Positions 1 through 64,000 of a stretch of 64,000 nucleotides of DNA are shown here, piece by piece. Source of the stretch: Actinoplanes lobatus (lineage in GTDB: Bacteria > Actinomycetota > Actinomycetes > Mycobacteriales > Micromonosporaceae); the NCBI RefSeq assembly GCF_014205215.1, contig NZ_JACHNC010000001.1, forward strand, positions 7,250,501 to 7,314,500, read 5' to 3'. The first letter of the stretch is position 1, and each line of letters begins with the position of its first letter. Both the position numbers and the translations under genes were made by a program. The notes below the pieces were generated by a model. The model did no database searches. It saw only the letters and a program-made list of their open reading frames with translations, and was not told where the DNA came from.

Positions 1-2
1 GC

Positions 3-458
3 GACGGGTTCGACTTCCTCGGCTTTCACATCCAGTGGCAGCGCAAGCGAGGCTCGAACCGCTGGCATGTGTATACGTTCATCGCCGCCCGGCCGATCCG
101 GTCGCTGAAGGCGAAGATCCGAGCACTGACCCGCAGGACATCACAACAGGACCTGAGATCCGTGCTGACCAGGCTCAACCAGGTCACGCACGGCTGGGCC
201 AACTACTTCCGGCACGCCGTCGCCAAGCACACCTTCCACACCCTGGACCGGTTCGCCTGGCAACGGCTGATCACGATGCTCATGCACCGACACCGCTGGA
301 ACTGGAAGGCCGTCCGCAAGCAGTTCACCACGCCGACCGGCAGGTGGCTGCCCATCACCGCGGACGGGACCGCGCACCAGCCGATCGCGGCCACCCCGGT
401 GACCCGCTACCGGCAACGCACGATCCCCAACCCTTGGCCCACACCCGACAACGCCTGA
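3..458 (+). CDS. Group II intron reverse transcriptase/maturase, C-terminal part (5' end outside window)
   Basis: The window opens inside this gene. The visible 151 residues start with DGFDFLGFHIQW, the junction between the end of the reverse-transcriptase thumb and the maturase (GIIM/domain X) region, and continue with the usual QVTHGWANYFRHAV block, in which the maturase contacts its intron RNA. The family protein splices and mobilises its own intron by target-primed reverse transcription. The stop at 456-458 lies only 16 bases before the intron's domain V, the normal arrangement for an ORF in domain IV. Nothing in the visible part is broken; the catalytic YxDD motif would lie upstream of the window. 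Confidence 0.9.
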   Translation, partial: DGFDFLGFHIQWQRKRGSNRWHVYTFIAARPIRSLKAKIRALTRRTSQQDLRSVLTRLNQVTHGWANYFRHAVAKHTFHTLDRFAWQRLITMLMHRHRWNWKAVRKQFTTPTGRWLPITADGTAHQPIAATPVTRYRQRTIPNPWPTPDNA

Positions 459-474
459 CGACAGCAACCGTGGA

Positions 475-570
475 GAGCCCGTTGCGCGGAGACGCGCACG
501 GCGGGTTCGGCGAGCGGCCTGGAGAAACGGACCAGCGGCAACGCGGCACCGCGCTCCAGGCCGACTCAAC
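475..570 (+). ncRNA. Group II intron 3' end (domains V and VI)
   Basis: Bases 475-508 form a 34-nt hairpin with outer arms GAGCCCG and CGGGTTC, an inner stem capped by a GAGA (GNRA-type) tetraloop, and a two-base bulge on the 3' side. Length and shape match catalytic domain V exactly. It is followed by a second hairpin with 10-bp arms CGGCCTGGAG (515-524) and CTCCAGGCCG (554-563), fitting domain VI. The intron should end within a few bases of 566-570, where AC dinucleotides occur. The exact splice site is inferred. Confidence 0.82.
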
Positions 571-603
571 TAGTCAGGCGCCCGTACGCTCGAAGCACGA
601 TCC

Positions 604-1254
604 TTATGGCCGGATATGTTCCTCGCGGGTGTTGTCCGCCCAGCCGAGCACCCCGATGGCCCCACACTCCGTCGCGACTGCCGTCGCTTCGTCGAGCAGT
701 CGCTCGGCTTCGTCTGAACGACCGTCCCGATAGGCCAGGTCCGCCAGCGCCACCAGCCCGGCCGCTACCCCCGCCGGGAAATCGAGCTCCCGGCGGAGCG
801 CTACCGACTCCTCCAGCAGGAGGCGCGCCGTGGCGTGATCCCCGGCCATGCCCGCCGCGAAGCCCAAGTGCCGCACCGCGTAGGACAGTGTCAGCCGATT
901 GTCGGTCGCCCGGGCCAGGGTCGCAGAGCGCTGCAGGTGCGGGTGCGCCGCATCCCCGTCCTCGCGCACAACCTGGTGGAAACAACCCAGCCAGAACTCC
1001 GCCTCGGCCAGCGCGTGGTCGTCGCCGAGCGCGGCGTACAGCTCGGCGGCCCGCTCGAAGGCGACCAACTCGCGCGGGTCCTCCCGGCGGTCACGGAGGA
1101 ACGCCGCGTGCAGAACCCGACCCCGCGCCAACGCCAGGTCGGCTTCGAGGCTGTCTAACTGCCCGGTCGCGGCCCGTACCGCTTCAGGATCGCCGTTGAA
1201 GGTGGCGGCGTGGTAAAGCTCAGCTGCTCGTTGGAGTCTGGGATCTTGCGACAT
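604..1254 (-). CDS. TPR-like helical repeat protein, unknown function
   Basis: A 216-residue soluble protein built almost entirely of helix pairs with tetratricopeptide spacing: for example AAELYAALGDDHALAEAEFWLG near residues 70-90, ARLLLEESVALRRELD near 143-158 and AERLLDEATAVATECG near 182-197. TPR repeats usually bind peptides, but no partner or enzyme domain is visible. Proteins like this are common in actinomycetes as free-standing relatives of the TPR tails of regulators. It stands alone, reading back towards the group II intron. The ATG at 1252-1254 is the first good start in the frame. Function unknown. Confidence 0.68.
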   Translation of the reverse strand: MSQDPRLQRAAELYHAATFNGDPEAVRAATGQLDSLEADLALARGRVLHAAFLRDRREDPRELVAFERAAELYAALGDDHALAEAEFWLGCFHQVVREDGDAAHPHLQRSATLARATDNRLTLSYAVRHLGFAAGMAGDHATARLLLEESVALRRELDFPAGVAAGLVALADLAYRDGRSDEAERLLDEATAVATECGAIGVLGWADNTREEHIRP

Positions 1255-1441
1255 TGCCCAAAGCTAGCGCAAGCCCGCCCGGCCGTGGCACCCGTCGATG
1301 AATGCAGCCGGCCCGCTGGGTCGCGCGGAGGCTGGACGTGCAGGTAGCGGCAGTCGTCCTCGGTCAACGGGGGATCTGAACGGGCACCTGGTGGCGCTAC
1401 ATCGCGACGTTAGCGGACGGCAGCCGGCAGACAAACATGAC

Positions 1442-1497
1442 TGGCAAAACCCTTGCCAGGACAAGTTCGCTGGCACGCGGACACACTTCGTTGGCAA
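1442..1497. repeat. Cluster of TTGCCA/TGGCAA boxes in a gene-free gap
   Basis: The gap 1255-1634 has no convincing gene. Within it are a perfect inverted repeat TGGCAA-N5-TTGCCA (1442-1458) and two imperfect direct repeats of the form GGACA...TTCGyTGGCA (1459-1475 and 1479-1496). Such spaced boxes resemble transposase-binding sites at transposon ends, and a decayed tnsA/tnsB pair begins 860 bp downstream, but that link is inference. Confidence 0.4.
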
Positions 1498-1634
1498 AGG
1501 ACAGGACCGGTTTTGCGCCGATCCTGGGTGTCCCGTCCTGCTTGAGTTGGTGTTGTCTCGCTCGAGTTGGTTCGATCTGCGGTTTCCTCTCGCTCAAGTT
1601 GCTCTCGGGCTGTCGTCGTCTGGAGCTTGTGTTC

Positions 1635-2201
1635 TCAGCCGTCCTTGCGCAGGTAGAGGTCGCGTAGCAGGCAGATTTCCGCGCCGTGGTGGATGACTTC
1701 GCGGTGGATGTGCATGACGAGCCTGGCCATCGGGACGTCCGCGTACTGAGGTGGGGAGAGCTTGCCCTGAGGCTGGATGAGACCTGCCGTGCCGAGGTTG
1801 CGTACGTCCCGGACCCAGGCATCGTGACCTTCGTCGAGTTGACGCAATGCCGTTTCGGCGGTTCCCGCGTAGTCGATGACATGTTGACCGTGACCGGTCC
1901 AGGGTTGGTCGAAGTGGAACGCGTCCGGAGGCCCGAGCACGGCAATGAGATGTGCCAGCCGCCAGGCGATCGTGGTGACGGGTTCACGATCGTACGGCGG
2001 TGGGGCGTAGTCCATCGTGAAGTCGCCGGCGCCGAGCGGCATCGGCGCTGTGCTCTCAGCGCGGCGAGTCAAGGTCCAGCAGTCGCGGGCCGGCTGCCAG
2101 AAGTACTCGTCGTCGGTCAGGCCGTCCAGCCGGGGCCGGAGCTGGTTGTCCCAGTGCCACTCGAGCTGGTCGAGCAGTTCGGCGTTCCAGTCGATGTCCA
2201 C
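1635..2201 (-). CDS. DinB-superfamily protein
   Basis: A 188-residue four-helix DinB-fold protein. The N-terminus (WNAELLDQLEWHWDNQLRPRL, then a W-P-R-x-C-W-T motif) and two histidine clusters, RLAHLI near residue 85 and HIHREVIHHGAEI near 165-177, are those of the DinB/maleylpyruvate-isomerase-like superfamily, in which histidines bind a metal and many members are thiol (mycothiol or bacillithiol) S-transferases. The substrate cannot be read from the sequence. It is monocistronic, with no partner gene. The ATG at 2199-2201 gives the normal family length. Confidence 0.8.
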   Translation of the reverse strand: MDIDWNAELLDQLEWHWDNQLRPRLDGLTDDEYFWQPARDCWTLTRRAESTAPMPLGAGDFTMDYAPPPYDREPVTTIAWRLAHLIAVLGPPDAFHFDQPWTGHGQHVIDYAGTAETALRQLDEGHDAWVRDVRNLGTAGLIQPQGKLSPPQYADVPMARLVMHIHREVIHHGAEICLLRDLYLRKDG

Positions 2202-2356
2202 GCTTAGACATTAGAGATCGGGTTCCACCCGGGCAGCCGGTCCCCCGGTTGTTGAAGGTGCCGGCCGAGTGTCGCCGGCGGGTGACGGCTGGCTCTCTAT
2301 GGGTTGATTACCCTGGCTCCGGCAGGATCGTTCGGGTCTGCGGCGTTGTTTTCAGT

Positions 2357-3205
2357 ATGGTGACTGCGGCGCCTGTTTCCGTTGCGGATAAGGGGTTCGA
2401 CGTCGAGTTCCTGGAGCCCGGCGGGGTGCTCCGGCGGGCAGATCTGTCGACGTGTTGGGGCGTGCGATTCGAGGACGTGCCGCCGGTGCGCTCGTTCCCC
2501 TCGCTGCGAGGCCAGGCTCATTTTCCCGGGTTGCGGTAGTCGGCTACCTCAGGGCGGCATGTGGGGTATGAGTCCTGGTTGGAGCGTGACCACGCGATGC
2601 TGCTGGACTTCGACCCTGAGGTGGTCGGGTATTCGTCCCAGCCGTTCTGGCTGCGCTGGCATGACGGGTGCCGTCGGCGGCATGCCCCGGACTTCTTCGT
2701 CCGGTTGATCGACGGCACGGGTGTGGTGGTCGATGTCCGCGCCGATGACCGGATCGAGGTCGAGGACGCCGAGGCGTTTGCGGCGACCGAACGAGCGTGC
2801 GCGCAGGTGGGCTGGAGGTTCCGGCGGGCCGGTGTCCTGGATCCGGTGTTCGCGGCGAACGTGCGTTGGTTGGCGGGCTATCGCCATCCCCGGTGTTACC
2901 GATCGGCGGTCGCGGCCCAGTTGCTGGAGGTGTTCTCGCAACCGCGCGGCTTGTTCGACGGGGCGGAGGCCGTGGGTCAGAGGCTGGGGGTGCTGCCGGT
3001 GCTCTTTCACCTGATGTGGTTGCGGATGCTGGTCACGGACCTGCAGTCGGGGTCGTTGGGGCCGGCCAGCGTTCTGGTCACGGCGGTCAGGTTCGATGAG
3101 CCGCGCCCGGCCCGGGGTGTTACGGGTCGGAGACCGGGTGTGTCTGGAATCGGTGGTCCGCACGGTGGTCGGGTTTGCCGGCACGACGGTGCTGCTCGCG
3201 GATGA
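2357..3205 (+). pseudogene. tnsA-like transposase endonuclease with an in-frame stop
   Basis: Read through one stop, this frame gives a TnsA-like heteromeric transposase subunit. After VRFEDVPPVRSFPS and GQAHFPGL comes a TAG at 2537-2539 where relatives have Trp (TGG to TAG is one change); then, in the same frame, GYESWLERDHAMLLDFDPEVVGY, then RRHAPDFFV and DGTGVVVDV, the catalytic core of the restriction-enzyme-like fold. In this family TnsA cuts the 5' ends of the element while the TnsB-type partner cuts the 3' ends. The 3' end of the frame overruns the start of the tnsB-like gene, so the native stop also seems lost. Translation from an internal start after the TAG is possible but would lack the N-terminus. 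Confidence 0.78.
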
Positions 3206-4182
3206 GCACGGCTCGGTGATCACCCCGGATCTCAGCTTGGTCTGCTCGCGCGGCGTCTTCGAACCGGCACTTCACCAGGTCGGCAGGGGGTTGGCGTCGG
3301 GGCTGTTGGCGGACGTCGCGGCGCCGGCAGCGGAACGGGCTCGCTGGTGGGAGCGACACGTCGTCCTGGAGGTGATCACGGGCCGTGACCCGGGCGGGGC
3401 GGCACCTCGGCCGGAATACGCTCCGCAGAGTCACTCGATGGCCGACCGGGAAGCGGCCAAGGCCGCCGAGTTGAGCCATGACGGGGACAGCGTCAGCGCT
3501 TTCACGGTGCGCCGCAAACGGCAGCGTTACGAGACCCGCGGGCTGGCGGGGTTGGTGGACGGCCGGTCGAGCCGCGTCAGGCCGCCGCACGGCCGCACGG
3601 ATCCCCGCGTCGCCGAGGAGCTACGGCGGGTGATCGACGCTTCGACGGACTCGGCGTCACGGACGGTGGAGTTCTTCCGATGGAAGGTCGAGCAGCAACT
3701 CACCGCCGCGCACGGGCCCGGCGAGGTGACGATGCCGTCGAGGGCGGCGTTCTACCGGCTGTTCGACCGGGTCACCGCGGGCCGGCACGTCACCGGGTCG
3801 GCGCGGACCCGGCGGGCGGAGGCGGCCAAACCGGACGGCCCGTTCGGGGTTTTCTCCCCGGTGCGGACTGGTGAGCTGATGCAGATTGACTCCACGCCGT
3901 TGGACATCGCGGTCATGCTGGACGACGGTGTCGTCGGACGCGTCGAGCTGACGGGCCTGATCGATGTCGCGACCAGGACGGTGACCGCGGCGGTGCTGCG
4001 TCCGACCACCAAGTCGGTGGACGCCTCGCTGCTGCTGGCGCGGACGGTCACGCCGGAGCCGATGCGTCCCGGCTGGCCCGACGCGTTACGGATGTCGCGG
4101 TCGGTGCTTCCGCACCGGCACCTGCTGACGCTCGACGAACGGCTGCAGCATGCGGCGGCCCGGCCGGTCATCGTCCCCGAAC
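3096..4182 (+). pseudogene. tnsB/TniA-like DDE transposase, truncated at the catalytic core
   Basis: Starts with the typical small N-terminal domain (LRVGDRVCLESVVRTVVGFAG) and a helix-turn-helix part (AFTVRRKRQRYETRGLAGL), then enters the RNase-H-like integrase core at MQIDSTPLD, which supplies the first catalytic Asp, followed by DVATRTVTAAVLRPTTKSVD. Homology stops near 4182, just before the second Asp block, and the frame runs on into unrelated sequence. The enzyme would therefore lack the second Asp and the Glu and cannot be active. No TnsC-type ATPase follows; a tniQ-type fragment lies at 7.0-7.6 kb on the other strand. Confidence 0.78.
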
Positions 4183-4371
4183 TCCGCGAACAAACCAGCC
4201 GGACCGGTCCTGCGGCGATCCTGGGAGAGCCCGTCGCTTCCGATCCGGTCACGCGGCCGCAGCCCTGCGCCGCAGCTATGACGGCTGAGCTTGAGACCCG
4301 GCTCGGCAAGGGACAGGGGGAAGCCCTCACCGAGCCGGGAGCATCATCAACCGGCCGGCCGGAATCGCCGT

Positions 4372-5178
4372 CTACACGCCTACCTGCCGGTACTGCCTCC
4401 AAGCTGCGGAGGCAGCCAGAATCCTGGTCGTCCAGGCATCGGTGCTGCCTGCGCCGATCTCCGCCCACAATCGCGCGTTGGCCTCGGCGAACGCTGTTAC
4501 ACCCGCTGTTGTTACGGTCTGCCAGGCCGGTACCTGGGCCGCCCACCATTCGGCTTGCTCCGGGGTGTGGCCGGCGGCGATCAACCAGCTCACCCAGTAG
4601 GCCGCGTCGAGCCAGGCGGCACCGCGGGTGGCCCAGCCCCAGTCGACGATGCGCGCCTGGCCGTTGTCGACGATGACGTTGGCCGGGTTCAGGTCGGTGT
4701 GCAGCAGGCTGTCACCGGCGAAATGGTGGAGCATGTCTGCGCTGGTGTAGGCGGCGAGTCGCTGCTCGGCCAACCGGAGCGGCGTGTGGGGGCATGGCAG
4801 TTCTCCGATGCGGGCGATGAGCCGAGCGACGGGTACGAGGTCATTCGAACCGGGGGAGTAGTCGGCCTGGTGCCCATCGAGCGCGTCGAAGAGCAGGACG
4901 TCCCAGCCGTCGTCGACGATCCGCGCGATCAGGCCGGCCCCCACCGCATCGACGTGCGGCGCGATTTCAGCCTCTCGTTGTTGGGTCCAAGCCCAGCGAT
5001 GGTCCACCGGTAGCGCCTTGACGAAGGAGTGGCCGCCGGCGGTGTGTAGACGGGCGGCGACAGAGCTGTTGAGTCCCTCGATCGCTGAGTCGGCGTCGGT
5101 GACCAAGCCGACGATCTCGCTGATGCGGTGGCGAATAGCGGCCGGTAGTTGCTGGTAGGCGATTCGTGTGGGCGACAA
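4372..5178 (-). CDS. APH-fold small-molecule phosphotransferase
   Basis: A 268-residue aminoglycoside-phosphotransferase-fold protein. The Brenner motif HTDLNPANV (about residues 160-168) supplies the catalytic Asp, and VDWGWATRGAAWLDAAYW (about 178-195) supplies the metal-binding Asp. The N-terminal lobe has the FVKALP strand-lysine pattern. Members phosphorylate antibiotics, choline-like alcohols or amino sugars, or act only in self-protection, and the substrate here cannot be read. It overlaps no neighbour and lies among transposon remnants, so it may have been cargo (inference). Confidence 0.82.
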   Translation of the reverse strand: MSPTRIAYQQLPAAIRHRISEIVGLVTDADSAIEGLNSSVAARLHTAGGHSFVKALPVDHRWAWTQQREAEIAPHVDAVGAGLIARIVDDGWDVLLFDALDGHQADYSPGSNDLVPVARLIARIGELPCPHTPLRLAEQRLAAYTSADMLHHFAGDSLLHTDLNPANVIVDNGQARIVDWGWATRGAAWLDAAYWVSWLIAAGHTPEQAEWWAAQVPAWQTVTTAGVTAFAEANARLWAEIGAGSTDAWTTRILAASAAWRQYRQVGV

Positions 5179-5318
5179 GACTCTGTTCCTCGGGCGACGG
5201 GAGGCATCCGGACCACCGCGCCCATGGCACGGCGGCGGTCCGGAGCACTCAATCAGTGTGGCGGGTGGTCAGTTGTACGGCCAGCGATGCCTTCGGCGCA
5301 GTGAACCCGGGAGCAGAG

Positions 5319-5705
5319 CCGGACTGGATGGGAACCCTCGACATCGGTGAGTTGCTGGCCCAATACGGGCGGGTGTATCGCGACTTCGCTCGTTCCGATC
5401 GCCGCCACGGCTCCGAGACCGTCCATTGGGTAGACGAGGCGATTACCTCGTTCGAGCCAGACAATGTGCGAAGTTCCGCGCTCAACCTGGTGGGCCTGGC
5501 CAGTGCATACTTCCTGGCCGGAGCGCCAGAACTCGCGCTCGAAGCAGGGCGCAAGGCACAGCGGCTCGCTCCGACACTGACGTCCCGACGGATCGTCGAT
5601 CGCATCGCGAATCTTCGCCGTGATGCCACCGATCACCTGGACAACTGTCCCGTATCGTTGATCATGAGGCGTGAGCAGCTTGCTGAGCTGCGGTGCCTCA
5701 GATAG
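5319..5705 (+). pseudogene. C-terminal remnant of an XRE-type regulator
   Basis: From about DWMGTLDIGELLAQYGRVYRD to NLRRDATDHL this matches the conserved C-terminal TPR-like half of long actinomycete XRE regulators (helix-turn-helix followed by a TPR sensor region). The N-terminal DNA-binding half is missing: upstream the frame enters the promoter side of the divergent APH-type gene with no recognisable HTH. It is best read as a 5'-truncated pseudogene, though a short protein could still be made from the ATG at 5328. Confidence 0.6.
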
Positions 5706-5913
5706 GTGGGACAGGCGGCCAGTTGCCGCGTCTTGCTGATATTGAGGCAACCGTCGGGAATGGCATCCTCTGCGCCGACGCATCTTGTTTGATTGGCGAG
5801 TCCAGGGCTCGATTTGGTGAGGCGGGAGAAGGCGCGGTTGTGGCACGCTGGCCGCGTGTGACGCTGGATCTTGATTTGGTGGTCTTGTCGTACCGGGCTC
5901 CTACAATGCGCCG

Positions 5914-6663
5914 ATGACGAGATTCGTGCAGCAGTCCGACTACACGGGCGCGGAGTTCATCGACCTGTCAATGGCCAGCGCCACCTTCCGCGAGGTTGAT
6001 CTCAGCGAAGCCCGGATGCGTGGCGTGCTGCTGTTCAACGCCGACATCGACGGAGCGATCGACGGGCTACGGATTAATGGCGTGGAGGTCAAGCCGTTGG
6101 TCGAAGCCGAGCTGGATCGCCTGCACCCCGAACGGCTGCGACTGCGGCCGACCACACCCGAGACGGCGCGCGACGCGGTGGACGCCATCGAGGAGCTGTG
6201 GCACGCGACGGTCCGACGCGCGAGCGCGCTGCCGGAGGAAGCCGTCTACAGATCAGTGAACGACGAATGGTCACTCGCCCAAACCCTGCGCCACACGATC
6301 TTCGTCGTGGACGCCTGGTATGGCCACGCGGCAGCCCTTCGCCCGAACCCGTTCCATCCGATCGGCGTGCCCGCATCGTTCACCACCAACGGCGCCGAGT
6401 TCGGCATCGACGAGTCGGCCGCGCCCACCCTCGGCGAAATCCTCGCCGTGCGCGACGAGCGGATCGCCGATCTGCGCGCGTATCTGGCGCAGGTCACGCA
6501 GGAGGAGCTTGACCGAGTGCGGAGGCCCAACACCGCGATCGGCTGCCCTCCACCCGCCGAACGCACGGCGCTTAAGTGCCTGCAAGTCATCGTCAATGAC
6601 CAGTGGGCGCACGTGCAATTCGCCAACCGCGACCTGGCTATCCTGGAACAGGCGTATGCGTGA
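5914..6663 (+). CDS. Pentapeptide-type N-terminus fused to a DinB domain
   Basis: 249 residues. The first 60 have pentapeptide-repeat spacing (YTGAEFIDLSMASATFREVDLSEARMRGV, an A-x-F-x-x layer), and residues 75-245 form a DinB_2 helical bundle with conserved W-S-L-A-Q-T-L-R-H-T and a C-terminal QVIVNDQWAHVQF block. This two-domain architecture is widespread in actinomycetes; its biochemical role is not known, though metal binding by the DinB histidines is expected. The ATG at 5914 follows an untranslated stretch of about 200 bp with no gene. Confidence 0.85.
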   Translation: MTRFVQQSDYTGAEFIDLSMASATFREVDLSEARMRGVLLFNADIDGAIDGLRINGVEVKPLVEAELDRLHPERLRLRPTTPETARDAVDAIEELWHATVRRASALPEEAVYRSVNDEWSLAQTLRHTIFVVDAWYGHAAALRPNPFHPIGVPASFTTNGAEFGIDESAAPTLGEILAVRDERIADLRAYLAQVTQEELDRVRRPNTAIGCPPPAERTALKCLQVIVNDQWAHVQFANRDLAILEQAYA

Positions 6664-6696
6664 TGTTCCACGAGGTGGACTGCTGCTAGACCATCA

Positions 6697-6767
6697 ATTC
6701 TCACGAAGATGTCGCAACCGAAATGTCCGGCGACATGCTCGTGAGAAATTGACATCTTCAGTGAGAA
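6697..6767. repeat. Imperfect inverted repeat, possible transposon end
   Basis: TTCTCACGAAGATGTC near 6697-6712 is mirrored by GACATCTTCAGTGAGAA near 6751-6767, with one extra base. A second nested pair (TCTCACGA / TCGTGAGA) lies inside. It sits exactly between the intact DinB gene and a truncated MFS gene, where a transposon end would have broken the older sequence. No element type can be assigned. Confidence 0.45.
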
Positions 6768-6773
6768 CCTACA

Positions 6774-7031
6774 CTGGTCTTCTTCGCGGGCATGTTCAGT
6801 CCCACCTTCGCGACCTACCGGGTGAACGCCACGGACGACGAGCACATGTCCCGCGTGGTGATGGCCTGGTCGATCACCAACAAGACGGTGCAGCCGGTCT
6901 TCATCGCCGCCGCCGGTTTCCTCGCGGCGGTCACCAGCGCCAGGATCTCGCTGATTGATCTGGCGTGGCCCTGCTGCCCGGGATCGCCTCCCTCCCTTGG
7001 CGAGCCGACGCCGCGGAAGCGCAGCCCATGA
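6774..7031 (+). pseudogene. MFS transporter fragment
   Basis: The frame LVFFAGMFSPTFATYRVN followed by VVMAWSITNKTVQPVFIAAAGFLAA is a late membrane-helix segment of major facilitator drug-efflux-type transporters. Homology runs to about 6953 and then stops; upstream it is cut by the inverted repeat at 6697-6767. Only about 60 of the usual 400 residues remain, so it cannot function. Confidence 0.7.
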
Positions 7032-7043
7032 TCGCCCGGGCGG

Positions 7044-7619
7044 TCATGGGCTGCGGGGTGCGTGGCGTTTCTGGAACCAGCGTAAGAGCGGGTCGCGGGA
7101 GTTGCCCTGCGGGCGGTAGTGGATTCTGAGATGGTCGCTGATGTCGCGCCGGAACTGGCGGAGGTCGTGTTTGGTCGCTCGGCCGGCGGGATGGCGCCAC
7201 CTGGGCATGGCCAGCACGCGGGCGAGATCGACGGTCTCGGGGTAGGTAACGACCGGTGTGATCGGGTCACCCGAGGGCAGCCTGCCGGTCAGCGGGTTGT
7301 GGCCGAGAAACGCGCGGATCAACGGTTTCCGTCGATCATCGTGCAGGCCGTGGCGTGCCCAGAGGGCGGTGATGTGGGCCGCGTCGGCGAATGCGTCGGC
7401 CGTTGTCTGGCGGCCGTAGTGGCGGGCCAACCGGTAGTGACGTCGTTGGGCATGAAGGATGTCGGGCAGGTCGTGGACGTCGTACTGCCTGCCGCGGTGG
7501 CTGCGCCCGGGGAGCCCGAGCCAGATGCGATGGTTCGGGCAGAGCGTCACCTCGTCAGGTTTCCAGGTGACGGCGAAGACGAACGCGTCGCGGCGGACCG
7601 CGCAACGCCAGCAAATCAG
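7044..7619 (-). pseudogene. TniQ-family protein, C-terminal fragment
   Basis: Read leftwards from the junction at 7619, the frame gives ICWRCAV...VTLCPNHRIWLGLPGR, the Cys-x2-Cys...Cys-x2-His zinc-binding block of TniQ/TnsD-type target selectors, then YDVHDLPDILHAQRRHYRLAR and a helical tail to the stop at 7044. The N-terminal part is missing: the frame runs straight into the stop codon of the neighbouring DUF1269 gene. TniQ proteins choose the insertion site for Tn7-like elements. With the tnsA/tnsB remnants at 2.4-4.2 kb this points to one or more decayed Tn7-like transposons. Confidence 0.68.
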
Positions 7620-8101
7620 CTCTGTTCGGCAAGGTCCTCGGCGAGTTCCTTCTCATCGCTCTCGGACAGCGAGGTCTTGAGGATGGTGCCGCCGAAGGGT
7701 TGCAGAGCCTTGGCGAACTTGTCCTCGGTGATCTTCGAAGCCATGATCACGATGGCGGAGTGGCCGGGTTCGACCAGATGCTCGACGCGCTTGCGGAACG
7801 CGGCATCGATTCCCGACTGGTTGAACTTGCCGATGAGCGCGCCCATCGCGCCGCCCAGCAGCGCCATGCCCGGGACGAAGAACAGCAGGCCGAGCAGTAG
7901 GCCGAAGAGCGCACCACCAGAGGCGGACGTTCCGACGACCCGCTGAGGTGTGTCGACGTGAGTCTTACCATCGGCATCGACGTCGACGATGGCCAATCCG
8001 CGCAACTCGACGACGAAATCGTCCTGCAGACGCTGCACCTGCTCATAGGCCTGTCGAGCGGTCTGCGGGTCCTCGTACCCGATGATGATCAGTTCAGACA
8101 T
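7616..8101 (-). CDS. DUF1269 family membrane-associated protein
   Basis: 161 residues beginning MSELIIIGYEDPQTARQAYE, with the typical VELRGLAIVDVDADGKTHV strand region and a glycine-rich hydrophobic hairpin (GALFGLLLGLLFFVPGMALLGGAMGALIGKF, about residues 63-93) that can insert in the membrane, then a conserved C-terminal HSAIVIMASKITEDK. This is the DUF1269 architecture; function is unknown, and relatives often lie near stress genes, as here (a universal stress protein starts 440 bp away, divergently). Confidence 0.88.
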   Translation of the reverse strand: MSELIIIGYEDPQTARQAYEQVQRLQDDFVVELRGLAIVDVDADGKTHVDTPQRVVGTSASGGALFGLLLGLLFFVPGMALLGGAMGALIGKFNQSGIDAAFRKRVEHLVEPGHSAIVIMASKITEDKFAKALQPFGGTILKTSLSESDEKELAEDLAEQS

Positions 8102-8160
8102 TTATCCTCCAAATCGGCATCGGCACGCTCGTCCTAGTCGCGCAGTGCCGGGGAACCCTG

Positions 8161-8214
8161 CCGTCGAGACCGTCGAGACCGTCGAGACCGTCGAGACCGT
8201 CGAGACCGTCGAGG
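8161..8214. repeat. Six tandem copies of a 9-bp unit
   Basis: CCGTCGAGA is repeated six times without a gap, the last copy ending in G instead of A. It lies in the divergent intergenic region between the DUF1269 gene and the stress-protein gene. The unit length is a multiple of three, but there is no convincing gene across it. Confidence 0.95.
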
Positions 8215-8538
8215 GCAGCGGTCAGCCTGATCCGACTCGGTCGCCGTCTCGATGGACCTGACTTCGAAGATCCGCCAACGCCTCCATCCTGCCGGGTCCG
8301 GCGAGGTAAATCTGGTGAATGTGGCCGAAACCGGCGACGATGCGGTCGCGTTGAAACGGGCCGGCTCCGGGACGCCCGCACAGGAAGGTCACCGGCTGTG
8401 ACCAACTGACCGGAGTGGGCGAGCCATCCGTGGCATGCTGCTGGGGGTGGCCCACCACGTCCACCGTGCCGGGCCGTTGCACCCGCTTGGCGCGGGCCGG
8501 GTTCGGATCCGTTGATTCTCTCGCGGGGAGTTCATCAC

Positions 8539-9468
8539 ATGACCGGGCGGATCGTCGTTGGCATCGACGGCTCAGAGCAGAGCGGTTACGCACTCGACTG
8601 GGCGGTGGCCCGAGCACGCCTCGGCGGCGAGCAGCTCGAGCTGGTCAACTCCTACACGCTCATTCCCACCGTCAACTTCTTCGGCTTCCACGGCCTGCCG
8701 GCGAGCCAGTCCACGGTAGCGCTCATCGAGTTCTCCGAGCACGTGCTCGACGCTGCGGCGGCGCACGTACGCGAGCTTGCCCCAGACCTCGCCTGCATTC
8801 AGACCTCGACCATGGGCCATCCCGCCGACGCGCTGGCGGCGGCTTCCGAGGGCGCGGACTCCGTCGTGGTCGGCCGGCGCGGCCTGGGCAGCACCGCGAG
8901 CGCCCTGCTGGGTTCGGTGAGCAACCGGCTGACGATCGAGGCGAGGTGCCCGCTGATCGTCGTCGGAGAGGGCGAGCATCCGTCGACGGGCCCGATCATC
9001 GTGGGCGTCGACGGGTCGGAATTCGGCACGAACGCGCTCCGCTACGCCATCGCCGAGGCGGCTGTGCGCAAGACGTCGGTAAGAGCCGTCGCCGCCGTCG
9101 ACGCTCTGCTACCCCGCCCGTTTCCCATGGCCGACCCGGAGCTCTTGGCGCGGATGCGGGCGGGCGTCAAGGCGGAAGCCGCCGAAGCCATCACCCGGAC
9201 GCTCGACGAGGTGCAGGGCATGGACACCGCGTCGGTGAGCGTGAGTCCCGTCGTGGTGGAGGGCCGCGCGGCCGAAGCGATCCTGAAGCACGCCGGTGAT
9301 GCGCAGCTGATCGTCGTCGGCACGCACGGCAAGGGCCTCGTCCGCCGGGTCCTGCTCGGCTCGGTGAGCCGGGAGATCTTGAACGACGCCGACCGGCCGG
9401 TCGCCATCGTCGACCTTCCTGACGCTGAAACCCCGCCGGCCTTCGCTGAGCGCCTCTGGCCAACGTAG
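8539..9468 (+). CDS. Universal stress protein with two tandem UspA domains
   Basis: 309 residues from the ATG at 8539, chosen because GGGGAG (8525-8530) lies at ribosome-site distance and the protein then starts in the usual way, MTGRIVVGIDGSEQSGYALDWA. Each half carries a UspA domain with the ATP-binding signature: VVGRRGLGSTASALLGSVS near residues 108-126 and VVGTHGKGLVRRVLLGSVS near 262-280. Tandem Usp proteins in actinomycetes bind ATP and support survival in hypoxia or stationary phase. It is monocistronic, and both G-rich loops look intact. Confidence 0.92.
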   Translation: MTGRIVVGIDGSEQSGYALDWAVARARLGGEQLELVNSYTLIPTVNFFGFHGLPASQSTVALIEFSEHVLDAAAAHVRELAPDLACIQTSTMGHPADALAAASEGADSVVVGRRGLGSTASALLGSVSNRLTIEARCPLIVVGEGEHPSTGPIIVGVDGSEFGTNALRYAIAEAAVRKTSVRAVAAVDALLPRPFPMADPELLARMRAGVKAEAAEAITRTLDEVQGMDTASVSVSPVVVEGRAAEAILKHAGDAQLIVVGTHGKGLVRRVLLGSVSREILNDADRPVAIVDLPDAETPPAFAERLWPT

Positions 9469-9936
9469 GAGCCGGTTGTCGGCTCTTGGCGGTTGATGTC
9501 GGTTGATCAGGTTCCCGTGGTGGAGCCGGTGGTGTTGTCGTGCCAAGCTTGGCAGAGTTCGCCAGCACGTTGACCGGCAGCTCGATGCCATGGTCAGCAG
9601 CCGGCCGTCACGCGGTCTCGCTCTGCTGCGCTGGCTCTGGCACGGCTGACCTGCGCATGCTGCCTTGTGGTCCTCCGAAGGTGGTAGTCCGCGAAGGCGA
9701 CATGAAGGACAACCAAGCCGACGGCGTCCCATGTATTTGTGCTGTTCACCGTTGTGGGCGCCCACTATGCCTCCGACGGTTTACCGCCGAGAAGATCGCC
9801 GGGGCTGGAGTCGTCGACGAGGCGCGCAAGGATGTATCGACTGGCGAAAGGGCGGGAGGGCGGCAGCGTGGAGTACCCCGTTACCTTTTTGATCGTCCCC
9901 AGCCGGGGACTGCTCGGTCGCTCGGTCCGGTATGAC
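9469..9936. other. Gene-free stretch, nothing recognised
   Basis: About 470 bp between the stress-protein gene and the truncated hydrolase gene. Several short open frames cross it on both strands, but none has a ribosome site, family motif or codon pattern that supports translation. Confidence 0.6.
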
Positions 9937-10593
9937 TTACTGCCCCTGTCGTACGCATGATCCGGGGGGTGTTGTCGCCGGGCCGGGTGGCGTCGGCGGA
10001 CCGCTGATAGGGACTCGGCCACCCCTCGGGTAGGTCTCTTCCGTAACGTGGCTGCCGGCAGTCCGACGCTCTGACCAGCGGCCGAGCCCATGATGGACAT
10101 CGTGGGAGGCGAAAGCGTGCACAACGAGTGCCGCCGGAATCCACCGGCCGAGCAGGGCGGCGATCCACCGGGCGGCCTGGCGCAGCAGCCGGGCGAGGCC
10201 CACCCAGGCGGCGGCGGTCACCACGGCGATCGGCGGCACAAGTAGATACCCCACCCGGGGTGGAGGGTCCAGGTCGATCAGTTGGTGGATCTGTGTCTGC
10301 CAGCGGGCGCCGGCGTAGACCGAGATGGCTCCGGCGACGGTGGCGGCGGCCAGGAGAATGCGCCACGCCCGTGGCCCGGCCTCCGGTAGCGGACGGCCGA
10401 TGATCTGCCGGCCCAGCCAGGCGGTGAGGACTCCGAGCCCGTAGCCGACTGCGGTGAGCAGCCCGCTGATCAGCCCTTGGTAAAGGTAGCCGCGGGGGAG
10501 CAACGACGGCGTCAGCGACAGGCAGAACATGACGGCGGCCGCGACCAGCCCGGAGAACTGGTAGCAGTGGGTGCGGCCCTGCCTCGTCGTCAT
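9937..10593 (-). pseudogene. N-terminal part of an alpha/beta-hydrolase-type membrane protein (truncated)
   Basis: Residues 14-165 match the membrane N-terminal domain of the Abhydrolase_9 family: VMFCLSLTPSLLPRG, then a glycine-rich helix around ISGLLTAVGYGLGVL, then two more membrane helices. In relatives about 550 residues are usual and a catalytic alpha/beta-hydrolase domain follows. Here recognisable sequence stops after GRWIPAALV near 10,100 and the rest is Pro/Gly/Arg-rich with no fold. AGGAG precedes the ATG at 10591-10593, so a membrane stub could still be made. Confidence 0.62.
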
Positions 10594-10647
10594 GTCGCTC
10601 CTGGTTTGCCTGCCAACCCGGGGAACGTGACGGTGGGATGTGTCGAC

Positions 10648-11178
10648 CTATCGATTGTCGCGGCTGGCCTGTTGCCGAGCGCCCGCGGCGGCGCTCGCCG
10701 CTTGCCGTTTGCGGGCGGCCTGCCCGGCCCCGGGCGTGGCCCGGCCGGCCGGGGCGCGGGTGGCCGCACGCTTCTGCGCGGGGGCGCTGCGCCGGGATGC
10801 TGTTGATCCGCGCGGAGCCAGTGGCGCCGTGTTGCGATCCTCCCGTACGGCGGCAAGGCGGTCGGCTCGCAGCTCCAGGGCGCTGTGCCGGGCGGCGGTC
10901 GCCAATTGGCGGCTGACCCGGGCCAGCGCGTCCTCAAAGACCTCCGCCTTCTGTGCGTTGAGCGTGTTCTTCGGGCGCGCCTTGCCCCGTCCCCCGGACT
11001 CGGCAACCCGGGCGCTGGCCTGTCGGCGGTACATACCCACGTACTTGTCGCGGGCCTGCCGTACACGTCCGTGCAGTTCTATCAGCGTGTCCTCGTCGGC
11101 GGCGCCGATGTTGTCCCGCTCGCACTCGCGCACCAGCCCGAGTTCGGCGTCGGTCAGGGTGCTAAGAAGCGCCTTCAT
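10648..11178 (-). CDS. Conserved actinomycete protein with a basic Ala/Arg-rich tail
   Basis: 176 residues from the ATG at 11176-11178 (MKALLSTLTDAELGLVRE). The first 105 residues are helical and conserved in actinomycetes (EDTLIELHGRVRQARDKYVGMYRRQAS, then KARPKNTLNAQKAEVFEDALARVSR). The last 50 are a low-complexity Ala/Arg/Gly tail like that of histone-H1-like proteins, which suggests nucleic-acid binding (inference). A longer reading from 11352 adds 58 residues without any similarity and was not used. Function unknown. Confidence 0.65.
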   Translation of the reverse strand: MKALLSTLTDAELGLVRECERDNIGAADEDTLIELHGRVRQARDKYVGMYRRQASARVAESGGRGKARPKNTLNAQKAEVFEDALARVSRQLATAARHSALELRADRLAAVREDRNTAPLAPRGSTASRRSAPAQKRAATRAPAGRATPGAGQAARKRQAASAAAGARQQASRDNR

Positions 11179-11405
11179 GACATCCAACCTAGTACTAATC
11201 AGTTCTGCATTAGCCGGTTCAAGTAGATCGAACCGGTCATTCTGATGTCGGCGGCAGCGGCGGGTGATCTCCGTCCGTACGGCCATGGGCACCCATGATC
11301 GTTTTGTGATTAACCGGTGTCGGACCCGGTGACGGATGCAGAATCCTGTCATAAGTCTCTTCTGGGCAACTCGCCCCCAAGCATCCGGTCCGGAGGCGCA
11401 CGGCT

Positions 11406-12923
11406 ATGACCAGTCTGCTGGAGAAGTTCGACCCGATTCCGTCCGTGCAGCAGGCTCCGACTGTGCAGGTGACAGCGACGCCGGGCGAGTTGGCCTCGAT
11501 CGCCGGGGTTGCCGACGTGGTCGGCCTGCCGGTCGGTACCTCGGGTGAGCTTCCTGTGGGACTGAAGGCCTCGCGGTCGGGGCTGGCGGCGGCCGGGTTC
11601 GACGGCGAGGTCGGGCAGGCCCTGATGATCTCCCCGGCGGACGGGCCGCCGATGGTTCTCTACGGCGTCGGGCAACCCGGCGAGGTGGACGGAGCCGGAC
11701 TGCGGAACGCGGCCGCCGCGCTCGCCCGGGCCGCTGAGAAGCAGGTCCGTCTGGCGATCATGCTGCCCCAGTCGGCCGCGACCACCCCCGAGGACGCGGC
11801 GCAGTCGCTGGTCGAGGGCGCGCTGCTGGCCCGCTACCATTTCGGCGGGCTCAAGCGGGACAACACAGCGAAGCTTCTCGGGGTGCTGACCTTGCTCGCC
11901 CCGGCGGAGACGGTGCCCGCCGTCGAGCGTGGCGTGCGGCGCGGCCAGGTGTTCGCCGCCGCGGCAGCGCTGGCCCGGGATCTGGCCAATGCCCCGCCGA
12001 GCCTGCTGACCGCGACGCGGATGGCCGAGTGCGCACAGGCGCTGGCGCACGAGGCCGGGCTGGAGGTGCGGGTCTACGACAAGGACGAGTTGCTGGCGAT
12101 GGGCTGCGGTGGTCTGCTCGGGGTCAACGCCGGCAGCGCCGACCCACCCCGGATGATCAGGCTGACCTACCGGCCGCAGGCCGGCGATGCGCAGAAGCTG
12201 ACCTTCGTCGGCAAGGGAATCATGTACGACTCGGGCGGCATCAGCCTCAAGCCCGCCGACGCGGTACACGCCACCATGAAGAACGACATGTCCGGTGCAG
12301 GCGCGATCCTGGCCGCGATGACGGCGCTGCGGCGGCTCGACTGCCCCACGGCGGTGACCGGCTATCTGATGTGCACGGACAACATGCCATCCGGAACGGC
12401 GACCAAGCTCGGCGACGTGCTGCACATCCGCGGCGGCACCACCGTCGAGGTGATCAACACCGACGCCGAGGGCCGCCTGGTGATGGCCGACGCACTGGTG
12501 CTGGCCACCGAGGAGCCGTGCGACGCCATTGTGGACATCGCAACCCTCACCGGTGCCTGTATGCGCGCGTTGGGGGTGCAGATCGCCGGGGTGTTCGGCA
12601 ACGATCAGCAGCTGATCGACCAGGTGAGCCGGGCGGCCGAGGCGGTCGACGAGCCGGTCTGGCAGCTGCCGTTGGCCCACCGCTACCGCAAGGAGCTCAA
12701 CTCCGAGATCGCCGACATCAAGAACATGGGTGGGCCCAACGGGGGAGCCATCCACGCCGCGCTGTTTCTCGAAGAGTTCGTGCGCGGCAAGCCGTGGGCG
12801 CACATCGACATCGCCGGTACCGCCCAGAACGAGAAGGCCGCCGGCTGGCAGACCGCCGGCTGCTCAGGCTTCGGCGCCCGGCTGCTGATCCAGTTGGCCT
12901 GCGACTTCACGACCGCCCGGTGA
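11406..12923 (+). CDS. pepA: Leucyl aminopeptidase (M17 family)
   Basis: 505 residues, normal length for PepA. The C-terminal catalytic domain is complete: FVGKGIMYDSGGISLKPAD carries the metal-binding Lys and Asp, MKNDMSGAG the second Lys-Asp pair, and NTDAEGRLVMADAL is the PROSITE signature with the Asp and Glu that hold the two metal ions and the Arg that stabilises the intermediate. It removes N-terminal residues from peptides in the cytosol. GGAGG at about 11393 serves the ATG at 11406. It overlaps the transporter gene that follows (GTGA), so peptide breakdown and transport are probably made together. Confidence 0.95.
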   Translation: MTSLLEKFDPIPSVQQAPTVQVTATPGELASIAGVADVVGLPVGTSGELPVGLKASRSGLAAAGFDGEVGQALMISPADGPPMVLYGVGQPGEVDGAGLRNAAAALARAAEKQVRLAIMLPQSAATTPEDAAQSLVEGALLARYHFGGLKRDNTAKLLGVLTLLAPAETVPAVERGVRRGQVFAAAAALARDLANAPPSLLTATRMAECAQALAHEAGLEVRVYDKDELLAMGCGGLLGVNAGSADPPRMIRLTYRPQAGDAQKLTFVGKGIMYDSGGISLKPADAVHATMKNDMSGAGAILAAMTALRRLDCPTAVTGYLMCTDNMPSGTATKLGDVLHIRGGTTVEVINTDAEGRLVMADALVLATEEPCDAIVDIATLTGACMRALGVQIAGVFGNDQQLIDQVSRAAEAVDEPVWQLPLAHRYRKELNSEIADIKNMGGPNGGAIHAALFLEEFVRGKPWAHIDIAGTAQNEKAAGWQTAGCSGFGARLLIQLACDFTTAR

Positions 12924-14602
12924 CCGCCGAAGCGGTGCCGGCGAAGCGCACGTTCAGCCAGAAGATGCTGGACGGCGTCGAGAAGATCGGCAACAAGGTC
13001 CCGCACCCCGTCATGATCTTCCTGATCCTGATCGGGTTGATCATCGTTTTATCGGCGATCTTCGCCGCGATGCAGGTCCAGGTGACCTACGAGGTGACCG
13101 AGCCGCCGCCGGTGGCGGCCGAGGAGAGCTATCCGGGCGGCACCTACGAGCCGTCCCTCGACGTCGCACCGGAGCAGCTCTACGACACCGACGTCGAGAC
13201 CCACACCGAGACCACGAAGATCGAGAGTCTGCTGACCGCGGACGGCATCCGGTTCATCTTCACCTCGGCGGTCACCAACTTCACCAACTTCGGCGTCGTC
13301 GGCGTCATCCTGGTCGCGATGGTCGGCGTCGGGCTTGCCGAGCAGGCCGGGCTGATCGGCGCGCTGATCCGCAAGCTCGTCGCGGTGTCCCCGAAGTGGT
13401 CGCTGACCTTCATCATCGTGCTGCTCGGCATCCTGTCCTCGGTCGCCTCCGACGCCGGCTACCTGGTGCTGATTCCACTGGGCGCGGTCGCGTTCCTCAG
13501 CGTCGGCCGACATCCGCTGGCCGGGCTCGCGGCCGCCTTCGCCGCCGTCGGCGCGACCTTCGGCGTCAACGTGATCATCACTCCGATCGACGGCATCGTC
13601 ACGGAGGTCACCAACGAGTCCGCACACCTGGTCGACCCGACGCGGACCATCGGGCTGACCGCCAACCTCTACTTCGGCATCGCCTCCACCATCTTCCTGG
13701 CATTCCTGATCACGTTCATCACCGAAAAGTTCATCGAGCCACGACTGGGCCGCTACGAGCCCATCGGCAACGGCGGCCCGCACGACGCGACGCAGCTGCC
13801 CACCCCGGACGACACCGCCGAACCCGAGATCGACCAGGCGGCCGAGTCGCGCGGCCTGCGCTTCGCGCTGGGCGGCTTCCTGGCGGTCCTCGGCATCCTG
13901 CTGCTGCTGACCGTGCCGCCGTCGGGAATCCTGCGCAACCCGGAGACCGGCAGCCTGGTCGAGGACTCGCCGCTGATGGACGGCCTCATCTTCATCATCA
14001 TGCTGATCTTCCTGGTCTGCGGGGTCTGCTACGGCGCGGGCGCCGGCAGCCTCAAGGGCAGCGCCGCGGCCATGGAGGCGATCACCAAGACGTTCGCCGG
14101 CCTCGGCGGGCTGATCTTCATGCTGCTGGTGATCGCCCAGTTCATCGCGTACTTCAACTACACCAACATGGCGACCATCGCCGCGGTGAAGATGGCCGAC
14201 GGGTTGGAGAGTGCCAACATCGGCCCACTGTGGCTGCTGGTCGGATTCATCGTCGTCACCCTCATCCTGGACATCATCATCCCCGGCGTGATCCCCAAGT
14301 GGGCCATCTTCGCGCCGGTGTTCGTGCCGCTCTTCCTGCGGCTGGGCGTGGCGCCGCAGACGGTGCTGGCCGCCTACCGGGTCGGCGACTCGCCGATGAA
14401 CGTGGTCACCCCGCTGATGGTCTACCTGCCGTTCATCGTGCTGCTCGCCCAGCGCTACAAGAAGGCCGCCGGCGTGGGCACCGTCGTGTCGCTGATGATC
14501 CCGTACACATTGATCATCTCGTTGGCCTGGATCCTGTTCTTCGTCGCGTGGTATCTCCTCGGCATCCCGCTGGGTCCGGGCGCCCCGGTCGAGCTGCCGT
14601 GA
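12920..14602 (+). CDS. AbgT-family transporter
   Basis: 560 residues from a GTG at 12920 that overlaps the pepA stop (GTGA), implying translational coupling. It begins FSQKMLDGVEKIGNKVPHPVMIFLILIG, the family start, followed by a periplasmic loop and then about ten more membrane helices, with the conserved SPKWSLTFIIVLLGILSSVASDAGY motif and the family end VGDSPMNVVTPLMVYLPFIV. AbgT proteins were first described for import of p-aminobenzoyl-glutamate, a folate breakdown product, and some homologues export sulfonamides. With an aminopeptidase upstream, a short-peptide or glutamate-conjugate substrate is reasonable but unproved. Confidence 0.92.
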   Translation: MTAEAVPAKRTFSQKMLDGVEKIGNKVPHPVMIFLILIGLIIVLSAIFAAMQVQVTYEVTEPPPVAAEESYPGGTYEPSLDVAPEQLYDTDVETHTETTKIESLLTADGIRFIFTSAVTNFTNFGVVGVILVAMVGVGLAEQAGLIGALIRKLVAVSPKWSLTFIIVLLGILSSVASDAGYLVLIPLGAVAFLSVGRHPLAGLAAAFAAVGATFGVNVIITPIDGIVTEVTNESAHLVDPTRTIGLTANLYFGIASTIFLAFLITFITEKFIEPRLGRYEPIGNGGPHDATQLPTPDDTAEPEIDQAAESRGLRFALGGFLAVLGILLLLTVPPSGILRNPETGSLVEDSPLMDGLIFIIMLIFLVCGVCYGAGAGSLKGSAAAMEAITKTFAGLGGLIFMLLVIAQFIAYFNYTNMATIAAVKMADGLESANIGPLWLLVGFIVVTLILDIIIPGVIPKWAIFAPVFVPLFLRLGVAPQTVLAAYRVGDSPMNVVTPLMVYLPFIVLLAQRYKKAAGVGTVVSLMIPYTLIISLAWILFFVAWYLLGIPLGPGAPVELP

Positions 14603-14603
14603 C

Positions 14604-16160
14604 GTGTCCGACGCCACCGTCTGTCTGCTGATCCTCGCCGCGGTCATCGGCCTGTTCCTCTGGAACCGGCTACCGGTCGAGGTCGTCGCGCTGGGCTCCG
14701 CGCTGGCCCTCTACCTCACCGGTGTGCTGCCCGTCGCCGCGGTCTTCGCCGGCTTCGGCGACCCGGTGGTCGGCTTCATCGCGGGACTGTTCGTGGTCAG
14801 CGAGGCGCTCGGCGCCTCGGGCGTCACCGCCTGGGTCGGTCAGCGGCTGATCCGGGTCGCCGGCACCGAGCCGCGCCGCCTGCTCGTCGCCACGATGCTG
14901 CTCGGCGCGCTGCTCTCCGCCCTGATCAGCGTCAACGGCGCGACCGCCGCGCTGCTGCCGATGGTGGTGCTGCTGGCCGTACGGCTCGGTTTCTCGCCCT
15001 CCGGCCTGGCCATGCCGCTGGCCTTCGCCGGGCACGCCGGCTCCCTGCTGGTGCTCACCGCCACCCCGATCAACCTGCTGATCTCGCAGGCCGCCGACCA
15101 GGCCGGCGGCCGGCCATTCGGATTCTTCGAATACTCCCTGGTCGGTGTCCCGTTGCTGGCCGGCACGGTGGCCCTGATGGCCGGGCTGCGGCACCGGTTG
15201 CTGCCCCGGCGAACGCCGCGGTCATTGCCACCCGACCTCAGCGGCTACGCACGTACCCTGGACGCGCACTACGAGCTGGGCGCCCGGGTGCTGAGCCGGG
15301 AGGTCGGCGCCGCCGAGGTGGTGCTGACCCCACGCTCGGCCCTGATCGGCGACACGGTGTGGCCGGGCATGACGACCGACAGCGGCGAACTGGTGGTCCT
15401 CGCCGCACACCGGATGGGCCAGCACCTCGGTCCGGCGCCGGTCACCCTGGTCGCCGGGGACACCCTGCTGGTGCAGGGATCCTGGGACGCGCTGGACCGG
15501 CACGCCCGCTCCACCGGCGATGTGCTCGTGGTGGACGCCCCGGCCGAGCTGCGGCGCCAGGCCGTCCCGCTGGGCCCCGGCTCGACCGCCGCGATCGTCA
15601 TCGTGGTGGGGATGATCGTGCTGCTGGCGACGGGTCTGGTGCCACCCGCGATCGCCGCGCTCGCGGCGGCCATGGCGATGGTGGTCTGCCGGGTACTCAC
15701 CATGCAGCAGGCATACGGCGGGATCTCGTTCACCACCATCGTGATCGTGGCCGGCATGTTCCCGCTGTCGGCGGCGATGCAGGAATCCGGGGCCGCGAAC
15801 CGGGTCGCCGACATCGTGGTCGGCGCCTTCGGCGCCAACGGGCACCTGCTGCTGCTCGGGCTGTTCCTGCTCACCGCCACGCTGGGCCAGATGATCAGCA
15901 ACACGGCCACCGCGCTGATCGTCATCCCGATCGCGGTGAAGGCCGCGGCCGACGTCGGCGTCTCGGTGCAGCCGGTGCTGATGTGCGTCGGCATCGCGTC
16001 GGCCGCGTCGTTCCTGACCCCGATCGCCACCGCGGCCAACCTGATGGTCAAGGACCCGGGTGGCTACCGCTTCGGGGACTACTGGCGGCCGGGCCTACCC
16101 GTCTTGGGCTGGTTCGGGATGGTCGCGGTGCTGCTCGTACCCATGATCTGGCGTTTCTGA
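14604..16160 (+). CDS. SLC13/DASS-type anion permease with TrkA-C domain
   Basis: 518 residues; the GTG start at 14604 is one base after the upstream stop. The two membrane halves carry the repeated inner motifs of the divalent anion:sodium symporter family (SVNGATAALLPMVVLLAVRLG in the first half, GQMISNTATALIVIPIAV in the second; SN[GT]AT is the signature). A soluble TrkA-C-like insert sits around residues 205-325 (ELGARVLSREVGAAEVVLTPRS...). Substrates are typically di- or tricarboxylates or sulfate. Tight spacing makes it the third gene of the pepA operon. Confidence 0.88.
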   Translation: MSDATVCLLILAAVIGLFLWNRLPVEVVALGSALALYLTGVLPVAAVFAGFGDPVVGFIAGLFVVSEALGASGVTAWVGQRLIRVAGTEPRRLLVATMLLGALLSALISVNGATAALLPMVVLLAVRLGFSPSGLAMPLAFAGHAGSLLVLTATPINLLISQAADQAGGRPFGFFEYSLVGVPLLAGTVALMAGLRHRLLPRRTPRSLPPDLSGYARTLDAHYELGARVLSREVGAAEVVLTPRSALIGDTVWPGMTTDSGELVVLAAHRMGQHLGPAPVTLVAGDTLLVQGSWDALDRHARSTGDVLVVDAPAELRRQAVPLGPGSTAAIVIVVGMIVLLATGLVPPAIAALAAAMAMVVCRVLTMQQAYGGISFTTIVIVAGMFPLSAAMQESGAANRVADIVVGAFGANGHLLLLGLFLLTATLGQMISNTATALIVIPIAVKAAADVGVSVQPVLMCVGIASAASFLTPIATAANLMVKDPGGYRFGDYWRPGLPVLGWFGMVAVLLVPMIWRF

Positions 16161-16162
16161 AC

Positions 16163-17428
16163 TCACCGCAGCTCGGCCTGCGCCCAGGCGAGCGCGGCGT
16201 CCACCGTGGCGTGGAACCGCCACGGGCCGGCGGCGGGGAAGCCCGCCTGGGCCGCCACCGCCACCGGCCGGCCCAGCGCCGCCAGCCGAGCGAACGCCTT
16301 CGACAGCAGCGCCTCGGCGATCGCCTCGATCTGGGTGACCTGGGTCAGATCACACACCAGCGCACCGTCCGGCGGCACTACCTCGTCCAGTGCGAAGAGG
16401 ATGCGCTCGGCGGCCGGGAAGTCCAGCGCGCCCTGCGCGGCGATCCGCCCGATCCGCCCGCTCCGCCCAGCATGCGTGACGGTAGGAGCGGCCGTCGCCG
16501 CCGCGTGCATCAGGTGCAGGCCGAACCGCTGCGAGAGGGTCCGCAGCGCGGCTACACCCCGCACCGAGCTGCCGGCGGCATCCAGCGGCGGGCTGAACGC
16601 CGCCACGCCGAACCTGGCCGGGCTCACCGCGATCACTCCGCCCGAGACGCCGCTCTTGGCGGGCAACCCGACCCGCAGCAGCCAGTCGCCGGCCACGTCG
16701 TACATCCCGCAGGTCGCCATCACCGCGAGCACCTGCACCGCGACCGGCTCGGGCACCACCTGCTCCCCGGTCACCGGCTGCCGGCCGCCGTTGGCCAGGG
16801 TCCCGGCCATCACCGCGAGGTCGACGGTGGTCACCAGCACCGAGCACTGCCGAAAGTACGTGTCCAGGACGGTGTCCACCGCGCCGGGCAGCGTGCCGGC
16901 CGCCCGCATGAGATAGGCGAGCGCGCGGTTGCGGTCACCGGTGGCGCGCTCCGACTCGTAGACCTGCTCGTCGAGGTCGAGCGGGCGCCCGGCGAAGGCG
17001 GAGAGCAGCGCACGGATCCGCTCGAACCGCCCCGCCGCGCCAGTCGCCGGTACCAGGCCGGTCGTGACGATCGCCCCCGCGTTGATCATCGGGTTGGCCG
17101 GCCGGCCGGTGCCGGGCTGCAGGCTGATCGCGTTGAACGCCTCGCCGCTGGGCTCGGCCGCGACCCAGCGGGACAACTCGTCCGCGCCCAGCTCGGCCAG
17201 GACCAGCGCATGGACGAAGGGCTTCGACACCGACTGGATGGTGAACGGCACCTCGGCATCGCCGGCCTGATAGCCGTGGCCGTCCATGCTGGCCAGCGCC
17301 AGTGCGAACCAGGACGGGTCGGCGTGACCCAGCTGCGGTATGTAGTCGGCGACCCGGCCGGTGCCCGCGGCGGCGCACTCCTCCCGCACCCGGGTCAGTG
17401 CTTCGGTGATGACGTCGAGGCCGCTCAC
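16163..17428 (-). CDS. glsA: Glutaminase A with C-terminal STAS domain
   Basis: 421 residues from the GTG at 17426-17428, chosen because GAGGG lies at the right distance and relatives begin in the same place; a reading from 17851 only adds unrelated residues. The serine-dependent beta-lactamase-like core is intact: FTIQSVSKPF (Ser-x-x-Lys), NPMINAGAI, and SGVSGG near residue 275. The enzyme converts glutamine to glutamate and ammonia. Residues 320-421 form a STAS domain (GALVCDLTQVTQIEAIAEALL), a fusion known in actinomycete glutaminases and probably regulatory. It converges with the transporter operon, ending 2 bp from it. Confidence 0.93.
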   Translation of the reverse strand: MSGLDVITEALTRVREECAAAGTGRVADYIPQLGHADPSWFALALASMDGHGYQAGDAEVPFTIQSVSKPFVHALVLAELGADELSRWVAAEPSGEAFNAISLQPGTGRPANPMINAGAIVTTGLVPATGAAGRFERIRALLSAFAGRPLDLDEQVYESERATGDRNRALAYLMRAAGTLPGAVDTVLDTYFRQCSVLVTTVDLAVMAGTLANGGRQPVTGEQVVPEPVAVQVLAVMATCGMYDVAGDWLLRVGLPAKSGVSGGVIAVSPARFGVAAFSPPLDAAGSSVRGVAALRTLSQRFGLHLMHAAATAAPTVTHAGRSGRIGRIAAQGALDFPAAERILFALDEVVPPDGALVCDLTQVTQIEAIAEALLSKAFARLAALGRPVAVAAQAGFPAAGPWRFHATVDAALAWAQAELR

Positions 17429-18142
17429 CGGGATGCCCTCATACCGAAACCCTAGAGCCGGAGGACGGCCGAAGTCCGGAAGATCGACGCGGAACCCTCG
17501 GCAGTCGATGCTTTCCACCCGGCCACGGCACCACGTTGCGAGCATCGCAGCGGGGAGACAGTTAAAGGTGGACCCGTGCGCGCGGTGACGGAGCCGAACC
17601 CGTCGCGGGCGTCGGCGGGTCGTCGTATGGCCTGGCCGAGGTGCGCGCCGCGGCCGCCGTGGCGGCCGCCCGGAAGGGCCCGCCCGGTTCCCTCCCGCGG
17701 CAACAGGCCGAGGGGATTCTGGCCGCGGCCGCCGCTGAGGCCCGGCAGGTAATCCTCGAACGGCGGCGCCGGGGCCGGACAACTGCCACAAGCCGAACCC
17801 GAAATCGCAGCCAGCCGACCGAATGATCATCAGTCGCCGACCGCTGACCACCGATGACGAACCTGCCCGCCGGCTCAGGAGCTCTATTCAGCAGTCCATA
17901 AGGCGGGAACCCCGGCCGGTCACGGCCGGGAGGAATGCCGTCACCCACCTGGACGGTTCTGGTTTCGCTGTGCGCGCGGACGATGCTGAGGGGTTGGCCG
18001 CCGCATGGTCGGTGAGGTGCGACGGTGATCGCGGGTGCTCGCGGCGGGCTTGATGCGGTTGTGGATGGTCTGACGTTGTGTGCCCGAACGTCGGGGATAA
18101 AGTGTCTGTTCGGGTGACATAGTCGTATCTAAACTGATCGAC
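17429..18142. other. Intergenic stretch upstream of the TnpB element, with one hairpin
   Basis: About 700 bp without a convincing gene. An Ala/Arg-rich frame at 17641-17826 has no ribosome site. Just before tnpB, a perfect inverted repeat CCCGAAC (18083-18089) / GTTCGGG (18108-18114) could be the left-end hairpin of the IS200/IS605-type element. Confidence 0.5.
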
Positions 18143-19293
18143 GTGAAGCTGGTGGTGCAGGTGAAGCTCCTGCCGACGCCTGTACAGGCGTCGGCGCTGG
18201 AGGCCACTTTGCGGGCCTGCAACACCGCCGCCTCGAAGGTTGCCGCCACCGCCCGTACCGTCGGCTGTTACCGCAACTATGACCTGCGGAAACACTCCTA
18301 CCAGGCGATCAAGCGGATTGCGGGTTGGGTGCGCAGGCCGCGCAGCATGTGATCAAGAAGGTCTGCGACGCGTACACGACGTTGCAGGCCAACCTGACAG
18401 CCGGCCGTTACGGCAGACCCGGCAGCAGGCGCCGCCGCAGAGTCGAGGCCGGCCCGGTCGTGTTTCGCTGGGATGCGGCACAGCCGTACGATGCGCGGAT
18501 GCTGTCCTGGCAGCACGACGCCCGGACCGTGTCGATCTGGACCACAACCGGGCGGCTCAAGGATGTCGCGTTCACCGGCTCGCCGGCCCAGCTCAAGGCG
18601 GTCGCGACCCTACCGGTCGGTGAATGCGATCTGCTGCACCGTGACGGCATGTGGTTCCTGTACGCCAGCGTGGAGGTGCCCGAGCCGCAGCTGATCGAGC
18701 CGGCCGGGTTCCTCGGTGTTGATATGGGCATCGTCAACATCGCCTACGACTCCGACGGCACCCGGCACGCCGGGGCCGAACTCAACGGCTATCGCCGCCG
18801 GCAGGCCCGGCTGCGTCAGCGGTTGCAGGCGAAGAACAGCCAGTCCGCGAAACGGCTGCTGCACCGCCGCCGTCGTAAGGAGGCGCGGCACGCCGCGGAC
18901 ATCAATCATGTGATCGCCAAGACCATCGTGACCGAGGCTGCACGCACCGGCCGCGGTATCGCCGTCGAACAGTTGACGGGGATCCGTGACCGGGTCCGGC
19001 TGAGAAAGCCCCAACGGGTCACCCTCTCCTCATGGTCATTCGGGCAGCTCGGCGCGTTTCTGGCGTACAAGGCCCGCCGAGCCGGTGTACCGCTCGTCGA
19101 AGTCGACCCCCGGTACACCTCGCAAACCTGTCATCGGTGCGGTCACCGCGACAAACGCAACCGTCCGAACCAGGAAACCTTCACCTGTCGGTCGTGCGGG
19201 GTCGTTGCCCACGCCGACCACAACGCGGCCCTCAACATCGCCCGGCGCGGTGCCGAGAGCTGGGGCGCAGTCAGCCGCCCACACGTGGCCTGA
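18143..19293 (+). pseudogene. tnpB: TnpB (IS200/IS605-type RNA-guided nuclease) with a one-base frameshift
   Basis: The reading frame from 18143 (MKLVVQVKLLPTPVQASALEATL, the TnpB N-terminus) ends at 18352, while the rest of the protein continues in another frame. Restoring one G near 18314 joins LRKHSYQAIK to GAQAAQHVIKKVCDAYTTLQ. The remainder is complete: RuvC Asp in GVDMGIVNIAYDSDG, Glu in IAVEQLTG, the zinc ribbon CHRCGH...CRSCG, and the last RuvC Asp in ADHNAALNIA. TnpB uses an RNA from the element's right end to cut DNA. As read the gene is broken; a sequencing error cannot be excluded. Confidence 0.85.
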
Positions 19294-19325
19294 CCTCGCA
19301 GCCAGCGGGGGAAGAGATCCACAAG

Positions 19326-19472
19326 CCCGCCCATTCATGACTCCGTTAGTAAATGACCAAACCGTCGCGACGGGGCGCATGAACGTCGATGCTCGACCGA
19401 GGCCAGAGCCTTGGTGGGCCTGGAATCGGCGTCCGGTTTGCGAGTTGCCCAACGGAGTCATTCATGGGCGGG
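19326..19472. repeat. 147-bp unit bounded by a 23-bp inverted repeat
   Basis: The left arm 19326-19348 (core CATGACTCCGTTA) and the right arm 19450-19472 (core CAACGGAGTCATTCATG) are reverse complements with only a few mismatches over 23 bp. The unit begins 33 bp after the tnpB stop, so it may be the right end and guide-RNA region of that element, or an independent miniature inverted-repeat element inserted beside it. Confidence 0.6.
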
Positions 19473-19551
19473 TAGTTGACTCTCTCGTCGGCCACTAGCC
19501 GAAACGTCGTCGATCATGAACCGCGACTGCCGAACCCACCCTGGGATCCGC

Positions 19552-20520
19552 CTATCTGGTCAGGCGGTACGGGGTCATCGGGTAGGTGCCGTAATAGGGG
19601 TAGGGGATGGTTCGGTAGTGGGTTCCGCCGTCGCCGGACTGCTCGTAACCGTGGTAGCGGGTCATTGATGGGTCGGTCCAGCGTTCGAAGAGGACGACGT
19701 GGCCGCGCAGGTTGGGGGCGGTGTTGATCAGTAGGTCGCCGGGTTGCAGCTGTGATTTGGTGAGGGTGGTGGAGCGGGCGGCGAGGCCGGCGGTGTTGAG
19801 GCCGGGGCCGGGTAGGCCGAGGGTCATGGAGACGTAGCCGGAGCAGTCGCGGCGGTAGCCGTGGAACCAGTCGGTGGGATCGCCGCTGGACAGGTAGGGA
19901 ACGGGGCCGCCGGACCAGGCGGTCAGCCAGGATCGGGCTCGCGCGAATACTGCCGTCGTATTGGTGCAGCCGGTGGCACAGACGGTTCCGCACGGGGCAT
20001 CGCCGACCGTTTCGGATCCTGCGGTGACCTGGTCGATCAGGGTGGTGGCGGCGGGTTCGTGGCGGGCGTAGGCGTTCGGGTAGGCGGAGAGCTGTACGGC
20101 TTGGGCTGCTGCGGTCAGGGGCATCTGCTGCCAGCCGTTGACGGTGATCAGCTTGTCGTAGAACTTTCCCGTGGCGTACACCGGATCCTGCAACTGAGTG
20201 GGGCTGCCCCAGCCTTGGCTGGGGCGCTGCTGGAACAGGCCGACGGAGTCGCGGTCACCGCCCGAGAGATTCCGGAGGCCGGATTCCTGGATGGCGGTGG
20301 CCACCGCGATCACCCAGCCGCGCTGCGGCACGCCGCGGTTCATGCCGACGGTGACGATGGTGTGCGCGTTGGCGATCTGATCGCCGTCCCATCCGTCGAC
20401 CTCGGCGGTACCGCTGGACGCGACGGCACAGGGTGTGCCGCCGGAGCCGAGTAGGGCGGTGACGGCGAGCAGCGGAATCGCGAGGCATGCCACGACGGCA
20501 CCGACGATGAGTTTGTGCAT
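19552..20520 (-). CDS. Secreted lysozyme-like and NlpC/P60-type cell-wall hydrolase
   Basis: 322 residues. GGAGG precedes the ATG, and the first 26 residues form a signal or anchor helix (LIVGAVVACLAIPLLAVTALLG). Residues 60-110 resemble a lytic-transglycosylase-like segment (AVATAIQESGLRNLSGGDRDSVGLFQQRPSQGWG). The C-terminal half is NlpC/P60-like, with the nucleophile in RRDCSGYVSM and the His in RGHVVLF. In actinomycete conjugative elements this two-part enzyme opens peptidoglycan for the transfer channel, the VirB1 role. It is the last gene of the leftward transfer region. Confidence 0.83.
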   Translation of the reverse strand: MHKLIVGAVVACLAIPLLAVTALLGSGGTPCAVASSGTAEVDGWDGDQIANAHTIVTVGMNRGVPQRGWVIAVATAIQESGLRNLSGGDRDSVGLFQQRPSQGWGSPTQLQDPVYATGKFYDKLITVNGWQQMPLTAAAQAVQLSAYPNAYARHEPAATTLIDQVTAGSETVGDAPCGTVCATGCTNTTAVFARARSWLTAWSGGPVPYLSSGDPTDWFHGYRRDCSGYVSMTLGLPGPGLNTAGLAARSTTLTKSQLQPGDLLINTAPNLRGHVVLFERWTDPSMTRYHGYEQSGDGGTHYRTIPYPYYGTYPMTPYRLTR

Positions 20521-20556
20521 GGTGAACCTCCGGTCGAGGCTGGAAACGCAAAGGGA

Positions 20557-20587
20557 CCTGCCGGCCGCCGGATAGGCGGCCGGCAGG
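20557..20587 (-). terminator. Hairpin between the DprA-like and cell-wall hydrolase genes
   Basis: A perfect 13-bp stem (CCTGCCGGCCGCC and its complement) with a 5-base loop, directly after the dprA-like stop. No T-run follows, as is common in actinomycetes. Confidence 0.6.
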
Positions 20588-20595
20588 TGGCAGAG

Positions 20596-21507
20596 TCAGC
20601 GCTGGCCGAGAACGGTGAAGACGTCGGCGGCGTCGGTGACCAGACGCACGCGGGGGTCGCGCAGCAGGTGGTGGCAGCCGGCGGAGAGGGCTGAGGTGAC
20701 GGCGCCGGGGACGGCCATGGTCGGCTTCTCGAGTACGAGTGCGGCCTTGGCGGTGATTAGGCTGCTGCTGCGGATGGCGGCCTCGACCAGGACGGTGCCG
20801 TCGGTGAGGGCGGCGAGCAGCCGCTGCCGGGAGATGAAGAGAGGGCGGGTGGCGTCAACGTCGGGCGGAGTCTCACTGACGAGCAGGCCGGTGCGGCGGA
20901 TCTGATCGAACAAGGCACTGTTACCGGCCGGGTGGGGCCGGTGCAAGCCGCCGGCGATCACCGCCACCGTAGGGGTGTCGTTGGCGAGGGCGGCGCGGTG
21001 GGCGGCGGCTTCGATGCCGTAGGAGCCGCCGGCGACGATGGTCCAGCCCTGCTGTGCGCAGCCGGTGGTGATGTCGGCGGCGACGTGCTGGCCGTAGGCG
21101 GTGCAGGCGCGGGCTCCGGTGATGGTGACCGCCTGGCCGAGGGCCGTGGACAGCGGCAGGGCGCCGTCGGCCCACAGGGCGATCGGCGGGGCGAGAGGGC
21201 TGCCGACGGTGGCGGTGGCGTTCGTGTCGAGGTGGGCGAGTTGGTCCAGGCGGTCCGGCCAGTCGAAGTCGCCGGGGACGATCAGCCGGACGAGCTCGGC
21301 GTGCAGGCGGGTTCGGGCGAGGCGGACTGGGCTGCTGTGCTGCCACGGTTGGCCGGTGGTGCGCCTTCGCGTCGAGGTCAGCAGCCGGTCGAGTGCTTCA
21401 ACCGGGCCGAGGGTGCCGATCATGGTGTGGGTGGTGGGGTCACCGGGTTGGGCGATGTAGGTGAGCGCCGCGCGGGCGAGCCGCTCGTCGTCGGGCAGGG
21501 ATGCCAC
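20596..21507 (-). CDS. DprA-like DNA-processing protein
   Basis: 303 residues from a GTG preceded by AAGGAG. The middle of the protein is the DprA/Smf Rossmann-like domain: VTITGARACTAYGQHVAADI, then GWTIVAGGSYGIEAAAHRAAL and AVIAGGLHRPHPAGN. DprA loads RecA onto incoming single-stranded DNA, so a copy inside a transfer region probably protects or processes DNA entering or leaving the cell (inference). The usual C-terminal winged helix is not obvious. Confidence 0.88.
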   Translation of the reverse strand: MASLPDDERLARAALTYIAQPGDPTTHTMIGTLGPVEALDRLLTSTRRRTTGQPWQHSSPVRLARTRLHAELVRLIVPGDFDWPDRLDQLAHLDTNATATVGSPLAPPIALWADGALPLSTALGQAVTITGARACTAYGQHVAADITTGCAQQGWTIVAGGSYGIEAAAHRAALANDTPTVAVIAGGLHRPHPAGNSALFDQIRRTGLLVSETPPDVDATRPLFISRQRLLAALTDGTVLVEAAIRSSSLITAKAALVLEKPTMAVPGAVTSALSAGCHHLLRDPRVRLVTDAADVFTVLGQR

Positions 21508-21536
21508 GGGTGCTTCTCCTTATATAGGGGAGGGTT

Positions 21537-21565
21537 CCCGGGCACGGCTGTCGGCCGTGCCCGGG
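21537..21565 (-). terminator. Hairpin upstream of the DprA-like gene
   Basis: CCCGGGCACGGC, a 5-base loop TGTCG, and the exact complement GCCGTGCCCGGG. It lies between two genes read in the same direction. Confidence 0.6.
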
Positions 21566-21649
21566 GGTGCGCGGTGTGCGCGGGGTGGCCGGGCGCGGCC
21601 GATGTGAGTGGAGTTCGAAGGTCAGCGGCTCGTCACCGCCGGGATGTGG

Positions 21650-22228
21650 TCAGGCCGGGAAGGGCCGGTACCGTTCGGGGTCGTCGCCGATCAGTTCGGC
21701 TCGACCCGTGTCGGCGAGGCGGCGCAGGGCTTTGGCGATCGTGGTGGTGCTGCGGCCGGGGGTGTGGACGGCGATGCGAGCTTTGGTCCAGCCGGTGATG
21801 CCGCCGAAGTCGGGTAGTGGCTGCTCGCGCATCACCGTTGCGATCAGCGTGTCGAGGTCGCTGCGCCGGAGTCGGGGTATGCCGGTTCCGCGGTGTCGGC
21901 AAGTGCCGCAGTAGGCGGGTGTCGTCTGGCCGCAGCCGTCGCAGACTGCCGGCATCGGCACCCGGCAGCCGTCGCACGACTTCGTCGCCGCGCCGTTCGG
22001 CCCGGCTGTCGTGCCATGGTTCTCCGATTCGGCCGATGTCGCGCCCGGCGAGGTTGCCGTGTCATCACTCGGCCCGGCCGCGGACGGCGGGACGGCGTCG
22101 GAGGTCGCAGCCACACGGTCCGGTACAACCGAGGTTGCGTCCGCTGGGCCGGTGAGCGGCTGATCGACCAGATCGGACAGATGGACGGCGGTGTGATGGC
22201 CGTTCAGGGTGGCGGTGGAGGGTTCCAC
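21650..22228 (-). CDS. Zinc-ribbon plus winged-helix-like protein, unknown function
   Basis: 192 residues from a GTG with AAGGAG in front. The first 75 residues are low-complexity. Then come two CxxC pairs (SCDGCRVPMPAVCDGCGQ and YCGTCRHRG) that should hold zinc. The C-terminal 70 residues look like a helix-turn-helix (GWTKARIAVHTPGRSTTTIAKALRRLADTGRAELIG), so DNA binding is likely. Its place in the transfer region suggests a regulator or DNA-processing accessory. No family is recognised with confidence. Confidence 0.65.
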   Translation of the reverse strand: MEPSTATLNGHHTAVHLSDLVDQPLTGPADATSVVPDRVAATSDAVPPSAAGPSDDTATSPGATSAESENHGTTAGPNGAATKSCDGCRVPMPAVCDGCGQTTPAYCGTCRHRGTGIPRLRRSDLDTLIATVMREQPLPDFGGITGWTKARIAVHTPGRSTTTIAKALRRLADTGRAELIGDDPERYRPFPA

Positions 22229-22249
22229 AGGATGTGTCTCCTTCTCGGG

Positions 22250-22984
22250 TCAGGCGCTGAGGCTGGTCTGCTCCTCGGCGGTGAGTTGGTCGGGGGTTCG
22301 GGCTCGGTCGGGGTCGGTGGAGAGCAGGTGCCACCAGCGCAACAGGGAGCGGACGGCGGCGTCCTCGGTTGCGGTGACCGGTAGCCGGAAGGTCAGGTGC
22401 GGATTGGCGGCGGGGTCGTCGGTGCGGGTGTAGGCGGTGGGCTGCCAGCCGTGGTTGGTGGTGTGGATGTCGCCGATGAGCATTGCGGCGGCGGCGGGGA
22501 TGCCGTAGGCGGTGGCGGCGACCGGGTCGGGGGTGACGCGCCAGTGGCGGTCGTCGTCGGTGGTGAGGGCGGCCATGCCGTGGGTGGGGTCGTAGGGGAC
22601 GGTCAGGATCCGCCGGTGGCGCGGGTCGGCGCTGCCCGGCCGGTGCAGGCGCCAGGCCTGGTAGAGGGCGAGCATGAAGTCGCGGTGGGCGGTGAACCGT
22701 TCCTGCTGCTGGATGACGTGGATGAGGTCGCGGTCCAGGAGGGTGGGTTCGACGGTGGCGGCGGCGGTGATGGTGCCGGCGTGACGGCGGCAGCCGTCAG
22801 CGGTGCGGTCGAGGACCCGGGCCAGCAGTTCGGCGGTCTCGGTGACCTGGACGGCGGCGCGGGCGAGCAGGACGGCGAGATCGCCGATCGGGCCGGACAT
22901 GTTGGTGTCGTGGCGCCACACGTGTTCGGGCAGGGCGTCGTTGGTGAACGCCGCGATGGCGGTGAGCACGGGATCGTAGGACAC
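22250..22984 (-). CDS. Hypothetical protein of the transfer region
   Basis: 244 residues from a GTG with a strong AAGGAGG. Largely helical in the first 110 residues (LAVLLARAAVQVTETAELLARVLDR), then a mixed region and a C-terminus rich in charged residues. No known motif is visible. It ends 21 bp before the zinc-ribbon gene and is probably co-transcribed with it. No function is proposed. Confidence 0.7.
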   Translation of the reverse strand: MSYDPVLTAIAAFTNDALPEHVWRHDTNMSGPIGDLAVLLARAAVQVTETAELLARVLDRTADGCRRHAGTITAAATVEPTLLDRDLIHVIQQQERFTAHRDFMLALYQAWRLHRPGSADPRHRRILTVPYDPTHGMAALTTDDDRHWRVTPDPVAATAYGIPAAAAMLIGDIHTTNHGWQPTAYTRTDDPAANPHLTFRLPVTATEDAAVRSLLRWWHLLSTDPDRARTPDQLTAEEQTSLSA

Positions 22985-23003
22985 GGTTACCTCCTTGAAA
23001 CGG

Positions 23004-23044
23004 CGAACAGCCGGCGACCGCGAGGAGCGGTGGCCGGCTGTTCG
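23004..23044 (-). terminator. Nested hairpin between two transfer-region genes
   Basis: Outer arms CGAACAGCCGG and CCGGCTGTTCG enclose an inner stem ACCGC / GCGGT. It lies after the stop at 23072 and before the next gene in the same direction. Confidence 0.6.
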
Positions 23045-23071
23045 TGAAAGGGAAAGAAGTAGTTGTAGGGA

Positions 23072-23779
23072 TCAGGGTTCGGTGATGGTGACCGCCAGCA
23101 TCTGGTGTCCGCGGCCGAGGCCGATCAGATACCGGTTGGCCTCAGCCATGAACCGCAGCCGGTCGGCGACGGCCGGTGAGCTGGGCTCAAGGAGGTCACC
23201 GTCGGCGGTGATCACCATGTCGCCGGTGACGGCGGCCTGCCAGTGCAGAGCGGCATACGTTGCCTGCCCGGCCTGGTAGGCGCCGAGTTCGTACGGGTCG
23301 AGGTCGACCTGGGCCCGGGGGTGACCGCTGAACGCGATCATCGCCTGGACCTGCGGTTGAGCTTCGAACCGTTGGCGCGCCTGCTCGGCGGTCACCTTGG
23401 CCGGGTCGGCCTGGTGGACGGCGAGGAAGTGCTCCCACGGGCGGGCCGTGGGGAGTCCGCGGACGACCTGGGCCCAGATGCGCCAGCGGCGGATCGCGGC
23501 CAGGTTGGCGGCGGTGACGGCGGCCTTCAAATCGAGGCGGTGCTTTCGGCCTCCGGCGGCGTACCGGACAGCGCCGTGTCGGCGGATCACCTCGAGCAGG
23601 TGCCGTGCCGACCAGCGGGAGAACCAGCCGGTGAGCCACCGGCGGCGGACCGGGAACATCGGGCTCGGGGTGCCCGCCGGCAGGTTGTGCCAGTCGAGCG
23701 CCTCGGAGGCGGTGTACCAGTCCAACGGTTCGTCCGCGGGCATGCAGACGATGACGGTACGGACGCCGGAGTCGGACAT
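23072..23779 (-). CDS. Hypothetical protein of the transfer region
   Basis: 235 residues from the ATG at 23777-23779, chosen because AAAGGAG sits 7 bases upstream. There are W-rich and R-rich segments (RRRWLTGWFSRWSARHLLEVIRRHG, residues 44-68) followed by a helical middle. No membrane helix, catalytic motif or known domain is recognised. It lies between the relaxation-type gene and the other unknowns, with hairpins on both sides, so it may be a separately controlled unit. Confidence 0.68.
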   Translation of the reverse strand: MSDSGVRTVIVCMPADEPLDWYTASEALDWHNLPAGTPSPMFPVRRRWLTGWFSRWSARHLLEVIRRHGAVRYAAGGRKHRLDLKAAVTAANLAAIRRWRIWAQVVRGLPTARPWEHFLAVHQADPAKVTAEQARQRFEAQPQVQAMIAFSGHPRAQVDLDPYELGAYQAGQATYAALHWQAAVTGDMVITADGDLLEPSSPAVADRLRFMAEANRYLIGLGRGHQMLAVTITEP

Positions 23780-23934
23780 GATGGTGCTCCTTTCACAGGA
23801 TGCGGGCAGGAAGAGGTGCACCGGGATGGGTCGCCGGGTGGACGGTTCGCCGACCGCAAAGGGTGGGCGAAGCGTGGAAGGCGGCGACGGCCGGTGCGGG
23901 GTGGAGCAGTGATGGAGCCCGCACCGTAACGCCG

Positions 23935-23986
23935 GGACCTGACAGCAGACGCCCTGATCAGCGGCCTGTCAGGTGCTGTCAGGTCC
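23935..23986. repeat. Inverted repeat with TGTCAGGT boxes
   Basis: GGACCTGACAGCA (23935-23947) and TGCTGTCAGGTCC (23974-23986) are exact complements 26 bp apart. A further TGTCAGGT (23966-23973) lies between. The right arm overlaps the 3' end of the relaxation-protein gene. The same 8-base box recurs at 31.4 kb and 62 kb, so it may be an operator rather than a terminator. Confidence 0.6.
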
Positions 23987-24860
23987 GGTGGTGGCCGGCA
24001 GCGCCCTGGTGGGTGAGGTCGGATTCGCCGGCGGGCCAGTTCGGGTTGCCGGGCGTGTTGTGCCCGTGGCTGCTGGGCAGCCCTGACAGGGGGAGGCGCT
24101 CCCAACGGCCGGTGGGGAGCCAGACCGGGCCGGCGGGGTCGGCGTCGTGGGTGGCGGTCGCTACCGGGATCGCCGGTGGGCGGGCCCGCAGCAGGTTCTG
24201 CAGGTTGGATTCGCGGACGTGGCTGGGCAGCCAGAACAGGACGGGATACTCGACGCCGATGGTGTTGGTCAGGTCCTGGTAGGCGTCGAGTTTGGCGATC
24301 AATTTGGGCAGGGACTCGGTGCCCATGTCGCATTCCAGAAACCAGCCGACGGTACGGCCGTCAGCGGTCCAGAGACCGTGGGCGTCGGGGCGGATCCGCA
24401 GGAAGCGGGCGGTGGCGGTCCGTTCCGACCACCAGCGCACCAGCGCCACCGACGGGTCGTGGTGGGCGGTGCGCGCCAGCCGTACCCCGAATTCATTGGT
24501 CTCTTTCTGGTGGGCCAGGTTGGCGTAGGCGGACAGGCGCAGGAGTTGGTCGCGGTGGCTGGATTCGGTGGGCATGGGCCGGCCGAGGGTGCCGGCCATG
24601 TAGCGGGCGCCGTAGAGGCCGAGGACCCACAGCCACGGGTCGGCGCCGCCGGTGGGGCGGGCGTAGCGGAACCGGTCGAGCAGCCGTAGCTGTGACAGCT
24701 GCAGCAGCCGGCGCTGGGCGGTGCGGTAGGAGGTGAAGTGCAGCCGCATGATCTGGTCGGCGGTCAGCACGCGGTGTTCGTCGAGCAGGGTGAGGATGGC
24801 CCGGTCACGCGGTGTCAGGTGGGTGTAGAAGGCGAGCAGTTGCGAGACGTTCGGCGTCAA
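23979..24860 (-). CDS. Replication-relaxation family protein
   Basis: 293 residues beginning with a winged helix (LTPRDRAILTLLDEHRVLTADQIMRLHF, residues 15-42, then TAQRRLLQLSQLRLLDRF), followed by the conserved family segment GWFLECDMGTESLPKLIAKLDAY. This is the protein_relax/replication-relaxation family found on actinomycete plasmids and integrative elements, thought to help relax DNA for replication or transfer. TTG start at 24858-24860 with a weak G-rich site. It sits just downstream of the VirD4-type gene and beside the inverted repeats at 24951-25029. Confidence 0.83.
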   Translation of the reverse strand: MTPNVSQLLAFYTHLTPRDRAILTLLDEHRVLTADQIMRLHFTSYRTAQRRLLQLSQLRLLDRFRYARPTGGADPWLWVLGLYGARYMAGTLGRPMPTESSHRDQLLRLSAYANLAHQKETNEFGVRLARTAHHDPSVALVRWWSERTATARFLRIRPDAHGLWTADGRTVGWFLECDMGTESLPKLIAKLDAYQDLTNTIGVEYPVLFWLPSHVRESNLQNLLRARPPAIPVATATHDADPAGPVWLPTGRWERLPLSGLPSSHGHNTPGNPNWPAGESDLTHQGAAGHHRT

Positions 24861-24883
24861 AGGCTGTACCCCTCAAAGGAAAA

Positions 24884-24907
24884 GGACTCCCCAATACAGG
24901 GGAGTCC
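24884..24907 (-). terminator. Hairpin between the VirD4-type and relaxation genes
   Basis: GGACTCCCC, loop AATACA, GGGGAGTCC: a perfect 9-bp stem in the leader of the relaxation gene. It could end transcription from the transfer operon or act as an attenuator. Confidence 0.55.
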
Positions 24908-24950
24908 GGACAGTGGTGGTGAGAGAAAGCCCAGGCCAGGGCGGTAGAGA

Positions 24951-25029
24951 GGTGGCGTTCGGGTGTACATGTCGCAACCGGCCCGGCGTACACCCGAACG
25001 CCGGGCCCGACGTACACCCGAACGCCACC
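24951..25029. repeat. Perfect 18-bp inverted repeat with a third internal copy
   Basis: GGTGGCGTTCGGGTGTAC (24951-24968) has its exact reverse complement at 25012-25029, and 15 bases of the same sequence recur at 24988-25002 in the second orientation. The array lies 2 bp from the end of the VirD4-type gene and upstream of the relaxation gene. Origins of transfer usually consist of such inverted repeats near these genes, so an oriT or a repressor site is possible. Confidence 0.85.
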
Positions 25030-25031
25030 CC

Positions 25032-27404
25032 TCAGGTACGGCGGGAACGCCGCTGCATGGCCCGGCGGGCGATCTGCTGCATGTCGCTGTCCGCGCCCGA
25101 CCGGGCATGCAGCTGGGCGTGCCGGGCGCGGATGGCGGCGGTGTGGCCGAGCGGTGGCGCGGGTGGGTTGGTGGTGAAGGTGAAGGCGGGCATCTCCCGG
25201 TTCGCCACCAGCAGCCGGGCGGTGGCGGTGTAGACGTCGAGGTGGGCGAGGTCGTGTTCGTCGAGTTCGGGTCGGGTATGGCGGGCGAGTTCGTGGGCGT
25301 CGTGCGGATCCACGTTGAAGTAGATCTTGGAGCGGGCGTTGGCGGAGATGGCGTCGGCGGTTTCGCGGGGGAGTTGGGCGAGGTTCTGGTGGGCCAGGAC
25401 CAGACCGAGACGGAAACCGCGGGCTTCGGCGAGCATGTCGTCGACCGATCCCGGCAGATTCAGAAAGTTTTGCGCCTCGTCGATGTAGACGGTGGCGTCG
25501 CGGCGAGACTGTTCGGGTTGGCCGGCGCGGGCGATCGCGGCCTGCCAGGTGCGGGCGACCACCAGGGAGCCGAGGATCCGGGCGGTCTCCTCACCGAGCA
25601 GGCCCTTCGGGAGGCGGCAGAGCAGGATGCCGCCGTCGAGGATGTCCGCCATCCGCAGCGTGGTGTGGGCGCTGCCGATCACGTCGCGGACGAAGTCACG
25701 GAGCAGGAACGCGCGCAGTCGGGCGAGGACGGGGCCGATGACCTGGGCGCGTAGGCCTTCGTTCATCGAGTCGTACCAGTTCCAGAAGCCGCCGAGGCCT
25801 TCCGGGTCGGTGAGGTGGTGGGTGAACCGGCCGCGGAAGGTGCGGTCGTTGAGCAGCGGCGGCACCAGCGCCAGCGTCGGGTTCGGCTGCCGCATCAGGG
25901 TCAGGCACGACACGCGCAGGGTGTCGTCGATCCGCGGCCCCCAATGCCGCTGAAAGATCTTCGCGAAGACGCCGACCAGGTTGTCGACCGCCAGATGGGG
26001 GTCGCCGTCGGCGTCCAGGGGGTTGAAACAGGCGGGGGTCGGCTGGTCGGGGTCGATCAGCGCGAGCCGGTCGGCGGCCGCCAGCGGGAGCCGGTCGAGG
26101 ACGTCGAGGACCAGGTCACCACGCGGGTCGATGACCACGACACCACGGCCGGCATGCACATCAGACATGATCATGTTGAGGAGCAGGGTTGACTTGCCGA
26201 CACCGGTCTTGCCGATCAGATGGACGTGCTGCCGGGAGTCGACCACGTTGAGGCCGACGGCCTGACCGCCGATCTGGGCGCGGCCGATCACCTTCACCCC
26301 ACGCCCGCCGGACGGGATCGCCGCAGCAGCGGGCATCGCCCGGGCGCGGGCCCGATCGAGACCGGGCACGGCCAGATCCTGGGGGAGCGCGGCCAGGACG
26401 GCGACCTCCTCGACGGTGGCGAGGAACCCGCGGTGCAGGACCCGGCCGGCGAGCACCGCCGCCGGCGTTTTGACCGCGATGCGTCGGAGCCGGTTGGGGC
26501 GCGTGTAGGCGGCGGCAGCGGCAGCGAAACCATGCGCCAGCGCCGCCATCCGCTGGCGAGCGGTGTCGGTGTCGCGACTGGTGGCGGCCGCATACCGGAT
26601 GCCTATCTCGAAATGCGGCACCCGAACCGCCTTGTCGACCATCGCCCGCCGGTGCGCGTCCCCGATCGGATCCCGCACCACCGGCCGCCCCACCGCCGTC
26701 GGTGTGCTACGCCGCACGGGCCCGGGCAGGAACGCCTCCAGCAGCCACAACACCGGCTCGACAGCCAGCCGCGCGACAGCCCCGGGCAGATCCACATCGG
26801 CCGGCGTAGCGGTGGCCGAGGCGATCCGGCGGGCCTTCCGCAGCCGCCGGGCGGTAGCCGGGCGGGCCAGGATCTGCACACACGCGTGCTCGCCGTGCCG
26901 GATCCCGGCACCGGTGGCGAGCAGCGCCCGCAGTGGGTCTTCGTCGTGGTCGGTGCGCAGCGGCAGCACGTCGGTCTGCTGCGGCCACAGCGCCCCACCC
27001 GCCTGCACCACGGCGTCGGCGGGGATCGGCGGGCCGGGGGTGTCGTCGACGGTGGTGGTACAGGCCGGCCAGGCGGCCCGGACCGCGGCAACCACCGTAG
27101 AGACCGGAACGATGCCCGGCACCCACATGCGAATCGTGAGCGTGCGCCCGTGCCACAGGTACTCCCACGCCACATGCGGCAGCCCGTACAACCAGGCCCG
27201 CCGGGGCGGGGTGAGCACACCGGTCATCGTCGTCCACAACGCCGCCGCCGACGCGGCCGTGACCTCCGGCGGCGCGGCGATACTCACCCACGCTGCCCCG
27301 ACGGTCAGGCGGCGATGCCGCCAACGACCCAGGATCAAACCCCCGATCGTGTACGCGAGAAGCGCACCGCCCAGGCCAGCTGCGACCAGCACGATCATGG
27401 TCAT
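25032..27404 (-). CDS. VirD4/TraG-like conjugation ATPase (coupling-protein type)
   Basis: 790 residues with one N-terminal membrane helix (IVLVAAGLGGALLAYTIGGLIL). Walker A is HLIGKTGVGKSTLLLNMI near residue 395, followed by GRGVVVIDPRGDLVLDVLDRL; the second acidic motif is ATVYIDEAQNF, with the family segment GFRLGLVLAHQNLAQLP. Coupling proteins of this class bring the DNA-relaxase complex to the secretion channel and pump DNA. Its ATG overlaps the virB4-like stop (ATGA), so the two are translationally coupled. No relaxase gene is visible in the window. Confidence 0.9.
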   Translation of the reverse strand: MTMIVLVAAGLGGALLAYTIGGLILGRWRHRRLTVGAAWVSIAAPPEVTAASAAALWTTMTGVLTPPRRAWLYGLPHVAWEYLWHGRTLTIRMWVPGIVPVSTVVAAVRAAWPACTTTVDDTPGPPIPADAVVQAGGALWPQQTDVLPLRTDHDEDPLRALLATGAGIRHGEHACVQILARPATARRLRKARRIASATATPADVDLPGAVARLAVEPVLWLLEAFLPGPVRRSTPTAVGRPVVRDPIGDAHRRAMVDKAVRVPHFEIGIRYAAATSRDTDTARQRMAALAHGFAAAAAAYTRPNRLRRIAVKTPAAVLAGRVLHRGFLATVEEVAVLAALPQDLAVPGLDRARARAMPAAAAIPSGGRGVKVIGRAQIGGQAVGLNVVDSRQHVHLIGKTGVGKSTLLLNMIMSDVHAGRGVVVIDPRGDLVLDVLDRLPLAAADRLALIDPDQPTPACFNPLDADGDPHLAVDNLVGVFAKIFQRHWGPRIDDTLRVSCLTLMRQPNPTLALVPPLLNDRTFRGRFTHHLTDPEGLGGFWNWYDSMNEGLRAQVIGPVLARLRAFLLRDFVRDVIGSAHTTLRMADILDGGILLCRLPKGLLGEETARILGSLVVARTWQAAIARAGQPEQSRRDATVYIDEAQNFLNLPGSVDDMLAEARGFRLGLVLAHQNLAQLPRETADAISANARSKIYFNVDPHDAHELARHTRPELDEHDLAHLDVYTATARLLVANREMPAFTFTTNPPAPPLGHTAAIRARHAQLHARSGADSDMQQIARRAMQRRSRRT

Positions 27405-29089
27405 GCGTCACCTCCCAACCCGGTGGTGGCGAGCCGGTGCTCACCCGGTGAGGCGATCGACCGTAGGGGGATCCGGTTGCGGCCGCTGATCAGCAGTCCT
27501 TCGCCGCGGTCGGCGGCGAGCAGCAGCCGGGCTTCGCCGCTGGTCAGCCCGAATGCGGTGGTGACGGTGTCGATGGCCTGGGTGGACTGGCGCATCAGGA
27601 TCTGGGTGGCGGCGTTACCGACGACGGCCAGGCCCAACTCGGAGCCGAGCAGGTCCGCGGCGTCCTGGGTGACCACGGTCAGCCCGGCCCGCCGTTTCCG
27701 GGCGGCTTTCGACATGCGCAGCAGGAACCGGCCACCCTCGCGGTCGCGCAGGAGCAACCATGCCTCGTCGACGACGACCAACCGCCTGAGGCCATCCGTG
27801 GTGTGGTCGATGCCGTCCCAGATGTGCTGCAACGCCAGCATCGTGCCGACCGTGCGCAGCTCATCCGGCAGATGCCGCAGCGACCACACCACCAGATGCC
27901 CGGCCGGATGATGCGTGGTGGGGCCGTCGAACAGGTCCTTGAACGCCCCGGACACCCACGGCGCCAGCCGACCGGCGAGGGGCCCGACGGCGGGGTCCGC
28001 GGCCAGATCTTTCAGCAGGGGTGCGGGCTTGTTCCACGTCGCCGGGTCGTGGGTGATCCCGGCGCGGCTGTAGGTGCCGGTGATCGCCCGGTCCAGGGCG
28101 GCCCGCTCGGGCGCGGTCAGGCCGCCGAGCATGACGGTGACGATCGAATGCAACGCCAGCTGATGATCGCGCAGCCGGGTGGGGCCGCCGTGACGGGGCA
28201 GGTCGAGCGGGTTCAGATACACGCCGGGCGCGCCGAGGGCGATGGTGGTGCCGCCGACATGCTGGGCGAGGGCGGTGTACTCGTCTTCGGGGTCGATGAC
28301 GGCGACCTGCACCTGGTCGTAGAGGCTGCGCAGCACCTCGAGTTTGACGAAGTAGGACTTGCCGGACCCGGAGCGGGCCAACACCACACTGTTGTGGTTG
28401 TCCTGCGCCCACCGGTTCCACATCACCACGCCCCGGGAGGTCGGATTGACGCCATAGAGGACGGCATCGGCCGGCTCCAGACGGCCGGGTGGGGGAGCGG
28501 CCAGATCGGTGGAGGCGAGCGGGAACGCGGCGGCGAGGGCTTCGGTGTCGAAGATGCGCCGCATTCCGAGTCCGTCGGAACCCAACGGCAGGGTGCTGGT
28601 GTAGCCGAGATGGTGACGGAAGGTGGCCGGCTGCAGATCCAGCAACATCGACGCGGCAGCCGCCCGTACCCCGGCGGTGCACTCCTGTAGTTCGTCGAGG
28701 GTGCGGGCGTGGACGGTGACGTAGACGGCCACCTCGTGCAATTTCGACGCGCCGCGGGCGACCTTCTCGGCGAGGTCGGCGACGTCGGTGGCGGCCGCCT
28801 CCACCCGCGGATCCGACCAGCGGCCACGGCCGGCATCGGCCCGGCGGGTGGATTCCAGACGAGCGCGACGGCGGGTCAGCATCGGCGCCGCCACCTGCGC
28901 CGGCACCGGCCGCGTGTGCACTGCCACGGTCACCCGGCCCGGATACGACACCAGCGGGGTCAGCCAGCCCGCACCGACCTCGGCCGGGTAGCCGCACACC
29001 GCGAACGTGGCCGCGAAACCAGCGCCGACCCGTACAAAATCTGGGTTGATCTGTAAAGCCGCCGGGTGTGGCGGGGCGTGTTTGCGCAT
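27401..29089 (-). CDS. VirB4-like conjugation ATPase
   Basis: 562 residues with AAGGAG before the ATG. The C-terminal half is the VirB4/TraC ATPase: Walker A VVLARSGSGKSYFVK near residue 243, IDPEDEYTALA, Walker B RRLVVVDEAWLLL and the arginine-rich SKAARKRRAGLTVVTQDAADLL. The N-terminal half is the diverged domain typical of Gram-positive and actinomycete VirB4. It powers assembly of the type IV secretion channel at the cytoplasmic face. It is shorter than proteobacterial VirB4 (about 800) but in the actinomycete range. Confidence 0.92.
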   Translation of the reverse strand: MRKHAPPHPAALQINPDFVRVGAGFAATFAVCGYPAEVGAGWLTPLVSYPGRVTVAVHTRPVPAQVAAPMLTRRRARLESTRRADAGRGRWSDPRVEAAATDVADLAEKVARGASKLHEVAVYVTVHARTLDELQECTAGVRAAAASMLLDLQPATFRHHLGYTSTLPLGSDGLGMRRIFDTEALAAAFPLASTDLAAPPPGRLEPADAVLYGVNPTSRGVVMWNRWAQDNHNSVVLARSGSGKSYFVKLEVLRSLYDQVQVAVIDPEDEYTALAQHVGGTTIALGAPGVYLNPLDLPRHGGPTRLRDHQLALHSIVTVMLGGLTAPERAALDRAITGTYSRAGITHDPATWNKPAPLLKDLAADPAVGPLAGRLAPWVSGAFKDLFDGPTTHHPAGHLVVWSLRHLPDELRTVGTMLALQHIWDGIDHTTDGLRRLVVVDEAWLLLRDREGGRFLLRMSKAARKRRAGLTVVTQDAADLLGSELGLAVVGNAATQILMRQSTQAIDTVTTAFGLTSGEARLLLAADRGEGLLISGRNRIPLRSIASPGEHRLATTGLGGDA

Positions 29090-29090
29090 G

Positions 29091-29960
29091 TCAGCTCCTT
29101 GCGGTGATCGGTGTGCCGGGAACGGCGCGCGGGCCAGCGACGGGCGGGTCGAACGGGTCGGCGGCGGCTGCGAGCGCGGCCGTCACCTGGCCGCCGTCGA
29201 GACGGGTGGCGGTGACGCCGAGGCCGCCGAACGCGCGCAGGGTCGTGTCGGCCGCCGGCCCGGCCGGGACCACCGCCAGCACCTGGCGGCGCAGCGGTTC
29301 GCGGTCGGCGTCCAGATCGGTGAGGAAGGCGGCGTAGTCGGCGGCTGCCTGCCGCAGCCGCTCGTGCGGGAGGGCGGCGGTAGCCACTGCGGTCGCATGC
29401 GGGGTGAGGTCGTGCCGGTGGGCGGCCACCACGATCTGGGCGGGGCCGTTGAGCGCGTTCAGCCAGGCACCGAACCCGGCCAGCAGAGCCTGCTGTTCGG
29501 TACCGGTGCACAGGCCGATGTTCACCGTGCCGCACCCGATCACCGCCCGTACCGCCTGATCGACGGTGAGAGTGCCGTCGCCGGTGATGGTCGTGGCCGG
29601 GCTGCGCAGCGGCGCCGGCGTGCGTAGCGGCCCGGTAGTGTCGGCCAGCCGCGCACCCGTCTCACCCGGTGTCTGCACACGTGGGGTGCGGTGGAGGGTG
29701 AACGCGTGGCGCAGCCACACGTCCAGCGGCAGACCGTCGCGGCGGCCCAATGCGACCACCGCAGTGACAGCGGTGACCGGTAGTGCGGCGGCGAGCCAGG
29801 CCGCGGCGGGCAGCAGCGGCCCGAACCGGGAGTAGGCCAGCCAGCCGGCGCCGCTGACCGCGGCCAGGATCGCCAACTGCCGAAACGTCAAACCCCAGGC
29901 GATCGTGTCCGGGGTGCCGATGTCAGCGGGCACCTGCACCCGCGGCAGGTCGTCATCCAC
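29091..29960 (-). CDS. PrgI-family/SCO6880-like conjugation membrane protein
   Basis: 289 residues from the GTG at 29958-29960, which has GGAGGT in front; a longer frame to 30155 is antisense-like and was rejected. The start DDLPRVQVPADIGTPDTIAWGLTFRQLAIL and the two membrane helices near residues 27-70 are those of the PrgI/VirB3-like family, followed by a soluble domain with a VirB4-N-like feel. It ends 1 bp before the virB4-like ATG, in line with the usual VirB3-VirB4 order. Confidence 0.87.
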   Translation of the reverse strand: MDDDLPRVQVPADIGTPDTIAWGLTFRQLAILAAVSGAGWLAYSRFGPLLPAAAWLAAALPVTAVTAVVALGRRDGLPLDVWLRHAFTLHRTPRVQTPGETGARLADTTGPLRTPAPLRSPATTITGDGTLTVDQAVRAVIGCGTVNIGLCTGTEQQALLAGFGAWLNALNGPAQIVVAAHRHDLTPHATAVATAALPHERLRQAAADYAAFLTDLDADREPLRRQVLAVVPAGPAADTTLRAFGGLGVTATRLDGGQVTAALAAAADPFDPPVAGPRAVPGTPITARS

Positions 29961-30057
29961 GACGAACCTCCAGTTAGAGAAACATGGGTGGGTGGGAGAG
30001 AGTCCCGATAAAACGGCCAGGCCCTGCTGGCGTGGGCGCGGCACGAAGACGGTGAGC

Positions 30058-30960
30058 TCAGCGGAAGCCGGGCAGCCGCAGCCCGCGGGTGACGGCCTGC
30101 ACCGCGGCCGCCTTGAGGACCACGCCGGGGTTGTGAGGACGGCTGCCGGTGACATACCGGCCGACCAGGCCAGGGATGCGGACCGTCACCCACAGCAGGC
30201 AGACCGCGATGAACAGGTTCGCGACCTCCCACCCGGCGGGGCCCGCGGTGAGACCGAGTAGTTCCGGCACCCGCACGGTCGGGCCGAGCAGCAGTTCCAC
30301 TCCGGCGGACAGGAACAACGCCTGCAATCCGGGGACGGCCAGACAACCCAGCAGGGAGCGCCACCACAGGACGGCGGCCGGCTGGGTGTGCGGCAGCCCG
30401 TGGCAGGCCAGTGCGAGCGGGGCGATCCCGGCCAGCACGATCAGCAGCGCGACACGGGCGAACCAGCCGACCAGCAGCAGATAGAGCAAGACGACGAACA
30501 GGACGGCGAGGATCGCCACCATCAACCGGGCGGCCGGATCCAGCGCGACCGCGATAATCCGGCCACGCACATGCTCGACCAGCCGCAACCCTGAACCGGT
30601 TTCGCCGGTCAGGGCTGTGGTGATGGCGTTGGCGGCGTCTATCAGCAGCCGGCACACCTCGACGCCGACGTTCGCGGCCAGCATGCCGAACACCAGGCGG
30701 GGCAGCAGATCCTTCACCTCGTACTGGATCTGCACCCCGCCGTGGCCCATCGCGACCACCCCCGCCGCGATGATCATCAGTAGGTAGGCGGCGTTCACGA
30801 TCGTCGCCGACCGGCCCGCCAACTGCTGCACCTGCGGGAACCCGGTCACGTCCGGCGTGGTGAACAACTCCGCCGACAACAGCGCCAGCAGACCGGTCAG
30901 CAACTGCTGCACCCGTTCGGCGAGCCAGGTGGTCAGCCCGTCATACAGCAACCCGGCCAC
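30058..30960 (-). CDS. VirB6/TrbL-like polytopic conjugation protein
   Basis: 300 residues with about six membrane helices, including a long pair around ARLMVAILAVLFVVLLYLLLVGWFARVALLIVLAGIAPLALACHGLP. That segment, with a conserved Trp between helices and the short L-A-C-H-G-L-P turn, is characteristic of TrbL/VirB6-type channel proteins, which line the inner-membrane part of the type IV secretion system. It lies between the pilin-like and PrgI-like genes, the normal order. Confidence 0.85.
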   Translation of the reverse strand: MAGLLYDGLTTWLAERVQQLLTGLLALLSAELFTTPDVTGFPQVQQLAGRSATIVNAAYLLMIIAAGVVAMGHGGVQIQYEVKDLLPRLVFGMLAANVGVEVCRLLIDAANAITTALTGETGSGLRLVEHVRGRIIAVALDPAARLMVAILAVLFVVLLYLLLVGWFARVALLIVLAGIAPLALACHGLPHTQPAAVLWWRSLLGCLAVPGLQALFLSAGVELLLGPTVRVPELLGLTAGPAGWEVANLFIAVCLLWVTVRIPGLVGRYVTGSRPHNPGVVLKAAAVQAVTRGLRLPGFR

Positions 30961-30963
30961 GGC

Positions 30964-31218
30964 TCAGGCACCGAGAATGCCCTGCAACACCTGCAGGATC
31001 ACCGGCGCGAGCACCGCCAGCGCATAGCCGGCCAACGCGGCCCGCAGATTCTGCTTGGCCTGCTCCACCTGCGCCGGATCCCCACCGGCGGCCGTGTAAC
31101 GCAGCCCACCGATCACCAGATACAGCGTCGCCACCGCCGACAGGATCCCCATGACCCACACCTGCAGACCGGAGATCACCTCCGGAATCGACTTCACCGC
31201 GAGAAGATACGTGTCCAT
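30964..31218 (-). CDS. VirB2/TrbC-like pilin or channel subunit
   Basis: 84 residues with two membrane helices (VWVMGILSAVATLYLVIGGLRY and AALAGYALAVLAPVILQVLQGIL) joined by a short polar loop AAGGDPAQVEQAKQN. This two-helix hairpin is the actinomycete VirB2/TrbC-like form. GGAGG precedes the ATG. It is the first gene of the leftward transfer operon, 3 bp before the VirB6-like gene, so the promoter should lie in 31219-31500. Confidence 0.85.
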   Translation of the reverse strand: MDTYLLAVKSIPEVISGLQVWVMGILSAVATLYLVIGGLRYTAAGGDPAQVEQAKQNLRAALAGYALAVLAPVILQVLQGILGA

Positions 31219-32011
31219 GAAACGGCCTCCGAGACTCCGCGAAGACCGCCCCGGACGGGGACAATCGTGGACAGCCTGGCCGGGCCGGGGGCGCTCCTCC
31301 CTACATCAACGTGAAGGTCGGGGGTCAGTACGCCGAACCCGAACATCCCAGCCGACCACCACGGTGACCGACCCCGCCGGAGCGGGCACACCATCAACGG
31401 CATGCACCCCACAGACCGCCCCTGTCAGCCCGAACGAACCCGGCCCCGACCTGACAGCACCTAACAAGACCTGTCACCGACGGTGCCCTGTCTCAGCGAT
31501 TCTGTCCGCGCGACATAGGCTTTATCCTTAATGTCAGATAGATCCTGAGCAAATCCTCGAGGGTGCGGCAAGGGCGATGGCTGCAATCGCGCTGGTACCA
31601 ACTCGAATTCGGCCACTGCTGGCTCGCCGAACCCACATCTGAGCCGCCGTCGCTACCCGCTCTCCACCTCGTAATGCGAGGAGGGCTCGATAGACGACGG
31701 CTCCCGGCTCGGCCCCGGCAAGCCGTCGCCACCGCTCCCCGATTTGCGCCCAAGGCCATGACGGCGTCCCCGTCGACTCCGGTATGCCCGTTCCTGCCCA
31801 TACCGCAATTGCCGGCCGATCTTCGGGGCCTTGCTATATGCGCTCTGGGCTGCGTGACATCGTTTTGTTGGCAACGGGCAGCAGGTGCTCGGGGGCATCC
31901 ACCTCAAGGATGTGGTTGATCGGGGGCTTGACATCGCAGACGCTCGTGCCTAGATCCCGATCCGGGTGACCTTGTCGCTAGCAATCTTGTCCAGTGCCTA
32001 CTCTCTTGTTC
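31219..32011. other. Upstream region of the transfer operon; decayed sequence
   Basis: About 790 bp. The left third should carry the transfer-operon promoter; it contains ACCTGACA at 31449-31456 and several partial CTGTC boxes (31421-31490). The right part (about 31530-31960) has a minus-strand frame that reads like protein but is broken by stops, with no family recognised. No gene is called. Confidence 0.5.
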
Positions 32012-32431
32012 ATGGGAACTCGAAAGCTGAAGCTGGTCGGCAGTCATGAAATCCGGGTACGGCTGGGCTGGCTCAGCCGTCAGCGGGTGTATCAGCTCAC
32101 GAACCGGGCCGATTTCCCGCGCCCGGTCGCCGAACTCTCTCAGGGCAAGATCTGGCTGGCCGCCGAGGTCGAAGCGTGGTGCGCGGAACGAGAGGCCTCA
32201 GAGCCCGGCAAAAAAAGCGAACATGAAGATCACCGCTCAGGGAGGCGAGAAACGACGGTTCAGCCCGCTGGGGAAGCGCATCTCTCCCCAGCGTGCCAAC
32301 CGGCCAGAAGGGACGGCGATGGTCCAAACGATCCGACTTCGGGTACGGGAGTCGCCCTTGATGCTGCCGTCGAGGAAGCAGTCACACCCTTTGGCATCGA
32401 AGATCAGCGGTTTCCGGTCCGGGTTCCGTGA
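32012..32431 (+). CDS. AlpA-type helix-turn-helix protein
   Basis: The ATG at 32012 gives MGTRKLKLVGSHEIRVRLG, then SRQRVYQLTNRADFPRPVAELSQGKIWLAAEVEAW, the MerR-like winged helix of AlpA/excisionase proteins that control excision of integrative elements. The conserved part ends near residue 70 (32222), where relatives stop. Here the frame runs 70 residues further, antisense to a DUF397 remnant, so the original 3' end seems lost by recombination and the tail is probably meaningless. Confidence 0.75.
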   Translation: MGTRKLKLVGSHEIRVRLGWLSRQRVYQLTNRADFPRPVAELSQGKIWLAAEVEAWCAEREASEPGKKSEHEDHRSGRRETTVQPAGEAHLSPACQPARRDGDGPNDPTSGTGVALDAAVEEAVTPFGIEDQRFPVRVP

Positions 32432-32497
32432 GTCGTGTATGGCCACGTAGCCGCCGATCTGAGCGAACTCGACGCACCCGGCCGAGTTGGCCGCCGC
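32340..32497 (-). pseudogene. DUF397 gene fragment fused to CRISPR array 1
   Basis: Reads CVEFAQIGGYVAIHDSRNPDRKPLIFDAKGCDCFLDGSIKGD, the C-terminal three quarters of a DUF397 protein and closely similar, in DNA as well, to the intact gene at 54609-54827. The N-terminus is replaced by the leader-distal end of array 1 (first repeat at 32507). DUF397 proteins pair with XRE/DUF5753 regulators; none is next to this copy. Confidence 0.75.
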
Positions 32498-32716
32498 GCT
32501 CGCCGCGCATCACCCCCGCGTGCGCGGGGAGCAGGCGCCCAGCCTCGGCGACCCGGACCGGACCGCAGGACCACCCCCGGCGTGCACGGGGAGCAGACGT
32601 GCTGAGCGTGCGACCGGTTGCCGTTCCAGGGATCACCCCCGCGTGCGCGGGGAGCAGGGGTGCAGTACACCCTTACGTACACCCTTGATCGGATCACCCC
32701 CGCGTGCGCGGGGAGC

Positions 32717-34427
32717 TGCTAGCGGAAACGCGAAAATGGATCTGGCACGAACTTGCTGATCGTTGCAGGTCGATGGTAGATCCCTCCGATGTTCGGAGTG
32801 GATCTTCTACGTGTGGTGCTGCCGCACCTGTCCGACGTGTCGATCACCGACGTGGTAACCAAGGGCGCGTCGGTGCGGGTGTTCGCGCGAACCAGCAGAT
32901 TAATCGCGGTGTGCCCGGTCTGCGCGCCCCGTCACGGCGGGTTCACAGCCGCTATGAGCGTCGGCTGCTCGACGCCGCCATCGCCGGCCGGGAGACCGTG
33001 CTCCACCTGCGAGTCCGGCGCTTCTTCTGCACCACGGCCGGCTGCGAACGGAAGGTCTTCGTCGAACAGGTCGACGGAGTCACCACCCGCGGCGCGAAGA
33101 TCATCACCGTCGCGCGAGGGCTGCTCGAACGCGTCGCGCTGGCCTTGGGCGGCCGGGCCGGCGCCCGCCTGGCCGCCCGGCTCGGCCTCGGCGCCGGCCG
33201 GATGACTTTACTCCGAGCCATCCGCGCCCTGCCTCTACCAGCGATTCCGGCCCTCACCGCCGTGGGCGTTGACGACTTCGCCCTGCGTCGCGGTCACCGC
33301 TACGGCACCGTCCTCGTCGACATGACCACCCACCAGGTCGTCGACGTCCTCGACGACCGCACGGCCGGCACCCTTGCCGCCTGGCTCAGCGAACACCCTG
33401 GCATCGAGGTCATCTGCCGCGACCGGGCCGGCGCCTTCGCCGACGCCGCAGCGACCGGTGCCCCCACCGCCCTGCAGGTCGCCGACCGCTGGCACCTCAT
33501 GCACAACCTTTCCGACGCCGTCTACCAGGCCGTCGCCGGGCACCGCCGTTGCCTGCAGCCCTCGCTCAGCGAGCCGGAACCCGCCACACCGATCGTCACG
33601 ACGCCCGGGCCCGGCGACACCCCGATCGCCCGACGGACCCGCATCCGCCACGCCGAGATCCACACCCTGATCGGGCAAGGCCACGGCATCTACGCCACCG
33701 CGTCCCGGCTCGGCCTCGATCCCAAGACGGTTCGCTGGTACGCCGAGGCCACCGACCCCGAACAGCTGATCAGCGACCGCGGCACCAGCCGCGACAACAT
33801 CATCGACACCTACAAGCCCTACCTGCTGCAACGCTGCACCGACGGGCTCACCGGCACCAACCAGCTCCTCGCCGAGATCCGCACCCAGGGCTACACCGGC
33901 AGCGAACGCACCCTGCGCCGCTGTCTGATCAGCGTCCGAGGCAGCAACGCCGCCGTCGCACCACCCCCGCCAATTCCCAAAGCCCGCGAAATCACCGGCC
34001 GGATCATGCGCCCGACCAGCAAACTCACCAGCGAAGACCAGGAACAACTCCAACGGCTCTGCGAGCTCTGCCCCGACCTCAGCACCATCCGCGACCTCGC
34101 CCACGGCTTCACCGACCTGCTACGCACTCGCGGCGGCGACCGCCTGGAAGCCTGGGTCACCCGAGCCGAGCAGGAGTCCATCCCGCAGATCCGCTCCTTC
34201 GCCAACGGCCTTCGCCGGGACCGGACCGCCGTCACCGCCGGACTCACCACGTCCTGGAGTTCCGGACCCGTCGAAGGCGCCGTGAACAGGATAAAGATGC
34301 TGAAACGACAGATGTACGGCCGCGCGAACACCGACCTGCTCCGCCACCGGATCATCCTCGCCGACTGACATCAACGTCCGCCGATCACCATGGCCGTGCC
34401 AGATCCACTTCGTCTTGACCGTTGACA
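32717..34427 (+). mobile_element. ISL3-type insertion sequence inside a CRISPR repeat
   Basis: 1711 bp. The ends are inverted repeats of about 33 bp, both starting TG and sharing TGGATCTGGCACG. The target copy GGAGC stands on both sides (32712-32716 and 34428-34432); removing the element and one copy rebuilds an intact CRISPR repeat. Five bases is short for this family (8 is usual), so the duplication length is what the sequence shows rather than what is typical. Confidence 0.9.
32789..34368 (+). pseudogene. ISL3-family transposase with a one-base frameshift
   Basis: Begins MFGVDLLRVVLPHLSDVSITDVVTKGASVRVFART with the N-terminal zinc-finger start (VCPVC). One base is missing near 32923, and from APSRRVHSRYERRLLDAAIAGRE onward the protein continues in another frame, through CTTAGCERKVFVEQV (second half of the zinc motif) and the DDE core (VGVDDFALRRGHRYGTVLVD, then VADRWHLMHNLSDAV), to the stop at 34368. 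Apart from the shift it is complete, so the insertion is fairly recent or the shift is a sequencing error. Confidence 0.85.
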
Positions 34428-36005
34428 GGAGCAGACGGCGTCGCACGGCACCACCGGCGTCTACAGCGAATCACCCCCGCGTGCGCGGGGAGCAGTATCC
34501 CCAGATCCCGAGGTAGACGTTCGCCACCGGATCACCCCCGCGTGCGCGGGAGCAGGCCTGGCGCCGGCGCGCCGAGTACGAGCGGCGGATCACCCCCGCA
34601 TGCGCGGGGAGCAGCGCTCCCGTACCGCGCGGAGTACGACCGCGGCCGGATCACCCCGCGTGCGCGGGGAGCAGCGTGGTGTATTCACGTGAAATCGTGG
34701 TGTCGTGGGATCACCCCCGCGTGCGCGGGGAGCAGTTGATCTGCGCACCTGGGCGGCCAGTTGCTCAGGGGTCACCCCCGCGTGCGCGGGGAGCAGACAG
34801 CCGAAACCACGGGGCTGATCAGCGCCTGGGGATCACCCCCGCGTGCGCGGGGAGCAGGGCGGTTTCGCAGCCGCAGGCCAGGCCGGTCCAGGGATCACCC
34901 CCGCGTGTGCGGGGAGCGGCGCATGACGTCGTCCATCCGCGGCCCCCACGCCGGATCACCCCCGCGTGCGCGGGGAGCAGCCCGGCCATCGCTGTATGAA
35001 ACGCCCTGGTCCGGGATCACCCCCGCGTGCGCGGGGAGCAGTGGCTCAGCTCAGGGTGTGCACGGATCACCCCCGCGTGCGCGGGGAGCAGTGGAAGGCG
35101 CTGCGGATGCTGCCGGAGCAGTCCGGATCACCCCCGCGTGCGCGGGGAGCAGTCCCACAGCATGTGCAGGCGGTCTTGGTACGCCGGATCACCCCCGCGT
35201 GCGCGGGGAGCAGGTAAGGCACACGACGATGCGACAGCAGCCCTCGGATCACCCCCGCGTGCGCGGGGAGCAGCCCGTGCTGGTGTCGGTGCACCAGATC
35301 CACGCCGGATCACCCCCGCGTGCGCGGGGGGCAGGCGGAGACCACCAGCCTCGCCGCCGCCAAGACGGGATCACCCCCGCGTGCGCGGGGAGCAGGAACG
35401 ACCCCTCCGACCCCCGACCTGGAAGAGAGGATCACCCCCGCGTGCGCGGGGAGCAGTCCTGCCAGTCCAGGACGAACCGCGGAGCGATGGGATCACCCCC
35501 GCGTGCGCGGGGAGCAGAACTTGGCCAGCAGCTGCGGGGTGACCTTGCCGGGATCACCCCCGCGTGCGCGGGGAGCAGGCGCAGGTGGGGGTCTTGTGCG
35601 ACACGGCATCGGGATCACCCCCGCGTGCGCGGGGAGCAGGCAGCGGGGCAGGTAGTCGATGTTGGTTTCGGCGGATCACCCCCGCGTGCGCGGGGAGCAG
35701 ATCTCCTGCGCCGTGAAGACGCCGAGTGACCGGGGATCACCCCCGCGTGCGCGGGGAGCAGGTCCGGGTAGACCTCGTTGCCGTCCGAGTCGTAGGATCA
35801 CCCCCGCGTGCGCGGGGAGCAGCTCGACGAACCCCCACTGCCCGTTCGGGTTGACGGATCACCCCCGCGTGCGCGGGGAGCAGACCGCTTGGCGGCCTTG
35901 TCGACCTGCTCGAGCAGGATCACCCCCGCGTGCGCGGGGAGCAGCTCCGCGAAGGGCGCGGGGTTGGCGCTTACCCGGGATCACCCCCGCGTGCGCGGGG
36001 AGCAG

Positions 36006-36060
36006 ACTAACTGACCTGCGGTCTTGGAGATCAAGAACTCGATTTTTGTTCACTTAGGTG
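36006..36060 (-). promoter_or_regulatory. Leader of CRISPR array 1
   Basis: On the minus strand this reads AAGTGAACAAAA, then TGATCT, then GCAGGTCAGTTAGT directly before the first repeat. The same three blocks in the same order precede arrays 2 and 3, so this is the leader that carries the promoter and integration signal. Confidence 0.88.
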
Positions 36061-36240
36061 GGCCAGCCATAGTCTACGTTGGCCTGCCCTGTCGGCCGAC
36101 CGTACGGTCGATAGCAGCACCGTCATGACAACCCTACGAGGTTCGTTGGCGGCCTGCTGCACTGCTGGGTGCCGAAGGGGGTCCGCCAGTTGCGGCCATC
36201 CCAATGTCTCCTTCTTGGCCGCTGGCCATCATCCGCTTGT

Positions 36241-38325
36241 TCAGGAATCCGCACCGGTTGTGAGGGACCCTTTCAAGAGGCCGTCGTTGATTTCTCGGGC
36301 CAGTGTTTCGCCGGTTGTGGCGGCCTCGCGGAGTCTTGCCTGGAATTCGGCTAGGTGCTGGAAGGCTTGGCCGTAGGCTCGCTGCTGGCCGAGGGGTAGG
36401 ACGGGGATGGCTAGGCGTTTGACGTCGATGCGGCGCATGATGCTGCCGGCGCTGGATGCTCGACCGGCGACGCGGGCGTTTTCGGTGTGCGATAGTGCGC
36501 CGGCTACGAACCAGGGGTCGAATTGTGTGACGTCGACGCGTACGAGCTGTAGGCCGGGGCCGAGTTGGGCGTCGATCTGTTCGGGGGTGGCTACCCGGGC
36601 GATGACTTCGTTGCCCCTGATCGGGACGAGGATGTCGCCGGCACGGATCCGGGGTGCTGCTTCGTCGTTCGGGAAGCTGCCGCTGGCGGGTCTGTTGGTG
36701 AGGACGTCGTCGGCGGTCAGCACGGTGTTGCCCGATGGCGGTGTAGCTGTCCGGTCTCGTGAACCGGCACGTTGCTGAATGACGACGGTGCCGGACCGGA
36801 TCAGGTCGGCCAGGCTGGCGTGCGGCGCCCGTACCGTGGTGGTTGATTTTGTTGCTTGAACGGCGGGCAGGCAGGCTCTGGTCTGCTGTAGGAGGTCCTC
36901 GAGTCGTTTGAGTTTTTCGAGGGTTCGGGTGGGTTCCGCGGGCGTTTGGTGCGCCTGCGGCAGGTATCGCCACGGGGTCAGGTCGACGTGTCCGTCGAGG
37001 AGTTGTATTGCGGGAGTGACGCGATGGATGTTCGATTCACTGCTGTCATGGCCGGAAAGGTAGTCGTTCCACGCCTGGAGAATGGGCTCTGTCAGTGGAC
37101 TGTTCGCCGCTGTGGCGGTGGTGTCGACGAACAGCAGGCGATCGTTGAGTTCAAGCTGTGGGTCCGGTTGGGTGAGCACCCAGATGTGCAGGCTGATGCC
37201 GGCGGGTGGCATCAGCCCGGGTGGCAGGGCGATGACCGCGCGCAGGGTGCCGGAGCGGACGAGTTCGGCGCGGATCCGTCTGCCGGCGGGCCGGAGTGCG
37301 GCGGCGGGGGGCATGAGTACGGCCGCCGTGCCGCCGATGCGCAGGTGCGCCAGTGCGTGTTGTACCCAGGCGAGTTCCGGCTCGGTGCGTGGGGGGAGTC
37401 CGTGGACCCATCGTGGATCGTAGGCGAGCTGGTCGTGGCCCCAGTCGTGGATGCCGAACGGGAAGTTCGCCACGACGACGTCGGCTTTGAGGTCGGGGAA
37501 GGCATCGGCGAGCATGCTGTCGCCGATGTGCAGGTTCGGTGGTGCCGCCGGTCTGCCGGATTTCAGTGCTCGCTGGTGTACGAACCACAGGCGTAGCAGG
37601 GCGATCAGGGCGTATTGCGGTTTGATCTCTTGGCCGTAGCAGCGGCTGGGAACGCCGTCTTGCACGGCGCGGTCGGCGGCCAGGCGCAGGATCGAGCCGG
37701 TGCCGCTCGTGAAATCGAAGACGACCGTTCCAGCGCCGGTGAGTGCCAGCATCAGCCCGGCGACGATGTCGGGGGTGTTGGCCAGGCCGGACAGCGATTG
37801 GGCGGAGTTGACGTACTCGTCGTGCAGGTATTCGAAGGCGATTTCGGGTTCTTGTTCCCGGCTGAGTTGGGCGACGGTGTCGAGCACGGTGACGAGCTGC
37901 GGAGTCCATCGCTGTGGCAGTACCGGGCTGATGAGCTCGGCCAGGCTGGAGTCGAGTGTGCGGAGCCGGGCGAGTAGCTGCTTCGGGGTCAGCAGGTCTT
38001 CCGGCTGATCTCCGTTCACCAGGAGGTATGCGCCGGCGGCGATGAGGGCGTCTTCGAGCTGGGCTGCTGGTTGGTAGTTCTCGATGTTTCGCCAGGCCAG
38101 CTGTCCGAGACTGGCCTGATGCAGCTTGCCCTGCCCGCGCAGCCATTGCTCGACGGCATGCGCGTCGAACAGAGGGCTGCCCGGGGTGCCGGCCACGGGC
38201 GGCGGGAAGTCAGCGTACCGACGGCGCCAGTTGCTCACCGCCGGTCTGCCGACGTTTGCCAGCCGCGCGATGCCGCTCGCACTCAGGGTGGGGCCGCTGT
38301 TCGGCTGACCTTCCGATGGACTCAC
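36241..38325 (-). CDS. N6-adenine DNA methylase with N-terminal HTH and C-terminal specificity-like domain
   Basis: 694 residues from a GTG. Residues 14-60 are a MerR/AlpA-like helix-turn-helix (SGIARLANVGRPAVSNWRRRYADFPPP). The methylase core follows: TPDIVAGLMLALTG, SAM site FDFTSGTGSILRLAA and catalytic motif VVANFPFG, an NPPF variant with F for P. From about residue 500 a type-I-S-like recognition domain is fused (DVLTNRPASGSFPNDEAAPRIRAGDILVPIRGNEVIARV). No restriction subunit is adjacent, so it may be a solitary methylase or act with distant partners. It is divergent from the small gene at 38424, with an operator-like palindrome between. Confidence 0.85.
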   Translation of the reverse strand: MSPSEGQPNSGPTLSASGIARLANVGRPAVSNWRRRYADFPPPVAGTPGSPLFDAHAVEQWLRGQGKLHQASLGQLAWRNIENYQPAAQLEDALIAAGAYLLVNGDQPEDLLTPKQLLARLRTLDSSLAELISPVLPQRWTPQLVTVLDTVAQLSREQEPEIAFEYLHDEYVNSAQSLSGLANTPDIVAGLMLALTGAGTVVFDFTSGTGSILRLAADRAVQDGVPSRCYGQEIKPQYALIALLRLWFVHQRALKSGRPAAPPNLHIGDSMLADAFPDLKADVVVANFPFGIHDWGHDQLAYDPRWVHGLPPRTEPELAWVQHALAHLRIGGTAAVLMPPAAALRPAGRRIRAELVRSGTLRAVIALPPGLMPPAGISLHIWVLTQPDPQLELNDRLLFVDTTATAANSPLTEPILQAWNDYLSGHDSSESNIHRVTPAIQLLDGHVDLTPWRYLPQAHQTPAEPTRTLEKLKRLEDLLQQTRACLPAVQATKSTTTVRAPHASLADLIRSGTVVIQQRAGSRDRTATPPSGNTVLTADDVLTNRPASGSFPNDEAAPRIRAGDILVPIRGNEVIARVATPEQIDAQLGPGLQLVRVDVTQFDPWFVAGALSHTENARVAGRASSAGSIMRRIDVKRLAIPVLPLGQQRAYGQAFQHLAEFQARLREAATTGETLAREINDGLLKGSLTTGADS

Positions 38326-38354
38326 GGGTGAACGCTAGCATAAGCCACTAGTGT

Positions 38355-38369
38355 GTGAACACAGTTCAC
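38355..38369. promoter_or_regulatory. Perfect palindrome GTGAACACAGTTCAC in a divergent promoter
   Basis: Two 6-base arms around ACA, between the methylase gene and the small gene at 38424. A TGATACT -10-like box follows at 38369-38375. Further GTTCACA half-sites occur at 38393, 38683 and 40676. It probably binds a repressor, perhaps the methylase through its own HTH (inference). Confidence 0.7.
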
Positions 38370-38423
38370 TGATACTCTCGCGCCGCGGAACTGTTCACAT
38401 CGATCTGTAGTGGGAGGACGGTC

Positions 38424-38600
38424 ATGGGCGGCAGGCGCGGACACAGCACGACCATCGGGAAGTTCGCCAAGATTCACCACAATCGCCGGGTCTCTGAGAT
38501 CCGGCGGCTGGGGGTGACGCTCCGCGCTGAGCAGAGGGCCGCCGGATCCTCGGACGGCCGCGAAGACTCGGCCGGGCGCCCGGCACTACGGGCCGACTGA
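38424..38600 (+). CDS. Small basic protein, 58 residues, unknown
   Basis: ATG at 38424 with GGGAGG 7 bases upstream. The product (MGGRRGHSTTIGKFAKIHHN..., ending in a Gly/Ser/Arg-rich tail) is strongly basic in its first 35 residues. It is the first gene to the right of the operator-like palindrome and is followed after 44 bp by another gene in the same direction. Nucleic-acid binding is possible from the charge alone; no family is recognised. Confidence 0.6.
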   Translation: MGGRRGHSTTIGKFAKIHHNRRVSEIRRLGVTLRAEQRAAGSSDGREDSAGRPALRAD

Positions 38601-38644
38601 CAATCGATCGAGAACCGACTACCTGAGGAGGACCATGAACACGA

Positions 38645-39352
38645 TTGGTTTCATCCGCGTCAGCACCCGCACGGACGCAGCTGTTCACACCGGTGCCGTA
38701 CCTCGTCGACGGTGCGCGCCGGTGGGGCTGCCTTGACCCGATCGCGCCCGATGGCTACACCCGGGCGCGCCTCGATCCGGCGGTGGGAGCCGCGATCGCG
38801 GCGGCCTACATGGCCGCGCCGGTGCGAGATCCGCGGGCCGGCGCCGCATACGCGGCGTTCCGGCGGGAGACAATCCGGCAATACGCGTATCTCGTGGGCC
38901 GTGCGGAGTTCGGCGGGCTCGGCGTAACCGTGCGGATCATGGACACCGACCCGTACGCCGATGCCGCTGCCATGATCGACGACCTGGTCCACCGTGAACT
39001 CAAGGTCTTCGCCACCGCGGCCACCGACAACCCGCACCCGGTGCTCAGCAATGCCGAGAACGACATGTTCCGGGCGGTGCACGACGCCTTCGGTCATGCG
39101 TCCATCGGCCGGGGGTTCGACGGTCACGGCGAGGAAGCAGCCTGGCTGAAACACAGGAGCATGTACTCGCCGCTGGCCGGCCGGGCACTCGCCACGGAGA
39201 CGCGGGGCCAGAACTGCGCGATGATCTTCCACTATCGAGGCCAGCGGTTCGCCGAGCAGAAGGCGGCGCTGTTGCCGCGTGCCTTCAGCGATCCCCGTGC
39301 GGTGCGGCTCGACCGGTCGGCTCAGCGTTCCGACCGGTCGAGCCCGCCCTGA
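38645..39352 (+). CDS. Conserved hypothetical protein with HDAFGH and TETRGQN motifs
   Basis: 235 residues in the frame starting at a TTG (38645). The C-terminal half is strongly patterned: DMFRAVHDAFGHASIGRGF, then GEEAAWLKHRSMYSPLAGRALATETRGQN. The conserved His, Glu and Asn residues suggest a metal or catalytic centre, but I do not recognise the enzyme; similar proteins occur in phage-like and defence contexts. A better ribosome site (GAGGAGG) serves an ATG at 38635 in a different frame that stops after 33 codons, so either the TTG is used or a frameshift exists near 38650-38740. It overlaps the convergent kinase gene by 31 bp. Confidence 0.65.
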   Translation: MVSSASAPARTQLFTPVPYLVDGARRWGCLDPIAPDGYTRARLDPAVGAAIAAAYMAAPVRDPRAGAAYAAFRRETIRQYAYLVGRAEFGGLGVTVRIMDTDPYADAAAMIDDLVHRELKVFATAATDNPHPVLSNAENDMFRAVHDAFGHASIGRGFDGHGEEAAWLKHRSMYSPLAGRALATETRGQNCAMIFHYRGQRFAEQKAALLPRAFSDPRAVRLDRSAQRSDRSSPP

Positions 39353-40605
39353 GTGAGTTTCGCGATCTCGTCCTGGATGGCCTGCACCGTCGGGTGCCCG
39401 GCGCCGTCGACGGCGATGCGGTCCTGCAGCAGGCTGTGCAACTGGCGCAACGCGCGGCTGTGTTCGCCGATTTCGGCGTGCAGGCGGATGGCGCGAAGGC
39501 GGTAATCAGCGACCGCGGCGTCCTGTTCACCGAACTGGGACGCGCGGCGGTCGGCGAGCTCTCGCCACTGCCGGGCGGCGGCTCGGGGATTCCCGGTGGT
39601 GGCCAACTGCTGGGCTCGGGCTTCGGCCTGCCTCGTCGCGAGATCAGGGTCGTCGTACTCGGCCGTTGTGGAATCTCGGGTCTCGTGATGGGCGGGTAAG
39701 GGCACCTGGCCGACCATCGCGGCGTACGCCCGGATCGCGTCCGGCTGGTCGCTGACCACGCCCGGAATCGGTGGCAGATTCCGGGCGAGCGGGGCCAGTA
39801 CCTCATACACGGCGGCTGCGCTGGGCGGACGGTCCTGCGGGTGCCGGGCCATCAAGGCGTGCACCAGGTCGTCGATGACGGCCGGGACTTCCGGGCGCAG
39901 CGCCGCCGGTCGCGGTGGGGACGTCTGCAGCTGATGCCACACCGTGGCCGTGGGGGTGGGACCGTCGAAGGGCGGGCGACCGGTGAGCAGGTCGAAGAGG
40001 GTGGCGCCGAGTCCGTAGAGATCGGTGCGGTGATCCGTGGGGCTGCCCTCGATCTGCTCGGGAGCCATGTAGCCGACGGTACCGAGACTGTCGCCGCTCT
40101 GGGTGATTCGGGAGTAGCGGTCGTCGCCGTGGATCGCGGCGAGGCCGAAGTCGAGGACCTTCACCGCGCCGCTGCGCTCCAGCATGGCGTTGCTGGGCTT
40201 GATGTCGCGGTGAACCAATCTGATCTGCCGGGCCGCGATCAGCACGCTGCTGATCTGTGCGCCGATCGCGGCCACCCAGCTGACCGGCAGAGGGTCGTGT
40301 TCCGCGATCAGATCGGCCAGGTCAATCCCCTCGATCCGCTGCATGACCATGTAGAAGCGGCCTTTGTGCTGGCCGAAGTCGTACACAGCCGGAACCCCCG
40401 GGTGTGCCAGGCGTGCGGTCAGCCGCGCTTCGCGCCGGAATCTTTTCGCCAGCGCGGCGTCCATCACGGACGAAGCGGTCAACTTGACGATCACCTGACG
40501 GTCGAGCACGGTGTCCCGTGCCGGCCAGACCTCGCCCATCCCCTGATGCGACAGGGGAAGGTGGTCGACTGCGTATCGGTCCTTGAGGCGCTCGCCCGCT
40601 ACCAC
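39322..40605 (-). CDS. Soluble serine/threonine protein kinase with a helical tail
   Basis: 427 residues. A Hanks-type kinase domain fills residues 1-275: ATP-site Lys in VIVKLTAS, catalytic VHRDIKPSN, metal-binding LDFGLAA, and APE motif GTVGYMAPEQIEG. The P-loop glycine pattern is weak (HQGMGEVWPA). Residues 310-427 are a TPR-like helical region (AARQWRELADRR...LRAIRLHAEIGEHSRALRQLHSLLQ) in place of the usual membrane helix and sensor, so it is cytosolic. It starts 181 bp from the divergent helicase-cas3 operon; a role in controlling the defence island is possible but only inferred. Confidence 0.88.
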   Translation of the reverse strand: MVAGERLKDRYAVDHLPLSHQGMGEVWPARDTVLDRQVIVKLTASSVMDAALAKRFRREARLTARLAHPGVPAVYDFGQHKGRFYMVMQRIEGIDLADLIAEHDPLPVSWVAAIGAQISSVLIAARQIRLVHRDIKPSNAMLERSGAVKVLDFGLAAIHGDDRYSRITQSGDSLGTVGYMAPEQIEGSPTDHRTDLYGLGATLFDLLTGRPPFDGPTPTATVWHQLQTSPPRPAALRPEVPAVIDDLVHALMARHPQDRPPSAAAVYEVLAPLARNLPPIPGVVSDQPDAIRAYAAMVGQVPLPAHHETRDSTTAEYDDPDLATRQAEARAQQLATTGNPRAAARQWRELADRRASQFGEQDAAVADYRLRAIRLHAEIGEHSRALRQLHSLLQDRIAVDGAGHPTVQAIQDEIAKLTQGGLDRSER

Positions 40606-40786
40606 GGGCTCACCCTAGCAACCAGCCCTGTCCACCCATTCGTCGTTGTCGCTTGCACGAAGGCTTGAAAACATAGTTCACAACTTGATTCTCCGTGTTC
40701 GCTGTGCAAGGGTCGGTCGCGGGCCACATAGGACACGCCTTGGACGGCGTGCCGGCCGACGGCGCCTACCGATCAGGGAGGGGTGT

Positions 40787-42859
40787 ATGGCCGACCTGGC
40801 CATCGACCGAGGGTTTCTGCCCGCCTTTGCCAAGCTGCAGCGGCCGGTACAGCATGCCGTGCTTGCCACCATCGACAAATTCGCCGAGCACACCCACGCC
40901 GGCCTCCACCTCGAGAAGCTCACCGCCGCACGGGACCCGAACATCCGGACCATCCGCATCGACCGGTTCTACCGCGGGGTGGTACTCGCCCTCGGAGGCC
41001 AGCGCTACGCACTGCTCAACGTGCTGCCCCACGATGACGCGAACGCTTTCGCCACAAGCCGGCTGTTCACCGTCAACCAGGTGCTCGGCGTCCTCGAGGT
41101 CCGCGACCAGGCGGGCATCGAGGAACTCACCCATGCCACCCCGCCACCGTCGGCCACGAGCCTGTTCGACCGGGTCTCCGCCGCGGATCTCCACAGCCTG
41201 GGCGTGGACAAGGACCTGATGCCGCTGCTGCGACTGATCAGCACCGACAAACAGTTGGACAGCCTGGCCGGCCTGCTTCCACCGGCCCAGTTCGACGTTC
41301 TGAGCGGTCTGGCCAGCGGAATGTCCAAGCAAGAGGTCTGGGAGGAGATGGCTGACCGCATCGTCGGCGACGTCGACCCGGACGACCTGTTCACCGCCGC
41401 CCAGCGCACCCCCGAGCGGATCGCCTTCGTCTCCGGCCCCATGGAGCTGGCCGCCATCCTCGCCCACCCGTTCGACGTGTGGCGCACCTTCCTGCACCCC
41501 ACCCAACGGGACGTGGCCTACCGGGAGACCTACTCCGGACCGGCCCTGATCACCGGCAGCGCCGGCACCGGCAAGACCGTCACCGGCCTGCACCGAGCGG
41601 TCTTCCTCGCCCGGCGGCTGCCCGACGACGGACCGAAAGTACTGCTGACCACCTACACCCGCTCCCTCGCCGACGCACTCGGCAAGCAACTGCGCCTGCT
41701 CACCGATGACCCCGCGGTCCTGCGCCGGATCGACGTGATCGGTGTGGACAAACTCGCCCACCAGATCGTCACCCGAGACGGCACAAAGGTCACCGTCGCC
41801 ACCGACACGATCATGGACCCGCTCTGGGAGGAAGCCGCCGCAGCCAGCCCTGCGTTCAGCGCCGCCTTCCTCAAACACGAGTGGGAACAGGTGATCCTGG
41901 CCCAGCAACTGACCACCGCCGACACCTACCGCGACAGCCCCCGCAAGGGCCGGGGCGCCGGGCTCCGCGCTGCCCAGCGCGACCAGGTCTGGACCGCGAT
42001 CGACGGGGTGGTCACCAAACTGGCCAAGCGGCGCCTGCGCACCCACACCCAGCTCGCCGACGAGGCGGCGGCCATCACCGCGCGCACACCGAGCCCTTAC
42101 CGGCACGTCATCGTGGACGAAGGCCAGGACCTGCACCCGGCACAGTGGCGGCTGCTACGCGCGCTCGTCCCCGCCGCGGACAACGACCTGTTCCTGCTCG
42201 CCGACCCCTACCAGCGCATCTACGACAGCCAGGTCTCGCTGACCCGGCTCGGCATCCCGGTACGCGGCCGGACCCGACGCCTGACCGTCAACTACCGCAC
42301 CACCCACGAAATCCTGGACCTGTCGGTGAAGGTCCTCAACACCGGCACCGTGTTCGGCCTGGACGACACCCCCGACACCCTGGTCGGCTACCGATCGGTC
42401 ACCCGCGGCGGCACACCACAGCTCACCACCCACCCCACCCGCGACGACGAGTTCGAAGCCCTGATCGAACGGGTCGGCACCTGGCTGGACCAGGGCGTCG
42501 AACCACACGCGATCGGCGTGGCCGCCCGCACCGGAAAACTCGTCAAGGCCATCACCACCACCCTGGCCGGCGCCTACATTCCGGTCGCCGACGACAAACA
42601 GGGCGCCGACGGCGTACGGGTCGCCACCATGCACGGCATGAAAGGGCTGGAATTCCGCTGCCTCGCCGTGGTCGGCCTGGACCTCGGAGTGCTGCCCGCC
42701 GCCAACGCGGTGACCCCCGCGGCCGACGATCCACACGCCCACCGGCAGGACCTCCAACGCGAACGCTGCCTGCTGTTCGTCGCCCTCACCAGGGCCCGCG
42801 ACGTGCTCTACCTGTCGCACAGCGGCCAGCCCAGCGAACTTCTCCCGGCACTGACATGA
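40787..42859 (+). CDS. UvrD/Rep-type helicase with RelE/ParE-like N-terminus
   Basis: 690 residues from the ATG at 40787 (GGGAGGGG upstream). Residues 15-95 match the RelE/ParE-like fold that begins a subfamily of UvrD-like proteins (HAGLHLEKLTAARDPNIRTIRIDRFYRGVVLAL, then LLNVLPHDDANAFA). The superfamily 1 motor follows: Walker A ITGSAGTGKTVTGLH, VIVDEGQDLHPAQ, NYRTTHEI, ATMHGMKGLEF and VALTRARD. It ends 9 bp before cas3 and is therefore almost certainly co-transcribed with it. Helicases of this class are not standard type I-E components. Confidence 0.88.
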   Translation: MADLAIDRGFLPAFAKLQRPVQHAVLATIDKFAEHTHAGLHLEKLTAARDPNIRTIRIDRFYRGVVLALGGQRYALLNVLPHDDANAFATSRLFTVNQVLGVLEVRDQAGIEELTHATPPPSATSLFDRVSAADLHSLGVDKDLMPLLRLISTDKQLDSLAGLLPPAQFDVLSGLASGMSKQEVWEEMADRIVGDVDPDDLFTAAQRTPERIAFVSGPMELAAILAHPFDVWRTFLHPTQRDVAYRETYSGPALITGSAGTGKTVTGLHRAVFLARRLPDDGPKVLLTTYTRSLADALGKQLRLLTDDPAVLRRIDVIGVDKLAHQIVTRDGTKVTVATDTIMDPLWEEAAAASPAFSAAFLKHEWEQVILAQQLTTADTYRDSPRKGRGAGLRAAQRDQVWTAIDGVVTKLAKRRLRTHTQLADEAAAITARTPSPYRHVIVDEGQDLHPAQWRLLRALVPAADNDLFLLADPYQRIYDSQVSLTRLGIPVRGRTRRLTVNYRTTHEILDLSVKVLNTGTVFGLDDTPDTLVGYRSVTRGGTPQLTTHPTRDDEFEALIERVGTWLDQGVEPHAIGVAARTGKLVKAITTTLAGAYIPVADDKQGADGVRVATMHGMKGLEFRCLAVVGLDLGVLPAANAVTPAADDPHAHRQDLQRERCLLFVALTRARDVLYLSHSGQPSELLPALT

Positions 42860-42868
42860 GGAACCGCC

Positions 42869-45700
42869 ATGGGACTGAGTGACGCGGCCCGCACGGTGTG
42901 GGGCAAGACCGACCGCACGGGTCTCTCCGTGGTCGGCTGGCTTCCCCTGTGGCGGCACCTCGCCGATGCCGCCGACGTGGCCGGCCGCCTGTGGGACCAC
43001 TGGCTGAGCCCCGCGGTCCGCCACCGCATCGCGGACGAACTGCCCGGCGGCGACACCGACGGCCGGACCCTCGCCGTCTGGCTCGCCGGCGTGCACGACA
43101 TCGGCAAAGCGACACCCGCCTTCGCCGTCCAGGCATCCTTCCGCGGCCAGACCGCCAACCTGGTACAGCGGATGCGCGACCGTGGACTCGACTTCGATCA
43201 TCAGCAAGTCTGCGACCAACGTCGGCAGGCCCGCCATGACGCCGCCGGTCACCTCGTACTCGCCGAATGGCTGCGCGAACGCGATTGGACCGATCCGCAC
43301 GCGTACGCCGTGGTCGTCGGCGGCCACCACGGCGTACCGCCAACCGACGAGGTGCTCAAGGGCATTCTGTGCCGCCGGTACCTGCTCGGTGACCAGGCAT
43401 GGCAGCAGGTACAGCACGAACTGCTGACCTGGATGACCGACCGAGCCGGCGCGGGAGACCGGCTCAGCGGCTGGGCCGATGCACGACTGTCACAACCGGT
43501 CCAGGCGGCCCTCACCGGACTCGTCATCGTCGCCGACTGGATCGCCAGCAACGAGAAATACTTCCCGTACCTTCTCGATGCCGCCGACGAGGACCGGCTC
43601 AAAACCGGATGGGAAGAAGTCGACCTACCCGTACCGTGGCTTCCCGCCCAGCCGCCGGCCGACGCGGCAAACCTGTTCTCCACCCGGTTCGCCCTGCCCT
43701 CCGGCGCGACGCCACGCCCGGTGCAGCAGACCGTCACCGAGGTCGCCACCAGCATGCCGACACCAGGAATGATCATCGTCGAAGCGGCCATGGGGGAGGG
43801 GAAGACCGAAGCGGCACTCGCGGCAGTGGAGATCCTCGCCCGCCGCACCGGAGCCTCCGGCTGCTACCTCGCGCTGCCCACCCGGGCCACCAGCGACGCC
43901 ATGTTCAGCCGCATGCTGTCCTGGCTGCGCCGGCTACCCGACACCCGGGTCGGCAGGGGAGACCGCGACGTACGACTCGCCCACGGCAAGGCCGCACTCA
44001 ACCCCGAATACGACCAACTGCGCCACACCTCCCTGGCCAGTGCCATCGCCGAAGACGACGGCGGCACCAGCATCGGCGTCAACAGCTGGCTGGCCGGATC
44101 GAAACGCAGCCTGCTCTCCAGCTTCGTCGTCGGCACCGTCGACCAACTGCTGTTCGCCGCGCTGCGCGGCAAACACCTGGTGCTGCGCCACCTCGGCCTC
44201 GCCGGAAAGGTCGTCGTCATCGACGAGGCCCACGCCTACGACGTCTACATGGGGCGCTTCCTCGACCGGGCGCTGGAATGGCTCGCCGCCTACGGCGTAC
44301 CGGTCGTCGTGCTCTCCGCCACCCTGCCCGCGCACCGCCGCGCCGAACTGCTGGCGGCCTACGACAACGGACGGCTCGGCCCACCACCCCCGCTCACCTG
44401 GCGAGACCGAGGCAAAACCAGAATCGATCCGTACGCCGCGGTGCGCACCGAAATGCGATATCCCCTGATCACCACCTCAGCCGACGGCCGCGGAGCCATA
44501 ACGACCAGCTGCGCCGACTCCGGGCGAGGCATCAAGGTACGGATCCGCCGTCTCGACGACGACCCGACCGCCCTGATCAACCTGCTCCGCGATCGGCTGC
44601 GCGACGGCGGCTGCGCGCTGGTCATCCGCAACACCGTCGCCCGCGTCCAGCAGACAGCCGAGTACCTGCGTACGGCACTCGGCCCGGACCTGCCCGTGTC
44701 GGTGGCGCACTCCCGGTTCATGGCGGTGGACCGGGCCACCAAGGACCGCTGGCTCGCCGCGACCTTCGGGCCACCGGGAACCGCCGAACGACCGCGCCGG
44801 CACATCGTGGTCGCCAGCCAGGTCGCCGAGCAGTCCCTGGACATCGACTTCGACCTGCTCGTCACCGACCTCGCCCCCGTCGACCTCGTACTGCAGCGCA
44901 TCGGCCGCCTGCACCGGCACCCCCGCGACGACCGTCCGGCCGCCGTCGCCGAGCCGACCTGCTGGATCACCGGAGCCGACTGGACCACCGAACCACCCCA
45001 ACCGGTCGCCGGCTCACGCCGGGTCTACCAGCCCGCCATGCTGCTGCGCAGCGCCGCCGTGCTCCTGCCACACCTGGACGGTGTGCCACTGCGACTTCCG
45101 GCCGACATCGCCGTACTCACCCAGGCCGCCTACGGCGACACCGAGGTGGGACCGCAAGCCTGGCAGCCGGCGCTGTCCGAGGCCGAGCAGAAACAGCGCG
45201 ACGCCTTCGTCGCCAAGGAACTGAAAGCCGACGGCTTCCGCCTCGCCGGGGTCGCCGAGCGCGGGGAACCGCTGATCGGCTGGCTCTCCGGCGGCATTGG
45301 TGACGCCGACGACAAGACAGCTCGCGGACACGTCCGCGACACCGACGGCGAAACCCTGGAGGTCCTGCTACTGGTCCGAACCGAGACCGGTCTGGTCATT
45401 CCACCGTGGATCGGCGGGGGCGGGGTAGCCGTACCCGTCAACAGCATGCCCCATTGGCGGCTTGCCCGGCAGATCGCCCGTTGCACCCTGCCCTTGCCCC
45501 GCTCGATGACGGCCACCGACGTCATCGACGACACCATCGCTGAGCTGGAGCGTCGAGTCGATGTCGCCGCCTGGCAAGACAGTCCTTGGCTGGCCGGGGA
45601 GCTGGTACTTGATATTGAGATTAACGGTCTCGCGCGGGTCGGTTCCTTCGATCTCCATTACGAATTTCATGAGGGCCTCCGGGTTTCGCGCCGTGATTAA
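42869..45700 (+). CDS. cas3: Cas3 helicase-nuclease, type I-E
   Basis: 943 residues. The HD nuclease part has VHDIGKATPAF (residues 69-79) and GGHHGVP near 151. The superfamily 2 helicase has EAAMGEGKTEAAL (about 308-320), VVIDEAHAYD, VLSATLPA and LQRIGRLHRHP. Cas3 is recruited by Cascade to unwind and shred the target strand. It stands apart from the casA-cas2 operon: 143 bp with a CRISPR-like structure separate its stop from casA, so its supply can be controlled separately. It is co-directional with the helicase gene 9 bp upstream. Confidence 0.97.
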   Translation: MGLSDAARTVWGKTDRTGLSVVGWLPLWRHLADAADVAGRLWDHWLSPAVRHRIADELPGGDTDGRTLAVWLAGVHDIGKATPAFAVQASFRGQTANLVQRMRDRGLDFDHQQVCDQRRQARHDAAGHLVLAEWLRERDWTDPHAYAVVVGGHHGVPPTDEVLKGILCRRYLLGDQAWQQVQHELLTWMTDRAGAGDRLSGWADARLSQPVQAALTGLVIVADWIASNEKYFPYLLDAADEDRLKTGWEEVDLPVPWLPAQPPADAANLFSTRFALPSGATPRPVQQTVTEVATSMPTPGMIIVEAAMGEGKTEAALAAVEILARRTGASGCYLALPTRATSDAMFSRMLSWLRRLPDTRVGRGDRDVRLAHGKAALNPEYDQLRHTSLASAIAEDDGGTSIGVNSWLAGSKRSLLSSFVVGTVDQLLFAALRGKHLVLRHLGLAGKVVVIDEAHAYDVYMGRFLDRALEWLAAYGVPVVVLSATLPAHRRAELLAAYDNGRLGPPPPLTWRDRGKTRIDPYAAVRTEMRYPLITTSADGRGAITTSCADSGRGIKVRIRRLDDDPTALINLLRDRLRDGGCALVIRNTVARVQQTAEYLRTALGPDLPVSVAHSRFMAVDRATKDRWLAATFGPPGTAERPRRHIVVASQVAEQSLDIDFDLLVTDLAPVDLVLQRIGRLHRHPRDDRPAAVAEPTCWITGADWTTEPPQPVAGSRRVYQPAMLLRSAAVLLPHLDGVPLRLPADIAVLTQAAYGDTEVGPQAWQPALSEAEQKQRDAFVAKELKADGFRLAGVAERGEPLIGWLSGGIGDADDKTARGHVRDTDGETLEVLLLVRTETGLVIPPWIGGGGVAVPVNSMPHWRLARQIARCTLPLPRSMTATDVIDDTIAELERRVDVAAWQDSPWLAGELVLDIEINGLARVGSFDLHYEFHEGLRVSRRD

Positions 45701-45774
45701 AACCCCCGCCTGACGCGGGGAACCTACCTGCATGCAGGGATTTAAAGGATCACCCCTCATTGGAGGGAATCGGC
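45701..45774 (-). ncRNA. Candidate Cas-regulating guide RNA (degenerate mini-CRISPR)
   Basis: On the minus strand, a degenerate repeat (45747-45774) keeps the last ten bases of the real repeat, GGGGTGATCC, which become the crRNA 5' handle, after a CCCTC/GAGGG hairpin. Next come one base and a 20-nt pseudo-spacer TTAAATCCCTGCATGCAGGT (45726-45745), then a second degenerate repeat (45701-45725) with TTCCCCGCG and GCGGGGG arms. The guide matches the casA upstream site (see 45799-45821) at 15 of its first 17 positions, mismatching only at 6 and 12. Known family: CreR-type RNAs. Expression is not shown here. Confidence 0.75.
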
Positions 45775-45798
45775 TGACGAAAGGTTTTCATCAATGGG

Positions 45799-45821
45799 CT
45801 TTGCATACAGGGTTTTAACTT
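45799..45821 (-). promoter_or_regulatory. Predicted Cascade target upstream of casA (PAM AAG plus partial protospacer)
   Basis: The minus strand reads AAG followed by TTAAAACCCTGTATGCAAAG. AAG is the standard type I-E PAM, and the following bases pair with the mini-CRISPR guide at 1-5, 7-11 and 13-17. The site lies 23-45 bp upstream of the casA start. TTGCAT (45801-45806) and TATGTT (45835-45840) are the best promoter-like boxes around it. Binding would block casA transcription. Confidence 0.72.
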
Positions 45822-45843
45822 ATGGCGGTCACGTTATGTTGGG

Positions 45844-47505
45844 GTGGCGGGTTTGGCAACTGTGAGTAACTCTCGAGTGTTCACTCTGGCGGATGAAACC
45901 TGGATTCCGGTCCTGGATGGGGCTTGTAGGCGGCGTGAGGTTTCCGTGCGCGGGCTGTTCGAGCAGTCCGCTGAGATCCGCATGATCGCCTGCGAGTTGC
46001 CCACGCAGACGTTTGCGATCCTGCGGCTGGCCCTGGCGATCCTGCACCGCGTTACGAACGGCCCACCCAATGAAGCTGCCTGGCAAGCCCTCTGGCGAGA
46101 CCGGCGACTGCCGCTGGACGACCTGACCGACTACCTCGACACGTTCCGCGACCGGTTCGACCTGTTCCACCCGCGACACCCCTTCTATCAGGTAGCCGAC
46201 CTGAGAGCCGAGAAAGACAACACGTACGGCCTCGAGCGGCTCATCGCCGATGTGCCCAACGGCATGCCGTTCCTGACCACCCGGGCCGGCCCGGGTATGG
46301 AATCGATCTCTCCTGCCGAGGCTGCCCGGTGGCTGGTGCACTGCCAGGCGTACGACCCGGGCGGCATCAAGACCGGGGCAGTCGGTGACATCCGGGTCAA
46401 GAAGGGCAAGGGCTACTCGATCGGCGTCGGCACGCTCGGCAACCTCGGCGGCGTCTACCTGGACGGCAATACGCTGCGAGAGACGCTGCTGCTCAACCTG
46501 CTGCCCTTCGGTGGAAACCGGCAGCGGGCCGACGACCGAGATCTGCCGGTATGGGAACGCGAACCGCAGACCGCCGCCGAGGAACCCGACGAGACACGCG
46601 GCCCGTACGGCCTGCTCAGCCTCTACACCTGGCAGTCCCGCCGGATCAGGCTGTTCGGTGATGCCGACGGCGTCACCGGCGCGATGATCGCCATCGGTGA
46701 CCGGCTCGACTGGCAGAACCACCACCTGCTGGAACCGATGAGCGTCTGGAGCCGCAGCGCACCCCGGGAACGCGAACAGAAGCTGGCCCCGATCTACCTG
46801 CCCCGCCCGCACGACCACACCCGCACCCTGTGGCGAGGGCTGCAAACCCTGCTACCCCCGCCGGCGCCGTCCACCGGCGAAGCACCGCAACGCTGGTCGC
46901 CGCTGGTCCTGCAGTGGCTAGCCCGGCTGACCCGCGACGCTGTGATCGGCCAGGACTTCCAGGCCCGGCCCCGCGCGGTCAGCGTCACCTACGGCACCCA
47001 ACAGGCGGTCATCGACGAGGTCTTCTCCGACACGCTGACCATGAACGTCCTCCTGCTGCTCGAAGACTCCCCACTACGGACCACAGCCGTCGACGCCACC
47101 GCCGACGCCGAGGCGGCCGTCCAAGCACTACGGCGACTCGCCACGAACCTGATCCGGGCCGCCGGCGGCTCCGACGACAGCGGCGACGCCGACCGCGCGG
47201 CCGAGCGCGCGTACGCCGTACTCGATCGGGCTTTTCGTGATTGGCTCGCCCACCTCGGACCCGACAGCGAACCGGCGACCGAGCGCACTGCATGGCAGCA
47301 CCGAGTGCGTCGCGCCGTTAAGGAGGTCGGCGATGAGCTGGTCGACGCGGCCAGCCCGGCCGCCTGGGTCGGCCGCACCAGAACCGACCGCAACGGACGA
47401 GACATCCACTACTCCAGCTTCCAGGCCGAAACATGGTTCCGCCGGGACCTTGCCAAAGCGCTGACCCTCACCACCGACACCGACCACCAGGAGGTACGAG
47501 CGTGA
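45844..47505 (+). CDS. casA: Cascade large subunit Cas8e (CasA/Cse1)
   Basis: 553 residues; GTG start at 45844 (a later GTG at 45862 would give the more usual short start and cannot be excluded). The N-terminus FTLADETWIPVLDG and the middle segment LNLLPFGGNRQRADDRDLPVWE are typical of Cse1, which recognises the PAM, holds the target DNA open and recruits Cas3. The C-terminal helix bundle is present. First gene of a run of seven cas genes joined by 4-bp or 1-bp overlaps. Confidence 0.95.
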   Translation: MAGLATVSNSRVFTLADETWIPVLDGACRRREVSVRGLFEQSAEIRMIACELPTQTFAILRLALAILHRVTNGPPNEAAWQALWRDRRLPLDDLTDYLDTFRDRFDLFHPRHPFYQVADLRAEKDNTYGLERLIADVPNGMPFLTTRAGPGMESISPAEAARWLVHCQAYDPGGIKTGAVGDIRVKKGKGYSIGVGTLGNLGGVYLDGNTLRETLLLNLLPFGGNRQRADDRDLPVWEREPQTAAEEPDETRGPYGLLSLYTWQSRRIRLFGDADGVTGAMIAIGDRLDWQNHHLLEPMSVWSRSAPREREQKLAPIYLPRPHDHTRTLWRGLQTLLPPPAPSTGEAPQRWSPLVLQWLARLTRDAVIGQDFQARPRAVSVTYGTQQAVIDEVFSDTLTMNVLLLLEDSPLRTTAVDATADAEAAVQALRRLATNLIRAAGGSDDSGDADRAAERAYAVLDRAFRDWLAHLGPDSEPATERTAWQHRVRRAVKEVGDELVDAASPAAWVGRTRTDRNGRDIHYSSFQAETWFRRDLAKALTLTTDTDHQEVRA

Positions 47506-48149
47506 CGACGACAGACGCCCCGGCCGACACACCGGTGCGCACCGCGAGACCGAGACGGCGCACCGCGCTCGGCGACCACGTCGCACGCACCGTCGGCAGC
47601 CTCCAGGCCCGGCTGCTGCGCGACCCTCCACAACCACAGGCCATCAGCGCCCTCGCCCGGCTACGCCGCGTCATCGGCCACGAACCCGGCTTCGACTACA
47701 CCCTCGAGGACTACCTCTCCGTCCCGGACGAACTGCTCAACACCCGGCAGATCGACCCGGCCACCGACCAGGACCACGCCGTCCACGACGCGGTCAGCCT
47801 GTACGCCCTGCACCAGCAGTCACGCCGCGAACGGATGCACATCGACGGCCGCGGACTCGGCCGGGCCGTGGCCGAACTCGCCCACGCCTCAGCCGGACCG
47901 GACGGCATCCGCCGCCGCTTCGCCGCACTCGGCACCGCTAGCAGCTACCACGAGAGCATCCACCACCTGCGCGGCCTGATCACCATGCTGCGCGGCCACC
48001 AGATCCCCCTCGACTACGGCCTGCTCGCCGACGACCTGCACACCCTGCGCCGCCCCGGCGGCCGGCAGCGGGTGCAGGCCATCTGGGGACGCGAATTCTT
48101 CCGCAGCCGGCCGCAACCCACCGACAACTCCGAGGAGACGCCAGCATGA
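47502..48149 (+). CDS. casB: Cascade small subunit Cse2 (CasB, Cas11)
   Basis: 215 residues from the GTG at 47502, which overlaps the casA stop (GTGA). The helical core includes ALARLRRVIGHEPGFDYTLEDYL and VHDAVSLYALHQQSRRERMH, then the conserved RRFAALGTASSYHESIHHLRGLITMLRGHQIPLDYG. Cse2 forms the belly of Cascade and steadies the R-loop. The first 30 residues are a disordered Thr/Arg-rich extension. Confidence 0.94.
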   Translation: MTTTDAPADTPVRTARPRRRTALGDHVARTVGSLQARLLRDPPQPQAISALARLRRVIGHEPGFDYTLEDYLSVPDELLNTRQIDPATDQDHAVHDAVSLYALHQQSRRERMHIDGRGLGRAVAELAHASAGPDGIRRRFAALGTASSYHESIHHLRGLITMLRGHQIPLDYGLLADDLHTLRRPGGRQRVQAIWGREFFRSRPQPTDNSEETPA

Positions 48150-49270
48150 ACCGCGCCATCATCGACGTCTACGCCCTGCACACCGTCCCGCCGAGCAACC
48201 TCAACCGCGACGACACCGGCTCACCGAAGACCGCCGTCTACGGCGGTGTCCGCCGGGCCCGGGTGTCCAGCCAGGCATGGAAGCGGGCCATCCGGCTGGC
48301 CTTCAAGGACCTGCTCGACCCCACCGAACTCGGCGAGCGCACCAAACGGGTCGGCGAATCCCTGGCGGTCCGCATTCAGGCCCTCGACCCGAACCTGTCC
48401 GACGAGACCGCCGCGACCATGGCTGCCGAGGTATTCGTCACGGTAGGCCTCGCCAAGGCCGACAAGAAGAAGACCGAGGTGAAGTACGTCGAATCCGGCT
48501 ATCTGCTCTTTCTCAGCCACCAGCAACTGGACAACCTAGCCGCTGCCGCACTCGACGCCGTCAACACCGGCACCCCACTGGACAAGAACCGGCTCAAGGC
48601 GCTGGCGAACAGCGACCACTCGGTGGACATCGCCATGTTCGGCCGGATGGTCGCCGACATGACCGACATCAACGTCGACGCCGCCTGCCAGGTCGCCCAC
48701 GCCATCAGCGTGCACGCCGTCGACAACGAGTTCGACTACTTTACCGCCGTCGACGACCGCAAACACGACATGGCCGAGACCGGCGCCGGCATGATCGGCA
48801 CCATCGAGTTCAACTCGTCCACCCTCTACCGGTACGCCACCGTCGACGTGAACGCCCTACACGAAACGCTCGGCTCCGCGCCGGCCGCAGTGGCCGCGGT
48901 CAAGGCGTTCCTCACGGCCTTCGCCCGCAGCATGCCCACCGGCAAACAGAACACCTTCGCCCACCGGACCCTGCCTGACGCGCTCGTCGTACGGCTCCGC
49001 GACACGCAGCCGATCAACCTGGTGGGCGCGTTCGAGACTCCCATCCGCGAAACCCACGAGGCCGGACGGATCAAACTGGCCGCGGACGCCCTCGCCGACC
49101 ACACGGTCGCGGTCGAGAACGCCTACGGCGAACAGCCGGTGGCGAGCTGGGTCACCCGCGTCGGCGACCAGACCGCAGCGCTGGCCGACCTCGGCAAGTC
49201 CACCACCCTCGGCGAACTGGTCAACGAGGTCGCGGAACAGGTAGGCCTGGCTCTCGGACAGCCCGCATGA
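48146..49270 (+). CDS. cas7: Cascade backbone Cas7e (CasC/Cse4)
   Basis: 374 residues, ATGA overlap with casB. Starts MNRAIIDVYALHTVPPSNLNRDDTGSPKTAVYGG followed by RVSSQAWKRAIR, the RRM-fold signature of Cas7e; the thumb and conserved FDYFTAVDD and STLYRYATVDV strands are present. Six copies line the crRNA and flip out every sixth base, which matters for reading the mini-CRISPR guide between cas3 and casA. Confidence 0.97.
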   Translation: MNRAIIDVYALHTVPPSNLNRDDTGSPKTAVYGGVRRARVSSQAWKRAIRLAFKDLLDPTELGERTKRVGESLAVRIQALDPNLSDETAATMAAEVFVTVGLAKADKKKTEVKYVESGYLLFLSHQQLDNLAAAALDAVNTGTPLDKNRLKALANSDHSVDIAMFGRMVADMTDINVDAACQVAHAISVHAVDNEFDYFTAVDDRKHDMAETGAGMIGTIEFNSSTLYRYATVDVNALHETLGSAPAAVAAVKAFLTAFARSMPTGKQNTFAHRTLPDALVVRLRDTQPINLVGAFETPIRETHEAGRIKLAADALADHTVAVENAYGEQPVASWVTRVGDQTAALADLGKSTTLGELVNEVAEQVGLALGQPA

Positions 49271-49968
49271 CCGTCCTGGTTCTCAGACTCGCCGGCCCGC
49301 TCCAGTCATGGGGCTCGTCCAGCCGCTTCGCTCGCCGCGGCACCGACATCGCACCCACGAAAAGCGGTGTCATCGGCATGCTCGCGGCCGCCAAAGGAAT
49401 CCGCCGTACCGAGCCGCTCACCGAGCTCCTCGGCCTGAAATTCGGCGTCCGCCTCGACCAGCCGGGCCAGATCCTGCGGGACTTCCAGACCGCCCGGTCC
49501 CTCGACGGGCGAGCCAGCGCCCCACTGACCTACCGCTTCTACCTGTCCGACGCGATCTTCCTCGCCGGAGTCCACGGCGACCCGGCGCTGCTCCACGACC
49601 TGGCCGAGGCACTCAAGCGTCCCCGATACCCGCTCTATCTAGGACGACGATCCTGCCCACCGGCCGGCCCGGTCAGCCTCGGCGTCCACGACATCACCCT
49701 CGACGACGCCCTGGACTCGTGGCCCTGGCTGGCATCGGAACGCTTCCGGCGCCGCGCCGCCCCCACCGTCCGGCTGGAAGTCGTCCGCGACGCCCGCCCC
49801 GGCGAACCCAGCGCGGAAACCCTGCCCGACGAGCCGGTCAGCTTCGACCCCGCCCACCGGCAGCACACCTGGCGCTCCGTGCTGCGCCGCCACGTGGACG
49901 TCCCCAACGACCTCGCGGAACGGGCCGGCGTAACCGACCACGACCCGTTGAGCCTGCTCGGAGGATGA
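49267..49968 (+). CDS. cas5e: Cascade Cas5e (CasD)
   Basis: 233 residues, ATGA overlap with cas7. MTVLVLRLAGPLQSWGSSSRFARRGTDIAPTKSGVIGMLAAA is the Cas5 signature; PLYLGRRSCPPAGPVSLG is the conserved second block. It binds the 5' handle of the crRNA. Confidence 0.96.
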   Translation: MTVLVLRLAGPLQSWGSSSRFARRGTDIAPTKSGVIGMLAAAKGIRRTEPLTELLGLKFGVRLDQPGQILRDFQTARSLDGRASAPLTYRFYLSDAIFLAGVHGDPALLHDLAEALKRPRYPLYLGRRSCPPAGPVSLGVHDITLDDALDSWPWLASERFRRRAAPTVRLEVVRDARPGEPSAETLPDEPVSFDPAHRQHTWRSVLRRHVDVPNDLAERAGVTDHDPLSLLGG

Positions 49969-50654
49969 GCATGTTCCTCACCCGATTCCCGATCAACCCG
50001 GCCCGCCGCGGAGCCCGCAAACTGCTCGCCTCTCCGCAGGCCATGCACGCCGCGGTCCGGGCCGGATTCGCCGATCCCGCCGACTACCAACGGCCTGATA
50101 GCCGCACCCTCTGGCGACTCGACACCCCCGCCCCCGCCACCGTCCACCTCTACCTGATCAGCCCCGGTCGCCCCGATCTCACCCACCTCGTCGAACAGGC
50201 CGGCTGGCCGACCACCGCCACCTGGGACACCCGCGCCTACGATCCGCTGCTCGCGACGCTGCGACCCGGCCAGCGCTGGGCCTTCCGGCTCACCGCCAAC
50301 CCGGTCCACAGCGGCCGCAAAACCCCGGACACCAAGGAGACCCAGCGATTCGGCTACCTCCGAGCCGAAGAGCAGGAACAATGGCTGCTCCAGCGTGCCG
50401 CCCGATGCGGATTCACCGTGGCGACGCAACAGGACGGCCGGCCCAACCTGCGCCTGCATCAACGGCAGACCCAGAGCTTCAAACGCGGGACACAACCGGT
50501 CACGCTGACCACGGTCACGTACGACGGCGTTCTGGACGTCACCGACGGCCAAGCCTTCCGCACCGCCCTGACCAGCGGTATCGGTCACGCCAAGGCCTAC
50601 GGCTGCGGCCTGCTCACCCTCGCCCCAGCCGACGGGGCAGCGACCGGAAGATGA
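49965..50654 (+). CDS. cas6e: crRNA-processing endonuclease Cas6e (CasE)
   Basis: 229 residues from an ATG overlapping the cas5e stop (a second in-frame ATG lies 2 codons later). The start MFLTRFPINPARRGARKLL, with the candidate catalytic His in SPQAMHAAVRAGF (position 29), and the C-terminal glycine-rich loop GIGHAKAYGCGLLTLAP define Cas6e. It cuts the repeat hairpin and stays bound to the 3' end of the crRNA. Confidence 0.96.
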   Translation: MSMFLTRFPINPARRGARKLLASPQAMHAAVRAGFADPADYQRPDSRTLWRLDTPAPATVHLYLISPGRPDLTHLVEQAGWPTTATWDTRAYDPLLATLRPGQRWAFRLTANPVHSGRKTPDTKETQRFGYLRAEEQEQWLLQRAARCGFTVATQQDGRPNLRLHQRQTQSFKRGTQPVTLTTVTYDGVLDVTDGQAFRTALTSGIGHAKAYGCGLLTLAPADGAATGR

Positions 50655-51604
50655 GTTCCTCCGGGGTGCCACCCGCCGACATCGCCGACCTCAGCCGAGC
50701 CGAGGACCGCATCAGCTTCCTCTACCTCGAACGCAGCGTCATCCACCGCGACAGCAACGCGATCACCGCTACCGACGACCGCGGCGTCGTACACATCCCG
50801 GCCGCATCTATCGGAGTCCTCCTGCTCGGACCCGGCACCAGCATCACCCACCAAGCAATCGCCCTGCTCGCCGACCACGGCGCCACCGCCGTCTGGGTCG
50901 GCGAGCGCGGCGTGCGCTACTACGCCCACGGACGCTCCCTCGCCTCCTCCAGCCGGCTACTGATCGCCCAAGCCGCCGCCGTCAGCCACCGAAACCGGCG
51001 GCTGGCGGTGGCCCGAACCATGTACGCGATGCGCTTCCCGGGCGAGAACACGACCCACCTGTCGATGCAACAACTACGCGGCAAAGAAGGCGCCCGCGTC
51101 CGGCGGATCTACCGCGAACACTCCCAGCGAACCGGTGTGCCCTGGAACCAACGCGCATACGACAAGGCCGACTTCACCGCCGGCGATCCGATCAACCAGG
51201 CGCTGTCCGCTGCCCACGCCTGCCTGTACGGGATCGTGCACGCGGTCATCGTGGCCGTCGGAGCGTCACCCGGCCTCGGATTCGTCCACACCGGCCACGA
51301 ACGAGCCTTCGTATACGACATCGCCGACCTCTACAAAGCGGAGATCACCATTCCGGCCGCCTTCGACCTGATCGCCGAAGGCTCGACCGACATCAGCGCC
51401 GACACCCGCCGTCGAGTACGCGATCGCGTACACGACGGAGCCCTACTGGAACGGTGCGTGCGAGACATTCGCATGCTGCTGCTTCGGCCCGAACACGGCG
51501 GCGAGATCGAGGAGGACGACGATTCCGTCCGGCTGTGGGACGAGGGCGGTTTCGAGGTCACGGCCGGCCGCAATTATGCCGACGTCGGCGACGTGGACTT
51601 CTGA
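50651..51604 (+). CDS. cas1: Spacer-integration nuclease Cas1e
   Basis: 317 residues, ATGA overlap with cas6e. The metal-binding residues are in place: Glu in LRGKEGARVRRIYREH, His in GFVHTGHERAF and Asp in VYDIADLYKAE. Starts with DLSRAEDRISFLYLERSVIHRD as in Cas1e. It integrates new spacers with Cas2. It is the only cas1 in the window and must serve all three arrays unless copies exist elsewhere. Confidence 0.97.
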   Translation: MSSSGVPPADIADLSRAEDRISFLYLERSVIHRDSNAITATDDRGVVHIPAASIGVLLLGPGTSITHQAIALLADHGATAVWVGERGVRYYAHGRSLASSSRLLIAQAAAVSHRNRRLAVARTMYAMRFPGENTTHLSMQQLRGKEGARVRRIYREHSQRTGVPWNQRAYDKADFTAGDPINQALSAAHACLYGIVHAVIVAVGASPGLGFVHTGHERAFVYDIADLYKAEITIPAAFDLIAEGSTDISADTRRRVRDRVHDGALLERCVRDIRMLLLRPEHGGEIEEDDDSVRLWDEGGFEVTAGRNYADVGDVDF

Positions 51605-51960
51605 TGACCGTCATCATTCTCACCGCCTGCCCACCAGGGCTGCGAGGGCACCTCACCCAATGGCTGCTGGAGATCTCCGCCGGCGTGTACGTCGGCCACA
51701 TCAGCACACGAGTCCGCAACCGCCTCTGGGCGCGGGTTGTCGACATGGCCGGGCCCGGACGAGCGCTACTGGTCTACCAGAAGCGCGGCGAGCAGAAGCT
51801 CTCCTTCGAGGTACACGACCACCACTGGGAACCGGTCGACCTGGACGGCGTGACACTGATCCGCCGTCCCGGAAACGCACCGTTCAATCCGGCAGCTCCG
51901 ACCGGCTGGAGCAAGGCCGCCAAACGCCGCCGGTTCGGGCGCCCCGGCCGTCCAGCGTAG
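51604..51960 (+). CDS. cas2: Cas2e
   Basis: 118 residues; its ATG shares a base with the cas1 stop. The start MTVIILTACPPGLRGHLTQWLLEISAGVYVG and RVRNRLWARV are typical of Cas2e, the structural partner of Cas1. The basic tail AAKRRRFGRPGRPA is unusual in that its last 15 codons, with the following leader, also occur before array 3 (58083-58196). Confidence 0.97.
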   Translation: MTVIILTACPPGLRGHLTQWLLEISAGVYVGHISTRVRNRLWARVVDMAGPGRALLVYQKRGEQKLSFEVHDHHWEPVDLDGVTLIRRPGNAPFNPAAPTGWSKAAKRRRFGRPGRPA

Positions 51961-51974
51961 GCTGTACCCAGCGA

Positions 51975-52028
51975 GAGCAAGTGAACAAAATCCAGGATCC
52001 TGATCTTTAACGCTGCAGGTCAATTAGT
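51975..52028 (+). promoter_or_regulatory. Leader of CRISPR array 2
   Basis: AAGTGAACAAAA, TGATCT and GCAGGTCAATTAGT in order, ending at the first repeat. It starts 14 bp after the cas2 stop and shares its blocks with the other two leaders. Confidence 0.9.
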
Positions 52029-54010
52029 CTGCTCCCCGCGCATGCGGGGGTGATCCCCACCTGTCCGCGGTCGTCGACAACCCGGAACGCTGCTCCCCGC
52101 GCATGCGGGGGTGATCCCCGACGTGGATGACGGTGGCGATCGCCGCTGACCTGCTCCCCGCGCATGCGGGGGTGATCCGTGTCGTTGATCTGACTGTACG
52201 AATGGCCGAACCTGCTCCCCGCGCATGCGGGGGTGATCCCCGCTACGTGACGATCGTGGGCCCGTCCTACGACTGCTCCCCGCGCATGCGGGGGTGATCC
52301 CTGGCGCAACGTCGGCCTCGCGATGCGGTGGGCCTGCTCCCCGCGCATGCGGGGGTGATCCGGTGGAGCGCATGACTTCTGCCAGTGAAGGGACCTGCTC
52401 CCCGCGCATGCGGGGGTGATCCCGGTTCTCACAATCAATTCGTCTCACCCCCTCTCTGCTCCCCGCGCATGCGGGGGTGATCCGGAGCTGCGTGATCGAG
52501 GCCGGTTGCACGAGATCTGCTCCCCGCGCATGCGGGGGTGATCCGACGCGGATCAGTTCGGGCAAGAAGTCATAGCCCTGCTCCCCGCGCATGCGGGGGT
52601 GATCCCCAGATCCCGGCCATCCCCGGCGGCGAAGGCGGCTGCTCCCCGCGCATGCGGGGGTGATCCGGCGATGATCCTGGCCGACCTGCGCGGCCCGCTC
52701 TGCTCCCCGCGCATGCGGGGGTGATCCGCTACACCGGGGGACGGCGCGCCAACGGACTACCTGCTCCCCGCGCATGCGGGGGTGATCCCTCTCCCGGCGT
52801 GTCGCAGGATCGCCACCGTAACTGCTCCCCGCGCATGCGGGGGTGATCCTCAGAATGCAGACCCGACCCGTCCGGAACGCCACTGCTCCCCGCGCATGCG
52901 GGGGTGATCCCTCCTACGGCGGCGCCGACGTCTCCGCTGGCCGCTGCTCCCCGCGCATGCGGGGGTGATCCGTCCACACCGAAGGTGGCGGGCTGGTCGA
53001 ACGCCTGCTCCCCGCGCATGCGGGGGTGATCCTTCGAGTGGGCACCGGTGGCCGAACGATCCGGCCTGCTCCCCGCGCATGCGGGGGTGATCCCTTCGGC
53101 AAGAGCGCGTCGAAGCCGAAGTTCATCTGCTCCCCGCGCATGCGGGGGTGATCCGGTGCCCGCGTTCGGGTTCGGCACGAACTGGTCCTGCTCCCCGCGC
53201 ATGCGGGGGTGATCCTCCAGGGGGCGTGTTGTCAGTGCTCACGGGTCACTGCTCCCCGCGCATGCGGGGGTGATCCGGTGTCTGACCTATCCGGACAGAA
53301 AGTGGCCCCCTGCTCCCCGCGCATGCGGGGGTGATCCCGCCAAACGGTACGCCAATACCGTGCACTACTCCTGCTCCCCGCGCATGCGGGGGTGATCCGT
53401 CGACGTACCGGAAGACGATGTGGGTCAGGCCCTGCTCCCCGCGCATGCGGGGGTGATCCGGCCATGGAGGCCTGCGGGTCGTCGGACTTAGCCTGCTCCC
53501 CGCGCATGCGGGGGTGATCCGTTCCGCGCGGGTGTGCAGCCGCATCAGGAAACCCTGCTCCCCGCGCATGCGGGGGTGATCCCGCGCCGGGCCTGATCGT
53601 GGTGGTGGGCCAACCCTGCTCCCCGCGCATGCGGGGGTGATCCTGGGCGGGGTGGTGTCTGCGGGCGCCGAGTCCACTGCTCCCCGCGCATGCGGGGTGA
53701 TCCCGCGCCGGCCTTGACGACCTCGGCATCGGCGAGCCTGCTCCCCGCGCATGCCGGGGGTGATCCCTGACCGCCTACACCGTTCGGATACTGTGCGACC
53801 TGCTCCCCGCGCATGCGGGGGTGATCCCGGCAAGAACGCGTGTTCAGCGAGGAACCACCGCTGCTCCCCGCGCATGCGGGGGTGAACCCACCGGTCAGTG
53901 GGTCACGGCGAACGAGGTCACCTGCTCCTTTCACATGCAGGGGTGATCCGGCCACATGCGCGCCGACATCTACATCCGGGTCCTGTTCCCCGCGCACACG
54001 GGGATGATCT
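52029..54010 (+). CRISPR. CRISPR array 2 (type I-E), about 33 repeats
   Basis: 28-bp repeats starting CTGCTCCCCGCGCATGCGG and ending GGTGATCC, with 32-33-nt spacers, read rightwards from the leader behind cas2. All repeats have CATG at the loop, where arrays 1 and 3 have CACG. The first 27 are identical. Near the far end they decay: one base missing at about 53676, one extra at about 53738, GAACC at about 53861, then two strongly altered copies (about 53922 and 53983). A last trace may lie at 54041. Confidence 0.98.
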
Positions 54011-54608
54011 TGGACGGCCGGCACGCTCACCCGTGGTGGGGCCTGCTCTCCGGCGTTCGACCTCGACACGAAACCATCGTCTCCTGCTCACCCAGCAGCC
54101 GCAGCACCCCGTCGCCCCCACAGGCCACCTTCAGCTGATCGCCGGGTTACACCGGACACCGGTGGTCAGTTGCCGCTGCTTAAGCGCGGCCGGGGGCCGC
54201 ATTAGTATCGGATAGCCGGCCGGGGCGATGTCCGAGATCCTCGGACCTGCGCAACCGTGAGAGCGATGACCTTCCCGGGGTCGGCCGCGTCCTCGGTGAT
54301 CCGGCGGCGGACGGCCAGGACCCCGCTGACCAGGCTCGCCTCCGGCCATCTCCCATCGCCGGGTTCGATCGAGGTGAGGGTACGCCGAAGGCCGTGAACC
54401 ACCCTGTCCAGCCCCGCGGGTCACGCCTGGCGACCGTGCGGCGGGCGCGTGCCACCAGCGCGGTCGACTGGGCGGCCTCCCGGAACGTCTGAATCGGGAG
54501 TGTCAGCTCTGCCTGTCACCGCTGACGACCGCTCCACCGCTCGCGGGCCCGTGCGCCGTTCGATGTCTGACCAGCGCTGATCCGGCGTGGTGGGGGGAGT
54601 GGCGAGGA
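54011..54608. other. Gap after array 2, no gene recognised
   Basis: About 600 bp. The first 60 bp may hold one more ruined repeat (CTGCTCTCC near 54041). The rest has only short overlapping frames rich in Arg and Pro with no ribosome site or motif. Confidence 0.6.
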
Positions 54609-54827
54609 TCAGATTCCCGGCACGGGGAACTCGCCCTTGGTGACGCCGTCGAGGAAGCAGTCCCACTCGTTGGCGTCGAAGATCAGTGGTTCCCGGTCCG
54701 GGTTCCGTGAGTCGCGGATGGCCACGTAGCCGTCGACCTGAGCAAACTCGACGCACCCGCCGTTGTTGGCGGACTTGCTGGACTTCCGCCATCGCGCGTC
54801 GGCCAGGTTGACCTGGTACTTGTCCAT
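54609..54827 (-). CDS. DUF397 protein
   Basis: 72 residues: VNLADARWRKSSKSANNGGCVEFAQ, then VAIRDSRNPDREPLIF and WDCFLDGVTKGEF, a complete DUF397 domain. AGGAG precedes the ATG. It follows the XRE/DUF5753 gene by 9 bp. In streptomycetes such pairs (for example WhiJ-like loci) act together, the small protein modulating the DNA-binding partner. A truncated close copy lies next to array 1. Confidence 0.92.
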   Translation of the reverse strand: MDKYQVNLADARWRKSSKSANNGGCVEFAQVDGYVAIRDSRNPDREPLIFDANEWDCFLDGVTKGEFPVPGI

Positions 54828-54836
54828 CGGTGGCTC

Positions 54837-55691
54837 CTACTGTGGCGCGAGCTGGCGGGCCGCCGCGGTGATCAGTTCGCGTGATTGCTGCTTGCTGAGA
54901 GCTGCCGCGGTGATGTGGTTCATCGCCAGATTACTCCTTGCGAGGTCATCCTCTCGTTCGAGGTACAGATTCCCGGCCTGGGATTCCATATAGACGACGG
55001 GCGTGTGTAGGTCGTCTTGGAACTCGAAGACGGTCAGCGCACCCAAGGCTCCCGGATATCCGCCACCCGTGAACGGAACGACTTGGATGGTCACCCACTT
55101 CGGAAGCCTCAACAGATGATCGAGTTGCTTCGCCATGATCTCCGGGCCACCCATATGGCGGCGTAGTACAGCCTCGTCAAGCACGACCCAGAGTTCTGGA
55201 TGATCCTCGCCGAAGACTCGCTCCTGACGTTCCAGCCGAATCTGTACCTGGCGGTCCACCTCCGCGGTCGTCGACGGAGGATTGACACTCTCGGCGAGGG
55301 CGCGAGCGTAGTCGGCGGTCTGCAGCAGGCCGTGGACCATGAGCGGTTCGAAGATTCGGATCTTCGTGGCGGCGCTCTCCAAGCCCAGGAACGTGGCGAA
55401 CGGAGCGGGCACTGCGCCGTACTTGGACCACCAGCCGCGCTGGGCGCCGAGCGTGCGCAGCTCCATCAGTTGGTCGCGCAGTGGGTCGGGAGTTCCGTAG
55501 AGGGCGAGCAGCGCCTCCAGTTCGACGGGCTTGGTCCCGACCTCACCCGCCTCGATCTTCTGGATCTTGCTGACCGAGCAGCCGAGCCGGTTCGCGGCGT
55601 CCTGCTGAGACTTGCCAGCGGCGGAGCGGAGCTGGCTGAGCTGTTCACCCAGCTGCCACCGGGGGATGGTCGGGCCGATCGGTCGTGCCAT
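54837..55691 (-). CDS. XRE-type regulator with DUF5753 domain
   Basis: 284 residues from the ATG at 55689-55691 (GGAGGAGG upstream; a GTG six codons earlier is less likely). Helix-turn-helix at residues 12-60 (LSQLRSAAGKSQQDAANRLGCSVSKIQKIEAGEV), then the DUF5753 region (GLLQTADYARALAESVNPP, then EDHPELWVVLDEAVLRRHMGGPEIMAKQLDHLL). It controls its own pair and often the gene divergent to it, here 55917. Confidence 0.93.
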   Translation of the reverse strand: MARPIGPTIPRWQLGEQLSQLRSAAGKSQQDAANRLGCSVSKIQKIEAGEVGTKPVELEALLALYGTPDPLRDQLMELRTLGAQRGWWSKYGAVPAPFATFLGLESAATKIRIFEPLMVHGLLQTADYARALAESVNPPSTTAEVDRQVQIRLERQERVFGEDHPELWVVLDEAVLRRHMGGPEIMAKQLDHLLRLPKWVTIQVVPFTGGGYPGALGALTVFEFQDDLHTPVVYMESQAGNLYLEREDDLARSNLAMNHITAAALSKQQSRELITAAARQLAPQ

Positions 55692-55916
55692 GGCAGGCTC
55701 CTCCTCCACCGTGGAAATCGATCGACGTCATCCTCCCACTTCCTATGCCGCTGGCAATACGGTTCGTACGTAGAACCTATGACGATTCACCCGAACGGGC
55801 AGCAAGAAGTTACGGCATAAGATTGACGGCCGACGCTGCCGGTGCCACTCTTGCCGTACCGAGCTGGTCGCCAGCCGATCCATACTCGACGTTCCCTCCC
55901 GGCACAGGGGGTCACC

Positions 55917-56450
55917 ATGGACTCGAGAACCACCACCGAGGTAGACGGTGCCCGCCATCAGCCGGACCGGTGCTCGTACCTCTGCCTTGGTTGTGAAAGG
56001 TCTTGGCCGTGTGATCCGGCCCGTGAACACCTGGTCGCGACGATGAGCCGCGACCTGCCGCAGCTTTACGCCTGGATGTGGCGCGAACTCGAGCACGCCG
56101 CCCTGGGTCCGCTGGAACGCGAGCCGGTCGCCGAACTGGTCGAACGATTCCTGCGCTGGATTCCCGTTCCGGCCCGTCAGGCGGCGGACCGCCGCATACC
56201 GCCCGCGATCCGTACGCCGGGCGGTCACCCGTACCCGAAGGAGAGAGCATCGATGGAGCAGAACGCGCACGCCATGGCCGAACGTGTCGCCGACACGCTG
56301 GCCGGGCACGGTTACGCCTTCGTCGAAGAGGACCGGATCGACGCGTTGGCGGCGACCCTGCAGGCATTCCTGGTCACCGCCGGCCTCCCGGCCATGCCGA
56401 ACGCCGAACCCGCTGATCTGGCTGTGACGCCGGAAGCGCGCCACCGATGA
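55917..56450 (+). CDS. Conserved actinomycete protein, divergent from the XRE/DUF397 pair
   Basis: 177 residues from the ATG at 55917 (AGGGGG upstream). It has a Cys-rich start (CSYLCLGCERSWPC) that could bind metal, a helical part (LPQLYAWMWRELEHAAL), a linker, and a C-terminal helical part (AMAERVADTLAGHGYAFVEEDRIDALAATLQAFL). Function unknown. Its position suggests it is the output of the XRE/DUF397 pair. Confidence 0.7.
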   Translation: MDSRTTTEVDGARHQPDRCSYLCLGCERSWPCDPAREHLVATMSRDLPQLYAWMWRELEHAALGPLEREPVAELVERFLRWIPVPARQAADRRIPPAIRTPGGHPYPKERASMEQNAHAMAERVADTLAGHGYAFVEEDRIDALAATLQAFLVTAGLPAMPNAEPADLAVTPEARHR

Positions 56451-56626
56451 TGCCGCACAAAGGTGACGGCGGCGGCAGCGCATGCGGGTCGTCGTTGAAC
56501 GACATACGAATCCGGGCTGACCACCCCTGTCGCTGCTGAATTCCACGGTCGGTGACGTCCTTCGGTGACCCCCCGTGGCCGACGCTCTGGATGTCCTTGA
56601 TGTTCGGAACCCGTAAGGTCTGACGA

Positions 56627-57358
56627 ATGGGATGGGAGGCGCTCGGGCAGTGGGGTGAAGACGCCGTTCGCGTCGAGCCGCTCGCTGGGGGAGTCGCCAA
56701 CGACGTGTGGAGCGTGCGCGTCGGCGGACATCTCGCGGTCGGTCGTCTCGGCGGCAGGAGCGACGCCGATCTCGCCTGGGAGATGGCGCTCCTTCAACAC
56801 CTCGATCGTGAAGGTTTGACCGTGCCGGTGCCGATCCCGACCGCGGACGGACGGCTGTTCGTCGACGGTCTGGTGGTGATGCCCTATCTGGAGGGCGGAC
56901 CGCCCGAGACGGCCGCCGACTGGCGTCGCGTGGCCGGCGTGCTCCGCGAGTTGCACCGGTTGACGCGCGGCTGGCCGCAGCGCCCGGGCTGGCGATCGTC
57001 GACCGATCTCCTGCACGCCGAGACCGGGACGAAGATCGACCTCGGCGCGATGCCCCCGGAAGGTGTTGCCCGGTGCCGGGCGGTGTGGGCACGGCTCGCC
57101 GGACGTGAGACCTGTGTCGTGCACGGCGACCCCAACCCCGGCAACATTCGCATGACCGCGGATCACGTCGGGCTGATCGACTGGGACGAGACGCACGTCG
57201 ACGTACCCGACCTCGATCTCGTGCTGCCCGGTAACGCCGCCGGCCTCGACGACGACGCCTACGACATCGCCGCGCAAGCCGAGGCCGCCTGGGAGGCCGC
57301 CGTCTGCTGGAAGGACGATTACTCGGTCAAGCGGCTCGCCGAAGTTCGACCGGTCTGA
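56627..57358 (+). CDS. APH-fold phosphotransferase
   Basis: 243 residues. GGVANDVWSVRVGGHLAVGRLGG forms the nucleotide-binding lobe, VVHGDPNPGNIRM is the catalytic motif and GLIDWDETHVDVPDLDL the metal site. Substrate unknown; the family includes aminoglycoside, choline and homoserine kinases. It stands alone after the XRE-linked genes. Confidence 0.87.
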   Translation: MGWEALGQWGEDAVRVEPLAGGVANDVWSVRVGGHLAVGRLGGRSDADLAWEMALLQHLDREGLTVPVPIPTADGRLFVDGLVVMPYLEGGPPETAADWRRVAGVLRELHRLTRGWPQRPGWRSSTDLLHAETGTKIDLGAMPPEGVARCRAVWARLAGRETCVVHGDPNPGNIRMTADHVGLIDWDETHVDVPDLDLVLPGNAAGLDDDAYDIAAQAEAAWEAAVCWKDDYSVKRLAEVRPV

Positions 57359-57612
57359 CAACGCGTTCGAGGAACATCGGGCGAGATGACAACGGCGAAC
57401 GAGAACCGGATCGCGCGCCGATGGCCGGTCTTCGTGCCGCATTCGTCCAGCACGCTCCGCTCATGGCCCGCTACCCGGGCAGCCGTATGCATCCCTCATC
57501 GTCGTGTTCGAGCGGGATGATGACCAGCGCCACCAGGTCGGTGTTAAGGCGTCCTGGTTTATCCCCGTCATTACATGCGACCATGTCGCCATGACGATCA
57601 CCAGAAAGGGCT

Positions 57613-57960
57613 ATGGCGCGTAGACCACCGGCGCAAGTGCGCGCCGCCACACACCGCCGCCTTGAGCAACCCCTTTCGGGCCTCCCCGATCTCAGCCCAC
57701 GTGGCCGCGCCGTGATCGCGCACCTCGAACGCACCCGGCTCTGGCCCGGCGCCGCCCGTGATGCCCTCGACGCCTGGACACGCTTCCTGCGCGACCCCTA
57801 TCACCGGCTGTTTGACCCGGCATCCGGCTGCGGGGTCCTTGCCTGCTGCCCCGATCCGATGGAGCTACGCCGCCTGCTGCACATGGTCAGCCAGGCCCTG
57901 CCACGACGCGATGCCCGCGAACTTCGCCGTCATCTCGCTGAACTGGACGAGCAGTGGTGA
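57613..57960 (+). CDS. Small hypothetical protein
   Basis: 115 residues, ATG preceded by GAAAGGG. Helical, Arg-rich, with SGCGVLACCPDPMELRRLLHMVSQALPRRDARELRRHLAELDEQW at the end, a composition common in actinomycete accessory proteins. No family is recognised. Confidence 0.6.
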   Translation: MARRPPAQVRAATHRRLEQPLSGLPDLSPRGRAVIAHLERTRLWPGAARDALDAWTRFLRDPYHRLFDPASGCGVLACCPDPMELRRLLHMVSQALPRRDARELRRHLAELDEQW

Positions 57961-58082
57961 AGCTGGGGCATGGCGAAACTCGCAGCACCACCCAACACGA
58001 TCACGATTTGTGCACTTTGTACGTACCTGGCGCTCGGGTTCTAGACTTCGTGCCAGAGCTTGTTCTAATCGACCAACGTCAC

Positions 58083-58127
58083 GCCGCGAAACGCCGCTGG
58101 CTCGGAGGTCCCGGCCGCCCAGCGTAG
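58083..58127 (+). pseudogene. Remnant of a second cas2 3' end
   Basis: The last 15 codons of cas2 (51916-51960) recur here with a few changes: AAKRRWLGGPGRPA and a stop, followed by the same GGCTGTACCC trailer and the leader. Upstream similarity to cas2 stops. So array 3 once lay behind a second cas2, or a cas2-tail, leader and repeat segment was copied here. Confidence 0.8.
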
Positions 58128-58142
58128 GCTGTACCCCAGCAA

Positions 58143-58196
58143 AGGCAAGTGAACAAAATCTAGGACCCTGATCTTCAACGCTGCAGGTGAATTAGT
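58143..58196 (+). promoter_or_regulatory. Leader of CRISPR array 3
   Basis: AAGTGAACAAAA, TGATCT and GCAGGTGAATTAGT, ending at the first repeat; nearly the same as the array 2 leader. Confidence 0.9.
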
Positions 58197-59689
58197 CTGC
58201 TCCCCGCGCACGCGGGGATGAGCCCAACATCAGCGAGCACTGCACGGACTCCAACTGCTGCTCCCCGCGCACGCGGGGATGAGCCCGAGCCGACCGCCAG
58301 CGTGCGCCTGTCAATCGTCTGCTCCCCGCGCACGCGGGGATGAGCCCTGACCGATGAGGCTGCCGCGCTCGGACTGGCTCTGCTCCCCGCGCACGCGGGG
58401 ATGAGCCGGCGGGTATGCAGCGGGCGAACGCCAAGGCCGCCTGCTCCCCGCGCACGCGGGGATGAGCCGGGAACCTGGTCGTCGCCGGGAACATCACCAT
58501 TCTGCTCCCCGCGCACGCGGGGATGAGCCCACAAACCAGTCCATGCAGGCGATCCGGCGAGCCTGCTCCCCGCGCACGCGGGGATGAGCCCGGCGTCTCG
58601 CCGGCCCGGGACCGCGGTGCCGACTGCTCCCCGCGCACGCGGGGATGAGCCGTGGTCGGCGATCTTCCCGGGAATGGTCTTCAGCTGCTCCCCGCGCACG
58701 CGGGGATGAGCCTCACTCTCCGCAGTCACTGGGCTGGCCGGTCGACTGCTCCCCGCGCACGCGGGGATGAGCCGCTGAATCCGTCGGTCAAAGACCCGAA
58801 CAAAATCTGCTCCCCGCGCACGCGGGGATGAGCCACGTCCAACCACGGGGCCGTTTCTTGAACGGATCTGCTCCCCGCGCACGCGGGGATGAGCCGGTCG
58901 CGAAGCTGATCACCGACCCCCGGCCGGGCTGCTCCCCGCGCACGCGGGGATGAGCCGGATCATGGAGCACGCCCACCACACGCTCGGCCCTGCTCCCCGC
59001 GCACGCGGGGATGAGCCTACGGAGTGACCAGCACATGACCCAACCCATCACTGCTCCCCGCGCACGCGGGGATGAGCCCACCTGACCGGCCCGTACCGGG
59101 TTGCCGACGTGCTGCTCCCCGCGCACGCGGGGATGATCCGTACTGGTCGGTGGTGCGGCCCAGCAGCTGCAGCTGCTCCCCGCGCACGCGGGGATGATCC
59201 CACGAGGTTCGCGACGCCGACCGGGTGCTCACCCTGCTCCCCGCGCACGCGGGGATGATCCTGCGGAACACTCGGCCCGGCAGGTCCGGGTCATCTGCTC
59301 CCCGCGCACGCGGGGATGATCCGTCGAGCGAGTCGCCGGAGGTGTTGGAAACCAGCTGCTCCCCGCGCACGCGGGGATGATCCCCGTGCGCCGCTGGGAC
59401 CGGCTCGGCCGCCGGTCTGCTCCCCGCGCACGCGGGGATGATCCCTTCTTCGCGCTGACGGAGACCCGCTGCGAGCCCTGCTCCCCGAGCACGCGGGGAT
59501 GATCCGGTGGCGGATCCCGCGCCCGCGGCGGTAGCCAGCCTGCTCCCCGCGCACGCGGGGATGATCCCTCTGGCTCGGGGCGCGGCCTGCTCAACGGGCC
59601 CTGCTCCCCGCGCACACGCGGGGGTGATCCCTGTTTGGAGGTGAGCAGGCCATCCTGGACCTCCTGCTCCCCGCGCACGCGGGGAGCAG
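58197..59689 (+). CRISPR. CRISPR array 3 (type I-E), forward part, about 25 repeats
   Basis: 28-bp repeats starting CTGCTCCCCGCGCACGCGG with 32-33-nt spacers. The first fifteen (58197 to about 59051) end in GATGAGCC, the next group (from about 59111) in GATGATCC. The unit at about 59600 is two bases longer (CACACGCGG) and ends GGTGATCC, and the last one (59664-59689) is a hybrid that starts as a forward repeat and ends as a reversed one. Confidence 0.98.
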
Positions 59690-60066
59690 GACGGCCCGCA
59701 TCGCGACAACGACCGTTGCCGGGGGGATCACCCGTCCGCGCCCCGCGTGCGGGGAGCAGTTCCTGATCAAGCGGGAGCTGACTGGGGGAGTGCGGTTCAC
59801 CCCGCGTGCGCGGGGGAGCAGATGAGAACGAAAATTGTTTCCATCAGGCCCATAAGGATGACCCCCGCGTACGCGGGGAGCAGTGAACGTGCTGGATCGC
59901 GGCGAGGACGGCCAGGGGATCACCCCCGCGTGCGCGGGGAGCAACTCCACGGTACGGCAGCCGTGACAGATGATGATGGATCACCCCCGCGTGCGCGGGG
60001 AGTAGGAGGCCCGCACCGACAAGACCGCGACGGGCAACGGATCACCCCCGCGTGCGCGGGGAGCAG
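59664..60066 (-). CRISPR. Reversed tail of array 3, about 6 degenerate repeats
   Basis: From the hybrid repeat on, all units are in the opposite orientation: a damaged one at about 59725-59759, then about 59794, 59856, 59917, 59978 and 60039-60066. The best copies equal the array 1 repeat exactly. No leader-like sequence follows 60066, so this part has no promoter of its own at that end. Confidence 0.93.
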
Positions 60067-60151
60067 TAGCGGCATACCGCGCCCCTCTGAGGTTCCACCC
60101 CGGGACCGGACACCGGAGTTTCATGCCGCGAGGGCGATGGGTGGACGATAA

Positions 60152-60177
60152 CAGACACGCGCTTCGCGTGGTGTCTG
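60152..60177. terminator. Hairpin between array 3 and the IS3 remnant
   Basis: CAGACAC and GTGTCTG arms enclose a GC-rich inner stem (ACGCG / CGCGT). It could end transcripts from the array or from the IS remnant. Confidence 0.55.
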
Positions 60178-60198
60178 ATAGTTCGTGGTGGAATGCAA

Positions 60199-61045
60199 TC
60201 ATTGGTTGTTGTAGTAGTTGATGCAGGCGAACACCTTCCGGCGGGCCTCGGCACGGGTGGCGAAGACGCGGGTGCCGATCTCGGCCTTGAGGCTGGCGAA
60301 GAACAATTCAGCGCCAGCGTTGTCGAAACAGGACCCGGTACCGGCCCATTGGCGGCCGCATGTCGAGCCTGGTCAGCGTGGCGCGGAGTCCTTCGAGGTG
60401 TACTGCCGGGGGTCGGAGTGGAAGATCGCGCCCGGGCGGACCAGACCCCGGCGGTGAGCCAGATCGACGGCATCGCAGACCAACTCAGCATGCATGTGCG
60501 TCGCCATGGCATGCCCGACGACCTCCCGGTTGAACTGGTCGATTGTGGCCGCCAGGTGCAGTCAGCCCTCAGCGGTGTGCAGGGAGGTGATGTCCCCGAC
60601 CAGCTTGCGGCCTGCTGCGATCGTGGTGAAATCGTGGCGGATCAGGTCCAGCGCCGACGCGGCCTTTTCATCCTGCCTGGTCAGTGACCGCCGTCGACGG
60701 CGGGTTATCCCGGCGATCCCGCGTTCACGCATCGTCCGCTTGACGCGTTTGCGGTTGACCCGCAGCCCCCGCAGCCCCCCGCGGCGCAGCTCGGCGGTGA
60801 TCCGCGGCGACCCGTAGCCGGATGCTCGGCCCGGATCGCCGGATCCAGTTCGGCCAGGTACTCGTCGTCGGCCTCCCGGGTCTGTCTCGCCGGCGTGGCA
60901 GCCTGCTTATCGTCGTAGCCCTGCCTGCCCTTGACCGCCAGAACACCAGCTTGTCGCGGTCGGCACCGTTCAGCTCGCCGCCGGTGGCGTCGCTACGGCC
61001 GGCACGCTGCTCGTCAGCGCGTTTCGCGGCGCTGACCGTCGACAT
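60199..61045 (-). pseudogene. IS3-family transposase remnant
   Basis: Pieces of the OrfB integrase appear in shifting frames on the minus strand: AASALDLIRHDFTTIAAGRKLVGDIT, then a TGA where relatives have the Trp of AEGWLHLA, then LVCDAVDLAHRRGLVRPGAIFHSD, and finally GSCFDNAGAELFFASLKAEIG to the stop at 60199. The DDE core is thus broken by at least one stop and several frameshifts. Confidence 0.82.
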
Positions 61046-61062
61046 GTTGCCTCCCTATGATC

Positions 61063-61165
61063 GTCGACAACGGACGTTGTCGTCCTGAGAGTCGGTCGAC
61101 AACGTCCGTTGTCGGTCACCGCGAGTCCGAAACGGCCGTCGTCGCGGCCGAACAACAGGAGTTGT
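61063..61165. promoter_or_regulatory. Three operator-like ACAAC-N4-GTTGT dyads
   Basis: GTCGACAACGGACGTTGTC (61063-61081) and GTCGACAACGTCCGTTGTC (61095-61113) have a 16-bp core that is the exact reverse complement of the other, 32 bp apart. A third dyad ACAACAGGAGTTGT is at 61152-61165. The cluster lies between the IS3 remnant and the sigma-like gene and looks like a repressor binding region. Confidence 0.72.
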
Positions 61166-61229
61166 CCGGCCGTCGCAGTTTGCATTGACAATCATCGTTT
61201 TTATTTGACGGTGGGGCGTGTCGCCGGAA

Positions 61230-61964
61230 TCATGCCGGCGCGGGCGACAAGCGAGGAACGGCCAGGTCACCGCGCTCCAGCGCCGCCACCAGCTTGCGTT
61301 CGGCGCGTTTGCGGCGCATGCGGACGGTCGCGCCCGGCTGACCAGAGGCGGCCGCGATCTGCTCGACCAGCACGTTGTCCAGACGCGTCGAGGCGATCAG
61401 TTCGGCCTGGGCGGGCGTGAGGACACCGGCGATGACGGCGCGGCCGAGGATCAGGTCCGGATGCCCGTACGGGCGATGCGGTGTCCGGGAACCGACCGGC
61501 ATCTCGGCGGGCAGTTCCAGCAGGTCATCGGCCTGACCGGCCTTGAGGCCGGCCCGCCACGCAGCCCAGCACCAGCGCAGCCACACGCGCGGCTGCTCCA
61601 GGTCGTCGGTACGCAGGGCGTGCAGGAAGCCGGCCACCAGTTCGGAGTCGATGTCGTCGGCGAACCGGCGGCGACCGGCTGACAGGCGGGCCGCCATCCT
61701 GGTCAGTCCGGGCAGGGCGATACCGACCGCGGCGACCACCCAGGCGGGGCCCAACTCGCGGGCGTGGGCGGCGAGCTGTCGCCAGACCGCGTCGGTCAGG
61801 ACCGTGTCGGTGGTGCGCCGGCGTAGCAGGTCCCGCAGTTCGCCTACCGGAATGTCGCGGTCGGGTAGTGCGGTGACGGGTCGGCCGTCGAACGTCAGGG
61901 GCGATGGTTCGCAGGTGAGTAGCCGGAACGCGTCTTCGGCGACGGCCAGAACGGTACGAGGCAT
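61230..61964 (-). CDS. Sigma-factor-like DNA-binding protein of actinomycete mobile elements
   Basis: 244 residues. The C-terminal part has a sigma region-4-like helix-turn-helix: LTPAQAELIASTRLDNVLVEQIAAASGQPGATVRMRRKRAERKLVAALE. The N-terminal 120 residues are helical without a clear region 2. Similar proteins are frequent beside conjugation genes in actinomycete integrative elements, where they probably act as regulators. GGGAG precedes the ATG. Confidence 0.75.
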   Translation of the reverse strand: MPRTVLAVAEDAFRLLTCEPSPLTFDGRPVTALPDRDIPVGELRDLLRRRTTDTVLTDAVWRQLAAHARELGPAWVVAAVGIALPGLTRMAARLSAGRRRFADDIDSELVAGFLHALRTDDLEQPRVWLRWCWAAWRAGLKAGQADDLLELPAEMPVGSRTPHRPYGHPDLILGRAVIAGVLTPAQAELIASTRLDNVLVEQIAAASGQPGATVRMRRKRAERKLVAALERGDLAVPRLSPAPA

Positions 61965-62142
61965 CAGCGACTCCCGATGAGTTGCGGCAGTGGTGGGAGG
62001 CCCATTCGCGCACCACCGCCTGACACCAGAGGGTGCTGTCAGGTCCGGACAGGTCGTGTCAGGTCACGCCGCCGTTCGGGACGGCTGACACGGGGCGTCT
62101 GGGACATGTCAGTACGCCGTGCCCGACGCGGGGCTCGTGACC

Positions 62143-62619
62143 ATGACCGAATCTCAACCGGAGATCCCCGTGCCGATCACGGTGTGGCGGCTGCCCGCCG
62201 CCGAGCCGGGACAGGCGCTGCCGCTGGAGCTGGCGCGACGGATCGTCGTCGAGTACGCACGCGACGGCGCCCCCATGCTGGACCTCACCAGGGATGATGT
62301 GCTGGCGGAGGCGGCGCGCGAGTGCGGGCGGGCGCGCGTACCCCGTACGCTCGCTGATTTTGCTGTCGGCTCGCACCGGACGGCGCTGATCGTGCTCTGC
62401 CTGCCGCGACCCGGATTCCAGGCTGGCGGGTTCTTCGCCGGCTGTGCCGCGAAGCTCGTCCCGTTCGGCCGGGCGGTCGTCATCCTGGCCGGTGCCGACT
62501 TTGTCGCGAGCCGCATGCTGGCCGACGCAGCAGCACCGTGCGGGCTGCGATTGGTTCGGCGCATCAAGGCGTTCACCGCACGACACCACGCCGACGTGCT
62601 GGTGTTCCGTAGCGGTTGA
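62143..62619 (+). CDS. Methyltransferase-like-fold protein, unknown
   Basis: 158 residues from the ATG at 62143 (a GTG 8 codons earlier is possible). The layout resembles a small SAM-methyltransferase fold: ELARRIVVEYARDGAPMLDLTRDDVLAEAARECGR around motif I, then TALIVLCLPRPG at the place of the catalytic strand. The usual glycines and N-P-P-Y motif are absent, so activity is doubtful. TGTCAGGT boxes lie on both sides (62038, 62057, 62628). Confidence 0.6.
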   Translation: MTESQPEIPVPITVWRLPAAEPGQALPLELARRIVVEYARDGAPMLDLTRDDVLAEAARECGRARVPRTLADFAVGSHRTALIVLCLPRPGFQAGGFFAGCAAKLVPFGRAVVILAGADFVASRMLADAAAPCGLRLVRRIKAFTARHHADVLVFRSG

Positions 62620-62844
62620 CCTGGGGTTGTCAGGTTCTGTCGGGGCGCTGACAGGTGCGCCGGTTAGCGTCGCCGTACCGAAATTTCTGTACTTTGCCCG
62701 CCCGCTGCCGTGATCCGGCGCCTACCCACCCCCCTTTGTGGGGGTCGGTAGCCGGATGACCGGCGGCGAACACCACGTCCATCCGAGGGTGGCCACTTTC
62801 GTGGTCGCCCTCGTCGTCGTGCCTCAAGCACAGGAAGGAACTCC

Positions 62845-63201
62845 ATGATTCAGCTTTGGGTGGGGCTGCCGCGTCTGCAGGAGACGCATCGGCTCACCGA
62901 GACCCTCGACCGAATGTTCGGCCCGGACGCGCCGGTCGATCCGGCGCACACCGGCACCGCGATCGAGGTGCTGCTGCACGTGTCCGGCTATCTGGCCGCC
63001 GCCGTCGAGCATGGCCGGGTCGCGGTCAACACGCCCGCCGAGACCGCCCGGCTGCTGCATGCCCTCGATCAGGCGGTCACCGACCTGGCGCACGTCACCG
63101 GCCAGCTGCCCGGCAGCCACCAGCCGTTGACGGACGCCGCTACCCGTCTCGCCGAGGCGTGCCGGCTGTTCCGCGACGCCTACCTGTCCATCCACCACTG
63201 A
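62845..63201 (+). CDS. Small helical hypothetical protein
   Basis: 118 residues, ATG preceded by AAGGAA. All-helical, with repeated hydrophobic heptads (LHALDQAVTDLAHVTGQLPGSHQPLTDAATRLAEACRLF). It ends 17 bp before the DUF932 gene and is probably in one operon with it. Function unknown. Confidence 0.72.
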   Translation: MIQLWVGLPRLQETHRLTETLDRMFGPDAPVDPAHTGTAIEVLLHVSGYLAAAVEHGRVAVNTPAETARLLHALDQAVTDLAHVTGQLPGSHQPLTDAATRLAEACRLFRDAYLSIHH

Positions 63202-63217
63202 CCAGGGGAGTACCACG

Positions 63218-64000
63218 ATGGCGCATCTGATCGAACAGTTCACTGACGGTACGGCCGCGTTCGTGTCCGCCCGCCAGGATGCCTGGCATCGGCTCGGCAC
63301 GGTCACCACCGGCTGCCTGACCGCGGCCGAGGTGATGCAGGCCGCCTACCTGGGTGGCTGGGAGGTGCGGAAGGAGCCGTTGCAGACGGTCGGCACGGCG
63401 GTCCCGGTGGCGGGAAAGTGGGCGACCACCCGCCGGCATCCGAAGACCGGGGCCCGGGAGGTTCTCGGCGTGGTCGGCCGCAGCTACCAGGTGGTGCAGA
63501 ACGAGCAGGCCGCGGGCCTGCTCGAGTTCATCGTCGACGAGACCGGCGCCCACTTCGAGACCGCGGGCAGTCTGCGCGGTGGCCGGGAAGTGTTCGTCAC
63601 CATGCGGCTGCCGCAGACCATGCGGGTCGCCGGCGTCGACGACCTGGACCTGTACCTGGCGATGTGCACCACCCACGACGGATCCCGCCAGATTCGCATC
63701 CTGGTCACCCCGGTGCGGATCGTGTGTGCGAACACGCAGGCGGCCGCGTTCGGCGACAACGTGGGGGAGTACGCGCTGCGCCACACCGGTGACGTGACCG
63801 CGAAACTCACCGACATCCGGCAGGCGCTCAACCTGGTGCCGGTCTACCTCGACCGGTTCCAGGCCGAAGCCGAGCACATGATCGAACAACAACTGGAATG
63901 GCAGCTGCAGGCGGTCGCCGGCCGGCTGTGGCCGCTCGACGACGACGCCTCCGAGCAGGCGTTCCTGCGCACGATGGCCCGCGACCGGGATCTGCGCATG
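63218..64000 (+). CDS. DUF932 (phage/plasmid-like) protein, 3' end outside window
   Basis: 261 codons visible. MAHLIEQFTDGTAAFVSARQDAWHRLGTVT is the family start, followed by VLGVVGRSYQVVQNEQAAGLLEF and VTPVRIVCANTQAAAF, the conserved DUF932/TIGR03299 blocks. The family is found on phages, plasmids and integrative elements, with unknown function. AGGGGAG precedes the ATG at 63218. It supports the view that the conjugative element continues to the right of the CRISPR island. Confidence 0.88.
   Translation, partial: MAHLIEQFTDGTAAFVSARQDAWHRLGTVTTGCLTAAEVMQAAYLGGWEVRKEPLQTVGTAVPVAGKWATTRRHPKTGAREVLGVVGRSYQVVQNEQAAGLLEFIVDETGAHFETAGSLRGGREVFVTMRLPQTMRVAGVDDLDLYLAMCTTHDGSRQIRILVTPVRIVCANTQAAAFGDNVGEYALRHTGDVTAKLTDIRQALNLVPVYLDRFQAEAEHMIEQQLEWQLQAVAGRLWPLDDDASEQAFLRTMARDRDLRM

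Follow-up and report, generated by a model that had tools for sequence, protein, structure and literature searches.

A degenerate mini-CRISPR lies on the minus strand in the gap between cas3 and casA of the type I-E locus of Actinoplanes lobatus. Its guide matches a site beside a PAM just upstream of casA, and complementarity between guide and target upstream of a cas gene is maintained in relatives. Judged from these sequences, the element very probably encodes a CreR-type RNA that guides Cascade to repress its own putative casA promoter.

Anatomy of the element and its locus

The positions of the element and of the surrounding genes are given in Table 1; the window is the whole stretch of 64,000 nucleotides that was analysed. 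Two decayed repeats flank a short guide on the minus strand, an arrangement described in the earlier note and borne out base by base. The note had also claimed that repeat 1 keeps an exact handle and a hairpin, and both are present: a 5-bp hairpin (CCCTC-CAAT-GAGGG, arms 45767-45763 and 45758-45754) stands directly before an intact 7-nt handle, GTGATCC (45753-45747). This handle is also the most frequent one in the arrays of the window itself. A single extra base (T, 45746) separates it from guide position 1. Repeat 2 scores as terminator-like (hairpin 45721-45703, 1 found versus 0.5 expected from shuffles) because its kept hairpin runs on into TTTTAATC. Immune arrays have near-identical repeats and spacers of about 32–33 nt; the element, in contrast, has two divergent repeats and a guide of about 20 nt. 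Folding energies by themselves are not significant (z of -0.99, -1.56 and -1.49), Rfam gave no match for the mini-CRISPR element, and a sigma-70 scan found no promoter on either strand around it.

Table 1 Features of the type I-E locus in the window, ordered by position
Feature	Position	Strand	Remarks
cas3	42869..45700	+	HD, helicase and Cas3_C domains
Repeat 2 (decayed)	45725-45701	minus	7-bp hairpin kept; T-rich tail instead of a handle
Guide	45745-45726	minus	TTAAATCCCTGCATGCAGGT; position 1 = 45745; about 20 nt
Repeat 1 (decayed)	45774-45747	minus	GCCGATTCCCTCCAATGAGGGGTGATCC
Target (protospacer)	45818-45802	minus	TTAAAACCCTGTATGCAAAG; 5' of casA; identical to the guide at positions 1-5, 7-11, 13-17
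AAG, PAM	45821-45819	minus	directly 5' of the target
casA/cse1	45844..47505	+	start GTG 45844 or 45862; upstream region carries the target
casB/cse2	47433..48149	+	ORF; actual start probably later
cas7e	48146..49270	+	PF09344
cas5e	49267..49968	+	
cas6e	49938..50654	+	PF08798; expected to cut at the handle
cas1	50651..51604	+	
cas2	51454..51960	+	ORF containing PF09707; actual start later
CRISPR array 1	52029..54010	+	repeat CTGCTCCCCGCGCATGCGGGGGTGATCC
CRISPR array 2	58197..59690	+	handles mostly ATGAGCC / ATGATCC

Guide and target are identical at 15 of the 15 bases in positions 1-5, 7-11 and 13-17 and differ at 6, 12 and 18; the gapless match next to AAG that had been reported from the letters therefore holds at every read position. 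The next-best sites for the guide in the 760-base region reach 10 of 15. Across the whole 10.4-Mb genome the pattern AANTTAAANCCCTGNATGC, allowing up to two mismatches, has two sites, the target (no mismatch) and the guide itself (two mismatches). By a rough estimate, the probability of a chance in-register AAN site within 200 nt that matches the complete seed (the ten bases at guide positions 1-5 and 7-11) is about 1e-5.

The PAM is separated from the first casA start codon by 22 bp, and the target from repeat 1 by 27 bp. These spaces leave no room for a separate toxin gene in the window, which makes it very unlikely that the element is a toxin guard of the CreTA/CrePA type, in which the guide represses a toxin and not the cas genes. 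What speaks for such a guard is that CreA elements share the same anatomy, as described in the available parts of the publications on them, and that loci of a second type I-E clade have a small ORF separating the target from casA (see below). In 10 of the 12 loci printed the target lies 19–47 nt 5' of the extrapolated casA start; no consensus promoter was found there, and our -35/-10 scan of 15 loci gave no consistent promoter element.

The type I-E operon of the window is complete (cas3, casA, cse2, cas7e, cas5e, cas6e, cas1 and cas2, followed by the arrays). The arrays have 28-nt repeats with a 61-nt period. Comparison of the array 1 spacers with phage records, made with regard to the PAM, returned one record (50% of the query, 67% identity) and was not informative. 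Further minus-strand repeats of the I-E type occur at 32505-32718, 34466-34495 and 59740-60066, as short arrays and a lone copy. The end of cas2 and the array leader are duplicated, with copies at 51916-52060 and 58083-58228 (about 87–88% identical), the latter before array 2. Directly upstream of cas3, positions 39841-42859 hold a 275-aa ORF without a Pfam match and a UvrD-like helicase gene. The helicase ORF is 9 bases from the cas3 ORF, an arrangement in which cas3 may be co-transcribed with both.

Guide and target in related loci

The regions upstream of casA were surveyed in samples of the family, the order and the class, in the whole genus, in the genus of G191 and in named genomes, together with 40 further upstream regions. 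The 174 casA loci among the matches listed gave 152 distinct upstream regions. Elements were defined without regard to any target, and on the minus strand only, as a hairpin, a [GA]TNNNCC handle and a second hairpin starting 15–39 nt on. A looser handle rule had been used earlier; it was dropped because many of its hits were chance-like and because it also gave 132 hits in 5 x 112 mononucleotide-shuffled regions. Rows L011, L015, L035 and L051, in which the handle is not of the right form, were not counted as mini-CRISPRs.

The target-blind definition picked 36 mini-CRISPR-like elements in 34 of the 152 regions. At an AAN-preceded site on the same strand of their own region, 25 of the 36 matched at least nine of the ten seed bases and 20 matched all ten. 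As a control, guides were compared with foreign regions, where only 10 of 5,436 pairs reached at least nine and 2 of 5,436 reached ten. The survey loci are related to each other and thus not fully independent. The target-blind survey and the cross-locus control together lead us to reject a chance match as the explanation. Eleven elements have no site at 9/10 or better. Two of these are one genome counted twice (L127 and L165), with an 8/10 site at the expected place, and the remaining nine are provisionally taken to be chance hairpins. L030 deviates, with a seed of 9/10. The same kind of element is found beyond the family, for example at L041 (order) and at L076 and L150 (class). Strains that carry it include M. 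okii, M. parva and A. solisilvae.

The register of the match is sharply defined. When the start of the guide was shifted from -10 to +10, perfect seeds were obtained in 20 of the 36 elements at offset 0, in two at +6, in one at -10 and in none elsewhere; the +6 cases are L001 and L174, in which the reading starts one block further on. Skipping base 6 gave 20 matches, versus 4–8 for any other base. All 20 perfect same-strand matches at 1-5/7-11 are preceded by AA. The third PAM base at the 28 sites with at least 9/10 after AA is C in 14, G in 10 and T in 4, and it is never A.

Mismatches at positions 1-17 were counted in 17 non-redundant pairs, chosen with the same weight for each of the 17 positions, and number 0, 1, 1, 0, 0, 11, 0, 0, 4, 0, 0, 11, 1, 5, 9, 5 and 6. 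Position 6 differs from the rest of 1-11 with a Fisher p of 7e-10 when positions are taken as independent. Best hits without AA or below 11/17 were left out of this count, as were guides that are at least 13/17 alike; 35 of the 36 elements reached 11/17, and 24 of these 35 had AA. The filter also lost some likely true elements, for example L030, L056 and L150. These 17 natural guide/promoter pairs record the bases that Cascade would read in living cells, with positions 1-5 and 7-11 nearly fixed and positions 6 and 12 free. Within positions 1-12, the commonest mismatch besides those two is at position 9 (4 of 17 pairs: L016, L127, L146 and L162). A separate observation is that the target of L026 has a one-base deletion exactly at position 6, and the five-base blocks on either side of it match.

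These regularities bear on the idea that the minus-strand RNA is a plain antisense to the casA leader and acts without Cascade. The guide would indeed pair with the leader if transcription starts upstream of 45802, but pairing between two RNAs does not explain AAN at 20 of 20 perfect matches, and it leaves the drift at the sixth and twelfth bases and the kept Cas6e-type handle unexplained. We consider plain antisense action extremely unlikely.

Coupled change of guide and target is apparent in two groups of homologous loci. Across L017, L101 and L102 (Micromonospora), guide and target undergo the same changes at positions 3, 8, 10 and 13, and positions 6, 12 and 15-17 are not coupled. Across L027, L028, L161 and L162, coupling is seen at positions 1, 3 and 11; position 6 is constantly G in the guide and T, C, A and G in the target, and there is drift at 9 (one locus), 12, 13, 15, 16 and 17. 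The two groups give seven coupled read positions in total, and 6 and 12 are never among them (L026, which is close to L028, was left out of this count). A lack of co-variation in related loci had been named beforehand in the earlier note as a refuting result, and co-variation was found: different guides match their own sites, and the co-varying loci keep the handle-plus-one/AAN register and drift at 6 and 12. On this comparison of sequences, the co-varying pairs support the note's reading of the element as a CreR-type autorepressor.

The same comparison separates this reading from one in which the similar stretches are direct operator repeats for an ordinary repressor protein and the repeat-like hairpins are incidental. 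The two copies do point the same way at a distance of about 70 bp, and a 12-bp palindrome, CCTGCATGCAGG, lies in the guide's 3' part; by inspection, however, this palindrome is absent from the target and from the other 11 guides printed. An operator site is expected to be conserved between loci, whereas the site found here differs by locus and follows the local guide. Handle and stem are also retained. Because the sequences vary from locus to locus while the handle-plus-one/AAN register, the PAM and the skipped sixth base stay the same, operator repeats are disfavoured to the point of being highly improbable, and the argument made against them earlier from the PAM, the handle and the 6-base period is upheld across loci.

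Repeat origin, distribution and a second clade

The handle of the mini-CRISPR was compared with the main array handles in the 27 genomes whose fetched stretch includes an array (31 were tried, of which 4 had no array there). It is identical in 12, one base off in 10 and at least two bases off in 5, in a comparison that includes weaker elements (for example L052, L134 and L152) and favours resemblance, since the script took only handles of the given form. A stem of at least 5 bp ending at the handle is present in 21 of 23 elements chosen by handle and target with stems ignored, compared with 16% of the 1,351 handle-like sites used as controls. When foreign arms with a different 3' arm were combined, 27 of 374 combinations paired; for own arms the figure is 21 of 21, by construction. 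The stems before the handle are thus preserved with different bases among the elements.

Such preservation is hard to reconcile with a dying CRISPR remnant that has no present function and whose spacer is self-derived by accident. In favour of a remnant are the decay of both repeats, the absence of the element from many relatives and the weaker matches in some others; against it, guide and target change together at the read positions and the stems pair with new bases. The odds of a functionless remnant are accordingly very slim. The CreR-type reading agrees with the distribution of the element, which is linked to a long cas3-casA gap. Among the 41 distinct loci whose casA is at least 50% identical, the gap measures 143–545 nt in every one of the 14 that have the element and at most 61 nt in 24 of the 27 that lack it (gap lengths are from mechanical ORF calls, element labels were assigned by us, and 3 of the 27 are partial casA matches). 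Long gaps without an element occur in L015 (701 nt) and L018 (338 nt), among the 26 of 27 element-less loci with a called gap. A scan over 4 kb for a mini-CRISPR farther upstream, made in 19 of the 27 loci from named genomes where none precedes casA, gave a single weak hit (L107, seed 9).

In a casA tree the element is present in 8 of 8 outer rows and 6 of 30 inner rows, which corresponds to at least seven changes; the tree was made by a quick method, has 15 of 39 inner branches open and leaves out the three partial casA matches. Related pairs, such as L102/L007 and L016/L160, differ by the whole stretch before casA. The simplest reading of these sequences is that the element is old and would have been lost with the stretch before casA as casA and cas3 became closely coupled.

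A second type I-E clade (L129, L166 and L174; L139, L143, L144, L146, L147 and L154) has a casA that is about 33–37% identical. Here about 410–580 nt separate the CreR-like target from the extrapolated start of casA, and a small ORF of 88–138 aa lies in this space. In L129, L166 and L174 the small ORF has a winged-helix-like start (weak similarity), and in L139, L143, L144, L146 and L154 it has a membrane-helix-like stretch and a basic tail. Membrane-helix-like stretches are found in 6 of 8 small proteins before casA in this clade. One homologue search with a small ORF of the clade returned the query's own record alone, and Pfam gave nothing above the cut-off. The ORF possibly encodes a CRISPR-repressed small protein. 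A broader scenario, which we regard as speculative and rather unlikely, is that actinobacterial I-E systems hold an old CreR lineage that has been re-specified by coordinated change of guide and promoter and repeatedly deleted with the stretch before casA, and that the guide of the second clade controls the small protein, which might be a new membrane toxin or signal under CRISPR repression. If this is true, the small protein of the second clade would be switched on together with the cas operon whenever Cascade is lost or inhibited.

Proposed mechanism and known systems

We propose that a minus-strand transcript of 45774-45701 would be cut by Cas6e just behind hairpin 1, or else trimmed, and so yield a short crRNA-like RNA that starts at its 5' end with the handle GTGATCC(T), continues with about 20 guide bases and ends in a hairpin. 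Cascade carrying this RNA would recognise AAG and pair with the target through positions 1-5, 7-11 and 13-17, guide bases 6 and 12 being flipped out during pairing. Bound upstream of casA, the complex would block transcription of casA-cas2, and the match is probably too short for cutting by Cas3. Because the repressor would be Cascade itself, casA-cas2 would be held low and de-repressed on a shortage of Cascade. By analogy with reviews of other CreRs, expression may rise when Cascade is scarce, occupied by ordinary crRNAs, or inhibited.

CreRs, the cas-regulating RNAs of Liu et al. 2023 (Cell Host Microbe, as cited in PMC13131331, PMC12737573 and PMC12948488), are described in the available parts of these articles as mini-CRISPR-derived RNAs that are partly complementary to a cas promoter and use the Cas effector as a repressor, in type I-E systems among others (PMC13131331), with release by crRNA competition and by anti-CRISPR proteins (PMC12737573). 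As in those descriptions, the element is a degenerate mini-CRISPR inside a cas locus with a PAM-adjacent seed match upstream of a cas gene. Unlike the CreRs in the excerpts available, it belongs to an actinobacterial I-E system, lies between cas3 and casA and is known here from sequence alone.

The rules of pairing are those given for haloarchaeal CreA in the available text of PMC8501985, where repression of a promoter by Cascade and a degenerate mini-CRISPR RNA depends on guide positions 1-5 and 7-11 beside a PAM. Bases 6 and 12 could be changed freely in CreA mutants and the other ten could not, and matching double mutants restored function (PMC8501985, same text). The element resembles the CreA of CreTA, as far as PMC8501985 and PMC9458426 were available, in its two degenerate repeats, its short guide and its 1-5/7-11 seed next to the PAM. 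It differs in that CreA, according to those texts, represses an RNA toxin, whereas the site here is upstream of casA, where a toxin gene would not fit. The window and most element-bearing relatives follow the CreA rules, and release has been described for CreRs; therefore, the element was assigned to CreR.

Autorepression of Cas9 by a natural single-guide RNA (cited in PMC10651486) is similar in that, according to the available part of PMC13131331, a Cas effector acts as the repressor of its own genes and the repression is lifted by anti-CRISPR proteins. It differs in being a type II system and in having no mini-CRISPR. The natural single-guide RNA is said to derive from a long tracrRNA. Standalone-repeat mini-arrays whose spacers are partly complementary to cas promoters, notably that of cas8, were reportedly described by Shmakov et al. 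2023 (NAR).

CreR is thus a kind of regulator that is already known, also in type I-E according to the available part of PMC13131331. This analysis adds quantified guide/promoter pairs that co-vary in actinobacterial I-E systems, and it ties the element to a long cas3-casA gap. Titles and abstract openings among the matches listed contained no description of the element in Actinoplanes or Micromonospora. As read from these loci, actinobacterial type I-E systems, including those of Actinoplanes and Micromonospora, apparently have a built-in brake that depends on Cascade and acts on their own expression. Loci that have the element and loci that lack it form matched material on the effect of autorepression on immunity and on the response to anti-CRISPR proteins.
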